From Tubulanus polymorphus (lineage: Eukaryota; Nemertea; Palaeonemertea; Tubulaniformes; Tubulanidae), in the NCBI RefSeq assembly GCF_964204645.1, contig NC_134030.1, positions 22,821,210 through 22,885,209 on the forward strand: 64,000 nt of DNA. Direction: 5' to 3'. Below the pieces are notes generated by a model. That model did no database searches, was not told where the DNA came from, and was given only the letters and a program-made list of their open reading frames with translations. A program made the translations under genes and the position numbers. Below are positions 1 through 64,000 of the stretch, in pieces (the first letter of the stretch is position 1; the number at the start of each line of letters is the position of its first letter).

Positions 1-184
1 TTTACTGTTCATTGTCGGTTATCTGACAATACATGTATTTTTTGTGTCAAATTTCAACGCTCTTATTCTCTGTGGAAACAAGTCCGCATATCCTTTCATT
101 CAGCACTTATCAAATAATGCTGGGAAAAATAGAAGAAATGTTTCCTGTGCACTTGGTATTTTTTGTATATAATTTGTATTATAG

Positions 185-1694
185 GTATAAAGATAAATGA
201 AAACCCGTGTAAACTGCATGAATTCAAACCATCACTGGCTTGTACTTGTGAAGCCACTAGTAAGATTGGTAATCCAAACATCAAAGTAAAATGGTATGCT
301 GATGGATATAGAGGTTCCAAAAAAATTGAGATTTTCAAAGAGCAAGGGGTAAATACTGCGCTGAAAGATGGATTAATCAACAGAAATCAGATGTATTATC
401 TGTACAAGATTGACACAACATTGACTCAATGTCGTTTATGGAATTATAATGGGATAGAGTTACCGGAACCACTTCAAAAACAAATACTACATCAAACTAA
501 AATGGACGTTACGTGTAAGTTGTAACATATTTTCATGAGAAAATTTCCATACAATATCAAACTGAAGTCTGATAGTTAGAACATTCTGCCGTGGTGTCCA
601 CATATGAATGTCCCTGTCTTGTGACGTAAGAATTTAAGCTTTTTCGGTTAGAAGTTATTTATTTAGATGAAAAAATCAAACGTGTCCCTTGAGAGTTGGA
701 CTTAAATCAAACATTATCGCCCATTTTCTCCTTTTACCTCATATTTATTATTTAATTATTGTAACAACACAAAAGTTCGCATTGTATTCCCATTAATATG
801 TAATGTAAAAACCATTGCAGTAAAATAGTTGAAAAATTATAATATTAAAAACCAATTCAGTTGAAAAGGATTCAATTCAATTAAAGAATTTAGCAAACAT
901 TGAATGATATCCAAAAAGTTCTTCTTTTCAGATTTTCCTGATGAAATTCTGACGAACGATACTTATACGGGACAACCTGACATTAGAACTGAAGGAGAAG
1001 TTGTAGAATATATTTGTAGAACAGAAGGTGGAAGGCCCGATCCTACAGTGATATACCAACAGAAGAGAAGAGGTTCTGAACAATGGGAGCCAATTCCTGA
1101 TCCACAACCTCGTAAAGTACCCCTCAAAGGGACGTTAAAAGGTTTTGACACGACCTACAAGTTCAATGCTGATTTCAAACTGCACAATGGAACGTCATTT
1201 CGATGTGCTGTAGAGGAGAACCTTACGTTTCCAGAACCTCAGCAATTTAATCCAATCATCGTTCATCGTAAGTAACAGATTTATTGTTGTATTTCAGAAA
1301 AGATCTTCGGCTTTTGGTGTTAAGAGTTCTCTTTGGAATAGTACCAACCCCAGTCCTGTATACCTATCCACCCTCGGCATATGGCAGATATTTGTAACAA
1401 CTTTGATTTTGTGTTTTCAATCAGATTTTGCTGCACCAGTTTACAAGAAATCCAGTGAAAATAAAACAAATGCAGCGTATATTGTGACAGTTAATAGTTA
1501 CCCATTGACTCAACAAGTTACATGTGACCCTCCAGCTGTCGTTCAAAAACTATCAACCTATCAGTGGAATATAACGATACCTATCGTAAATAGTACCACA
1601 ACTGACTATAGAGGGCGGTGTTTGGCTGACGGTATTAATGAAAGGGTTATTGATGTCGCTGGTTATCATAACGCCGGTCCAACTGATGATCTAG
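185..1694 (+). other. Ectodomain: three Ig-like exons
   Basis: Exons 185-514, 932-1267 and 1425-1694 encode about 110, 112 and 90 residues, one Ig-like unit each. Exon 1 has paired cysteines and a KVKWY strand-C tryptophan. Exon 2 has YICRTEGGRP (strand B) and GTSFRCAVEE (strand F). Exon 3 has QQVTCDPP and RGRCLADG, plus several N-x-S/T sequons typical of secreted domains. One domain per symmetric 1-1 exon is the classic Ig exon layout. Strand-F motifs are not the canonical DxGxYxC, so these are divergent Ig or Ig-like folds. Confidence 0.65.
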
Positions 1695-4600
1695 GTAAGA
1701 TTCCGGGTCACAAACGGATGATTTTTATCTGAATCTGAACAAATGTTTTAGGTCCTCGGCGTCATCATCTCTTAACTGGATGAATTTTATGCAGTCTTAC
1801 GTCGCCGTAGGAAAAGTCGCAACAAATTCGTCTTTAAGATCCGCCATTTTATATTTTCATTTCTATTTACTAAGTTTAAGTCATCATTTGGATAAGCCAT
1901 TTACATATTGATCTGAAGACATTACTCAAAGTTATCATCGTGGAAAGTCCAAAATATTCAGCTTTCTAACTTTTTATTTAGAAGTCGTTTAACCCGATCA
2001 AGGAACAATTAGTTTCAGTTAGTTATCGGAAATTGCTGAACTTAAAGTAAATTCAAATATTAATCACTTGTGGATATTTTACATTCAAATTTCCAATTCT
2101 ATTTGAAAGTTTTTGCTTCAATTCAATTGCTGATACTTTTATCACTAGTTACAATAGAAATATTTACAGCTTTATATAATCTGATTTAATTGCTGCTCAA
2201 TTTCAGTTTCTGATGGAGGGTATGGAGGCAGAGTGTTCGGTGCTGTAATCGGTGTACTGATATTAGTGATTCTGATAATACTGTTTATACTGTGGCGTCG
2301 TGGCTGCTGTAAGTTTTACCTAAAACCATCATTAAACAGTGATGAAAAAACTGTTGAAATAAAATACTAGGTCCAGTTCCACAGTTCTGAGTTAAGATTT
2401 AACTCAGAGTTAACTCATTCAAAATGAACTGATTTTAACTCAGAGTTAACTCTAACTCACAACTGTGGAACTGGGTCCTGTATTATTTCTAATTGACAGT
2501 GCGGTGCAGAAAACCTAATGATGAACTGTGTAGATGTGGAAATTGTAAGTTCTGTTATAATTCATTAACACAATGCTTAAAATTTAAAAATAGTTTACAA
2601 GCCTTGAGGGATTCGGGGTCTTTTAGGTTGCCAGATACATTTCATTCTCAATTATCTGTGAAAATCTTTAATCTCGGGACCCTAATTGCACAGTCTTCTT
2701 CCGAATATGTGGTCGTCAACTATTAGACTGGTCTTAAGTCGTGAGATTGGTTATAGAACTAAAATATGTACAGACTGGTCTTAAGTTGTTAGATTGGTTA
2801 TAGAACCAAGATGAGCTTAGACTGGTCTTAAGTCGATAGATTGGTTATAGAACTAAAATATGTACAGACTGGTCTTAAATTGTTAGATTGGTTATAGAAC
2901 CAAAATGAGCTTAGACTGGTCTTAAGTTGTTAGATTGGTTATAGAACTAAAATGAGCTTAGACTAGTCTTAAGTTGTTAGATTGGCTATAGAACTAAAAT
3001 GAGCTTAGACTGGTCTTAAGTTGTTAGATTGGTTATAGAACCAAAATGAGTTTAGACTGGTATCAATTTGTTAGATTGGCTACAGAACTAAAATGAGCTT
3101 AGACTGGTCTTAAGTTGTTAGATTGGTTATAGAACTAAAATGAGTTTAGACTGGTATCAATTTGTTAGATTGGCTACAGAACTAAAATGAGCTTAGACTG
3201 GTCTTAAGTTGTTATTGGTTACATAACCAAAAATGAGTTAAGACTAGTCTTGAATATAAGCCGTAACTGTAAAACTAGCTCCTACAAAACATTTAGTTCA
3301 TTGTCAATTAAGATGATGTAATCTGCAATCTATAAGATTATCCGCTGACAAGACCGGTCTCGACAGTGGCAGATAATTGAGAGTTCATGAGGTCTGAAAT
3401 TGGCCTCACCTCTAGATACGCTCAATATCGCATACATGATTATTGCAAGTTAACATAATTTGTTTGTTTGTTTTCAGTGACTTGCAAATTACCTACTGCC
3501 GATGAACCTGATAATAAGGATGACTCCTCAGATGAACTGTGTCATTGTTGCTGCTGTGAGTTCTATATATAAACTGATAATGATTAAGAGTCAGTAACTG
3601 TAGAATAAACTGTTGTATTATTTTCTATTTGCAGTGCTGTTGAGAAGGGAGCCATGTACATGTGATTACTGTAAGTTGTATTAACATTGAAAACATTGAT
3701 CACAAAATAAATTCCCAAACTCTCGAGAAATTAATTTTCTAATTCGCAAACTGGACGGTTGATGAAGGTTACGCAGTATCATCGGTTCAATTGTCTCAAA
3801 ATCTATCATACCATTAGCTACCATTGTGTGTGGCATTTACGATATCCAAATCACAGCATCATCCATTTTCTTGGTTGGATCAATGTGTCAGGTTTTGTTG
3901 TGTGTCAGGTGAACGTGCATCATGTAGGACAAACAGTATTTCTGTTTTCTAATTTACAGTCACGCGTTTGGGTCCGGAATCTAAAGATGTGATTGAATTG
4001 TTGCGTTGGACAAGTGAAACCTGGTATCGAAGAGGTAAGATTCTCTCACATGATTTAATGCACATATTCTCAGATATCGGTTTGATGATTTTAGGTGTTG
4101 TTTTCTCTTTGTAGATCATGAGAATTGGGTGAAAACACGTGACCAACTGCAGCCGGGTATTTATTAACCCTTTATTTCCATAACATGTATAATATCTTGC
4201 ATGAACACAGTACCTGATGCCCTAATGTAATGAAGCAGTACATGTTGTTTATAATAATCGCTGTGAATCATGTACAGGATGATGGTTTTTAATTTATATA
4301 TTTGTAGCTGGAGACTTTGAGGTCATTGACACATTCAGTCCATGTATAATCATCATATGAATTGAATCAAAATTGTTTATTTATCAATCAACTATTTGCT
4401 TGTGACGTGAGTGAATTCATTTGGAACTTGATTTACTATGAATTATCTTTCATTTCGTTTATAGAAACTGTTAGAATAATTGTCGATGTTTACGGAACTG
4501 AGAATAATTGGGAGATAACGAGAGATAAGGATAAACAAGGTAAGAGGAGTGATGACTCAGTTGCCAGAGGAAGTGCAGAACCGACTGATTGGTCCCCTGC

Positions 4601-7600
4601 AAGTCTCTCTAAACACGACACTTCTGCCTCCTATCTTCATCCAGCAGTAATTCAAACTGTTTGATGCACAGTTTATTTGACTATTGAACAAATAATTTCT
4701 ATATTTCATTTCAGCAAAAGCTATCAAAGAATTCCTGTTTGGACAGTTATCAAGTGATCAAAGTAAGTAATGGTTTACACATAGTTTGTGTTAAGTTCAT
4801 GTACACATGCACATTAATGTGAACATGCACATGTGAGTTGTGTGAACATGTACATGTGAGTTATTGTTACATGTACATGTGAGTTATGTATTCATGTTAT
4901 GATAACGTGTACATGTGCATGTGAGTAATACATGCATGTACACGTGAATGATACATACATGTGAGGCATGCGAACATGTGCATGTGAATTAAGTATACAT
5001 GTTCATGTAAGTTTACATGCACATGTGAGTAATGTGTGCATGTACATTTGATTGATACATAGTAAGTTGTGAGTTGCGGAAACATGTTCATGTAAGTTAA
5101 CATGCACATGTGATTTGTTACATGCGCATGTGTATTAAGTTCGATCAGTGTTTATATATTTCTAGGTATGTTGAATTTGGTGAAAAAAATTCTAAGTAAG
5201 TTTATAAAATCTCATATGAATTTTCTCTTCAACTCAAACCATGTCTCTAAATGTGTTAATTATCTATTGACAGGAAAATACGCGACAATAAACAATTTGA
5301 AAATGAAACTATCAAATGAGATCGGTAAGAGTTGATTAAATACAGTTATTGATGTATGAGTTTATTGATTATTATTCTACCGTCAACTCATTTTGTAAAT
5401 GTATTACAGATATATTACTGAACAAGAAGAGGTCAATAGATGGCGCTGATGCAGTTTACAATAGAGATGAAGGTACATGATTATCTACTGTTCAAATGAA
5501 ATATTCAGCTTTGCAGATAGAAATATAGCTAATTCCATTCAAGATGGCCGCTTGGCAGCCTTTTGGCAATAAGTCTATAAACCTTATAGAAGCGACCAGT
5601 TGAGAATTTGTAATAATTCACTGTGTTATTTCGTAAAATGGAATGTTACTGTAATCATATTTTTTTCCTAAACTCCTACCATTTTTGCTAAATCAAAATT
5701 TGAGATAAAAATTTCATCTTAAACATATCAGGCTAGAGATCAGAATATCAGACTTCTGCGATTGGACAACATCTCGCAATGTGTTTTGGGTGTAATTTGT
5801 TTTTTTATTTATTTTTTAAACAGTACCCAATAATCCGAATAACCATCAGTGCTAAATTCTAAGCTAATTACAAACCAAGTATTCAATTACAAGCTAATTA
5901 TTTGAATACATTTAAGATAAAGGATGAGCTGTTTTGGAATAATTGTTGATTGAGAGAGGGTCGTTTGAAATGTGCTACCCCTAAATCGCTGAAGGCTAAA
6001 GTCATATATAAATTTAATTGTTTATGGGATATAAACACTTCCTATATTGGGAAAACTAAACGACATTTGGCCATCAGGATTAAAGAACACAGATCAAAGA
6101 CTTCTGCGATTGGACAACATCTCGCAATTTGTCACACTTGTGAGCAGGAATTCAGTGACAACAAATTCAAAATTCTAGACAAAGGTTTATCTGATCTCGA
6201 CTGTAAAATTAGGGAGGCCCTGTTTATTAAAGCGCAACGACCCTCTCTCAATCAACAATTATTCCAAAACGGCTCATCCTTTATCTTAAATGTATTCAAA
6301 TAATTAGCTCGTAATAAAATACTTGGTTTGTAATTAGCTTAGAATTTAGCACTTGTAATTGTGTAACTTATGTTGTATATAAACCTGTAGTTTAATCATT
6401 TGATTCACTTGTATTTCACCCGATCAGGGGATATGATCCCGAAAATGTTCGTGTTAATAAACTGTATTTACTCATTAGAAAATGAGGTTTTTAGTGTTAT
6501 CGCTTCTATGGCTATTCGGATATTTGATCTCTCTTCCTAACATATCAGACTACAGCTTCAGAAATACTCAAGTTACAACAAAATAATCAGATATACACAA
6601 TCCAGAACAAAGAAACTAATTGAGAAATAAGATGTGATATAAATCAGGGGTAATGATACAGCATGAAACAGAATTGCAATTAAACTAATTTCAAATCTAT
6701 TTCCGTGTTTCAGATGAAGTTCATGTTAGTTTTATGACGCAATTGGATGAAGAGAAAAGACCCCTGACAGACAAAGAGAAAGAGTTCATCAGAGATGGTC
6801 AGTAAAACTATGATTTCTATCTGAGTTCAATTTTCACATGTAGTTGACGACCCAGATTTACCACAGAGTCTTAAAAGGTGTTGAAAGAACCTACTGGCGA
6901 AAATTGCTTTTTGAAAAAAAGTATTTTGGCATTTTTCAAGTTTTATTCAGATGTCTGTTAGTAATGATGAGTCATGTAGTTAACAGGGTTCAGTGATTCA
7001 TTGTGTTACCAATATTTAGGATTTATCTGTATTTATCGATTTGCAAAATAAATCGAGCGCCAAAAGAGCAACTGACTGCTCTCTGTGTGAATCTATTGAA
7101 CTTTTTTTGTAAGTTTCAAATCCCCAGTAAACGGTTATTGAATGTCTATATTTTCAGTCGCTTCAGCAGTTGAATCTATTGTTGATTTTTTTGCTAAAAT
7201 GTCCGGTGGGTTCCATAAATCATTTCAGTGAAATACTGTGGAGTTTGTTGTGGAATCATTGAATAATTGATTGTGTTTATTTTTACTGTAGATGCTGAAT
7301 TATGTGAACGAGGAATATTCAACATAAAACGTAGGTTTTAATTCTCATTTATCCTCGAATGAGTTTATGAAATACATGTGCTCTATAATCTACTTTACAT
7401 GTACATGTAGATTTTATCTGTACATGTACATGTTAGTTTTCTGAAGTATTTGTAAGTTCTGTGGTAAATACTTTTTCTCTATATTTCAGCTACTGCTGAA
7501 ATTGCTGGTAAGTTATAATATTCACTATGATGTTTAAACTGGTGCTGAGTCTGTTCAATTATAACTGAAATATCGCTGTATCTTTTTATAGAAAAGTTTG

Positions 7601-10600
7601 TTAAGGAAACTCTTCAAACAGAAGTTAAACAACAGAATGGTGAGTGTTCAGTTAAACTAGGAATCTATCGGGGGGGGGGGGGGGCATCAACTATGAACTG
7701 ATTACAAATTATACCTATTTTGTCTAATTACAGGAAAACTCGTCACACAAATAGAAAACCAGAAAGTAACTGATGAAACAAAGACTGGTTTGTTATACGA
7801 TAAACTGATTATCATAATTTATCCATAATCCATTCAGATGTTGTCAATATTAAACTATTTACCGGTACTAAAATCATGTAGATAGAAATTAACCCCGCAA
7901 TAGTGAATAATAGAAACTATCTTTATGGTTGGTATTACAGAAATGGGAGTGGCCGATCGGAACCGTTTTGTGAACAAAGATATTTGTGGTAAGACTGAAA
8001 ATGTTATTCTTTGATAATTTGTCACGCTTTGTAATTAATCGTTTCGTGAATGAGAAATCCGAGGTACATTAAAACCAGCTACCCGGTAATGTGCAACAAT
8101 TGGCAACGTTGTCAAAATTCATCCGCTTTGTGGGAAATTTAAGGTTTTATAAAACCCGGTTAATCCAGATGTATTTTGGTGAAATTCTAGTTTGAACTGA
8201 TCTAATCAATATTTATGTTATTCTATCCATGTATTCATTTGTAGAATCAGTTTTATTGGCGTCAAGTTTGCAGAAATTAGAAGAGAACAAACATTCTACA
8301 GAACTAGATAAAAGTGAGTGTAAATTTTCTTTGTTCTTAGAACTAAATTTACCGAGTATTTGATGACTATGAATTGAAGATGAAATTTGTTGATTATCAG
8401 AGGCATCTGTTTTGATTCAGAGCCACGTTAGTGGTGTTAAACTAGAATGTAGCTAGGTGACATTTTTTGTCGATGTGAATATTCTTCAGACCGAGTTCGA
8501 ATCATAGCTTGAAGAAACCATATTTTGATTGTCATGCATACATCACATGGGGTAGCTCTGAGAATATCCAAATCATATCATCATTAGAGGCTAGCTGAGG
8601 GTGATTTCTGTCCAAATGTTCCATTTTGGAAAATTATTTTTTCATTAATTTATTTCATTGTTCAACTAACTATATTTGCAGGTATTTATGAAATAGGCCG
8701 AGATGTTTTAGGTAAGAACTAAATAATGGTAACAAACTATGACTATTGAGGTCTAGGGTCGAAAGCAGACGCTTTAAACAAAAATTCTTGCAGAGAAACT
8801 TTGAATAAAGATTTTAGTCCTTTTCAATTATATTTTATATTTCTTGAGATTTTCTGTAAAGCTAGAAACTTGAAGGATTGAATATCTGATGAAAATATTT
8901 GATATTTGAAAAGAGGTTTAAAATAGCAGTGTTGATATTAGCAGTAGTTGATGCTGTGTTGGAATCATGAATTATATTCTTTTTTCAGAAATTAAATTGA
9001 AAATCGTAGTTTTCGAATCTATCAAAGGTAAGAGATCTATGTATGGATTACATCACAATCAGCAGGGTTTATTCCATCATTTTCCAAGATTCAACCTGAG
9101 CTCAATTTGTTTCCTGAGAACTCAATTTCAGTTCTGATGAAATTTTCCTGGTAATTTAGCTTTACGAATCACTTTTAGAATTGTTCGCTGGACGAGCTGA
9201 AAGATTTCAGAAAGAACTCAAAGAGAAACTGAAACAAGAGGAAAATGAAGAGAGAAAAAATGAGGAGGAATTGAACAGAATAATTCACAGTTCAGTTTGT
9301 CAGGCGTTTAAATGTATCACTGATATGAATGAAAGTAAATATCGATTTCATATATCAGATTATACATGCTCTTAACATGTAACATGCTACATGTAAATGA
9401 ATGCACATGTTACATGTTCATGTAAATGAATTCACATGTAACATGTTGGTTCTCTGATACATTTCAGAAACTCTGATGGATAATAAAGTTGTACGATATG
9501 GAGGTTTGTATATAATTCACATGTTTCAATCACAAACCAGTTTTTATCATAAATAATCTGTTTAATTTTCTCTATTTATATTTCAGTGAGTCCAGAAGAG
9601 ATAAGTGAGTTCTGATTGATATTTATAAATATTCTCAGTACACTAGACTGCGCGCTTGCCTCTGATTTCATGTTGTAATTTGTCATATTTACCTGTTTAT
9701 AAGTTGTTTGTGATGTCAGTGATTTTCTATATTGATAGATTCTAAACTACATGAATTAGCCGATAAAGAGTTTGAAAGTAGGAAATTAGGTACTGTACAC
9801 ATTACAAAGTGTAAAATTCAACATGTTTTATGTTTTAAATCTTATTGATGTTTATTATCAATGTTTATTACAGTCGGTTACTTTAATAGAATAAAGACAC
9901 CTGAAGAAATATTGCCTCTAAAACTGAATATACCGGCACAACTCCGCACTGGTAAGTGACTACACTGAAGTGGTACTGAGTGCTTGAACTTGAATTCAAT
10001 ACAGTAAAAATGTATTGCGAGTAATTTTGACAAGTTTAGAACGAGGCAAATCGGTTCATTACAAATTTTCTGTGTTTTTAAATCGTTGAAATTTCATTTA
10101 ATGTTTGTAGAGTTGGATTCAGCTGATCGACATCCAGTTATTTTATGGGATCGAGCAGGTATTGTATAAGTCTGTTATAAATCTAACCTGTTTAATGCCA
10201 CTGATCTCACCATGTATTTCATCGGTCCCAACAGTGGCTGGCATGATATACTATTTCTGTGATAATGGAATTATCAGCATCTTAGGAGCACTAGCCTGGA
10301 ATATTCTGCAACTGATCTTTGTCCCTCAAAAGACGGTTAACTCTTCTAAGTTCTTCTTGCAAAAAAATCCTTAATCTGATCGTTTAGGAATTACCAGAAA
10401 ATGTTCTTCTATTTTAAACTCGATTATGAGGAGCAGACCCTGAAAATAGTTTTCAAACCCTGATTTACTGGTCTTATAAATGAAGTTTTAAATTGAAACC
10501 AAGCTCAATGAATGTTGTGTCTATGTTTGTTGTTTTTAAATGAATTTCAGTGGAATATTTCAAGGATGAATTCATTATTGCAATACAATCTGATGAATCA

Positions 10601-13600
10601 TTGAAAACTGCTACTCAAACTGCTTTAGATAACAGTAAGTTACATCTACAATAAACTACATTTACATGACAGTAAACTACATTTACATCTACAGTAAACT
10701 ACGTTTACATCTACAGTAAACTACGTTTACATCTACAGTAAACTACATTTACATCTACAGTAAACTACATTTACATCTACAGTAAACTACATTTACATCT
10801 ACAGCAAACTACATTTACATCTACAGTAAACTACGTTTACATCTACAGTAAGTTACATCTACAATAAACCTACATCTACAGTAAATTACATTTACATCTA
10901 CAGTAAACTACATTTACATCTACAGTAAACTACATTTACATCCGCAGTAAACTACATTTACATCCGCAGTAAACTACATTTACATCTACAGTAAACTACA
11001 TTTACAGTAAACTACGTTTACATCTACAGTAAGTTACATCTACAATAAACCTACATCTACAGTAAATTACATTTACATCTACAGTAAACTACATTTACAT
11101 CTACAGTAAACTACATTTACATCCGCAGTAAACTACATTTACATATACAGTAAACTACATTTACATCTACAGTAAACTACATTTACATCTACAGTAAACT
11201 ACATTTACATCTACAGTAAACTACATTTACATCTACGGTAAACGAAATTTACATCTGCGGTAAACTACATTTACATCTACAGTAAACTACATTTACATCT
11301 ACAGTAAACTACATTTACATCTACAGTAAACTACATTTACATCTACAACAAACTACATTTACATCTACGGTAAACGAAATTTACATCTACAGTAAACGAA
11401 ATTTACATCTACAGTAAACTACATTTACATCTACGGTAAACTACATTTACATCTACAACAAACTACATTTACATCTACGGTAAACGAAATTTACATCTAC
11501 AGTAAACTACATTTACATCTACAACAAACTACATTTACATCTACAGTAAACTACATTTACATCTACAACAAACTACATTTACATCTACAATTAGATACAG
11601 TTACTCACTAAGATTGTAAATCATTGAAATTTGTTTGTTTTTTTTTAGAATCAAGCGAAATCAACGATTTGTTGAGGAAAGAAAACTTGGAAGGTAAAAT
11701 TGTCTTCTGAAACGTGGATAAGATGTTTGTTTTTACGAACCGAACAATTACACCGTTTAAAATGATTCAATGATTTCTTCTATTTTCAGTTGTTGATAGA
11801 ATTTATGTTGATGTGAAAAACAGAATGAAATCAATTCCTACAGGTTTGTATTTAAATAATTTACTATCAATTCTTGAATTTAAATGTAAGATATATTTCC
11901 TCTTGTTGAGGTTTTTGTATATATATATATATATAATAATAATATAATATACGATAAGTGATATGACGTGATATGACGTGATGAGATATGTGATATGTGA
12001 TATATCATATTCCGTCATATCGCGTATTTATTTATGTCTGAATTTACGTTCCTATTTGTGATTTCAGAGGAATTAAAGCAACGAGGAATCGTAGTTTATA
12101 GAAGTGAGTAGAATTCCACAGTTTCAAGTTCCCCGTAAGCTCCTAACCCAAAAGCTCCTAACCCGTAAACTCATAACCCGTAAACTCCTAACCCAAAAGC
12201 TCATAACCCGTAAACTCCTAACCCGTAAACTTCTAACCCAAAAGCTCATAACCCGTAAACTCATAACCCGTAAACTCCTAACCCAAAAGCTCATAACCCG
12301 TAAACTCCTAACCCGTAAACTCCTAACTCGTAAGCTCCTAACCCGTAAACTCCTATAAAACTATAGACTCCTAACCTGTATATTCCTAACACTAAACTCC
12401 AAACACTGAGACTGAACTAAATTCAACCATAGTAAAAGTGAACCGTATGAATTGACCTGTTTAGATATACTCAATGTTTATACATGAATTATTATGTTTT
12501 CTGTTTTTCAGTAAAAGATGTAACAGCGAGTAAGTACTCATAACAACTTACACATTAAAGTCTAAATAGATAGATTTATAAAATGATAAGTTGTGTTTTG
12601 ATAGCTCTTAAATCCAAAGAAACTGCTCAGAGTGATTTACAGATGATGAAAATGCTTCCTTCAACAGGAAGGATTGGTAAAGAATAATAATAATAATAAT
12701 AATAATAATCCCTGCAGTAATCTATTGTGTTTATTCTGTTTCAGGGATTCCCATTAAACGAATTATTAAAAACAGAATCCCACAGTTTAAAGGTGAATAC
12801 ATTATGTTGACTGTTAGGTGTTTAGTATACTAGCAAAGAACCAGCCGTCCTGAACGGGTTTTATCGTGATTGAGTTCGAGTTGATTATTTTGCTTCTCGT
12901 GTGGAATCCACCGATATTTCGCGTAAGGTCGACTGTATTTTGTTGGAGGATATTGTGATGTAATAGCAGCATAAATAGTTTTACATCAGTTGACATCGTG
13001 ATATTTTCTAAATTAATCTTAGCTCCTCATTACGTACATTGTAACATTGTATAATTACAGATTCACTAGAGCCTGTTTTAAAAGAGAAATGTAAAGAAGC
13101 TTCTGGTTTGTCAGCAAACAGCAGCATGAACCCTATCACGTGGATAGTATCAAAACAATGGGAATATGATATATCTACTGCGAGTAAGTTCACAGTGAAA
13201 TCAGTTTGTGATTTATAATAGAATTCTATTGTATAAAAACTTGTCTATTGTTTATTACATATAGTGTCTGAACTCAGTGAATTTACCAGTACAACTTTAA
13301 AGACAAACACGGGTTATTGGAAACTGGTCAGAGAATGTTTCGGTAAATAGTGAATTCTTGTTTGACTGAACGTTTTATTAAATGATTCGATTTTCAGGTT
13401 TTGAATAATAATTGTTGTGTTCTGTTTTAATAGGAGATGAAATTGACAGTGAAACAAATACAACTGAACTGACAAAAATAGGTGAATATCAATACAATAA
13501 CAACTTATCATTTAATTTAACAGAAATATGGTGATGTGGTGAATTTTGCGTTGAATACTTTGAAGAGGAAATCTATTGATGTCATCAGATTATCAGAGGC

Positions 13601-14294
13601 ATCTGCTTAGATCCAGAGCCATGTTTTAAGTGGTGTTATTGAACTAAGAATGTTGCTAGGTGACAGTTTGTATGGATCTGACCGAGTTTACAGTAGATTA
13701 TTATAATCAGTCACGTTGAGAAGAAACGTTTAAGCATTACCGGTACCAAATCAAATATTATCAGTTACAAAATCAATCAAACCGTGTTTTAAGTGTGAAA
13801 CTAAAAGTGTTTGAAAGTCATTGTTTGTTTCGATGCTAATGTTCATTTGTTTCATTTGTTTTCAGTTCATGAATGTTTAGGTAAATGCGCTAAAACAATG
13901 TGTGATAAATGGAGTTTTGGTGAGTACCTCTCATGAGTACCCCATTTGAGTACCTCTCATGAGTACCTTATTCAAATAACTACCAGGCATCTCTTGAGTA
14001 CTGTTGAGGACTTGAATTCAAATCGGAATTTGAGTAGAAAAGTTGAGTGAGTACCATTTATTAACTGTCAGGATATGTGATCAGTGTAGTGGTGAGTACA
14101 TGAGTACCAAATACAGACACTCAACTGAGTACCCGGCCCCGGTACCTGAATTATGTAAAGGCATTTAAAAGATATAATACATTGATCAAGTTGAAACAAA
14201 CTGCAAACTGAACCAGTTTTTCTGTGAACTTATATTTCATGTTTTATCATTTCTAGACGATTTTAAGAACCACAAGATGATTAAAGAACCCTAA
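185..14294 (+). CDS. Ig-domain transmembrane receptor with a long cytoplasmic tail of phase-1 micro-exons (5' partial)
   Basis: This is the 3' part of a multi-exon gene; it enters the window at an acceptor with phase 1, so earlier exons including any signal peptide lie upstream. Coding exons read by GT/AG and phase: 185-514, 932-1267, 1425-1694 (Ig-like), 2207-2308 (membrane span), 2500-2544, 3478-3555, 3635-3670, 3960-4034, 4115-4156, 4465-4539, 4715-4762, 5166-5195, 5274-5324, 5410-5472, 6714-6797, 7158-7205, 7292-7330, 7490-7507, 7592-7639, 7734-7787, 7941-7988, 8245-8313, 8682-8711, 8989-9027, 9179-9334, 9468-9503, 9587-9604, 9739-9789, 9874-9951, 10111-10158, 10551-10634, 11649-11693, 11790-11843, 12068-12103, 12512-12529, 12605-12676, 12745-12792, 13061-13183, 13265-13342, 13434-13481, 13866-13919, 14257-14294 (stop TAA). 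Every exon before the last is a multiple of three and joins in phase 1, giving about 1047 aa with no internal stop. The tail is Lys/Glu-rich and helical-looking and matches no family I know. The gene may be a cell-surface recognition receptor (inference). All 42 exons belonging to one transcript is inferred from frame and strand. Confidence 0.72.
2207..2308 (+). other. Transmembrane exon of the Ig receptor
   Basis: This 102-bp exon encodes a short glycine-rich stalk, then about 20 hydrophobic residues (from FGAVIGVLIL to ILFIL) and a WRRG stop-transfer sequence. That predicts a type I topology with the following micro-exons in the cytoplasm. Confidence 0.8.
2373..2478. mobile_element. Palindromic MITE (CAGTTCCACAGTT family), copy 1
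   Basis: The element is about 106 bp with inverted ends (GGTCCAGTTCCACAGTT on the left; the reverse complement of the right end is GGACCCAGTTCCACAGTT). The interior is also palindromic, with AACTCAGAGTTAACTC in both arms. Related copies lie at 24423-24552, 33070-33178, 33199-33302 and 38337-38455. It sits in an intron of the Ig receptor. Confidence 0.65.
2500..3670 (+). other. Cysteine-rich juxtamembrane micro-exons (related pair)
   Basis: Exons 2500-2544, 3478-3555 and 3635-3670 directly follow the membrane span. The first two share a plan: L-x-C near the start and DELC-x-C near the end, with the second carrying a longer acidic insert. This suggests exon duplication. The third carries CTCDY. 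Cysteine clusters next to a membrane could be palmitoylated or bind metal; both are inference. Confidence 0.5.
2724..3250. repeat. Minisatellite, about 47-bp unit, MITE-related
   Basis: About eleven copies of a unit containing AGACTGGTCTTAAGTTGTTA and ATTGGTTATAGAACCAAAAT. The same unit recurs at 49650-49910 and, inverted, at 55455-56045. It matches the interior of the GGGGCCAGTTCCATA element family (19200-19328, 53029-53113). Confidence 0.85.
4308..4343 (+). other. Possible alternative micro-exon creating a stop
   Basis: This stretch has a good acceptor, 36 bp in phase 1, and a GTATAA donor. However, joining its last T to the next exon at 4465 (starting AA) makes TAA. It is therefore either not an exon, or an alternative cassette that truncates the tail after about 13 residues. 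I left it out of the main gene model. Confidence 0.3.
4795..5135. repeat. Cluster of ACATGTACATGT palindromes
   Basis: Irregular repeat rich in ACATGT and ACATGCACATGT palindromes with 20-35 bp spacing. Similar clusters occur at 7390-7435, 9365-9445, 36480-36680, 37525-37795 and 39640-39715, mostly in introns close to splice sites. Confidence 0.7.
5950..6303 (+). pseudogene. GIY-YIG endonuclease domain of a Penelope-like element (truncated)
   Basis: About 117 codons are open. Recognisable features are YKFNCLWD followed by TSYIGKTKRHLAIRIKEH, the YIG/GKT-R core of PLE endonucleases, then an IGQHL/CHTCEQEF zinc-knuckle-like stretch and a KI-REALFIKAQRPSLNQQ end. The reverse transcriptase domain is absent, so this is a dead fragment. 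There is no start codon belonging to the original ORF. Confidence 0.8.
6412..6452 (+). ncRNA. Decayed hammerhead-ribozyme-like hairpin of the PLE
   Basis: The order is CAC, a mutated core (CCGATCA in place of CTGANGA), stem II GGGAT/ATCCC, GAAA, ATGTTC, then GTG that can pair with CAC as stem I. The changed core suggests it is no longer active. Confidence 0.35.
10636..11592. repeat. Minisatellite, 22-bp unit, in an Ig-receptor intron
   Basis: About forty copies of ACATTTACATCTACAGTAAAC. It begins immediately after the donor of exon 10551-10634, and its unit resembles that donor region (ACAGTAAGTTACATCTAC). Exact donor-like AGTAAGT copies reappear inside the array near 10848 and 11030. Confidence 0.9.
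12118..12362. repeat. Minisatellite, 15-bp unit (CTCCTAACCCGTAAA)
   Basis: About sixteen units alternating CTCCTAACCCGTAAA and CTCATAACCCAAAAG, starting just after the donor of exon 12068-12103. The open frame across it is a by-product of the 15-bp period. Confidence 0.9.
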
Positions 14295-15350
14295 CCGTCG
14301 ATCTAGTGGTGGCAGTGACTGGAGGAGTGGTTATGGTAGATCGAACTACCGTTGATATTCTGTTGTCAGTGTTTAACCTCATCCGCAGTTTGACCTGTTC
14401 TCTTATTGCGTATTGTGTAAGAATCGATTGCTTTGTGTCACCCGGTAGAAAATACACTTCATTCTGAAAATAATTCGATATTGATAAACCAGAAATTCCT
14501 AACTCACGACCGGGTTTTGTATCACTGATTGATGCTGTTTATAAATCGTTTTATCCTAGAATCGAGTGCGATTTTATACGAAAAAGAAATAATAATGAAA
14601 GGAAAAAATACGATTCAAATAAAATTTGTGTAATTTGTTTAAATTGAATAGCTGTATTATTGGTCTTTTTAATAAATTGATAAATTAATTTCATCAGCTC
14701 AATTGTGATAACATTAATCAATTGTAACTGAATTGTAAATGAAATACTGAGTAACTGAATTATAGTCTAGATGAAATACATTGTAACTGAATTATTGAAC
14801 CGTAGTTGAAATATAGTTTGTAATTATATATCGAGCAGAAATACATTGTAATTAAAATTACTTTTTACAAAATTATCAGCGGTCTTGGGGAGATTTACAT
14901 AAACTTCTCTTGAAGCTGAATCTTACAATGTATAATTGTATTTTGATACAATGTAACTGGTTTAACGATATTACAATAATGTAAGTTAAAAACTGTACAA
15001 ATTTATTAATGATTGACTTGATCAGTATTATTATTGAAAACAGTGATAAAATTCATTTCTTTAAATAGTTTTGTAATTATGCTTTTTCTATGAAACCGAT
15101 GATGTTAGATGCGGTTTATACAACGAGAGAGGTCACGGGCTCCTGGTAAATGCAGGTCGCGGGCCCCCGGTAAAATTATGAAAATACTGATTCAATGTGT
15201 TCCATGGAGGTCGTGGGCTCCCTGGTTAAAATGTGCAGCTAGAAATTGCTAATAATGCAACGTGCTTATTTCATTAATGAAAATTTATATATAGAATTTT
15301 TAATTCAAGCAGTGAATAATTATTCAGTTTTACAGAAAACCTGAATCTGC
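14295..15350. other. 3' flank of the Ig-receptor gene, no gene seen
   Basis: AT-rich sequence after the TAA at 14292-14294. AATAAA-type signals occur around 14625 and 14670 and may end the transcript. Short GGTCGTGGGCTCC/GGTCGCGGGCCCCC repeats lie at 15130-15220. No coding potential was recognised. Confidence 0.5.
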
Positions 15351-15370
15351 GGATCAGAGCAGGAATAGAG

Positions 15371-15592
15371 GATATACGGGGTGTGTCCCTGGTTCGAACC
15401 CAGTAATTACTGACACTGATTCAGAGTGGTCCTGATGCTGAATAGAGGATGTACAGGGGTGTCCCGGGTTCGAACCCAGTAGTGGTCCCAGTTGTCCTGA
15501 TGCTGAATAGAGGATGAACAGAGATGTTTCGGGTTCGAACCCAGTAATTACTGATGCTGTTTCACAATAGCCATGATGGTGAATAGACAACT
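15371..15592. repeat. Tandem repeat carrying GGTTCGAACCC
   Basis: Three to four copies of a roughly 60-bp unit with GGGTTCGAACCCAGTA and CCTGATGCTGAATAGAGGAT. GGTTCGAACCC resembles a Pol III B box but no tRNA fold was found around it. Confidence 0.75.
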
Positions 15593-15939
15593 GGACGTCA
15601 GTTGTTTTACTAATTCTGAAGCCTAAACCAGAAATGTTATTGCAATAACAACATTAGTTTCGTCCCTCACAATCTGCCTGAGCTTTCAAGTCCAGATTGA
15701 AAACTTTGATTGTCTACGGACACCTAAATGATGATTGATTGCTAACTTTTTAACTTTCTTTAATTTCTAACTTCGACATGACGGAAAACACTTGTTCAGA
15801 TTTAAAAATTTTAAAACTAAGGATTTATATAATCAAAAAGAGACAACTTCCGCAGAGATCATACCTGGTGAAAAAGTCTCGAGATTCAACTCAAAGTTTG
15901 ATGTAACTGATTAAAGGTGAGTTTGTTTTAGTATTATTC

Positions 15940-16215
15940 AACTCCACTCTAGTCGGATCCGATCAACTCGGAGATACCTGTTCAACTCAGAGATAACCGA
16001 TCAACTCAGAGATAACCGTTCAACTCAAGAGATAAGCGATCAACTCAGAGATAACCGTTCAACTCAGAGATAAGCGATCAACTCAGAGATAACCGTTCAA
16101 CTCACGAGATAAGCGATCAACTCAGAGATAACCGTTCAACTCACGAGATAAGCGATCAACTCAGAGATAACCGTTCAACTCAGAGATAACCAATCAACTC
16201 GGAGATCACCGTTCA
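15940..16215. repeat. Minisatellite, about 37-bp unit
   Basis: About seven copies of GTTCAACTCAGAGATAACC alternating with GATCAACTCAGAGATAA. Confidence 0.85.
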
Positions 16216-16485
16216 GGCGTTGATCCACGCTGTCGCAATTGCCACACGTGTGACAGTCAGAGCTGCTTAAAAAAATTAAAAAGTTGCCGAAATAAATTAC
16301 AAGCATATGAAAAGACAAAGGTTTAGTTCATACTGATCCTATAAATACTAGACTAATGCGCAATTACCTTCTCACCTCGTAGATTTTGTCAAATTATATA
16401 CGCTACGTTAGGTTAATATAAATTATAATTTATTGAGGCTCTGAAAAGTCCACACAACGCGTCTTCAGAAGCATAAATTAGCAAA

Positions 16486-16895
16486 ATGCCTGGTCACCAG
16501 TTACCACACCTGACTGGTCACCAGTTACCACACCTGACTGGTCACCAGTCACCACACCTGACTGGTCACCAGTTACCACACCTGACTGGTCACCAGTTAC
16601 CACGCCTGACTGGTGACCAGTCACCACACCTGACTGGTCACCAGTTACCACACCTGACTGGTCACCAGTTACCACGCCTGACTGATCACCAGTCACCACA
16701 CCTGACTGGTCACCACAGCGAAATGGTCTCCACACTGACCAGACAAACTTAAATCCTCCGTCAGTCACCATTGATCTATGGTCTAGTGGTTAGCATGCTC
16801 GGCTGACATGCTAAAGGTGTCAGGATCGAGTCCTGCTAGGGTTAGGGTTGTAGGCGAGCTAGGGTTAGGGTTACTAAATAGCTAGGATTGGGGTC
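16486..16895 (+). mobile_element. Composite VNTR + tRNA-like + TTAGGG-tail element, copy A
   Basis: The order is a 24-bp VNTR (ACTGGTCACCAGTTACCACA) of about ten units at 16486-16735, then the linker GACCAGACAAACTT, a tRNA-like segment at 16775-16842, and a CTAGGGTTAGGGTT tail. The tRNA-like part has A box TGGTCTAGTGG and B box GGATCGAGTCC, resembling tRNA-Glu-type SINE heads. Copies B (48790-48970, minus) and C (60990-61290) share the same order. Probably a SINE with a VNTR head. Confidence 0.7.
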
Positions 16896-17129
16896 ACTGG
16901 CGACTCAGATGCTTACAGGTCACGCTATTTAAAAACTTTTTTTTATTTCTAAAGTGGGTTGATATACACATAAAACTTCGGTGACTCAAAACGTCCTCGA
17001 TCCTAAATTATTATTAAAATGTCATTCATTTTTCTCGGCCAATACGAGGTCACGTGATGCGCGCTGAACCGGTTTAAACCAGTTTCGCTATCTCTACTTA
17101 GATATGCAGATTTTGTTACATTTTAGCCA

Positions 17130-17340
17130 ATCAGTGACGAGTGCGACTGATTATGCGTCCAATCACTGATGAGGATGTTTTAGGAGCTGGACCTTGTGTT
17201 TACGTCATAAAATATCAATTATCAAATCAAATCAATTGCTATAAGATATTCCAAGTCTCTGATACACACGCGTTTACCATATTCAATCGGGGAATCAATT
17301 GATTTTAGTAAAGCTCCGCAGTTTATAGAGCGAAGATGGA
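17130..17340 (+). promoter_or_regulatory. CCAAT-rich promoter-like region upstream of HPS6
   Basis: Two CCAATCA boxes (near 17137 and 17160) and a CRE-like TTACGTCATAA near 17200 precede a possible first exon. That exon contains ATG at 17336 and ends at a GTAAGT donor (17360). It is plausibly the start of a 5' untranslated exon of HPS6. The ATG would open a short upstream frame (MDYNSWTC). No TATA box was seen at a convincing spacing. Confidence 0.35.
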
Positions 17341-18109
17341 TTATAACAGTTGGACATGTGTAAGTTTACTGACCCCAATAGTTAGATAATGTAAAATGTA
17401 ACGCATTGTTCGACCATTCTTGTCGTACGTGGCGTTGTACCATAGATAGACCTCTTATACAACTGGTATGTCTTCAAACCTAGAGGTGCTCGCAAATGTC
17501 TCCCGTAAAATCAGACAAATATCACATGTACCTCTTGTGAGTTACACATATTTTAAATAGTTCAAGATGTAACTGGGTAAAGGTGAGTTTGTCGTAGTTT
17601 TAATAAAGTCAAACATTAAAATATTTGCCACCAATTTTATGTTGATTTTATATCAACAATTTTCTGACCCAAATTTGAAAATTTTAGTGAAAATTTTATT
17701 GACGACTTCAAAATATTTTCTGAAAGTGGTGAAAACCACTTTCAAGAATCAATTCATTTATTTTTCTAAATTGTATGATTTTATTTGTAATCATTGAGAA
17801 ATTGCTCTCGTATTTTCTTCTTGCGCTGTTTTATTTTGAACTCACTCCAGACACGTTTTCGATCATTTATTCATGATTCTAGGTAAGTTTGAAACTCGCA
17901 CCGACCGGAACTGGTAAGCGAGGACAATTCAATTCAATTTATTGACGTAATTTCTTTTCGGTTTTAGCCGGTATTTAGTACAGCTATGACCGGAACCGGG
18001 AAGTTGATTCGGGTTTTCCCCGATCAGATCCAGGCCGATGTAATTTATAGTATGTATGTAGAATTTAATTTCAAAGCAAGCCTTCCCCTTACGACGATAT
18101 TTCAAAAAG

Positions 18110-21100
18110 ATGTTTAAGATTGAACATTTGCCGTCAAAATATCCGTTCAGAAATATAAAGGTAGGTAGAGCAGTTCAGCTGAAACATTATAAATTGCCAT
18201 TCATTAACTCGGCTCAGTTAGTTACCTAATCGTTGGTGGTAAGCTTTTTATAATCGGATGGGCTTATACCTTATACTTATGTGGTTTGTGAAAATATCCG
18301 ATCGTGAAACTAAACCACAGTCAGGTTACTGACTATAACTCGGCTATGTATACGATGTAAGGCCTCTAAGTCTTCTAAGCCTAAGTCGGCTCTTAGTTGA
18401 GTCTTAAGTCTATTAGTAGGGCCTAGTAGACGCCAATAAGTCTGTTAGTCTTTTAGTTAGTTACCTAATCGTTGGTGGTAAGCTTTTTATAATCGGATGG
18501 GCTTATTCCTTATACTTATGTGGTTTGTGAAAATATCCGATCGTGAAACTAAACCACAGTCAGGTTACTGACTATTAGTCTTTAGTCTTTATTTAGTAGG
18601 CTCGTGTCCCCATGGGGAACAAGGATGCTAAATTGTCACTGTTTTTGGGTCCGCGGACACTTGAATATGGGCCTTGATACTGGAAAATTGATTGACAGTT
18701 AGCAATACTAGATATTTTTGATAAAATGTAACGGAAGCCTTAACTTAAGTATTTGAATGGTATATTGAAATATATCATTGTTATTACAGAAATTGCAGGA
18801 TCTGTTATGCAGCAGTGATAGACAGTCTGACAGCAGCAGTAATAGACAGTCTGACAGCAGCAGTGATAGACAGTCTGACAGCAGCAGTAATAGACAGTCT
18901 GACAGCAGCAGTAATAGACAGTCTGACAGCAGCAGTAATAGACAGTCTGACAGCAGCAGTGCTAGACAGTCTGACACTACTAGTAGTGATTCTATATCAT
19001 GGATTCAGTATATTCCTGGACATGTTTTTGTTTGTTTGGAAAATGGACATCAACTTGTGACATTTGATATTGATTTACAGGTAATTGTTTTCAGTTTCTA
19101 GTAGTAGTCGTCGGGATGTAATCTTCCAACCATACTGCTACAAAACAGGCACCAAAACCAATCCTCTCAATTCTGACACAACATTTAAAAGCAGTTTTCT
19201 AGGGCCAGTTCTATAGTCAAAAGTAGCAGTCTTTAATATTGAGACTGATCTCTAAAGTTGTTTGATTGGCTTTAGAACTAGAGATGGTTTTATGTGTAAG
19301 CCATATAACTATGGAGCCGGCCCCTGGGGGTATAACTAGTTTGTGTCAGGTTAATTTATTCTGACATATGGTGCAAAACAGCTGTGAAAAAAGGTGCAAA
19401 CACAAAATGTCTTGTATTATCTATTTCTTTAAACTGACGCATAGTCTGATAGCGAAGGGTGGTCATTGAACTGAAAAACTCAGGGAATCTAGAAACATCT
19501 GGAAGAAAAAAATCAGTGGAAACTGGGAATTTGACAAATTTTACCAACAATTCAGGGAATTCAGATAATGCTGTTGATCACGTTTGTCTTTATCAATACG
19601 TGATTTAATGAAAAATGAATGAATTGTTGAATTTTCAATCTAGCGATTTCTCTGATTCACTCTACTACTAGACTTGATGAAAATTCTCATTATATATCTT
19701 CAGGAAACTGGTAACAATGGCGGCAGTTTGAATGAGGAGCTAAATCGAACTTTTCAAACAGACCAGAAACTGATTAGATTGATAGTTCAACCACATTTAC
19801 ACAATACAGTCTTATTAGTTAGTATTATCAGTGACTTCTGAGTGATTGGAGTCAGGACTCTTCAACCCCCCTTCACTATAGTCTCCTCTCTTTCCTGTGT
19901 TTGCATGAAATGGCAAATTGTCAATGTTACAGATTTTACTGAATGGTGACATAGAGATTTGGAATTATAAATCAGCGATGTTAGGATGGAGTTTATCCGG
20001 TCAGTTTCGACTGTGTTCGCAAACAGGTTGGACGATCTCTACCGCCGAACTTCATCACAAACACAACGCCATCTACTGGTGCGAACACAAACAACATCTC
20101 GATGACGTCGAGTGGAGAATCTGTCGCAGGAGGCTGCCGAATAACGGTAAGACTAGAACGGGGTCGTGGACTGTAGAAATGGATCCAGAACTGTGGAACT
20201 GAGTCCAGAACTGTGTAACTGGATTCAGAACTGTGGAACTGGGTCCAGAACTGTGGAACTGAGTCCAGAACTGTGGAACTGGGTCCAGAACTGTGGAACT
20301 GGGTCCAGAACTGTGTAACTGGATTCAGAACTGTGGAACTGGGTTCAGAACTGTGGAACTGGGTCTAGAACTGTGGAACTGGGTTCAGAACTGTGGAACT
20401 GAGTTGTAGTTATTTGATGATATGATTTGTTTATATTTTTAGACAGTGGAAGCTGGAATCATTTCACAGTTGGTGAATTTGAGATTCTACTCGATAATTC
20501 TCCTGAATGCGACCTATTTATTCAAAAAAATTCATTACTTATCAGTCCCAGGTAAGCAAACAACTTAAATCAGTTGTTCACCCAATTCTACAGTTGTTTA
20601 TCCAATTCTACAGTTGTTTATCCAATTATACAGTTGTTTACCCAATTCTAAAGTTGTGTACCTGACAAAAACTGTTGATAATTATGGATATAATTATGAA
20701 TATAATTATTTGTAGGATTCCAGAAGGTTTATATCTGCGATGGTTGAATGATGATAGTTTGATGGAATTGTATCATTACGATGTTGGTCGTCTGCAACAG
20801 TTTCAAACTAATCAACAACCTGTAGATTTTACACAATTAATACTGACTGAAATATCTACAAGAGGAATGGTGAGTCTTATCACAGATATAACACAACACC
20901 AGTACCGGGTTCTTCTGCACCAAGTTCCACAAGTTCATGTCCCAGAATTTGGGTTGCTTTCTCTATTTAGGACCTTAGTGAAAGCAACCAAAATTCTTGC
21001 GTCAAATACGCTACCGGTTAAATGTAGCCTGAAAAGCCAGTTGTACAAGTCTGGATCCAGTTACATGGTTCACAGAATCTTGACTGTCAAACTAGATCTA

Positions 21101-24100
21101 GAACTGTGGAACTGAGTACACAACTGTGGAACTGAGTCCAGAACTGTGGAACTGAGTACACAACTGTGGAACTGAGTCCAGAACTGTGGAACTGAGTACA
21201 CAACTGTAGAACTGAGTCCAGAACTGTGGAACTGAGTACACAACTGTAGAACTGAGTTCAGAACTGTGAAACTGGATCCAGAACTGGGTACACAACTGTG
21301 AAACTGGATCCAGAACTGGGTACACAACTGTGAAACTGGATCCAGAACTGGGTACACAACTGTGAAACTGGATCCAGAACTGGAGACAGAACTGTGGAAC
21401 TGGAGACAGAACTGTGGAACTGGATCCAGAACTGAAACTGGATCCAGAACTGGACACAGAACTGTGGAACTGAGTCCAGAACTGTGGAATTGGGTCCAGA
21501 ACTGTGGAACTGAGTCTAGAAATATGGCATTGAGTCCTGATCTATTTCTAAACACTAGCCTTGATTGAAATATAAAATTGTATATTTCAGTTGAATACCT
21601 GCTGCAGCCCAATCAAAATAATCCCAGATTTCAGAAGAGAAGATGTTTATTTTATAGATTCAACGACTCAAATTAAAACTCTCAACTCTGATGGAAGTAA
21701 GTGGTGAATAATCTCGATTAAACCGGTTGTTTCACCGAATGTATTTCACAGATCTCCGATAAACCGATAAAACTGGTTTAATTGTAATGAATTTGTTGTA
21801 ATTGTAGATTTTCTGGTCTCGTGTCAGCTGCAGATCAGCCGCGAAACTTTGAAGGAAGGAAAGTTTTTCACGTTTGCGGGAATTTTAGGAATTCTGTTTA
21901 AAACAACTTTCAGGTAAACAACATTAAATTCATCGGTTTCAATTATTACATTATTTCGACTGTTTTTAAACGGCTTTTTGTTTTGTTTAGTTTTTACAGT
22001 CTGGCGACGGGTATGCATGTTTTTGAGATGGCCCCCATTATGAGTTCGATATTCGGTGATAATTTGAGAATGTGGAACACTATGACATCATCGCGTCAAT
22101 CAGTCGGGTTTTACACGAGTAAATCTGTTTGTGAAATAATTCCACTTCAAAATCAATACCAGGTTTGTGAACAGAAATAGGATCCACAGTTTTGTACCCA
22201 ATTCCACAAGTTCATGTCCATGTTCCACTGTTCAGGATACAGTTCCACAGTTCTGAACTCAGTTCCACAGTTCAGAGCCCAGTTCCACAGTTCAGGACCG
22301 CAGTTCCACAGTAGTTCTGGAGCTAGTTCCACAGTAATGAACTCAGTTCCACAGTTCTGGAGCTAGTTCCACAGTTATGAACTCAGTTCCACGGTAATGA
22401 ACTCAGTTCCACTGTGGAACTGGATCCTGTTGGTAACCTCTTTGACAGTAGCTACAAATTACCGAAGTGAATGATGAATATTTTAGATGGATGCTGGATT
22501 AAAGAATGGTGGATGTTGTTTAAATGGTTTTGATGAGTCGTTTAGTTTAGCGTTACCTGTAACCAATCTGTGCAGTGAGGTAAAAAGAACAAAATAAGTT
22601 TTACAGAAAATCTTTCTGTCTTTAATAATTTGTGTCGGAATTTGTTAAACTTCGTTTTAAATTTCAGGTTGAGATGGCGCCACCGGAGAGAATGAAAAGG
22701 AATTTATTGATCGAGAAGAATAAGTCTGGAACTTTGCCAATAACGCAACTGAATTTACAAACTCAAAAATTCGTCGATACGTTTTTGAAAGCGGAGGAAA
22801 ATTTTGTGATTCATTGCACCGAATTACAGGTTAGTGCCTCCCTCAATCCGACCTCTTACTACCTCCACCCTACTCCTTACTCTCTGTTATCCCAGAACTG
22901 TACAGTGTTAAGGTTAGAGCCTCCATCAACTGACACCCAAAGTCCAGTTCCACAGTCATGAGGTAGAGTTAGTTACCTCTGAGTTAAGATTTGATCAGGA
23001 GACAAGAACTGGGTCCAGATCCACAGTTGTCAGCTTTATGTTGACTTTAAAATAGTTAAAATGCGTTTATTTCTAATATTATATTTAAAATCTTCTAATT
23101 TCAACTGACCACACTTAAGATAGTTAACAAAGATTATTCGCAGATCTGGACAGATTGATTTGAATTGAATCCTAACTTAGAAATTAACTTCAATTGAGTT
23201 TAATTCCCAACTACGGAACTTAAGAACTGAGTCCTCGGGGTTGTTTTTTAACGAGACCCTGATATCCTATTTAGAGTACCGGTACTCACTACTTGTAATC
23301 AATTTAGAGCGAAATCTGTCTGATGATTTCAGGGCGATAAAGTTGAACAGCAGCAGCAGCAGGCAGTGATCGAAGGTCAGATTTATGAATTGTTCACATC
23401 AAATAGTTACTCATTGAGTAAAAGACAACATGAAATTGAGCGTTTACAGAACAGTCGACCGCGCAACGTTTTAAAAACTATTCAAACTATCTTACAGTTG
23501 AACGATGAAGGTAAGAATGAAACCATCAAATTTAACAACTAGACTTATCTCAAACAGGTCTGTTGTAACGAGAGAAATCCCACAATTACGAAGCCAAGAT
23601 TGAAAAATTCTATATCAAGATGATTATATTTGAGGAGCGACGTTTCGGCTAACAACTGTTAGCCATCATCAGGAGTACTGATGGGTTCAGCAGGGGTTCT
23701 TTGAATCGGGTCAGTTGTACGGTCATAGCTTAGATTTAAGACCAGTCTAAGCTTGTCTTAGTTCTATAATCAATTTAACAGCTTAAGACCATTCTTAGGC
23801 TCATCTTCATATAGCCAATCATACAACTTAAGACCATGCTAGAATTTAAAGATGACTTCTGGACATGATTGCAAATGAGCCCTGTAATTATATGCATTGG
23901 ATATTCTATGCCTGGTCTTATTTTGTTTGACCTGTTTTGAGCGAAGCACAGTCTTATCTTTAAGTCTCAACCGTGGAACTGGACCAATGTAATTCTGGTT
24001 TTATCTTGAGTCTCAACTTATATCAACATACTTCCAATTGTAGCTACTGACAGTAAGGCTGATACGAGCGTATGGAAGGCAGCTCTGGCAGTTGAGTATG

Positions 24101-26711
24101 ACCGCAGCGCTTTATGTCTCCCATTGTTTGATTTGACTTGTCAACTTTTATATGAATTACAGCCTGAAATATTGGTAAGATTTAGTGTTTAACTAAACGA
24201 TGTATGGAGTCACTGCATGTTTGGAAATTTAACTCATAAAGTCAAACATGACTTAATAATCTGATCCAAAAACACGAATGTAATGGAATTTGATCTTTTT
24301 CGCTTTTTGTAGGAAAACTTTTTAGCCTTGTCCGATAGAATATGCGACCAGTTTGTCTTGTCGACAGGGGGCAGCACGTTCAAGAAAAAGGTCAGTATAA
24401 TCTCGGTATAATTTTGTAGTTATGGACCCAGTTCCACAGTTCTGTGTTAAGATTTGACTCAGAGTTAACTCATTGAAAATGAACTAACTAACTAGTTAAT
24501 GAACTTAACTCAGACTTAACTCTAACTCACAACTGTGGAACTGGGTCCTGGAGTTTTTGATTGTGGAACCTTTCCGGCCAATCATGAATATTAAATTCAA
24601 GGTAAACAGGAGATCCACCACTACACACATGCTAGAGTGGGTCCCGAAATGGGGATTGTTTGCTTGGAGATTTTTTTTAGGAAATCATGCAAATTGTGTT
24701 TGTATTTTTATAGGTTAGTGTTTACAACAGAGCCGCAATTTGCATCTTATCTAGAATTTCTGATCCTGAAAATAAAACTGCTATCATCGTTAAATCCAGA
24801 ATATTATTGAACAGGTAATCAAAATACTTTATCTTTTCTTATTCCAACGCTTCAAACAGTTTAATCCGGTTTGATACCTGTGAAACTCACTGTAGTGGGT
24901 GATGGTCATTATGTTGATGACTTAAACTTAAAAGTAAATTGAATTAGAAATTAGTCATTATGATTTGAACTTTAGAGTAAATAGAATTAAAAATACTAAT
25001 TGATTCTCAAAAATAGAGATGACTTCAATAATGTGACGACTTGTTCTTATGACGACTTACACTTAGTAAATTGAATTAGAAATACAAATTGAGACTATAA
25101 TAGAAATGACTTCAGTAATGTGACGACTTATTCAAATGATGACTTACACTTAAGAATAAATTGAATTAGAAATACAAATGAGACTGAAAATACGAAATGA
25201 CTTCAGTAATTTGACGACTTATCAAACTGAGATGACTTTTGACTGTAATTCATAATTCTCATTAATTAATTGTGTTAATTGATGTTTGTCTCTACAGTGA
25301 TATAGCTCACAGTCAGTATCAAGCGTTGAGACTGCTGCTAGAACACGATTTATTTGAAGAAAGCGTTGAATTAGTGGAGAAATTATCAAACAATGATGAA
25401 CTACACTGTGAACTATACAGTGTAATATTCATTGAGTTATTACAGGTAAATATACCGCAACCCTCCATCAAACAACACACCCCTTCAAAATATCTTAGAC
25501 TGTCCCCTCCATAGACAACCCCCCCTTAAAACATAGACTTACCCCTTCATAGACATCCCCCCTTCAAAACATCTTAGACTGTCCCCTCCATAGACAACCC
25601 CCCTTAAAACATAGACTTACCCCTTCATAGACATCCCCCCTTCAAAACATCTTAGACTTACCCCTTCATAGACATCCCCCCTTCAAAACATCTTAGACTT
25701 ACCCCTTCATAGACATCCCCCCTTCAAAATATCTTAGACTTACCCCTTCATAGACATCCCCCCTTCAAAATATCTTAGACTGTCCCCTCCATAGACAACC
25801 CCCCCCTTAAAACATAGACTTACCCCTTCATAGACATCCCCCCTTCAAAACATCTTAGACTGTCCCCTCCATAGACCTTTAAACATCTTAGACTAACCTC
25901 AACCCTCCATAGACAACCCCCCCTTAAAACATCTTAGACTAACCCCTCCATAGACAACCCCCCCTTAAAACATAGACTTACCCCTTCGTAGACAACCCCC
26001 CCTTAAAACATCTTAGACTAACCTCTTCATAGACAACTCCCCCCCTTAAAACAAATTAGACTAACCCCTTCATAGACAACCCCCCTTCAAAACATGTTAG
26101 ACTGTCCCATCCATAGACCTTTTAATATCGTAGACGAACCCCTCTCCATAGACAACCCCCCTTCAAAACATCCAACTTATTCCAACCCACTTGAATATCC
26201 CCTCTGAAGTCTGAAATTATATCTGCTCAATTGATAAACTTTATTTCTTTTTTTTCCTTTCAGAAAAACTGCCTGAAGAAATTCATCAACAGAATTATGG
26301 AACTTTTACCTTTCAATATGACGTAAGATATTATTAAAAACCCAATTGATCGTATAATCTAATTAATTTAGTGAATAATTTAAACTACGGGGTTTGTAGT
26401 TGCTCTTAAGATGGTTAAGGATAACTGGTGGTCAAATGTACCATGGCAAAAATGCGATTCCAATTGTCACTATTTCCGTTTTTAACATCCGTGGGCAATT
26501 CATAAAATCTTGAAGACGTTTTTTATTAGTGAAAATGAGTAAAAATGTGTCGTTTTATTTTTGTAGGGTGAATCATTTATTGGGATTGTTAGAAAGAATC
26601 AAATGTTTGAATCGTGATTCAGTGTTTGCCAGAGATTCTGAGGCTGAGATTACTGTAGCTGATATCTGTCCTTATTTACTGACCAGACTAACATCCCAGT
26701 CCGGTCGCTAG
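18110..26711 (+). CDS. HPS6: HPS6, BLOC-2 complex subunit
   Basis: HPS6 is a subunit of BLOC-2 (with HPS3 and HPS5), which directs cargo to lysosome-related organelles such as pigment granules. Coding exons: 18110-18160, 18790-19080, 19704-19817, 19933-20146, 20443-20551, 20716-20869, 21591-21696, 21808-21913, 21991-22162, 22487-22579, 22668-22829, 23333-23510, 24044-24174, 24313-24390, 24714-24814, 25298-25445, 26264-26322, 26567-26711. Phases join cleanly to about 803 aa; vertebrate HPS6 is about 775 aa. Recall-based matches: LNGDIEIWN and IYWCEHK align with the EVWGAG and LVWCEER region of the propeller-like N half. The C half has helical repeats (QALRLLLEHDLFEESVELVE) like the HPS6 solenoid. 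ATG 18110 is chosen because its 17 codons read directly into exon 2. Unlike the single-exon vertebrate gene it is heavily split. Other BLOC-2 subunits fit less well. Confidence 0.68.
18215..18336 (+). mobile_element. Mutator-like MITE, copy 1 (122 bp)
   Basis: Ends are CAGTTAGTTACC and GGTTACTGACTAT, with flanking 9-bp direct duplication AACTCGGCT (18206-18214 and 18337-18345). Subterminal ATCGGAT occurs in both halves. It lies in HPS6 intron 1. Confidence 0.75.
18454..18574 (+). mobile_element. Mutator-like MITE, copy 2 (121 bp)
   Basis: Almost identical to the copy at 18215, with its own 9-bp duplication TTAGTCTTT (18445-18453 and 18575-18583). The two copies are therefore independent insertions rather than one segmental duplication. 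Confidence 0.75.
18813..18975 (+). repeat. Coding 24-bp minisatellite in HPS6 exon 2
   Basis: About seven copies of an 8-residue unit RQSDSSSN/D in frame, giving a Ser/Asp-rich, likely disordered N-terminal insert absent from vertebrate HPS6. Because the unit is 24 bp, all frames stay open, but only this one is contiguous with the conserved exon ends. Confidence 0.85.
19200..19328. mobile_element. GGGGCCAGTTCCATA-family MITE, HPS6 intron 2
   Basis: The left end is GGGCCAGTTCTATAGT and the right end, inverted, is GGGGCCGGCTCCATAGT. The interior TAAAGTTGTTTGATTGGCTT matches the 47-bp minisatellites elsewhere in the window. Confidence 0.6.
20158..20405. repeat. CCAGAACTGTGGAACTGG minisatellite, HPS6 intron 4
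   Basis: About a dozen copies of the 20-bp unit CCAGAACTGTGGAACTGGGT. The unit equals the terminal inverted repeat of the palindromic MITE family (2373-2478). Confidence 0.9.
21095..21535. repeat. CCAGAACTGTGGAACTGG minisatellite, HPS6 intron 6
   Basis: Over twenty variants of CAGAACTGTGGAACTGAGT with interspersed TACACAACTGT forms. It stays open on the minus strand for 180 codons purely through the period. Confidence 0.9.
22178..22435. repeat. Inverted-orientation CAGTTCCACAGTTCTGG minisatellite, HPS6 intron 9
   Basis: About twelve units of CAGTTCCACAGTTCTGGA, opposite in orientation to the arrays in introns 4 and 6. Confidence 0.85.
23635..23677 (-). ncRNA. Hammerhead-ribozyme-like motif, PLE remnant in HPS6 intron 12
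   Basis: On the minus strand: CTGATGA, a perfect 7-bp stem II (GGCTAAC/GTTAGCC), GAAA, then ACGTC as minimal stem III and cleavage triplet. Stem I pairing is poor here. The surroundings look like a Penelope-like element terminus. Confidence 0.55.
23728..24002. repeat. MITE-derived repeat (AGACCAGTCTAAGC), HPS6 intron 12
   Basis: Degenerate copies of the TTAGTTCTATAATCAATTTA/AGACCA family related to 2724-3250. Confidence 0.55.
24423..24552. mobile_element. Palindromic MITE (CAGTTCCACAGTT family), copy 2
   Basis: Ends GGACCCAGTTCCACAG and CTGTGGAACTGGGTCC are perfect inverted repeats, with palindromic GTTAACTC segments inside. It lies in HPS6 intron 14. Confidence 0.7.
24900..25235. repeat. 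Tandem repeat, about 95-bp unit, HPS6 intron 15
   Basis: Three to four diverged copies of GATGACTTACACTTA then AATTGAATTAGAAATACAAA and ATGACTTCAGTAAT. One related copy is in FBXL20 intron 3 at 41240-41330. Confidence 0.65.
25449..26170. repeat. C-rich minisatellite, about 41-bp unit, HPS6 intron 16
   Basis: About seventeen copies of a unit containing CATAGACATCCCCCCTTCA and ATCTTAGACTTACCCCTT. Confidence 0.9.
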
Positions 26712-27347
26712 CCCTACCCCCCCCTCAAAACCCATCCCCTGCGGAACAGTACAGATTTATTATTGTTTAAGTTATTTTGAGATGATTATAATTTGTAAAA
26801 AAAAGTATATAGGAAGCATTTGTATGAAAAATATATTTATGAGTTCTGTGAAATTCATCATCAGAATTGTGTTGCTGCCCCCTAGTGGCGATTGTTTAAT
26901 GCTGGGAGTGGTTTCGTCGACACAAACAGATGCAGATGCAGTTTTAATGCGGGTCATTTTCGGCCGTATGTTATTCATCCTAGGTTTAAATACCGACAGT
27001 CCCGCGGGTTTCTTAAGTTTAGCGAATAAACCGAAATTGAATTGTTTGCCTAATAAAGTCAAACTTGAATTGAATTGAATGCGACTCGGGGGTACCCGAA
27101 ATAGCTACTTCAGTTCCGGTTTACTTCCGGGTTTCCCAGTTTTTGACAGTTCTAAAGTAGAAGACGCTCAGGGTAAGTTTTATCGAGTTCTAAAATCGAG
27201 TATTTAATTCGGAATTGATGTACGTGGTGATGATTTAAAGAGTTTTAAATCTCGTTTCAGTTGTTCTATTTCCCGCTGCTGACTGTGCCACTACTCTACT
27301 CTTCTTGTCTCCTGATCTACGATTCTCTGAAGAAAGTGAAAATCAAA
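26712..27347 (+). other. HPS6-DNPEP intergenic region with poly(A) signals
   Basis: The HPS6 stop is TAG at 26709-26711. AATAAA at 27025-27030 and 27052-27057 are likely HPS6 cleavage signals. The acceptor at 27255-27260 opens the exon containing the DNPEP start, so a 5' untranslated exon of DNPEP probably lies near 27090-27172 (donor GGTAAGTTT about 27172). The long open frame at 26782-27078 has no recognisable coding signal. Confidence 0.5.
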
Positions 27348-30300
27348 ATGTCTAAAGACTCTGTTGTTTCTTCCGCTAAGAGGTTTTTGGCTTACGTCAA
27401 TAAATCTCCGTCACCTTTTCATGGTAAGATTGTCGGCGTTGACTGATTGGGGACTGGGGATGGTTAGTCAGTAACCTGTCTGTGGTTTAGTTTCACGATC
27501 GGATATTTTCACAAACCACAGTCAGGAATGGGAAGGTCATTTTTGTATGAAATCTTCGTCAGCCAATTTGACTGACGAGTAATTTGCCTGGCATTTCATT
27601 GTCTCTTAAGATATCTGTCTCATTTTTGTTGTAATCGACGCACAACAGATTCGTAGTTTGTCTGATACCTATAACACCTCACCTGACGATCTTAATCCAT
27701 GTGCAAATCGGCCGTAAAGTGAGAGTAAATTTCCGTCCAGTCAACAGCTGCCATTTTGAAAATTACTGGAGGTGCTGGCACCTGTGGACTGAGGCCAGGA
27801 CAACAGCACAAACTAACGAAGCGAAACGACGAAATTTAAAAAAATTAAGAAATCAACACTTATACACATTTTTCTTTTACCAGAAATTTATTGTTTCATT
27901 ATTCGTTATGGAAAACACGAAGATTTGAAATACAAGTTGGAAAACCATCAAAAATAAAAATTGTCGTTTCGTCTTGGAAGTTTTATATAAATCCTTGTAG
28001 GTCCCCTTGTCTTATCATGCCACATGTGCAATACAGAGAAATGGCGGCCAATGGCGAAATTTGTGGAGAAATTAATTAATTTCTCCAAATAATGTTGATT
28101 AATCACTCGAAACATACATAAAATTGGATTATTTCGAAAGGTACCTGTGTTAGTTTGTGAATTAAGCCATTAATTGTAGACTGAAGTGAATAGAAAGTAT
28201 ATTTTTGAAGTGTTACTTTTTTCAACCGTGTTTTGGTCCTTGTCATCCCTAACGTTGGTATAAGCCCATCCGATTATAAAAAGCTTACCACCAACGATTA
28301 GGTAACTAACTAGGGGATGGTCTGAGTGTGACGTTGGTCATTTTTGAAAGATAGATGGGCCAAGAGTAGAGGTGTTTGATAGGAGAGAGTGAGTGGTTCT
28401 AGGTCATGTAGGTTCTGTTACTGCTGCATCCAAATACACAGCAGGAGAGAGTGAAATAAATGTTAGGCACTGGAGTCTGTGTAGCGTAGAGGGCGACTAG
28501 GAATCCCTCTGGAGTTGGTTGGGTGACTTTAAATCTCACTGAGGGGATTCCAGTCAACTGTAAATCTGATGAAGAATGAGTGTTTTAATTGGTTGGCCCT
28601 TTAGGGAACAGCGAAGCACTGGGTTTGGTTTATCATTTCTCTTTCTACTGCGTAGTAATCACTTTGATTGTTCTACCTGGCTGTGGTTAGCGTTGAGGGC
28701 GGCAGTCTGTTCTAGGCTGACATTTATAGGTGATTGACTCGGATTCTTCTTACTTTATCTTTTAGCTGTTGAAGAATGCCAGAAATTATTGTTATCGGCC
28801 GGATTTAAAGAGATCAAAGAATCAGAAACCTGGAACATTCAACCTCTAGATAAGGTACAAACAATGATGTCATAGGGGGATTTATGGAGGTAGACATCTT
28901 TTCTGAAAGTGTCTATAGATCAAATCACTAGTAGACAATTTGATGATGTCATAGTGGGATTTATGGAGGTAGACATCTTTTCTGGAAGTGTCTATAGATC
29001 AAATCACTAGTAGACAATTTGATGATGTCATAGGGGGATTTATGAAGGCAGACATCTTTTCTGGAAGTGTCTATAGATCAAATCACTAGTAGACAATTTG
29101 ATGATGTCATAGGGGGATTTATGAAGGCAGACATCTTTTCTAGAAGTGTCTATAGATCAAATCACTAGTAGACAATTTGATGATGTCATAGGGGGATTTA
29201 TGAAGGCAGACATCTTTTCTGGAAGTGTCTATAGATCAAATCACTAGTAGACAATTTGATGATGTCATAGGGGGATTAATGTAGGCAGACATTTGAAATG
29301 AAAAATTGTCTTAAATAGTGAAATTGTAAGCCACAATAATCATGAGAACTATTTTCTAATTAATGACTCTGATTTTAATTGATTATTAATTCTAATTACT
29401 GATGTTGTTTTATTTTCTAGTATTTCGTAACGAGGAATAAATCATCTATAATCGCGTTCGCGGTCGGTGGTAACTATAAACCGGGTAATGGATTCAGTAT
29501 CGTAGGAGCTCATACCGATAGTCCGTGTTTAAAGGTACGGGTCAGGTTTCACTAAAAACGGTTTTCATAAATGGACTCTTTTTTGAGTGAATTTAGGAAC
29601 TGAAAGGTTTATTGAGAGCCTTAAATATATAATTGAAAAACTTGTTAGGCCTATAGAATTGATTTAACTTTTGAACTTAATTTTTCGACAAGTTTATACA
29701 AATACTGGACCTACTAGTGAGATAAACAGTAAACCCTCCTCCCTCCTCTCATCCTCCCCTTTCCTCCCTATCTTTCCCTCCTCTCCCCTCTCCCTCCTCC
29801 TCTCCCTCTCCTGGCTCTCCCTCTCCTCTCTCTCTCCTCTCCCTATCTCCCCTCTCTCTCCGTCTCCTGGCTCTCCCTCTTGCTCCCCCGCTCAGGATCA
29901 GAGTCAAGTGATTTTCATATTTCAGGTGAAACCGGTTTCGAAGAAAGTGAACAATGGATATTTACAAGTTGGTGTTCAGTGTTATGGAGGTGGAACGTGG
30001 CATACATGGTTCGATAGAGATCTAACAGTCGCTGGTCGACTTATTGTTCAAGTATGTCAGTCATTAATATTAACGAGTGAAGCCCCGCCCTCGATTATGT
30101 AAATTAGATGTAAATGAGATGTTGTGTTTACAGGACGGTGATAGATTGACACATCGTCTGGTTCACGTTGAGCGTCCGATTTTACGAGTTCCGAATATAG
30201 CGATTCATTTACAACGAGACATGAACGAGAAATTCAGCCCTAATAAAGAGACACATCTGTGAGTATCCACCATCCACACTTAATTCCACCATTCATCTCC

Positions 30301-33300
30301 AGTATCTACACTCAGTTAATTCACCATCCAGTTCCACAGTTCTAAATCCAGTTCCACAGTTCTGTATCCAGTTCCACAGTTCTGAACTCAGTTCCACAGT
30401 TCTGTATCCAGTTCCACAGTTCTGGACTCAGTTCCACAGTTCTGTATCCAGTTCCACAGTTCTGGACTCAGTTCCACAGTTCTGAACTCAGTTCCACAGT
30501 TCTTGACCTAGTTCCACAGTTTCTGGACCCAGTTCCACAGTTCTGGACTCAGTTCTACAGTTCTGAACCCAGTTCTACAGTTCTGGATCCAGTTCTCCAG
30601 TTCTGGATCCAGTTCCACAGTGTCTGAACTCAGTCCCACAGTTTTTGGACTCAGTTCAACAGTTCTGGACCCAGTTCCACAGTTCTGGACTCAGTTCCAC
30701 AGTTCTGAACTCAGTTCCACAGTTCTGAACTCAGTTCCACAGTTCTGGACCCAGTTCCACAGTGTCTGAACTCAGTTCCACAGTTACTGGACTCAAGAAA
30801 TGGAGGGTGTCCTCATTGTCTGAATATCTTGTATTGTTGTATTACAGTGAACCGATCCTAGCGACCGTCGCTCAAGAGGAACTCAACACTGGCTCAAAAT
30901 CATCGAAGGAAATCGGTCACCATGGTGATCTGACGCAGGTAATGACAACAATACCCGCTCTTCGATCAGCGCAACAATTAAACCTGTTTCATACCAGTTG
31001 TTATTGGTTACTGTTTTAGGCGGAGAAACATCATTCGGTGTTAATTGATTTGTTGTGTTCAGAGGCAGACGTCAAACCGGAACAAATTATTGATTTTGAA
31101 TTGATGCTGGCGGATACACAACCAGCGGTAAATACTCTCCTTAAAAATACTACTTTAAAACTGCTTAACAGAAATTACTTTTAAAAGTACCTGAAACTTC
31201 TTTAATTTAAGCGAAAAAGTCCAAAACTTCTTTGAAACTCTTTTAGTTTTGAGGAAAAGGCAATTAACAACTTTTTTATGTCCAGTAAACTGCGCCTAAA
31301 TCGATATACAGTTCGTTTCTAATTTTACAGGTCACCGGTGGAATTTTCGACGAGTTTATTTTCTCACCGAGATTGGATAATTTAGTGAACGCTTTCTGCG
31401 CGACCGAGGTAAAATCAGCGGCCATCTTGAATTAATTAAAACGCCGTTCATTATTCCGCGATACCTGTGGAACTTGTTCTATCCGTTGATCCATAATTCA
31501 TAATACTAGAATCTTTCTTTAGCGGAATTTCGCTATTTTATTTCACTTTCTATAATTTTGGACTCGATCTTTAGGAATTCTATAAACGACTGTCTTGATT
31601 TTACATAATTTTACTGCTGTTCTAACTATGGAGACCGAGTAGTTGTCGAATAAACACTATAATCAGTGTATACTGTAGATAAATGAAAAAATCCCACACT
31701 TCGAATTAAATTATAGGAAATAATTTATTATTTTGAAACCACAACGTTTCGGCTGTTGACTAACAGCCATCATCAGGTGGAAGCCATCATCATTCCACCT
31801 GATTCCACCTGATGATGGCTTCCAGCTGATGATGGCTGTTAGTCAACAGCCGAAATGTTGTGGTTTCAAAATAATAAATTATTTCCTATAATTTAATTCG
31901 AAGTGTGGGATTTCTTCATTTATGGAGACAGAGTGTCTGTGTTTTTTTTTCAGGGTAATTTCAAAATAGTTTCGGGAGACTTAGACTTCATTCCTAGGAT
32001 ATAGATTTCTCTGCTGTCAGAGAATGCTTATATGTCACTGTACTTAAAAGACTTTATCTTCTAATCACTTTTAATCAGGACCGATGTTTGGTGTTTGTAA
32101 TTTGTAGGCTCTGATCGCGTCGTGCAGCGATGTCTCTCGGTCTCTAAGCGCCGACAGTAACGTTCGACTCATCAGTCTATTCGACAATGAAGAGGTCGGT
32201 TCTCAGAGCGCTCAGGGCGCCGAGTCGATGATACAGGAACACGTACTACGACGACTGGCCACCGGGGAAAACCCGACGGCGTTCGAGGAAGCTATTCCGA
32301 AATCGTTAATGATCAGCGCTGATCAGGCTCACGCCGTTCATCCTAATTACTCGTTAGTATCCACTCCCTACAACTCCTTTATAATAACTCCTTCTTAATG
32401 AAAAAAAACTTTTAAATGTTTTTGAAACTCCTTTCATTTGAATAGAATGCCCAAAAATGCTTTTGAACTCCTTCAATTTTGAAAACAGGCAATTTGAAAT
32501 CTAGATTTTCCCGAATTTTAGTCAAATTATTTAGTTTTTTTCGAATAATTTGATAATGTGTTTTTTGTTTCCAGTTCGAAACACGAAGATAATCACAAAC
32601 CAGCTTTACACAAGGTGTTTATTTCAATCATAATATTTCTATTTCTTCAGTGATTCATAGAAAATCAGAAATCATAAAATGGTTCGTTCTCTGTTTGCTT
32701 TTTAGGGGATTGTGGTTAAGATTAACGCCAACCAACGCTACGCTACGACTTCAATCACAAGCGCCATCTTGAGGCAAATAGCGAAAATAGTAAATGTACC
32801 ATTACAGGTAAATATTTACAGCAGTCCCAACGCTACCGAGTTCCCTGATTCTCAACTCAGTACTTACAGCAGTCTCGGCACACTACTGAGTTCCCTGATT
32901 CTCAATACTACTGAGTTCCCTGATTCTCAACACTACTGAGTTCCCTGATTCTCAACACTACTGAGTTCCCTGATTCTCAATACTACTGAGTTCCCTGATT
33001 CTCAACACTACTGAGTTCCCTGATTCTCAATACTACTGAGTTCCCTGATTCTCAACACTACTGAGTTCCTTGGATCCAGTTCCACAGCTGTGAGTTAGAG
33101 TTAACTTTTGTTAGTTCATTTTCAATGAGTTAACTCAAGAGTCAAATTGTTACACAGAACTGTGGAACTGGACCCTGATTCTCAACACTACTGAGTTTCT
33201 TGGATCCAGTTCAACAGTTGTGAGTTAGAGTTCACTTTTGAGTTAAAGTTAGTTAATTTTCGATGAGTTAACTCCGAGTCAGAACTGTGGAACTGGACCC

Positions 33301-33739
33301 TGATTCTTGAATTCCCTGATTGTCACTTGTAATAATATTTTCAGGATTTTGTAGTGAAGAATGATTCTCCATGTGGTAGTACAATCGGTCCAATAATGTC
33401 AGCTCGTTTAGGCATGGCTACAGTAGATGTCGGAGGTCCTCAATTATCGATGCATTCAATTAGAGAAATGTGCTGCACTTCAAGTATACATCAATCCATT
33501 CAACTGTTTCAAGTAAGAATTTATTTATTCGTCTAAATATACTTTATTCCTGCAGCCTCGACCCTGTACCTCCCTGGGATGTCGTAAATGGTTTAAGGGA
33601 TGGCTCCAAGCCGATGGGTAGGGTGGCTCCAGGCTGCAGATCTCTGATCAGTTTTCATGATAATTTATTTGTGTTATTTTGTATTTTTCAGGGATTCTTT
33701 GAGAATTATCCGACCATCTATAATTCCATGGACTTTTAA
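27348..33739 (+). CDS. DNPEP: DNPEP, aspartyl aminopeptidase (peptidase M18)
   Basis: Cytosolic di-zinc aminopeptidase that removes N-terminal Asp or Glu from peptides. Coding exons: 27348-27423, 28766-28854, 29421-29534, 29926-30051, 30134-30258, 30848-30938, 31020-31127, 31331-31408, 32108-32352, 32575-32614, 32706-32807, 33345-33512, 33692-33739. They join in frame to 469 aa; the human protein is about 475. Motifs along the protein: VNKSPSPFH near residue 20; [10 protein letters not shown] with the metal His about 86; [17 protein letters not shown] with the bridging Asp about 259; [12 protein letters not shown] with Glu about 297-298; [13 protein letters not shown] with Asp about 341; MHSIREM with His about 435. 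All catalytic and metal residues are present. ATG 27348 (MSKDSVV) is the first in-frame ATG after an acceptor. FBXL20 converges from the opposite strand. Confidence 0.95.
27465..28312 (-). mobile_element. Mutator-like element, long copy (848 bp), DNPEP intron 1
   Basis: Ends TAGTCAGTAACC and GGTAACTAACTA match the reverse complement of the 121-bp MITEs at 18215 and 18454. Flanked by a perfect 9-bp duplication GGGGATGGT (27456-27464 and 28313-28321). The outer 55 bp on each side equal the short copies, which look like internal deletion derivatives. No transposase frame was recognised in the 730-bp interior. Confidence 0.8.
28864..29290. repeat. Tandem repeat, 79-bp unit, DNPEP intron 2
   Basis: Five near-identical copies of a 79-bp unit starting ATGATGTCATAGGGGGATTT and ending CACTAGTAGACAATTTG. 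High identity suggests recent expansion. Confidence 0.95.
29735..29890 (+). repeat. Pure CT tract in DNPEP intron 3
   Basis: About 150 bp of almost uninterrupted CCCTCTCC/CTCCCTC polypyrimidine on the + strand, upstream of the acceptor at 29925. It could form triplex DNA and is a natural binding tract for polypyrimidine-tract proteins (inference). Confidence 0.85.
30312..30795. repeat. CAGTTCCACAGTTCTGG minisatellite, DNPEP intron 5
   Basis: About 24 copies of a 20-bp unit equal to the MITE end (CAGTTCCACAGTTCTGGACC). Confidence 0.95.
31678..31924. mobile_element. Palindromic Penelope-type terminus, DNPEP intron 8
   Basis: Two arms of about 100 bp (31678-31782 and about 31800-31924) are near-perfect inverted copies of each other, each with a hammerhead-like core and a shared tail ATCCCACACTTCGAATTAAA. 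A short duplication (AAGCCATCATCA) lies at the centre. It resembles tail-to-tail Penelope-like long terminal repeats without coding sequence. Confidence 0.65.
31739..31780 (-). ncRNA. Hammerhead ribozyme motif (minus arm of palindrome)
   Basis: Minus strand: CCAC (stem I), CTGATGA, stem II GGCTGTT/AACAGCC with AGTC loop, GAAA, ACGTT (self-complementary minimal stem III plus cleavage site), then GTGG that pairs with CCAC. All conserved core positions are present. The short palindromic stem III is the form expected to act as a dimer. The plus-strand arm (about 31828-31869) has CCAG and ATGTT and is weaker. Confidence 0.65.
32820..33070. repeat. Minisatellite, 25-bp unit, DNPEP intron 11
   Basis: About nine copies of ACTACTGAGTTCCCTGATTC followed by TCAAC. 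Confidence 0.9.
33070..33302. mobile_element. Two palindromic MITE copies (CAGTTCCACAGTT family)
   Basis: Copies 33070-33178 and 33199-33302 each begin GGATCCAGTTC(C/A)ACAG and end CTGTGGAACTGGACCC, with GAGTTAGAGTTAAC arms, embedded in the 25-bp repeat. Confidence 0.7.
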
Positions 33740-35790
33740 TCAATAACCGCTGAATGAGACAAGAGAGAGAGAGAGAGAGAGAGAGAAAGGAGAGATATCA
33801 TGGATAATCAATCTACACGAATTTGAAGGAGAACTTTGAAAAAGAAAGAAATTTAAAGAAATTTGTAAGGTGCTCGAAATCGATTGAGCGTTTGTCACAA
33901 TGACATGAAACATGATGATAGAATGATTAAAACTCTATTTAAATTCATGTTTTGTGTGATTCAAGTTTTTACAATTGAATTTCACTTTTTGAAGAGGTTT
34001 TCATCGATATCCATGGATAGTTCATCCCAGGTCCTTCCATCCGTGGATAGTCCGTCCGTGGTCCTTCCATCCGTGGATAGTCCGTCCGTGGTCCTTCCAT
34101 CCGTGGATAGTCCGTCTGTGGTCCTTCCATCCCTGGATAGTCCATATCCATGGATAGTCCGTCCATGGTCCTTCCATCTGTCAATAGTCCGTCCCAGGTC
34201 CTTCCATCCGTCAATAGTCCTTCCATTCAATGGCAGGGGCCCAAAGCTACCAAAAAATCCATTGGTGCAACATATTTTCCGGAAATGTAATGTCAAAGGC
34301 CTGCATAACAAAATGTGCACCAAAGGCGCGTGTCTTGAAGGGGTTTTTAGGCCCTCCAAAAGTTTTGAAGATTTAAATGTCTTAAGATGCATGAAGGCCA
34401 CAAGAACTCATGTCTGAATAATTTTTGTTAGCAAATGACCCGAAAGTTTTGGTCAATGGACAATTCACTTCATTGTTGTGTTAATGATCAGGTTGTTGAG
34501 TTACTGTTCTAACTCCTTCTAGGCTATGAGCGGTAAAGGATCCAATCAGTAGATTGATATCCTGCAGTAAAACAGGAAAAACAATCAATAAGAAAACAAC
34601 TAATTTACTTTCATTTTTGTAGCATTTGTATATATATATATTTATAGGTTATTAAATTTATCCCTTTTTCGATAGGTTAAATATTACATTTTATTTAATT
34701 TTTAATATCATAATTATCGATAACATCACATACATCACATGCGATATATAAATTCTGATCTGAATAAAACGGCAACGAAAAAAGAAAAATTAATTGAAGG
34801 CCTTCTAATAACTTAAACTAAATACGGCTAGCAGGCAGCTTACTACAAAATTTAACAAAATAATGAATTAAAACACTTAAGAATAGAATAATTTTTTCTT
34901 TTTGGGTGCAGGATATTTTACTGAGAATTTACAACATATTTAAAACGATTTACAGTACAAGATGGCTGCAAGGCAGTCATATTGGATTTTCAATGTATAT
35001 GTTAATATAACTGCAGAAAGTATATCCCTTAGGAACTTTCCAGTGAGACCCACACACACTGGTGGCCATATTGGATTTACAAATTCTCATGTGGCATTTC
35101 GCAAAATCAAAAAGGAATTCAAAATAATTCTTTTGACATCACAGAAATTAGATAAGAAAATTAAGCTTTTTTTTCTAAGAGACAATTATTGAAAAATCGA
35201 AAAACAAAATGAATTCCAAAAAAAAAATATCTGAACTCGATATAAATTTGGTGTTTTAGACTCTGAAGCCTCAAATCTAGCTCCGTGAAAAAGAACCCAG
35301 TTCCTCAGTTGTAGACCTGGTTCCACAGTTCTAGGGACCCAGTTCAGGACAGAGTCTTTAAACTTAAACAATCATAACAGAAATTGCACTTAAAACCCAT
35401 AAAACAAAAACAACACTTTACTTAACTTTATACTTAACAATTTGACACAATGATATCTGGACACACATACAGCAGGCACATACACTTAACATACATCACA
35501 TACCGTACGTTATTATCAGTATCTAATAATCGAAAGACGCAGAAAAAAATTCATTTTCAATTTTTTCATTTCATTCACAGCAGAATTTTTTGTCTGAAGC
35601 ACCATATTCTAGGTTAATTTACATACAATGAACATAAATTATGTTAATTAGGCTCGACTGTTGGCCCGTTAATTTTACAATATATGCTACACGTAGTTAA
35701 GTTAAACACATGATTCTTGCTTGAAAATTACTTCAACAAAATACATGTTTTGTAGTGAATCTAGTAATTCAAAATTAACCAAATTTTTGC
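33740..35790. other. Region 3' of DNPEP, no gene seen
   Basis: Begins with a (GA)n tract (33763-33785). A 30-bp minisatellite fills 34017-34215. The rest is AT-rich with several AATAAA motifs (for example near 34764). Open frames here are repeat-driven. Confidence 0.5.
34017..34215. repeat. Minisatellite, 30-bp unit (CCGTGGATAGTCCGTCCGTG)
   Basis: Six to seven copies of CCGTGGATAGTCCGTCCGTG then GTCCTTCCAT. The 30-bp period keeps frames open on both strands, with no other coding signal. Confidence 0.9.
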
Positions 35791-35797
35791 CCCCTTG

Positions 35798-36056
35798 CAG
35801 GGTCTGATCTAAGGAATGAAAGCCACTTGCCCGGGGGTGAAGCATATCTGAAATTTCGCTTGCCCCCCTCAAAAAGCAACTTGCCCTACACTGGCAGTCC
35901 GATTGGTGGCGCTATCATCCGTTGTATTGATTGGGAAATAAGCTTTGAGACAGAAAATTGCACTGGCCCGGGGGACAAGTGATAATGATAACCTACTTGC
36001 CCTGATGAGAATATACTTGTCCCGGGCAATCAGACAAGTGCTTAGATCGCACCCTG
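35798..36056. mobile_element. hAT-like MITE, 259 bp
   Basis: Terminal inverted repeats CAGGGTCTGATCTAAG and CTTAGATCGCACCCTG, flanked by CCTTG on both sides (35793-35797 and 36057-36061). The interior has repeated CACTTGCCCGGGGG inverted as CTTGTCCCGGGCAA. CAGGG ends suggest the hAT superfamily, although the duplication seen is 5 bp, not 8. Confidence 0.75.
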
Positions 36057-36479
36057 CCTTGAAAGAAACTCTTCAAAAGGATTCAAAGCTAAACGATTAT
36101 CTGATTGGTTACTTCAATCTCTATGAATCCACCTATGACATCATAAACAATTGTCTACTGGTCATTTCATCAAGAAACTAACGTAAGGAAGTGGATTAGA
36201 AATGTGGATATTTTGCTAAAAGCAAGTGATGTACAAAAAAGCCATTCTCTACTTGAGATTCAAAACAATAACGGTAACAATGATAATCATCAATAGAAAT
36301 ATGGGATCCCCTAAAACTAAAATAACGATCATTAGAGATGTGGGATCTCCAAAAATAATGATCACTAGAATACATGGGATCTACCCCTGGCATCTAAAAC
36401 ATTTTGGAACTGATCTCCAAATCAACATTTTACTTCTAAACTTAATAAATTTCAAATGGATTCGCAATAATTCGAAAAA

Positions 36480-36680
36480 TACAAATACATGTAGTTCTTG
36501 TACTACACTATTACAGCAACTATACTTCACATGTAATAAATATACATGTGCATGTTCTAAACATGTACATGTATGAAATAAAACACATGTACATGTTTTA
36601 GATACACATGTGCATGTTCTAAACATGTACATGTATGAAATAAAACACTTATACATGTTTTAGATACACATTTGTGCATG
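36480..36680. repeat. ACATGTACATGT palindrome cluster
   Basis: Tandem units of about 58 bp with CTAAACATGTACATGTATGA and AAATAAAACACATGTACATG. Confidence 0.8.
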
Positions 36681-36744
36681 TTCGTAATTTCAACATATTG
36701 AAGGTAATCACAAGTTAACAAAGCAATTCCAAAGTTCCGTTCAT

Positions 36745-37025
36745 CGCCACTAGATGTCTCACAAACCTCTCGAGTGTAAAAAAATTTCATCCAATGCTAC
36801 TAGGTCTCGCAATCCATAGTTAATTCTATTCAACACCACTAGAGGTCTCACAAACTATAGTTAGTTTCATTCAATGCCACTAGAGGTCTCGCAACCAGTT
36901 AGTTCTATTCCACGCCACTAGAGGTCTCACAACCAGTTAGTTCTATTCCGTGCCACTAGAGGTCTCCTGAACCAGTTAGTTCAACTCCACGCCACTAGAG
37001 GTCTCGCGAACCAGTAAGTTCCATT
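36745..37025. repeat. Tandem repeat, about 43-bp unit (GCCACTAGAGGTCTC)
   Basis: Six to seven units with ACGCCACTAGAGGTCTCACA and ACCAGTTAGTTCTATTC. No gene is seen between here and the FBXL20 stop. Confidence 0.85.
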
Positions 37026-37367
37026 CAACTCCACAACTTTAATTTTTTTCTGTAGTTTTTTTTGGGTTATTTATGAAATAATGTACGTTTTGTGTTTCAT
37101 TGTCGTCATACAAATGTAATACGAGGATGGAGATGAGTTAATGTCAATACGAAACGTCCGCAATCAGAGTAAAACTGAAATAAACAAAAAAACACTCTGT
37201 TTATTTCATGTCTCCCAACACGCCAACCCCAGCGCGCCATTACCCCAGCACACTGACCCCAGCACGCCAACACCACAATGCCACTCTCACCACGCCAACC
37301 TCACCACACCAATCCCAGAACACAACCCCAGTCGCCCTCTGATTCAGATACTTACCAGAAATGTGTG

Positions 37368-40300
37368 TCATATGATGATGCAACAGCGACAATATCGCTG
37401 TCTACCGCCGCCAACAGAGGGCGGCGGTGTTACTGGCGCGAAGTAGGCGTGGATTTTAACATCGGGCAAATGATTCTAAAAAATAGAAATAAAATACATC
37501 ATAATTAGACTGAATTATCAAAAATATACATGTACATATGTATAATTCACATGTACATGTTAGTCACATACATGTACACGTAAATAATACACATGAACAT
37601 GTAAGCCACACACATGTACATGTGCTATACATGTACATGTATATCATACACATGTACATGTAAATAATACACAAGAACATGTAAGTCACACACATGTACA
37701 TGTATGTGATTCACATGCACATGTATGTGATATACATGTACATGCAAGCCAGACACATGTACATGTAAGTCATACACATGTACATGTAAGTCACTGATTG
37801 ATTGACATACCCGTAACCGTCTGATTCCAGCTCTTGTTATCAGTTGACAGTCGTAGAGTTCGATGCGTTCCAGCTCCTGGCAGCCCATTAGATGTTCTAA
37901 CGACGCATCGGTAATTAACGGACAATTATCTAATTCAAGAACCGTTAACGCATCGGTCGCGCAGTGACTGCTTCCCAGGTGTCGGATTCCTTCATCGGTG
38001 ATCAATTCACAATGTGACAAACTCTGTAACGGTGAGGAGAATATCAGCCCCCTAGAGACTGACTGGAACCCCTTCACACAGCTGGAACCACTGACCCCCC
38101 TCAGTTCAATCTACAGCCTCAGTTCAATCTACAGCCTCAGTTCAATCTACAGCCTCAGTTCAGACTACTATATCACAATTGATACTGAATACTCACCAAT
38201 TTTGATAAAACAGGACAATGAACTGCTAAATGTCCCAAAGTTGTATCAGTAATCTGAAAAACCAGACGGAATTAGTTTCATGAACATTTCCAACACGCTT
38301 TTTATTCTTTGATGTAGATTTTCGAATACTTCTGGGCCCGTTTCCACAGTTGTGAGTTTGAGTTAACTCTGAGTTAAAGTTAGTTCATTTTCAATGAGTT
38401 AACTCATTTAGAGTGAAATCTAGGAACTCAGAAGTGTGGAAGTGGACCCTGGTACGTACTAGAACACATTCCTCCAGATCCATTCTCTCCAGGTTATGAC
38501 AATTCTGTATTGACAAAAATAAAAAACATGGAATTTAACTTGATACCATTACATACCTCCACATACCATCACATACCCCCACATACCATCACAGACCCCT
38601 CCCCCCGCATACCATCACAGACCCCCCCATACCATAACAGACCCCCACATACAATCACAGACCCCCACATACCATAACATGCCCCCTCCCCCCGCATACC
38701 ATCACAGACCCCTCCCCCCGCATACCATCACAGACCCCCCCCCCCCATACCATAACAGACCCCCACATACAATCACAGACCCCCCCACATACCATCACAG
38801 ACCCCTCCCCCCGCATACCATCACAGACCCCCCCCATACCATAACAGACCCCCACATACAATCACAGACCCCCTCATACCATAACATGCCCCCTCCCCCC
38901 GCATACCATCACAGACCCCTCCCCCCGCATACCATCACAGACCCCCCCCCCCATACCATAACAGACCCCCACATACAATCACAGACCCCCCCACATACCA
39001 TAACATGCCCCCCACATACCATCACAGACCCTTCCCCCACATACCATCACAGACCCCCTCCCCCCACATACCATCACATACCCCCACATAACCCCCCATA
39101 CCATCACAGACCCCCCACATACCATCACATACCCCCACATACCATCACATACCCCCACATACCATCGCAGACCCCCACATACCATCACAGACCCCCACAT
39201 ACCATCACAGACCCCCCACAATGTCTTATGCTCGCGTATATTCAAAACCTACCCTCGCTAAAGCTTGAAAACCATTATCAGTCAATTGCGAACAGCTGGC
39301 GACTTCTAACGTTCTGAGGTCGGTACAACCGATACTCAGCGATACGAGGGTCGCGTCGGTGATATGTGGACATCCCGATACGCATAGCGACTGTAAACAA
39401 TGACAACCTTCACATACGTGATGGATAGCTTCATCTGTGATATTCTATAAATACAACCGACACTCGAAAATAAACATCGACGAACAACTCGAAATCAACG
39501 AATATAACAATCTTTAACAGTTGAATAATCGAACTTACAGCGCATGAATGTATGTTCAGGGTTCGTAGATTCTGACAAAACTTCGCTAAATTTGAAATGC
39601 CTTCATCTGTCAACTGAATATATACATTATCACTTACAAACACATGTACATGTAACATGGAGATACATGTAACATGGAGATACATCTCACATGTAGGTAG
39701 TTGCAACATGTAGTTAGATGTTTGGGTAGGTTGTGGTAAGTTGTTTACCTGGGAACAGCCTTTAGCTATTAGAACTTGTAGTTTAGGACAGCCTCGAGAT
39801 AGAGCTTCTATTCCGACATCTGTTATCTGACACCATGATATGTTTATATGATCTAAACTCGGACATCCTTCACTATAAAATATACAAAGTCAAATATTAG
39901 AACAGTGACGTAGCTCACAGGACTGATTCCACAACTGTGGAACTGATTCCAGAACTGTGGAACTGATTCCAGAACTGTGGAACTAGATACAGAACTGTGG
40001 AACTGGATACAGAACTGTGGAACTGGATAAAGAACTGTGGAACTGGATAAAGAACTGTGAAGCTGGGGCCGGAACTATGTCCATAGAAATTCTTACCTTA
40101 CTGGTTTTAAAGATTGACTAGTGACACTTGGACAGGACGACAGGTCGAGGTGCATAAGTTTTCGGCAATGTTTACCTAAACTGTGACAGGTCCTGGAGAA
40201 AAACAATCTATTTATGATTGATGAAGAAAGTGAAATTTCAATCCTGTATTTGAACCAGTGACTTACGCATCTGTAATCTTTTTGCACCCGCTCAAATTTA

Positions 40301-42508
40301 GCGTTTCAATATTCTGACAAGATTGCGCAAAAGTCCTGCAATAGAATTTCGACGAGAAATTAAAATATTTTCAGTCGTTCGAAAAGATATATTCGATCAA
40401 TAGGCAAATTTAATCCGGATTAAACTGATCGAGGGATTCAGATTCAGGATTAAAAGTCATGAAGCTACTGACTTCAGAGCTGCATCAGTGACGCTTTGAC
40501 ATCCGCGAAGACTTAACGACTTCAAAAACCCGCAGCAACGCTTGGATATATTCTCAACTACGAGACCCTGAAAATACATCAAAAATACAACTGACCTTAC
40601 ACGCGATTATTTCTACGCCACAAGGGGGCGACACAATCTAGCAACTAACAGCAGACTGAAACAGGATCCCTACAGATCAGTCATTCCTGGATATAACGAG
40701 TTTTCAAGGAGTTTTTAATGAGAAAATTTCAAAAATCTTGAGGAAGCGTTTGCATCACTTTCAGAACATATATCCTAATAATTATAGACTCCTCCTTAAT
40801 CGGTAGCGTTTATATCAGAAAACTATTAATTCCGTGGTTTTGTCAGCAAATTTTCATCCGATACACGACAACCTTAACTTGGTGTTTATTCGGTAACCGC
40901 ATAATTGGGTAAATAGTTACAGCTGCTAAAATTTGACTGAACTAAAACATTTGAAATGAATGTATAATTTCAACTCCGGAATCTAATAATTCAACCGCGA
41001 CAACTTTGAATCAAGATTCTGATCAATGAACTTTTATTTAGGTGATTAAAAAAGACTTTAATTGATTATCGGAAGTGAAGTTTAAGTTAAGAATGATGAC
41101 AGTTAGTCGTCGTACCTCGACATCGGTTTGAAAATCAAATAAATCAACCCGTTGCCAGTTACTGCCGTCAAGTGCGAGCATATTCCAATACTGAAAATAA
41201 TAATAATACAATCATACGTGGCGTAATTGAAACCATCTTCAGTAATGTGACGACTAATAATCACTTACAGTTAGTAGATTGAATTAGAAATACAAATTGA
41301 GACTCAAAAATAGAAATGACTTCAGTTAAACAGGATCAGATGACAACTAAATAGAACTTGACTGTTTAGATTTATCTGAAATATGCCAAAATTTAGTTTT
41401 TGAGTTCTGACCTTGGCGACCTGAGCACATCTGCATAACGTGACCACGTCTAAGAATGAGAATATTCTGAAATTAGAAATTCATTTTTTCAATTAAGGAA
41501 AATGATGAATTAATGTTAAGCCGCATAGATCGATGAAGAACTACCTGAGTAGTAACTCTTTTGGTAATTTTCTATTGAGAAGTGACTCGTCGTCATAAGG
41601 TGGTCCAGTCAGAGATACCGTAGATATCTGTAATATATAAAACTCAACTCGATTAGACCTGGTACAGATCATCATTACAGGCCCGGATCCAGGGGGGGGG
41701 GGGGGGTGTTTCAGGGGTCGTGACCCCCCCTGCTCAGCTACCAAAAAAACCTTTAAAATTGTTTTCTTGATGGAATGTAATCAAGATAAAGCTTGCGAGA
41801 ACAGTGCTACATGATCGGTACTCTATCTTATGTTTGGCCAGACAATATGCCGTATAGGCCCCCTATCAGAGATTTTAGTCGGTAGTTAAACATCAACATT
41901 CTTTTATGAACCCCTCCTCCTGGAAAAAATCCTCGATCCGCGCCTGCATTAGACTATAGTCTATCATCACAGCCTGCGAATACACTGCAAGCAACCAGCA
42001 GATTTTAAATCTGCTTCAGACAGGAGGGGTTATCATTATGGAGTTACCATCGGAGCTTTGCGGGTGGACCAGGCCGGCGGGATTGATTTATACAGGCCTA
42101 GTTCAACTATTATCAAAATTTAATTGAATACTCCCCCAGGTAAAAGATATAAACAGACCCTAAGGGTGCATATGATTGCATGAAAGTCAAGTGCCCGCCA
42201 TCAGTAGGCTACAGGCACAATCCAGGGCCCGCCGCCCATGTCGCCCTTTGTTGGACGGGGCTTATGATAAAATTCAGCCACTCGGGTGCATTGCCAGAAT
42301 AATACTCAATAGATCAGGGGCCAGTTTCAGCAAATCGGACGCAGAAATATCGAGCTCAGCTCAGCTGATCGCCCAGCATTTCGCTCTAATTGACAATTAA
42401 CAAAAGAAAAATAACCAGAAAACGTCACATTTCATCGAGAATCTGAATATAACAACAAACCTCTGATCGGGTTTTAACATGTCCGTTAAAGTGATTGTGG
42501 TTATTCAT
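37368..42508 (-). CDS. FBXL20: FBXL20/FBXL2-type F-box and leucine-rich repeat protein
   Basis: Substrate receptor of an SCF (SKP1-CUL1-F-box) ubiquitin ligase. Coding exons, 5' to 3' on the minus strand: 42508-42461, 41627-41545, 41466-41412, 41190-41116, 40567-40473, 40335-40267, 40192-40097, 39872-39749, 39613-39539, 39444-39253, 38504-38460, 38253-38197, 38023-37811, 37475-37368. They sum to 1335 bp, 444 aa. The F-box (LPKELLLRIFSFLDVVTLCR, about residues 35-60) is followed by about eleven cysteine-containing LRRs (repeated LxLxxCxxITDxGI) and the family C-terminus HAYFAPVTPPPSVGGG. It ends RCCIII, a CaaX box (C-I-I-I) predicted to be geranylgeranylated, placing it on membranes. One LRR (ISWCQITDVG) is a residue shorter than in vertebrates. 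FBXL20 and FBXL2 are vertebrate paralogues, so this is probably their single co-orthologue. Confidence 0.95.
37525..37795. repeat. ACATGTACATGT palindrome array, FBXL20 intron 13
   Basis: About ten ACATGTACATGT cores spaced 20-30 bp, stopping just before the exon boundary at 37811. Confidence 0.85.
38098..38163. repeat. Short 18-bp tandem repeat, FBXL20 intron 12
   Basis: Three to four copies of CAGTTCAATCTACAGCCT. Confidence 0.8.
38337..38455. mobile_element. Palindromic MITE (CAGTTCCACAGTT family), FBXL20 intron 11
   Basis: Ends GGGCCCGTTTCCACAGTT and GTGTGGAAGTGGACCC with AGTTAACTC arms. It lies directly against the 3' side of exon 38504-38460. Confidence 0.6.
38552..39225. repeat. C-rich minisatellite, FBXL20 intron 10
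   Basis: About thirty units of ACATACCATCACAGACCCCC (20-23 bp) with higher-order blocks containing CCCTCCCCCCGCATACC. The 212-codon plus-strand frame over it is a repeat artefact. Confidence 0.9.
39925..40065. repeat. CCAGAACTGTGGAACTGA minisatellite, FBXL20 intron 7
   Basis: About seven copies of the same MITE-end unit found in HPS6 and DNPEP introns. Confidence 0.85.
41678..41946. mobile_element. hAT-like element, 269 bp, FBXL20 intron 1
   Basis: Ends CAGGCCCGGATCCAGG and CCTCGATCCGCGCCTG are inverted repeats, flanked by CATTA (41673-41677 and 41947-41951). It has a G14 run near the left end. Same family as 58982-59518. Confidence 0.75.
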
Positions 42509-42639
42509 TGTGTTAACTCGATTCCTGCGCTTCAAAACGCATTTTTCGTCTCGAAAATCATCGAAATTTTGATCGCATTCGAAGCTCTGAGCGGAAATAA
42601 AAACATTGATAGCTGTCAATCATCCGAGCTCGCGTTTGT

Positions 42640-42960
42640 AAACCGGCCCGTGATTGGTCGATCGGGTTTTAACCCACTCGTCGTTGGTTCGTACGAGGAA
42701 GTTCGAATCCGGGTAAAAACGATTCGATCCAAAATCAAATTCCGTGAATAAACATTTGTGGGGATTATTTCAAAGGTTTCGTGTCATTCTATAAGAATTA
42801 ATCAGTTTACGTTCGGTGAAAAGATGTCCTCTGTTCTCGGAGGTCTGGGAATTTTCGACCAATCAGCGCTCGCGTTAGAAATCTGACGTTTCTCTCGCAC
42901 GCTGGTGATGACGTCAGTGTTGTTGTTTACAAACAAGCGCACTTGCCACAGTCGGCTACC
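42640..42960 (-). promoter_or_regulatory. Likely FBXL20 promoter region
   Basis: Sequence upstream of ATG 42508 is relatively CpG-rich with CCAAT motifs on both strands (near 42652 and 42859) and a perfect CRE palindrome TGACGTCA at 42909-42916. No TATA box was recognised, which fits a broadly expressed gene. Confidence 0.4.
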
Positions 42961-44282
42961 AGTACGGAACGGGTGCCGGACCGGACAAACATGCTCGCTT
43001 CCCTGTGCGCGATTTTATACCCGCTTCCCGCTGTACGTCTCGCGTTCTCTGGCGGTCCATGGGGCAGTGCTTCTTTCTGAACATTCAGAATGTTTTAAAT
43101 ATATAATTTTAGTCCAAAGATCAGGGTTCAATGTAAGGGCAGCGCACTCTTTAGGGGAAGGACGCCACCGGCGCGCAGGCAAAAATGAATGTAGGAAAAA
43201 GGCCGAAGGGAAAATTGGCAAACTTCGACCAAATAGTCAGTATTTGCCTAGTAAGGGGAATCTATTAGAATTGGAGATTCTACTGCCAATGAAGCTTTTA
43301 ATCTATTTTTCAAGAAGCATTTTAATATTGTTTTAACAAATAAAATACATGTAAAAGTAAGCAATTACTAACAGAGACTTGTTGCCTTATCATCACATTA
43401 AAGTAAACTTATCAACCTGTAACCTAAAACCGGGCAAACTAAAGCCGGGGCAGTGTGATAAGATATCATCGTTAATGAAACTATACACGTAATTCAGGAA
43501 TTGATCAATATTAAATCCCAAATAGTGACTAGTCAAAATATCGCTGTGTTTGTGTTAGCCAATGGAGATGGTAGTTCCTTTATTTCTGATTAACTAATCG
43601 TTTTCCTTAGCCACATCTTTTTCCGTTCTCTGGCTTTTCATTGAAATGGGCTTTTCTAGGTCTTCCAGGTTTCCAAAGCCTCACATCTCTGAGCCGTTTC
43701 GCTTTTATTTGTCCACGGTTGATCTATCAGCAGGCTTAATTAGCGTTTTGAATTCAACACGACCGTAATAAATAAATCCTCTTTAAACTGAGATATTGAA
43801 ATGAACGAACGAACGAAATGCGATACTGGAATTAATTTGAAAACAATATTTTGATTCTTGTATTTCGATAATTATATAAAAAGAACCGGCGTGGGGGCGC
43901 CACTGTCGTTTAAAACGTTGAGTCCGCCTGCTAGTGCCGACTAGTGCCGCCCTTTAGGGTCATTTTCGTCCCCTGCAGTGACTCTCCAACATTGAACACC
44001 GACGCTTTGACTCTGAAAATAGAGGAAGTATTTGTAAAAAATCTGCTACATTTGGTTTCGCCCAGTCCTGGCCGTGCGGTTGTCTCCACAGGGATCTCAG
44101 TCACTCTACGATCCTAGTGTAACAACCAGCGCTGCGGTACATCAGACATTAAGGTTCTTGGTGAAACATTTGGCTGCAAACCTACTCCCCATTTTGAGAC
44201 TCTGCCACGTTCCTCCCTTGCAGAGATTTGAACCTGATTACACCGTGAGACTCTACCGCGTCCCTGTCTCGAAAGTGGTTTA
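42961..44282. other. Intergenic, no gene recognised
   Basis: Open frames at 42905-43336 and 44074-44289 have no recognisable domain or splice support. The sequence is mixed composition without clear repeats. Confidence 0.4.
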
Positions 44283-44985
44283 TAGCTGATGGCATTGAGG
44301 TACCCTAATTCCACAAGTGTGTGACAGATCCTCACTTGAGACACGTGAGGTACCCTAATTCCACAAGTGCGTGGCAGATCCTCACTTGAGGCATGTGAGG
44401 TACCCTAATTCCACAAGTGCGTGGCAGATCCTCACTTGAGGCATGTGAGGTACCCTAATTCCACAAGTGTGTGGCAGATCCTCACTTGAGGCATGTGAGG
44501 TACCATAATTCCACTAGTGTGAGGCAGATCCTCACTTGAGGCACGTGAGGTACCCTAATTCCACCAGTGTGTACAGATCCTCACTTGAGGCACGTGAGGT
44601 ACCCTAATTCCACTAGTGTGAGGCAGATCCTCACTTGAGGCACGTGAGGTACCCTAATTCCACCAGTGTGAGGCAGATCCTCACTTGAGGCACGTAAGGT
44701 ACCCTAATTCCACCAGTGCGTGGCAGATCCCCACTTGAGGCATGTGAGGTACCCTAATTCCACAAGTGTGTACAGATCCTCACTCGAGGCACGTGAGGTA
44801 CACTTATTCCACCAGTGTGAGGCAGATCCTCACTTGAGGCACGTGAGGTACCCTAATTCCACCAGTGCGTGGCAGATCCTCACTTGAGGCACGTGAGGTC
44901 AGGTGCCCTAATTCCACCAGTGCGTGGCAGATCCTCACTTGAGGCACGTGAGGTACCCTAATTCCACCAGTGCGTGGCCCTGTTT
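44283..44985. repeat. Tandem satellite, 51-bp unit with E-box CACGTG
   Basis: About thirteen copies of a 51-bp unit with GAGGTACCCTAATTCCAC and CAGATCCTCACTTGAGG. The junction GAGGCACGTGAGG carries the E-box CACGTG in about half of the units. Confidence 0.95.
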
Positions 44986-46480
44986 TTTTCTATCCTTTTA
45001 ATCTAAGTTACGTAGTTTCGTGGTTTTATTTCATTGACACAAAAACTTTGTATAAAATATAAAAACATTTCTTACTCCACAAACACCGGTGACATTATCA
45101 ATGAAATATAAGATACATCACGATCTTATTCGCTTTCGGAATAAATTCGGTTTTTTTTTCTAAATGGGTTTTTCAATTGTCTGAGAAATGCGATACTTCG
45201 AACTAATCGTATTCGTGTGTCTTCACTTTCTCGGGTTCAAGTTTGAATGTTTTCTACAATTTACGAGGAAAACGTCGAATAAAACGTAAAACAAACTGAT
45301 GCAATTGTGTACAATAAATGATTTTGTAGCTCTGTATTAGTGAATATTTCATGAAGACGAATTTTAGAAATCTTTCGCAAAGTTTTTATCGATAGATATT
45401 GAAATAATGTCTTTAGTGCTCGACTTAGAATGCGTAATACCCGTTGGAACGGTCACAATAGGTTCTCGGTGAACCCCCTCACATCGCAGCGGCGGTCTGG
45501 GAACAGCAAGGTTTCTCTTACCAGATCGGAGCACCCGTTTACCTCCAATCGTACTCTATTATTGGTCATGTGACCTTTTGGAGAATCCGAAACCTGCTTT
45601 CCGTCGAGGTGACGCGATTCGGATTTTGTGTGGAGCCAACCGGAGGTCATGCGCCCCAAGTAGAACAACTGAGTTCTCGGTGAACCCCCCACCTCACAGT
45701 CGTGGTGGTGGGCGAACAGACACTCCAGGTTCTCGGTGAACCCGCGAACTCCTCTCGATGTGGTCGGAGAACAGCGAGTTAAACAGTTATGAAAAATTGT
45801 TGAGTCAAATGTGTTGAATGTCAGTGTCACACAAAAAGAAAATCAAATATATATTTAAATTATGGTACCAAAAAAAAAATCATCTTTAGGTTTGACATGA
45901 AAAACTTAGAGACTTCAACCTTAGATCTAAAAACCCAACCACCATAAATAATTCGACGCCATTGCAGAGAGATTTACATAGCATCTCAGATCGTATTGAC
46001 TGAATGAGAGAGTGACCTAGAACTCCAGATGCAATGACGTCTTTTCTCATCAGCGAAATATTCACGATTTTTTAATGCACGGATATCTTTTATTCGTCAA
46101 ATATTAGATAAATATATTTGAAACGAAGCTGCAGTTTTATCGATGAAGGCCTCCATTGGTTTTTATTGATCGCAGTTGGTCGCATTTTGTTTCTATAAAA
46201 GAAGCTCGAATATTTTTTATCCGCCGATGTTTTTCTGTTTGTCAAACATTTCCCTCAAACAATGCAGTTCGATCCAGGAACACGCTCGCTTGTTAGCTTT
46301 AAGAAATATCAACATATCAATTATTCATTTGTTGCGTGATTCTATAAACGTAAAAGACCTAACTACTTCCGGTTCCTGTGTGAGCTAGAAACAAGTTCCG
46401 GTGCGGTGAATTCTGGGAAGGGTGGTGGTTGTCAAGAAATTTCGTAGTAATAGGAGTGAGTGGAGACTGTGAACCTAGGT
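44986..46480. other. Intergenic, includes a diverged GGTTCTCGGTGAACCC repeat
   Basis: At 45460-45760 the phrase GGTTCTCGGTGAACCC occurs at least three times, at 45460, 45674 and 45729, inside a weakly repeated 100-200 bp segment. No gene was recognised. Flanks are AT-rich. Confidence 0.45.
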
Positions 46481-46484
46481 TCAT

Positions 46485-47030
46485 ATTAAACCCACACAGC
46501 GGTTGAACTGAATTCACAGTTGATTAAAACCCACACATCAACTGTGGAAATGGATCCAGAGTCAAATTAAACCCACACAACTTTGGAACTGGGTTCAGAG
46601 TCAAATTAAACCCACATTACTGTGGAACTGGGTTCAGAGTCAAATTAAACCCACACTACTGTGGAACTGGATCCAGAGTCAAATGATATTCACATAACTG
46701 TGGAACTGGGTTCAGAGTCAAATTAAACCCTCACATATTACTGTGGAACGGGGTTCAAAGTTAAATTAAACCCACACAACTGTGGAACTGAATTCACAGT
46801 TGATTAAAACCCACACATCAACTGTGGAAATGGATCCAGAGTCAAATTAAACCCACACAACTGTGGAACTGGGTTCAGAGTCAAATTAAACCCACATAAC
46901 TGTGGAACTGGGTTCAGAGTCAAATTAAACCCACACAACTGTGGAAATGGATCCAGAGTCAAATTAAACCCACACAACTGTGGAAATAGATCCAGAGTCA
47001 AATGATATTCACATAACTGTGGAACATGAT
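46485..47030. repeat. Minisatellite, about 40-bp unit with CTGTGGAACTGG
   Basis: About thirteen copies of CTGTGGAACTGGGTTCAGAG then TCAAATTAAACCCACACAA. The CTGTGGAACTGG half is again the MITE-end motif. Confidence 0.9.
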
Positions 47031-47345
47031 GATTATTTGTCAGAGAATTGAATTTGACCTTGGGGAATTTGATGTCAGTGAAAAAAATGAACAAATTAAT
47101 TCATATTTATACATGTAAGGAAAATACGCCTTTTAGGCGAGGACCGGGAAGCGCAATAATCCCAACCCCAGGGCTTGTAAACCTGTAATTACTTCCTGCG
47201 AATTTAATTCGTTATTTCGAAGCGTTTTTCTATCCGTGCAGATTTTATCTTGTATTTTGTTCGTCAATTTTTGGATCCATCGTTAACGGAACTAACACTA
47301 ACACGGCCCAGGGGTGTTATATACACGAATATACATCTCTGATCG

Positions 47346-47487
47346 CTACTTTGAACAGTGAGCTACCGGAGCTACCACAGCTACTGGAGCTACCGGAGCT
47401 ACCGGAGCTACCACAGCTACCGGAGCTACCACAGCTACCACAGCTACCAGAGCTACCACAGCTACTGGAGCTACCGGAGCTACCGGT
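47346..47487. repeat. GCTACC/GGAGCTACC short repeat abutting a stop codon
   Basis: About twenty GAGCTACCG or CAGCTACCA units. On the minus strand it begins immediately after the TAA of the secreted-peptide gene and so forms the start of its 3' untranslated region, if that exon model is right. Confidence 0.85.
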
Positions 47488-47953
47488 TTAGCATTTTTTA
47501 GTTGAATTAGAGTACATAAAATCCAAGTTTGACTTGTCTCTGGTTTGGTCAACGAGTCCCTCTGCAGGTATGAAACTTGAATCGGAATCAGTTAGAAAAT
47601 GTGGAATTGTGGAACCGATTGATACGTACTTGATTGGTCCCGTCGTCGCACCATCCGAGCGATTTCCCTTTTAGATAATAGCCGTTCAGACAGTTCAGCA
47701 AGGTCGTCTGCGACAGAAAGAGAAAAACGAGAGAACGTTTATTAAAGCGACAACAAATCAATTTTCAGAACTGAAGTTAATATCTGCGTTTCGTTCAAAA
47801 TAGCGATAGCAATAAATATGGGATTCGAACCCGTTGTAGTTTGTTTTCTTCACGACAAACGACGCCATTCTTACCTTCCGTTAAAAATGATTCAACTGGT
47901 GAAATCAATAAAACAAGCCCAGCGGCAATAATCAATAACTGATACAATATCAT
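47488..47953 (-). CDS. Small secreted peptide candidate (76 aa, three coding exons)
   Basis: Exons 47953-47875, 47707-47630 and 47561-47488 (minus) have consensus GTAAG/GTACG donors and CAG acceptors and join in frame to 76 residues ending in TAA. The N-terminus (MILYQLLIIAAGLVLLISPV, then ESF) is a strong signal peptide. The rest is charged and helical-looking: DDLAELSERLLS-KR-EIARMV-RRR-DQS, then a short tail ending NSTKKC. KR and RRR are possible prohormone cleavage sites, so a neuropeptide or peptide-hormone precursor is one reading; a small secreted structural or immune peptide is another. I recognise no family. An acceptor at about 47983 indicates an upstream untranslated exon. Confidence 0.5.
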
Positions 47954-48004
47954 CCTTTCTTCTCTTGTTCTTTGTTTTGATACCTGAAAAATTACAGACA
48001 AGAT

Positions 48005-48185
48005 GTGTGTGTACTCAGATGAAGCACTGAACACATGTGAAGTGTTGACGATCAGTTTTTGAAAGTGTGCTGATAAAATGTCTAATGTCTGGTGTTTGTA
48101 TTTCATTTTCAATTAGAAATGTCTCAGGTGAAGCACTGAACACATGTGAAGTGTGGACGACCAGTATTTGAAAGTGTGCTGATAA
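48005..48185 (-). repeat. Inverted copy (1.5 units) of the 109-bp satellite
   Basis: Reverse complement of the unit tandemly repeated at 52345-52960 (TGAAGCACTGAACACATGTG). It lies just upstream of the peptide gene's first coding exon. Confidence 0.85.
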
Positions 48186-48789
48186 TCAGAAAATTATCAA
48201 AAAGCCACTATTATCATAACGTATGTTAACATTTTGAAAACGTCTGTTGTTACTTGTTCTATTGAACCCGTAGAGTGTAATTAAAATTTTCTGAACCTGC
48301 GGGTAGCAATTTAATAAGCATCGAACTCTGTAAAGGTTACGTGTGAAATGAAGGTCGTTATTGTGACATTTGAAGACTGGGGTCTAGTGACGACCGGCGT
48401 CATTGAAATCTCTTTAGATTCAAGATTGTTTTTATTTTTCAATATTTTGTAAATGTATTTCGGTGGTAGCTCCGAGGCATGTGGATGGTGTCTTCTTTAA
48501 TCGGCTTAATGAAGATTACAGGAACTGGTTTCAATAATTGAATTGCAGGCAATTTAGGTACTTAGGTTTGGTGTGAAAGTAAAGGTCAATGTCAGAATAA
48601 CTATTCGCGTACCGGCACGCGCGGATTTGTGTTTAGAAAAGAATTTACAAATGGGATTTATGGATTATATCGGTTTGCTTGATACAATAGAAGGCATTTA
48701 ACGGCGATGTTTCAGGGGCAGTTACTAAATCCGAAAATGGATAAATTATTCTATTCACGAAAAATGTCATGAAATTTTCCAAAACAAAC
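48186..48789. other. Intergenic, nothing recognised
   Basis: AT-rich unique-looking sequence without coding signals. Confidence 0.4.
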
Positions 48790-48970
48790 TCAACTCTAGC
48801 CTAAGCCCGTAACCCTAACCTTCTAACCCTAGGTCAGCCGTAACCCTAGCCGGACTCGAACCTGTCATTCGAGCATGCTAACCACTAGACCATAGACCAG
48901 TACTGGCAGCCGCGGTTGGTAGGTTTGTCTGGTCAGTGTGGTAACTGGTGACCAGTCAGGTGTGGTAATA
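48790..48970 (-). mobile_element. Composite VNTR + tRNA-like + TTAGGG-tail element, copy B
   Basis: In reverse orientation: one VNTR unit (GTGGTAACTGGTGACCAGTC), linker AGGTTTGTCTGGTCAG, a tRNA-like segment (48838-48900) with B box GGTTCGAGTCC and A box TGGTCTAGTGG, and a CCCTAACC-rich tail on the + strand. Confidence 0.7.
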
Positions 48971-49640
48971 TTACAGTTTTATAAATTTTATCCGCTTGTG
49001 TTTATAGAAAGTACAAAATGGACAAAACTATCCTTATGATTGATACAATAAGAGGCAGGTTTTACCACGAAACATGTGGTGAGATTTTCCAAAATAACCT
49101 CAACACGTGCTAGCCCGGAACCCGAAACTGCAGCCTCCAAAAAGGGAGAGAGGAGTTAAGAGATGGAGATGAAGAGAAATGAACGGAGGGAGGATGGAGA
49201 GGGGAGGGGAGGGGGAGGGGAGGGGAGGAGGGAGGCGAAGAGGGAGAGTAAGTTTTCAGATGTGGATTTTAAATCATCGATTTGCCCAAATTCATATTTC
49301 TGTTTTCTCACCACAAATATTGTATTTTCAAGGTCGTTTGTTACGGATGAACGATTTCAATCGATTTTCATGCCGTGTTTTGCGATGAGAGATGATGCAG
49401 TATTTATACAGTTCCCACTGGAGGGCAACGAACAGATTACAATCATCAGACATAGTGAAATAAACAGCGAAACGAAACGTTCGTAATTAAGTCTAATACG
49501 ACTTGAAGGTGATGAACTCCACGCATTTAAACACTTCTCAAAAAGTCTAATTACAGAATGTACTCATTCTATAGTTACGTTGATGATGTCTAGGTTGTCT
49601 TCCAAAATTAGTTTAGACTATTCTTTATTTCTTAGGCTGG
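48971..49640. other. Intergenic with a GGGGAGGGGA purine tract
   Basis: Purine-only stretch (GGAGGGGAGGGG) at 49170-49250. Remaining sequence has no recognised gene. Confidence 0.4.
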
Positions 49641-49649
49641 TCATGCAAC

Positions 49650-49912
49650 AAAAAGAACTTATACTGGTCTTAAGTTGTTACATTGGCTTTAGAACCAAAA
49701 TGAGCTTAGACTGGTCTTAAGTTGTTAGATTGGTTTTAGAACCAAAATGAGCTTAGACTGGTCTTAAGTTGTTAGATTGGCCACAGAACTAGATTGGTCT
49801 TGGACTAGTCTTAAGTTGTTAGATTGGTTATAGAACCAAAATGAGCTTAGACTGGTCTTAAGTTGTTAGATTGGCTATGGAACCAAACTCAGCTCAGACT
49901 GGTCTTAGCGAA
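49650..49912. repeat. 47-bp MITE-related minisatellite, second array
   Basis: About five copies of AGACTGGTCTTAAGTTGTTA, same orientation as 2724-3250. Confidence 0.85.
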
Positions 49913-50134
49913 AACTTTGTTAAATCCTGATCGAGCCCGAATTAGAATGATATGTAAATGGCCTACCTTCAAGCGGAACAACTGCAGGGAATAAAGAGAC
50001 GTGTGAACTGTAAGGCTGTAGAGATTGTGCCATAAACAGATGACACTGATTGTAAACACAGCTCTGTTGTATTGTGAGGTTATTAAAACTACATTAATTC
50101 AATGATATATTGTTTTTCACTGATCAAGAGGAGA

Positions 50135-50136
<2 letters not shown>

Positions 50137-50208
<72 letters not shown>

Positions 50209-50232
50209 GAGAGAGAGTTAGAGAGAGAGACA
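50137..50232. repeat. (GA)n microsatellite
   Basis: About 45 GA dinucleotides, nearly uninterrupted. Confidence 0.98.
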
Positions 50233-50395
50233 TTAGTGCGAGCACTTGGTGGTCGCAGGTGCTTTTGTTTCCTCGTATATTACGCACCAGTAATCTAACG
50301 GTTACCGCTGCGCGCGCAGCCGCTTCTCCCGATTCTTACGAGCAGCAATTCTCTTTCGGATTTCCTAAATTCACCAAGTAGAATGATAGTAATGA

Positions 50396-50485
50396 AAATA
50401 ATAATAATAATAATAATGATGATAATAATACTAATAATAATTATAATAATGATAATAATAATTATTATTATTATTTTTATTATTA
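50396..50485. repeat. (AAT)n / (ATT)n microsatellite with inverted arms
   Basis: AATAATAAT units turn into ATTATTATT at about 50462, giving a potential hairpin. Confidence 0.95.
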
Positions 50486-51530
50486 TGGTCTTTTTTTAGA
50501 GCGCAGAACTTTAAAGATGATTGCCACGCTTGCCTGCTTACCTAATTTTGTATTTTCCCATTTCTAAATATTCGAACCCGATTCCGTCATCTCATTTTTG
50601 AACTGGCATCTAACATCGATGACGATAATGATGACGATATTGATAATAAAATCCTAGTTCATTGAGCTGATTATAGGACATTTTTACTTTCTTACGACCT
50701 TATAATCAATCGGGATTCGAACCGAATTTCCATCGTCTCATTTGCATATGCAAATTTGAGACGCAAACGGACGCCAATTAACTGGGAATCGAACCCAATT
50801 TGAGAAGATGAAATAATCGGGATTCGAACCTCGTGAGGATGAATGAGGTGTACGTAATGACGTTACGAGAATCGATGGATTGTGACTGGACATCCGAAGA
50901 GTATGAGTGCATTCTTAACTGAATTTACTCTCTCTCTCTCTTTCTCTCTCTCTCTTTCTTCAGTTTGTTTTATCTTCATTGCGTTAATGGTATAACTTCC
51001 CGTCGCGAACACAAATACAGTTTATCATTGTTGGAGTTTGTGCTTTGAATATTAAAAGCACTGGGAAAGGACAAATAGTATCCCGTGCCCCCGCGCTCGC
51101 GAGGGCCGGGAAAATGTGCCGCAAAGACAATAAATATTTGTTGATTTTATATTTATGAAATGCGATATCATATCATTTCCCCAAACGACTATTTGTGCGG
51201 ATTAAAAGCCGCCATTTATGGTGGGCTTTATGTATAATTATTTTTTTGCTTTTGATGGTCGAATAAATAAATAACCAGAGGAATTAAAGTAAGCATTTCC
51301 CGCACCTCTTAGAACCGCCTGTACCCTCCCCTTAACATCTCTTCTCTGTTTCACCTCTCGACCCCCTTTCTCTCTCCCATCCTCCATCTCTCTCTCACCC
51401 TCTCACTCTCTCTTTCCCCTCTGTCACTCCCCAATCTCTTCCCCCCTCTCGCCATCTCTCCCTCTCTCTCTCCATCTCTCCCTCTCTAACAGTACATGAG
51501 AGAATTCAAGATTCTGAGCGAGTTGAGTCT
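50486..51530. other. Intergenic, short simple repeats only
   Basis: CT-rich tracts at 50930-50965 and 51310-51490. Three GGGATTCGAACC-type phrases lie at 50710-50830. No gene was recognised. Confidence 0.4.
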
Positions 51531-51531
51531 C

Positions 51532-51584
51532 TGCGGCTGCTGCTGCTGCTGCTGCGGCTGCTGCGGCTTCTGCTAAGGCTGCTA

Positions 51585-51628
<44 letters not shown>

Positions 51629-51632
51629 AAGG
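51532..51632. repeat. (CTG)n trinucleotide repeat
   Basis: Two CTG runs (about 6 and 14 units) with CGG and AAGG interruptions. The minus strand reads poly-Ala/Leu in one frame, but no exon structure supports coding. Smaller CTG runs are at 54150-54175 and 60500-60525. Confidence 0.95.
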
Positions 51633-52340
51633 CTTCAATCAGCGCCCTGCGCAGGATTAAAACTTTAAGCAGATTTACTTCTTACTTATCATATCTTACT
51701 TCTCATCAACATCACGTACAACACACGTTATACAACTCATACTGAATTTTTAAAGTATAGATGAAATTATTTAAAAATTTGACCTGAAAACTCAAGAACC
51801 GTGCAACAGTGTAACTGCGTAACAGGGTTCAGGTGGAACTGTGGAACTTGATCGAGAACTGTGGAACGCGGTCGTTGATTATTCAAAGCGAAACTTTACC
51901 GTGGAATTGGATCCACAATTCTACCAAAATAAAGGCAGTTTATCTTCAACATTAGCTAGGTCTAAGAATAAGTCTAAGAATTTTTTGTCACGTTTGGGTC
52001 GAAATATTTCTCAATATCCGGGTTTGTTATCCGGATGTTCCGCTGTATTAACTTTCACATCGCTTTCATACGGATTTTATTCGGTTTCTCGTTAAAACTG
52101 CGCAGTTTCGACGATTCTTCAAACGTAAAATGTTATATCTCTCTCGTCAGGGCCCGTAAACACGCAGTGTGATTTTAATGTTTTAAATCGACGCGCCGGT
52201 GATAACGGCTTCAACTAGTGGAGTACGCACGCAGCTATCAACCGGTTTATTATACAGACCATCAATATATATATATCTACTATCATGATGAGAACACGAA
52301 CATTATTTTTCGTAATATTTTAAATTCTAGCTTACGTTTT
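51633..52340. other. Intergenic with an orphan 84-codon frame
   Basis: 51841-52095 is open (contains SKNFLSRLGRNISQYPGLLS) but starts inside a CTGTGGAACT repeat and has no recognised domain. I do not call it a gene. Confidence 0.35.
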
Positions 52341-52344
52341 GGTA

Positions 52345-52960
52345 ATAGTGGCTACAAACACCAGGCATTAGACATTTTCACAGCACACTTTTAAAAACTG
52401 ATCGTCCACACTTCACATGTGTTCAGTGCTTCACCTGAGACATTTTTAATTGAAAATGAACTACAAACACCAGGCATTAGACATTTTATCAGCACACTTT
52501 TAAAAACTGATCGTACACACTTCACATGTGTTCAGTGCTTCACCTGAGACATTTCTAATTGAAAATGAACTACAAACACCAGATATTAGACATTTTATCA
52601 GCACACTTTTAAAAACTGATCGTCCACACTTCACATGTGTTCAGTGCTTCATCTGAGACATTTTTAATTGAAAATGAACTACAAACACCAGATATTAGAC
52701 ATTTTATCAGCGCACTTTCAAAAACTGATCGTCCACACTTCACATGTGTTCAGTGCTTCACCTGAGACATTTCTATTTGAAAATGAACTACAAACACCAG
52801 ATATTAGACATTTTATCAGCGCACTTTCAAAAACTGATCGCACTTTCAAAAACTGATCGTCCACACTTCACATGTGTTCAGTGCTTCACCTGAGACATTT
52901 CTAATTGAAAATGAATTACAAACACCAGATATGAGACATTTTATCTATTCAAGACCAGTT
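52345..52960. repeat. Tandem satellite, 109-bp unit
   Basis: Five full copies plus a partial; starts of CAAACACCAG at about 52355, 52464, 52573, 52682 and 52791. The unit includes CTTCACATGTGTTCAGTGC. The fifth copy has a 19-bp internal duplication. Confidence 0.95.
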
Positions 52961-53028
52961 TTAGATCATGATTGTTCAATAGCCAAACGACTTAAAATCA
53001 GGCTTAAGATTCTAAGACAACAGGGGCC

Positions 53029-53113
53029 AGTTCCATAATCAAGACATAAGTCAAAAAGATGGTCTTAGATTGGTCTTAAGTCCAAGCCATGACTATGGAA
53101 CCGGCCCCAGGTT
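53029..53113. mobile_element. GGGGCCAGTTCCATA-family MITE, 85 bp
   Basis: Near-perfect terminal inverted repeats GGGGCCAGTTCCATA and CTATGGAACCGGCCCC. Confidence 0.65.
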
Positions 53114-54890
53114 TACAGATTAGCAACTGCGGGTAACAGATGAGACAGATCTTTATAACTCGCTCTAATCACGTGCTGTATATTCGTTGAGCTGTATTCT
53201 AAGCCACACCCACGTGACCCGTGTATGACCTTGAAACCTAAAAACGCGATCGCCTTATTCTCCTAACGGCGGATTTTCCTTCATTTCGATCGTCGCTTAA
53301 TTAATAATGAATAATTAACAAATGCGATTAGTTCTCGTGTCGGCGGCGGCGACGGTGCTGGCATCTGCGAGTTGAGAGTCAAACGGGAAATTGAATCGGT
53401 CTCGAGCTCACGCGATTTATGAGTGAGACCTCAGAGTTTCAGTTCTGACAACAGAAAAAAACAACACAAACACATAATGTGTGTAAATACTGGGCCTGAA
53501 TACTGGGCCTGAATACTGGGCCTGAATACTGGGCCTGAATATACTGAGCCTGCCTTAAAATGAGTCTCTGGGTCCGGAATGTGTTAAATATATTGCGTGC
53601 ACGAAAACGTTGAAAACTGTGTGCGCATTTTTTTTATTAGATTATCCACGATTACATCTCTTCCCCTCCCCCCTCTCCCCCTCCCCCTCTCCCCTCCCCC
53701 TCTCCCAATCTCGCTCTCTCCCCTCCCTTCCCCCTTTCTCAATCTCCCGTCACCCTCTCTCCCCTCCCTCTCTCTCTATCACATATGAATGATTCAGTAT
53801 TTTGGACTGATATATTATCCTTATATCTCTTTAGCTTTTTTTCATTTGGCTCCAATTTCACTCAACGATACAATTTCACCAAAAAAACCATTCTGCATGC
53901 GCAGGCGTCAGATAATTCATCAATCATTAAATATCGATGACGCTCTAATTGTGATGCTACAGTTATTGGCGGTAGAATCAATTTTCGCGGGACCCGAAAC
54001 CCGACAGTTTTAGAAAATCATTTCGTCAAGACGATTTAACGAGACCTTCGTACGATCACGTTTGAAGTTATCATCAATTTACCGATGGTATTCTCACCTG
54101 ATGTTATCGGACGGTTAAATTCGGACGCGACGAATTGAAACCGGTCAATCGTCTGCTGCTGCTGCTGCTGCTGTTATATGATCGAATACATTAAAACGCG
54201 TTTTCTAAACATCGTTTTCTGATTAAACATAATTTCGTTCGCCCGGGGGGCCTTATCGATTTAATGATAATCGACCGGGTTGAAGAGACACCGGGGCGCT
54301 GCGCCCCCTCTGCTCCCCTCTGCGCCCCTGGCTGTAATCGCCTCTAAAACGCTTTACCGATATCTCCACACATACTCTCGGGGTCAAATCCCCAATCCGC
54401 CCACTTCTACCTATCGCGCTTCACCGAACAAAGTAATATTTTAAACGCATCGAAAATGTTTTTATCTTTTAATATACACAAAACGGATCCCTGCGGGAGG
54501 GCGCGTTCACTAAACGCCATTCTCTACATTCAATAGAAACCGGTCGCAGATACATACATTATGTATGTATGGATTCAGGTATCGGATGACAGATAGTTTG
54601 TTTTTTTTTTTGTGTTGAAGACTTGTCTCAAAGGAATTTCTCCGCAAATTCAGACAAAAAACCGACGTTTAAGTGAAATGATAATATTGTAAAGGAAAGT
54701 TTAGGTCTTGGAAGTATTCTCTAGTTACCGAACGAGAACAAGATTACAAGGATAACTTTGTTAACCTTTGATACTAGCGCCCTCTAGGGGTTTGGTGGAT
54801 GAGCAACGCGAAACGCCAGACTTCAGTTTCAGCTTCCAATGTTTAGGCAATTAATACGTTATTATTGTAGATGGCTAGTTGTTCGGTTTT
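53114..54890. other. Intergenic, pyrimidine tract and simple repeats
   Basis: A 17-bp repeat (GAATACTGGGCCT, five copies) is at 53480-53545 and a CT tract at 53655-53782. No gene was recognised. Confidence 0.4.
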
Positions 54891-54891
54891 G

Positions 54892-55140
54892 AGCCGAGCG
54901 GTGCTCGGCGGGTCGAGGAGTGCCCCGAACGGGGCTCAGCGGGTCGAGGGTTGCTCCGAGTGGAGCTCGGTGGGTTGAGGATTGCCACGAGTGGGGCTCA
55001 GCGGGTTGGGGGTTGCTCGGAGTGGGTCTAAGTATGTCGAGGATTGCTCCGAGTGGGTCTAAGTATGTCGAGGATTGCTCCGAGTGGAGCTCAGTATGTC
55101 GAGGGTTGCTCCGAGTGGAGCTCAGTGTGTTCAGGGAACT
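54892..55140. repeat. Minisatellite, about 30-bp unit
   Basis: About eight copies of GTCGAGGATTGCTCCGAGTG followed by GAGCTCAGT variants. Confidence 0.85.
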
Positions 55141-55454
55141 CGTGTAGTAGCTAAAATAGCAAACAGGTATCAAACCTCCCCGAGTTCTTGTTATCTGGTA
55201 TCATAGTGACAGAAAAATACGAATCTGAACTGCGCGCGCAACAGAGGTTCGTCTTTTTCCGTGAGTAAAAGAGAAATGCTATCGCTCTAGATTTGTGCGG
55301 TTTTTTTTTCTGCTTCTATCGGAGTCGTGTGTGACAGATTTACAATAGTAGAAACCTCACTACTGAAACTGGAGGAAGGACACATTTCAAATACCACAAA
55401 CATGTCTTCACTATGAACAACGTGTAATGCGCTTGCTTGTTGCAAAAAAGGGCT

Positions 55455-56045
55455 GAGGTTACAACTGAGTATAAACTCATTCTGGTTCTATAATCAATCT
55501 AACAACTTTAAGACCAGTCTAAACTCATTTTAGTTCTATAACCAATCTAACAACTTTAAAACCAGTCTAAACTCATTTTGGTTCTATAACCAATCTAACA
55601 ACTTAAGACCAGTCTAAGTTCATCTTAGTTCTATAACCAATCTAACAGCTTAAGACCAGTCTAAACTCATTTCGGTTCGATAACCAATCTAACAGCTTAA
55701 GACCAGTCTAAACTCATTTCGGTTTTAAGCTCATTTTGGTTCTATAACCAATCTAACAACTTTAAGACCAGTCTAAGCTCATTTTGGTTCTATAACCAAT
55801 CTAACAACTTAAGACCAGTCTAAGTTCATCTTAGTTCTATAACCAATCTAACAGCTTAAGACCAGTCTAAGCTCATTTCGGTTTTAAGCTCATTTTGGTT
55901 TTATAACCAATCTAACAACTTTAAGACAAGTCTAAACTCATTTTGGTTCTATAACCAATCTAACAGCTTGACCAGTCTAAACTCATTTCGGTTTTAAGCT
56001 CATTTTGGTTCTATAACCAATCTAACAACTTTAAGACCAGTCTGT
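55455..56045. repeat. 47-bp MITE-related minisatellite, inverted array
   Basis: About twelve copies of TAAGACCAGTCTAAGCTCAT then TTTGGTTCTATAACCAATCT, the reverse complement of 2724-3250. Confidence 0.9.
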
Positions 56046-57140
56046 AAGACAAGCCGACAGTCGGCTCGGATAAAGTCGTCACGTCTGTTGTAGTTACACT
56101 GCGCTCAGGTGTTCACTGATCCTGCCTCGTTTTTTATGCGAATTCTGTATTATTTCTAACATGAATCACACACTCGTCAAATATTAAACCCACACAGAAT
56201 CAGACCAGTACGCGCTATAAACTGCCACTGTTTACGACACATTATGCAATATGCGCAATTCAGGGAGTGATTATAAACCTACCTAAAAACATAATAGTAA
56301 TATCTTATATAGCGCACCCCTACACGGTAATCGGTGCACTTTACATAGATATAAATCATTTAGCCGTATTAAAAACATAATATTAAAACACAATAGTAGA
56401 TAAAAAGATCAGTTATAAATTTTTCTAAAAAGTTTGTTTTTAAATTCGATTTAAAACATTCAACAGACGGATTTAAGTCGAATGCTGATGGGAATTTCAT
56501 TCCGTTAAGCAGGATTGAAATGCCCGGTTTCCAACTGCTAAAAACATGTGCCTTGTAGATACAGTAAAAGCGGGTGGGAGCTGGTTTTAGTTAATACCTA
56601 TAGGCGCATAACATCTAATCCTTAATTATCAAATTGGAAACTTATACATTTTTCATAACTACATTTCAGAATAACCCGCATCGCAATAATCTGTTAATTG
56701 GAAGAGTAGGCGCGACTCGATGTAAACCTTATATGTTTCTCTACCGCGAAGTCGATGAAAAGACTTGAATACATTTTTAATCCGTATAAACACTTTTCAA
56801 TTTCTATGGTTTCTGTTCAGGAGGCGTTTAATGATAAAATTCTCGCGACCTTCCGCATGTCTAACTCTGTCGTCTTATCGTCATTTTCGATTAAGGATAA
56901 AACGATTTGAGTAATTCAGTTTCTCGCCGTTTGTCGAGTTGGGTATTAACTGTGTATAGGGTTCATCAGTCGCATAGTCGGAACTCAACTCGTCCTAAAT
57001 TGTTAGGTTGGCAATGGAAATATTACTGTCTTAAACTGGTCTTCTAAGCCATATGCAACTTACCCTGGTTTAAGCGTTAATGAAACACTTTGAGTCCGTT
57101 TTGATGCTATGCACACTAAGAATTGAAAGAGTCCGAAATA
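56046..57140. other. Intergenic, possible diverged retroelement tail
   Basis: 56290-56600 (from TTATATAGCGCACCCCTACA on) reads like an old dispersed element but no domain was recognised. Confidence 0.3.
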
Positions 57141-57161
57141 TTTCCTTGAGCTAGTGTAGTT

Positions 57162-57404
57162 TATTCAACATTTCGACTATATCCTAATAGTCATCTTCAG
57201 GAATACTGTATTCCTTGAGCTAGTGTAGTTATTCAACATTTCGACTATATCCTAATAGCCATCTTCAGGAATACTGTATTCCTTGAGCTAGTGTAGTTTA
57301 TTCAACGTTTCGACTTTATCCTAATAGCCATCTTCAGGAATACTGTATTCCTTGAGCTAGTGTAGTTTATTCAACGTTTCGACTATATCCTGATTTTCAG
57401 GAAT
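57162..57404 (-). ncRNA. Tandem array of hammerhead ribozyme motifs, 69-bp unit
   Basis: Four repeats with motif positions about 57162-57205, 57230-57273, 57299-57342 and 57368-57404. On the minus strand each reads TATTC (stem I), CTGAAGA, stem II GGCTAT/ATAGTC (loop TAGG), GAAA, (A)(C/T)GTT, GAATA. GAATA pairs with TATTC to close stem I. The CTGANGA and GAAA core positions are intact in the first three; the fourth has lost part of stem II. Stem III is the minimal palindromic type found in Penelope-like elements and animal retrozymes. Confidence 0.7.
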
Positions 57405-58030
57405 ACTTTGTTAAATATATCGATAATTGAATTGACCGGCAACCAGTCTAGCCCGGATATATTGATGCCGTAGAGCACAAGTATAGTTATGAAATATATT
57501 TGACTACTAAACGACAAAATTCACAAACGTTATTGTTATCTTAAAACGCCAATATTGATGACGTAGTTCACATCGACACATACAGAACTGCTTAAATAAC
57601 ACACGAGGTTTTAATTTATATAGAAATGATTGTAACGGTTTTTACGGCGTCAAATAGTTTTCAAACTTAGTCTGTTTGTTCTGGAAGTTTATGAATATTT
57701 CATAATCATGTTATTACATTATAGAATTCCCAAAGACAAATAATTCGGTTGAAGTTGAATTGATCAAATTGATGAAAAGCTGAAACAAACTTTCACACTC
57801 TATTTCTTTCATTCTTGGTGCGGGTTGTTTATTACAAGTTGGTTACAATACACACATTATTTAGAAATCTTCGAATATCACTATTGAAGTATCGTTAATT
57901 ATTTCGAGCACCACAAACTGAGAAACATGATATACACTCGAAAAGTGATCTGACAACATCTTCGAGGCTGCAGGAAAAACCGTTCTATTTTTAATTCCCT
58001 ACCGACCAAAGCTTTTTTAGTCGTGCATTC
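57405..58030. other. Intergenic, nothing recognised
   Basis: AT-rich, with no repeats or coding signals that I can support. Confidence 0.4.
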
Positions 58031-58447
58031 GTAAGAGTTTGTGAAATACAGTAGACTCTGTGTCTTACTGCGGTAAAGTTGAGACCGGTAAAATTCTACC
58101 CCGAGTTGGTGTCAAATACTGAGTAAGAGTTTGTGAAATACAGTAGACTCTGTCTCTTACTGCGGTAAAGTTGAGACTGGTAAAATTCTACCCCGAGTTG
58201 GTGTCAAATACTGAGTAAGAGTTTGTGAAATACAGTAGACTCTGTCTCTTACTGCGGTAAAGTTGAGACTGGTAAAATTCTACCCCGAGTTGGTGTCAAA
58301 TACTGAGTAAGAGTTTGTGAAATACAGTAGACTCTGTCTCTTACTGCGGTAAAGTTGAGACTGGTAAAATTCTACCCCGAGTTGGTGTCAAATACTGAGT
58401 AAGAGTTTGTGAAATACAGTAGACTCTGTCTCTTACTGCGGTAAAGT
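58031..58447. repeat. Tandem repeat, 92-bp unit
   Basis: Four and a half nearly identical copies starting GTAAGAGTTTGTGAAATACA at 58031, 58123, 58215, 58307 and 58399. Confidence 0.97.
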
Positions 58448-58981
58448 CAGTGATTTTGTCTATCTGTAGGAATAAGGAGAGGGGTTTTTACTGAAGTGCT
58501 ACGTGTTCATGAATGAAAGAGATTTAATAATTATGTATTCAAACCCACGCTTTAAAATAAAAGGTTTTCTGCTCGGAAAAAAGGCGCATTGTTATTAACA
58601 GGTTCGGTTTTAAGCGCAGGTCTTTTTAATTGCATCACGTAAAAAGACCACAAATCAAATTTTCCATTCAAACGTTGTTGACATGATTTTCTGGAATATC
58701 AGATGCATCTATTCATCGGTCTAAACATAGACACTGGAGATAAGCTCATTTTGGTCAAGATCTGCAGGAGTTCAGACTTTTGATAAGACCGCATTTTCCC
58801 TAATATGTTCTTATATTACAAATTAAGACCAGATCGTTTCCCAATTAGATGAATATTGATTTTGATATTGTTAAATACCAGCGATAAAGTTTTAATCAAG
58901 ACCAAGACAAGAAAAATGATATTGATATTAAGATGAAAAATGATATTTTGAATTTAGATTTCAAATTTGAATTTGATATTG

Positions 58982-59518
58982 CAGGCGCGGATGCAGACTA
59001 TCGCACATGCAGCACGTGCGGTACTGTAGTCGCAGTTTTCAAATGCCCTTGAAAAATTTTTGTTTCGGGAAAAAAGTAAATAAAAGGGCACACAATTTGT
59101 GCGCCATAAAAAAATAATTGCCTTTCTGTACTAGGACTAAAGCAAAATGTGAATGGAAATAAATTGCCCAAAATCAATAAAGACAATTTTCCTTTACTCA
59201 AAAGGGCACTATTCTAAAAGAGACATTATTGTTGCTCTATAAATCTAATCGAAAAAGGGCAAATTTCGCCAAAAATCTAAAAAAGGTACACGGAAATTGT
59301 ATGTGAAGGTAAATTAAGTGGCATGATGCCAATAAATGGCACTCAAACTCAAACTCGCTCGCTGGGCATCAATACTGGCCCTTTTCAAAGTTGGTGCCCT
59401 TTTTTCACTGTGCTGTCGTCACCGAATGGCCCTGGATCCGCGCCACCGAATGGCCCTGGATCCGCGCCACCGAATGGCCCTGGATCCGCGCCACCGAATG
59501 GCCCTGGATCCGCGCCTG
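58982..59518. mobile_element. hAT-like element, 537 bp, with internal minisatellite
   Basis: Ends CAGGCGCGGATGCAG and CTGGATCCGCGCCTG are inverted, flanked by TATTG (58977-58981 and 59519-59523). The right end is tandemly expanded: four copies of ACCGAATGGCCCTGGATCCG at 59420-59510. No intact transposase was seen. Confidence 0.75.
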
Positions 59519-59783
59519 TATTGATATTGAATATAACGCGAGTAATAAATAAACCACAATTCGAAATTTGAAATGAAATAAAAACTTTAAAGATGTTTTG
59601 TTGTGGTTTTGTCGAAGTTCTTGTCAAATTTTCCATCAAAGTTTTTCGTTTTTTGTCAAATGAAATTTGTATCGAAACAAGATCGAAGATCGGCATGAAT
59701 TTTGATTTCGTGCCGAAAACAAAGAGGATTTTTTGAAATAACTGAAATAATTTCGGTAATAAAGTAAAGAGTAAAATGCTTAC

Positions 59784-60010
59784 CTGTGTTAACGATAATG
59801 ATATAGCGTATCGTCGCTTGTCCGCCCGTTCACTGGTTTAACTGTTGTTATATTGACGGTTATATATATAACTGTTATAACGAGGTTTATCAGGAGGCGC
59901 TGATGAATAATAACTCATACAGTGATGATCTATGAGTGATGAATATCAGTCCCTGGCAGCAACCTCTCCTCCACACTCTCTCTCCCGCGCGCACGCGAGT
60001 CAGTCCGCGT
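59784..60010 (-). other. Possible untranslated first exon and promoter, minus strand
   Basis: On the minus strand AACACAG is followed by the donor GTAAGC at 59783, downstream of a GC-rich CGCGCGC segment (59985-60005). It could be the first exon of a minus-strand gene such as the peptide gene at 47.5 kb, but no linking evidence exists. Confidence 0.2.
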
Positions 60011-60299
60011 CCGTATTTTAACGATGATTAATAGTTGATCTCTCCTCTCTCTCTATCTTCAACTCGGCCGTTTAAGCTAACAAGTCCCTCCGGCTTCAAG
60101 ATATTAGCTATTTTACTTTATTGGTGCGTGCTTGTTGAGTTTGCGGACTCTAGTAAAAGACGGAGAGGGGCGTTACAGGGTGACTGCATCCCAGGGGGAG
60201 TACAGGGTGGCTGCATCGTGGAGGGGGGCGTTACAGGGTGAATGCATCACCTACATATTTTCCAAGTCATTTGTAATGAAAGTTTCTAAGAATTTGGTT

Positions 60300-60462
60300 A
60301 CCTAATCGATGATGTCATAACCGAATCAATGATGTCATAACCTAATCGATGATGTCATGACCTAATCGATGACGTCATAACCTAATCGATGACGTCATAA
60401 CCTAATCGATGACGTCATAGCCTAATCGATGATGTCATAGCCTAATCGATGATGTCATAAGG
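60300..60462. repeat. 20-bp repeat with CRE palindromes
   Basis: Eight copies of CCTAATCGATGATGTCATAA, of which three carry the full CRE TGACGTCA and each carries ATCGAT. Confidence 0.95.
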
Positions 60463-60564
60463 TGATATGAGCTATTATCGATATGCTACCGGTGCTGCGG
60501 CTGCTGCTGCTGCTGCCGCTGCTGGCGGGTTAGAGTAATTAATTAGGAAGTAGAGATAGACAAT

Positions 60565-60705
60565 ATGCCCTAGCGGGGTCGTCCATCACCGGGCAGGAGT
60601 TTACCCTAGCGGGGTCGTCCATCACCGGGCAGGAGTTTACCCTCGTGGGGTCGTCCATCACCTGGCGGGTGTGTTCGCCTTCGTGGGGTCGTCCATCAAT
60701 AAGCA
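60565..60705. repeat. Minisatellite, about 38-bp unit (GGGGTCGTCCATCACCGGGC)
   Basis: Four copies, with the last diverged. Confidence 0.9.
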
Positions 60706-60989
60706 GATAAGCGGTAATTGAATCGCTTAACGTTGAAGATGAGAGATAAATTTGAAGAAATGAATATTTATTAGTTATTTTTTTCAAGTAACGCAGGGAA
60801 AGAAAACTTAATTCTTGGATGCACATTCTGAAAACTTAATTCTTGGATGCACATTCTGATCGGTTGTTGATCTACATTTCACCGTGTTAAACTTGATACA
60901 GCCAAACACGCTTAGTGGAGACCATTGGGTTTGATCTAAAACCGGTCTAAGCTGTTGTGATTAATTAATTAGAGAGTTAGTGTGAATGG

Positions 60990-61290
60990 AGTCACCGTGC
61001 AGCTGACTAATCACCACTACATAATGGTCACCACACCTGAGTGGTCACCGGTCGCCACACCTGACTGGTCACCGGTCACCACACCTGACTGGTCACCGGT
61101 CACCACACTAAGCAGACAAACTTACAAACTCGGTATACCATCACTGGTTTATGGACTAGTGGTTAGCATGCTCGGCTGTTGTGCTGGCGGTCGCAGGTTC
61201 GAGTCCTGCTAGGGTTAGGGTTACTACGGACCTTGGGTTAGGGTAAGTGTGTCCTAGGATTAGGGTTACGGGGTTAGGGTCCATGGCAAT
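60990..61290 (+). mobile_element. Composite VNTR + tRNA-like + TTAGGG-tail element, copy C
   Basis: Four VNTR units (CTGACTGGTCACCGGTCACC) at 61020-61105, linker AGCAGACAAACTT, tRNA-like segment 61145-61212 (A box TGGACTAGTGG, B box GGTTCGAGTCC), then GCTAGGGTTAGGGTT. Copies A and B have the same order. Confidence 0.75.
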
Positions 61291-62329
61291 TTTCGTGGCG
61301 AATTTGAACATTTTCAAACATTGAATTACATTTTCAATTACTTTTGGTGGGAAATCTAATCCTCTCCCAATCTCCTTTTATTCGAGCTGAACCAAAAAAC
61401 AACAAATCAATTCATGGAAAAAGTAATTAAGAATATTTTATTCTCCAGAAAATTTCTATGAAGGCAAAAATTCACTCATTAAATTCACAATAAAACCGGA
61501 TATTCCCTACTTAAAAACAAAAACTGTACCGTTACTGTGGCAAGTGAGGATTCCACGTAGAAGATCCACTAGGTGTCGCTATTGGTTTTATTAGAGTCCA
61601 ATTAAAATCATATCAAATTTTCTTGCTAGAAAAGTATGAATCAGACATTATATTTCATCTGGGAGCTTGAAAATCTAGTTGATAAAGTGATTGAAGCTAA
61701 CTTCGTAAAGCCACACCATCTGGTGGTGAACTCTGGCACTTCATTGGTTTAAGGGTCGAATCCCAGAGTAATGGCCTATATTTAATTGTTTTTTTTTTAT
61801 TGTTCCACTCGGTTTTTGGGGACCGGCCCAATTACGTTTAAGCTAAATATTTTACAATATATTTACAGTCGTATTTCGTATCACAGAATTTCGCTTCAGG
61901 TGAGGGACGCGCACTCTACACAATACGCGTACCAGGTGTATAAATATAGCAATCTAACAGTTTAACTAAACCTCAAATTAAATAGAATTTCACTTGGCAG
62001 TTTTTCAAACTCTACTAAAACAAAATCGTCTACTATTTTAAAACAAAGCGGGTCTAATTGGAGCGATTGTCTCTCTATCATCCGTGGATGGCGTCCGGTT
62101 AAACGAGGCAAAATCCACAACCAAAGATTCAAACGTTTGCGATCTCTATCGGGCAGGCCTATCGTGACGTCACAGAGCACCTTGTCCAAAAACACCGCAA
62201 TTCACTGTCTGATAGGTTCATGCGCCCCCTATCGTAGTGTTCAGACATCGAATGACCCCTAACCGGCTATATGCTCCTCTTCAGCGCTCTAGCGGCTGCT
62301 ATTAGAATTATATTAACCCTTTCCTGCCG
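61291..62329. other. Intergenic / 3' flank of the minus-strand gene at 62.3 kb
   Basis: GGGTCGAATCCCAGAG near 61750 resembles a B box, but the flanking A box is weak. The 77-codon minus frame at 61962-62195 has no recognised domain and may be 3' untranslated sequence. Confidence 0.35.
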
Positions 62330-63908
62330 TTATGCTACTTCGATCGGTCCGCCATTACCGCGTAGTTGCATCGTGTTATAACCGTTAAATTCGTGTTGTC
62401 TTCCTTTGATGATATTCTCTCGTAAATCAGGATTCTGTTCGGGGAACGAGTGGTGGAATTTACGATGAGCTCGCGATTTACTGAACGAGTCTTGTATTTT
62501 CAGCAGCGACGTCTGCGGCCGTGGCGTTCCCGACGCCGGGTTCCAATCGAATCGTTTGTCGTGTTTGAACGACATGTCGTACGGTGGCGCCCCCGAACCG
62601 AACTGAGCTTGATAGGCGCTTTTAAATTCACTCCGGTCCTCGCTTACTGCTTTACCACGTGACTCGGCGAACTGATCCTGTACTATAGTCCTATCGTACG
62701 ATCCGCGCATGCGCGATGTACGCTGGTTTTGCTCGTCGGTGGCGCGCAGACTCGGCATCGGCCAGGTTCCGTTAAACAGCGCTACGACGGGTTTATCCGA
62801 GGCCGGTATGACGTCATTATTCAATTGGGAATCACTGAGGGTATTCCTCGGGTCGAACTTCGCCTGTGAACTGGTGTATTGTACCTCGGATACAGGCTGG
62901 TTCACCGATCCGCTCATAGGGGCGCTGCTCAGACGAATCGGCTCGCCGCCTGCTCCAGTTGCTATGGTGACGTTCTCGGTGAATTGTACTGTTTTCGGAC
63001 GTTTGGTTGACGCATGCGCTTTGACGTTGTGCAGTGATTGGTTGGCGGTTGACATGACGACTAGCGGCTCGTGTCTGGCGAACGGATGTAAGGAGTACTC
63101 CTGTAAGAATTTCGGTTTGTTGTAACTCGTACCGTGGGTCGATTCTGTGTTAATGACACCGTTTTCGACTGTTTTCACATCGACATCAGTTAAATCCGGT
63201 TTCAGATGTTGTTTCTGTAAGAAGGTTTGTTTAGCCAGCGGTGCTAACACTTCTTCCGGTTCCTGTCTTCCGGATATCAGACTGTTCGGCTCGTTGTATA
63301 GATTCATAGCGTTGAAGCTGTTCGTTACGTTCATCTGCGCGCTCAACGAACTCGATTGGTTTATCGCGTCGACGTGAGAGGCGCTAGTGTCGAACATGCT
63401 CGGTCTGACCCCGGTCTCGTAGGCGTCGTCGAGTCTGGCGGATAGTTTCTCGGGTAGGTAGCTGGTCTGATACATGCCCGCTCGTTCAGCCTGGTAAGTT
63501 CCCTCGTGTTTATAGAACACTCCGGGTCGTTCCTTCTCGCTCGTTGTTTTATATTTCTCGTTCAGAGCCTGGATATCGTGACTAGGTTTCTGTAGTTCCA
63601 GTAATTTCCACCGATTCGAAGCCTCGATCTGCTGAAAACGATCTTTCTCCTGATGACGTAGTTCGTCGAGTGGATTTTTTATGCCGTTTACGTCATCGGT
63701 TTTGGCGTTGTGGTGGTCGATGTCTTCACGTGCGTGTGTTTCTCTCTGTTCGTTCAACAGATGGCGTTGTCGTTCCGGATGTAGATCTTTCTCCATCGCC
63801 AGCCATTGTTGCGAACCGTACTTCCGGTCGTCCATGTCTTCTGGCATATTTTTATAGGCTGTTCCATTCATCAGTCGATTCTCTTCCTTTTCGCGAAGAG
63901 TCATTTTT
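62330..63908 (-). CDS. Unrecognised hydrophilic protein, terminal exon (5' partial)
   Basis: A single large exon begins at a CCGCAG acceptor (63909-63914, minus) and runs to TAA at 62332-62330. From the first ATG after the acceptor (63904, MTLREKEENRL) it gives 524 aa, but upstream exons beyond the window are likely. There are no membrane segments and no signal peptide. The N-terminal third is charged and probably coiled (KDLHPERQRHLLNEQRE). The middle is Ser/Asn-rich. The conserved-looking C-terminus has SEFKSAYQAQFGSG, KRFDWNPASGTPRPQTSLL and SRAHRKFHHSFPE. The last part, with repeated F-x-x-x-Y and TPRPQTSL phrases, resembles sperm or ciliary microtubule-associated proteins in style only. 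Real coding sequence is supported by length, codon quality and the acceptor. Confidence 0.75.
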
Positions 63909-64000
63909 CTGCGGATTGAAAATATCAATTTTCTCAAAATTCTGTTTATTTTTTCAAATTCAATCTAAAAATCGACAAAATATAAAATACCTTTTATAGT

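Follow-up and report, generated by a model that had tools for sequence, protein, structure and literature searches.

A serial tail of symmetric micro-exons in a predicted Ig-type receptor gene and its putative NACHT-bearing relatives

The window analysed here is a DNA stretch of 64,000 nucleotides whose first part carries one gene, read from its splice sites as three Ig-type exons, a membrane exon and 38 tail exons; "clean" in the following lines is defined below.

185..514, + strand: Ig1, Ig-type ectodomain exon of 330 nt, phase 1-1, recognised by open frame and splice sites
932..1267, + strand: Ig2, Ig-type ectodomain exon of 336 nt, with a Pfam C2-set_2 match and with matches in several paralogs
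1425..1694, + strand: Ig3, membrane-proximal Ig-type exon of 270 nt, at no fewer than 29 places in the genome
2207..2308, + strand: transmembrane exon of 102 nt with the hydrophobic run GAVIGVLILVILIILFILWRR; at least 24 DNA matches in the genome
2500..3670 (2500-2544, 3478-3555, 3635-3670), + strand: three Cys-rich juxtamembrane exons, with splice sites and with similar exons in copies G, H and I
3960..9334 (3960-4034, 4115-4156, 4465-4539, 4715-4762, 5166-5195, 5274-5324, 5410-5472, 6714-6797, 7158-7205, 7292-7330, 7490-7507, 7592-7639, 7734-7787, 7941-7988, 8245-8313, 8682-8711, 8989-9027, 9179-9334), + strand: 18 tail exons, each clean in five or six of the six paralogs A-F
9468..11843 (9468-9503, 9587-9604, 9739-9789, 9874-9951, 10111-10158, 10551-10634, 11649-11693, 11790-11843), + strand: eight tail exons, not found in the NACHT-bearing copy C9; from 9587 onward largely doubled in copies B, C, D and F
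12068..13919 (12068-12103, 12512-12529, 12605-12676, 12745-12792, 13061-13183, 13265-13342, 13434-13481, 13866-13919), + strand: eight tail exons, clean in four to six of six paralogs, except 12605 (2/6)
14257..14294, + strand: last coding exon with stop TAA at 14292-14294; a deletion scar by comparison with copies A and E

The initial annotation described about 38 exons of 18-156 bp (median about 48) after the membrane exon, all but the last divisible by three and separated by phase-1 introns, and a recount returned the same values: 38 exons of 18-156 nt, median 48 nt, follow the membrane exon at 2207-2308, all 37 internal ones have lengths that are multiples of three, the last being the sole exception, donors are GT in 37 of 37 cases and acceptors AG in 38 of 38, and the joined chain stays open in phase 1 for 701 residues before the stop. 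The extent first given to the gene, 185..14294, holds for the exon chain but not for the gene start, since the 5' end lies before the start of the window; no signal exon was identified, and the membrane exon is clear. A candidate 39th tail exon at 4309-4350 was dropped, having no in-frame donor and no conservation. As a separate observation, each of the three 18-nt exons directly follows an exon of 36 or 39 nt (permutation p about 0.0012, for a pattern chosen post hoc).

The splice matrices were trained on the tail exons of the window itself, so that independent controls matter. The scan returned 35 phase-1 exons on the + strand and one on the - strand in window positions 2300-14300, and 39/1, 34/0, 34/0, 28/1, 33/2 and 33/0 (+/-) in the paralogs A-F, which lie outside the training set; the remaining 48 kb of the window gave nine on the + and five on the - strand, twenty shuffles gave 0-3 exons, and a scan repeated in phase 0 and in phase 2 gave seven and eight. 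With no constraint on length, 19 of the 30 top-scoring splice pairs were multiples of three. Taking as clean an exon with AG, GT, a length divisible by three and no stop, 27 of the 38 tail exons are clean in all six paralogs A-F and 33 in at least four, with frame and splice sites kept; the weakly kept ones are the last exon, 12605 and the Cys-rich exons 2500, 3478 and 3635 (clean in 2/6, 3/6 and 2/6, respectively). The serial symmetric micro-exon tail of the window gene is thus confirmed.

The ectodomain is of Ig type with different degrees of support for its parts. In particular, the joined ectodomain matches Pfam C2-set_2 above the cut-off (E=6.5e-5), the best stretch lying within Ig2, and Ig1, present in A and H among nine copies partly read, gives a weak match to Ig_2 (E=0.14). 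Ig3 has no Pfam match; its AlphaFold2 model is all-beta with seven strands (mean pLDDT 67), and Foldseek returned weak Ig-domain matches, the best at E=0.053 and none below 0.001. None of the at least 29 genomic places of Ig3 has an internal stop, and 25 of them show 75-100% identity. The exon chain and the paralogs support the earlier claim that Ig ectodomain, membrane exon and tail belong to one receptor.

The gene belongs to a family with at least 24 membrane-exon copies in the genome, the genome match counts for membrane exon, Ig3, tail exons and NACHT all being lower bounds; 16 of these copies are accompanied by micro-exons only, three by NACHT only, three by both and two by neither. The 156-nt tail exon occurs at 18 or more genomic places, and tail exon order is collinear in the 16 loci on which the 18-locus exon reading rests, the minus-strand loci L038 and L045 being left out. 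The joined tails of A-F are stop-free over 519-715 codons, after removal of doubtful or duplicate exons (A 11545, B 3397, B 3896, C 4641, E 10488) and with one exon end in A set by hand to the length in the other copies. What differs among the paralogs is in-frame runs of exons. Some eight exons may be missing, present once or largely doubled, with a second run from 9587 onward in B, C, D and F, and the eight exons at 9468-11790 were not found at copy C9 by a search that was positive in the controls A and E. Because the tail consists of phase-1 cassettes throughout, exons can be added, doubled or removed by duplication and deletion with the frame intact, and tail length consequently differs between genes, as seen by comparison. 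As far as genomic sequence tells, the variation is gain and loss of exon runs fixed between genes, and this comparison shows that several exons are dispensable.

The end of the window tail is a further case. After the counterpart of the last window exon, copy A has seven and copy E six further exons, and window positions 14304-14398 match E 16402-16498, within and past the terminal exon of E. The last exon does end the chain with a stop and is not a multiple of three, as annotated; it is not, however, the usual end of the family and, read against A and E, is a deletion scar in which an exon internal in those copies was fused to the final part of the terminal exon.

No NACHT is present in the window, all of the at least 27 genomic NACHT matches lying elsewhere, so that the window gene has none in the same gene. 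A NACHT exon lies downstream on the same strand in six of the 24 membrane-exon copies, three of which also have micro-exons. In copy G the domain is recognised by Pfam (E=6.8e-15) with no LRR detected by Pfam; a phase-1 acceptor precedes NACHT in G and I and a weaker one, of 6.1 bits only, in C9, a similar 42-nt exon stands before NACHT in I and C9, and in C19 NACHT is 52 kb away from the membrane exon. Where G, H and I were read, the membrane part is present and the long micro-exon tail is not. In some sister genes the membrane exon and micro-exons thus run up to a single large NACHT exon; order, strand, phase and splice site show this at one locus, and order and distance alone indicate it at two more.

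Indel events number 40 per 9,835 exon positions versus 142 per 6,151 deep-intron positions. Differences by codon position are 0.085, 0.093 and 0.086, with 0.137 in deep introns; such near-equality can be due to weak constraint at the protein level, to diversification of residues, or to blurring by gene conversion. The tail dN/dS is high: 0.76 for the window against A-F, 0.57 over 16 loci read (at most 15 of 18 loci per exon), and 0.87 when eight loci are compared with the window, single loci ranging from 0.57 to 1.86 with one L040 exon mispaired with the wrong 36-nt exon.

The tail protein has helical periodicity (z=4.0 at 100 degrees) and 2.1% proline, and looks like an amphipathic helix; lipid anchoring of the Cys-rich juxtamembrane segment is possible. 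Pfam, NCBIfam and PDB sequences gave chance-level matches only, in agreement with the first impression that the tail falls outside known families. No known signalling motif or domain was found in the window tail, and in particular none of its 701 residues forms an ITAM, ITIM or YxxM, the tyrosine motifs expected of ITAM/ITIM immunoreceptors being absent; among the papers listed by an open-access literature search, none dealt with a receptor tail built of micro-exons. An internal repeat of the whole tail was rejected: the best self-alignment scores 59, where the highest of 30 column shuffles scores 46, but contains many gaps, two of the 30 shuffles exceed the second-best (41.8), and the other eight are within the null, which leaves at most a weak ancient repeat.

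The reading that we consider the most probable, with somewhat better than even confidence, is that of a clustered family of single-pass Ig receptors, most likely for recognition in immunity or self/non-self, whose long, mostly alpha-helical cytoplasmic scaffold of phase-1 micro-exons grows and shrinks by cassette, with NACHT in some sisters; the immune role is suggested by analogy, with sea cucumber AjNLRC4 as a precedent. The exon chain kept in the paralogs, the low indel rate in exons and the helical periodicity speak for this reading; the high tail dN/dS, the near-equal codon positions, the donor lost in copy E, the lack of a known motif or domain in the window tail, the missing NACHT of the window gene, the missing LRR of copy G, the weak C9 acceptor and the distance of NACHT in C19 speak against it. 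Ligand binding would cluster the receptors, and the Cys-rich segment and helical tail would assemble at the membrane; NACHT members may then nucleate NACHT oligomerisation in cis, and NACHT-less tails such as that of the window may nucleate it in trans or damp it. Splicing may contribute variation and is unnecessary to account for the anatomy.

A combinatorial splicing system, in which cells or tissues skip different subsets of micro-exons so that one gene yields very many tails (thousands in the initial annotation, which proposed it), is conceivable and on balance doubtful: all 37 internal exons are in-frame cassettes, several are dispensable between paralogs, and shrimp Dscam tail isoforms (PMC6851185) and splice variants of schistosome micro-exon genes (MEGs; PMC4350168), as those sources describe them, are precedents, but splice sites score high with the matrices trained on them (medians 8.3 bits for donors and 10.3 for acceptors), as in constitutive use, order and length conserved across paralogs suggest a tail used whole, and loss between genes differs from splicing. 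No spliced retrocopy was seen among the matches listed of 169, in which junctions are overrun by about 18 nt at most. A combination in which one Ig-membrane front end bears cassette tails varied at two levels, by gain, doubling or loss of exon runs from one clustered gene to another and by cell- or tissue-specific splicing of the same cassettes within a gene, tuning NACHT nucleation in cis or trans, is offered tentatively, as rather unlikely. It is improbable that the tail is a passive, constitutive helical spacer, perhaps formerly between membrane and NACHT and now drifting in NACHT-less copies; three copies do have micro-exons placed after the membrane exon and before NACHT, codon positions change near-equally, the end of the window tail is deleted and the 156-nt exon has no donor left in copy E, yet a drifting tail should show frameshifts, and the NACHT-less A-F keep frame, splice sites and exon lengths, with 16 loci collinear. 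Very improbable is a fusion in our reading of two genes, an Ig receptor stopping soon after the membrane exon, as the short membrane parts of G, H and I might suggest, and, downstream of it, an independent helical protein of the cytoplasm, since neither the 84-nt nor the 156-nt tail exon lacks a same-strand membrane exon within 30 kb upstream in any of 18 copies each, which counters the concern that the region holds several genes, and phase 1 is preserved across the membrane-tail join.

On the favoured reading of a clustered receptor family, a kept Ig3 outside and an inside varying by exon runs and NACHT presence provide a natural tail-length series, making testable how a surface Ig receptor may be wired to an NLR switch; to our knowledge, it is mostly in their ectodomains that recognition receptors of invertebrates are known to be diverse. 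If the two-level combination were true, it would amount to an NLR system anchored in the membrane whose cytoplasmic code is combinatorial. The 38 serial micro-exons, uniform in phase, also offer a clean case in which to ask how long exon series originate and spread.

Among known systems, the allorecognition loci Hydractinia Alr and Botryllus fuhc bring Ig-type receptors for recognition together in one genomic complex, like the present family; we know of no micro-exon tails or NACHT exons there. Ten Hox-like genes form one cluster in this genome, and their Lox5-, Lox4- and Lox2-like flanks presumably fit a lophotrochozoan, as the initial annotation implied, and argue against a flatworm. The titin PEVK series is also made of phase-1 exons. 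It is a long, heavily alternatively spliced series of short exons and is described as mostly unstructured (PMC13031707), whereas the window tail (proline 2.1%, z=4.0) does not have the proline-rich, unstructured composition of such a spring.

Arthropod Dscam is likewise an Ig receptor with tail exons included or skipped, at least 384 tail isoforms arising by exon choice in shrimp, and is a tested precedent for tail diversity; as described there, it is one gene of 44 exons in total with ectodomain diversity through alternative Ig exons (PMC6851185), in contrast to the many genes and 38 tail micro-exons found here. In schistosome MEGs, coding lies mostly in very small symmetrical exons that yield splice variants, dN/dS is high, as in the present tail, and the products, with signal peptide, secreted or anchored, are stated to be restricted to platyhelminths (PMC4350168). 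In the window gene small symmetric exons hold most of the coding for the tail only, the Ig exons being of ordinary size, and they encode a predicted helical receptor tail whose splice variation is only putative. The sea cucumber AjNLRC4, which binds microbes and drives phagocytosis, has extracellular Ig, a membrane span and intracellular NACHT, as read in sister genes of the family; it differs by a second predicted membrane span (PMC8699970) and by its phylum, and the window gene is without NACHT, some sister genes having micro-exons between membrane exon and NACHT. The family would thus be a variant of Ig-TM-NACHT-type receptors with an exon logic like that of schistosome micro-exon genes and Dscam tails.

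The left end of the window holds the 3' part of a gene in which three Ig-type exons are followed by a membrane exon, 38 small exons and a stop at 14294. A recount of splice sites and frame returned the number of tail exons given in the initial annotation, with sizes of 18-156 nt (median 48, n = 38), GT at 37 of 37 donors, AG at 38 of 38 acceptors, and 701 residues read in phase 1 between the membrane exon and the stop. A candidate at 4309 was rejected as an exon. A splice-matrix scan of 2300-14300 returned 35 coding-strand exons in phase 1 versus 1 on the opposite strand; since the matrices were built from these same window exons, the independent controls weigh more. The same scan gave 28-39 forward versus 0-2 reverse exons in six paralogs (sister copies A-F, which carry micro-exon tails), 0-3 exons in the shuffled window, 7 and 8 in phases 0 and 2, and 9 and 5 in the remainder of the window; when exon length was left free, multiples of three made up 19 of the 30 best splice pairs. 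The series of micro-exons is real and unusual, and it belongs to a larger system than the initial annotation stated.

The genome searched comprises 267.8 Mb in 77 contigs, one of which, C6, contains the window as its bases 22,821,210-22,885,209. The membrane exon has at least 24 DNA matches genome-wide, the Ig3 exon at least 29 and the 156-nt tail exon at least 18, all three counts being lower bounds. Between 21.69 and 22.09 Mb of C6, 11 of 12 membrane exons have the next one 25-43 kb further on, and others lie at 18.1-18.4, 20.6, 22.3 and 22.8 Mb of C6 and on contigs C9 and C19. Nine copies (A-I) were read in part. Of the 38 tail exons, 27 retain splice sites and a multiple-of-three length in all six of A-F, and 33 do so in at least four of the six; clean exons vary in length by whole codons (e.g., 51/48/57, 87/78/66, and 90 for 123), and the joined tails of A-F run for 519-715 codons with no stop, once five exons judged doubtful or duplicate had been taken out. 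The exons found around the 156-nt exon have the same order in 16 of 18 loci, and the comparison rests on these 16, the other two being misoriented in that reading. Six more Ig3-like exons at C6:20430960-20570310, four of them merely 48-53% identical, are perhaps an older family branch. Copy H (C6:22357814, minus strand) has the membrane and Cys-rich exons, with neither micro-exons nor NACHT found downstream, and would be a short-tailed member or a relic.

Ahead of the window's first base, at a distance of about 10,030 to 6,150 bases and on the same strand, an Ig2-like exon, a hydrophobic exon and a repeat-bearing tail exon look like a separate short gene; that tail exon has 19 tandem PY(M/I)DM units (YxxM, the PI3-kinase SH2 site) and an ITIM-like end, VTYINL. 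By eye, the neighbours at 32108-32395 (plus strand) and 37628-39889 (minus strand) are presumably aspartyl aminopeptidase-like and F-box/LRR-protein-like. Ten Hox-like homeobox exons form a single cluster on one strand at C6:5318228-5634747; the flanks, read in eight of the ten, are presumably Lox5-, Lox4- and Lox2-like, fitting a lophotrochozoan.

The exon run 9468-11790 is missing, single or largely doubled between copies, in frame. A second run homologous to 9587-12068 is present in B, C, D and F, reaching 12512 in D and F; A has exon 10111 twice, and reading a further 7 kb of D adds seven recognisable exons past its first 20 kb, plus two or three uncertain ones. In the C9 copy none of seven searched exons of 9468-11790 was found beyond chance (one 12-residue match, E = 0.40), the 18-nt exon 9587 being left out as too short, and the controls A and E have all seven. 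In the copies on C19 and at 22.26 Mb of C6, the 156-nt exon is likewise followed by a 12068-type exon within the 3 kb read, where C19 has one weak match (E = 0.43) to the run. These states are direct evidence that exon symmetry has been used in evolution. Beyond the homolog of the window's last exon, A has seven more exons and E six, followed in E by a terminal exon; window 14304-14398 matches this terminal exon and the sequence after it. Set beside E, the window has thus lost about 2 kb containing these exons, and its tail terminates early.

Indel events number 0.004 per exon position versus 0.023 in deep introns. The dN/dS of the tail is 0.76 for the window versus A-F, 0.57 in a comparison of up to 15 loci for each exon and 0.87 for eight loci versus the window, with 0.51 for the Ig exons by the same measure in few comparisons; differences at the three codon positions are about equal (0.085, 0.093, 0.086), deep introns being higher (0.137). 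These values argue against strong protein constraint: the reading frame persists, whereas the residues evolve rapidly, diversify or undergo mixing by gene conversion.

The tail matches no known family, as had been proposed, its matches in Pfam, NCBIfam and PDB sequences being at chance level. Its consensus has 35% charged residues, 2.1% proline and 2.3% glycine, and a hydrophobic moment at 100 degrees with z = 4.0 over shuffles (six other angles, at most 1.9), a signature of amphipathic helices. The window tail contains none of the motifs ITAM, ITIM and YxxM, and the Cys-rich exons after the membrane exon suggest lipid anchoring. The tail introns hold large tandem arrays (47-nt x 11 and 22-nt x 44, at 2723-3251 and 10640-11589), the 47-nt family recurring at 49602-49907 and 55468-56043. 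An insertion at 5746-6538, between exons 5410 and 6714 and skipped in DNA alignments to A-F, resembles a Penelope-like retroelement at its GIY-YIG end.

NACHT has at least 27 matches genome-wide. For 6 of the 24 membrane exons, a same-strand NACHT match follows downstream at no more than 60 kb, with no other membrane exon in between:

C6:18434500-18454499, NACHT downstream of a membrane exon
C6:22298000-22317999, minus strand, the same arrangement
C6:18368846, the same arrangement
C6:22260581, the same arrangement
C9:320392, the same arrangement
C19:29805, the same arrangement

These NACHT exons are single large open frames of 921-977 codons, and three of the six copies (C9, C6 at 22.26 Mb, C19) have micro-exons too; the C19 NACHT is 52 kb from its membrane exon, so this case is weak. 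In G and I, Ig3 and Cys-rich exons precede a single open frame (932 and 933 codons, respectively) that contains the P-loop GEPG(M/I)GKTT. In Pfam, G matches NACHT (E = 6.8e-15), NB-ARC (E = 1.5e-5) and, below the cut-off, NLRC4_HD2 (E = 3e-4); its C-terminus looks LRR-like by eye, with no LRR by Pfam. On C9 the micro-exons lead to a 42-nt exon (ESSEMESLLKEDW) and then to NACHT, whose acceptor is in phase 1; a 42-nt exon resembling this one also precedes NACHT in I. Such sister copies are candidate surface-anchored NLRs, and many similar NACHT exons lie elsewhere, with no membrane exon among the matches listed.

Anatomy, frame conservation, gain and loss of exon runs, and linkage to NACHT are direct observations, and the reading that accounts for them with a slight balance in its favour is an Ig receptor whose cassette-built helical scaffold tail is linked to NACHT in sisters. 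Such a receptor would recognise ligands at the surface and cluster, and NACHT might then assemble in cis or in trans. Combinatorial splicing of the micro-exons is an unlikely alternative that deserves weight; spliced retrocopies, sought in the genome as a surrogate for RNA, were absent among the matches listed. A tail serving as a passive linker is improbable, and gains slightly at the expense of the scaffold tail from the lost donor of the 156-nt exon in copy E and from the weak NACHT acceptor on C9 (6.1 bits, where I scores 11.4 and G 9.9).

The best precedent for this mechanism is sea cucumber AjNLRC4, a membrane protein with Ig extracellular and NACHT intracellular; it is reported to bind microbes and to drive actin-mediated phagocytosis (PMC8699970). 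Another sea cucumber protein is reported to have NACHT on its outer side and Ig on its inner side (PMC13133943). Precedents for the exon logic come from the schistosome MEGs (PMC4350168), from the tail of shrimp Dscam, which has 384 or more isoforms (PMC6851185), and from titin (PMC13031707).
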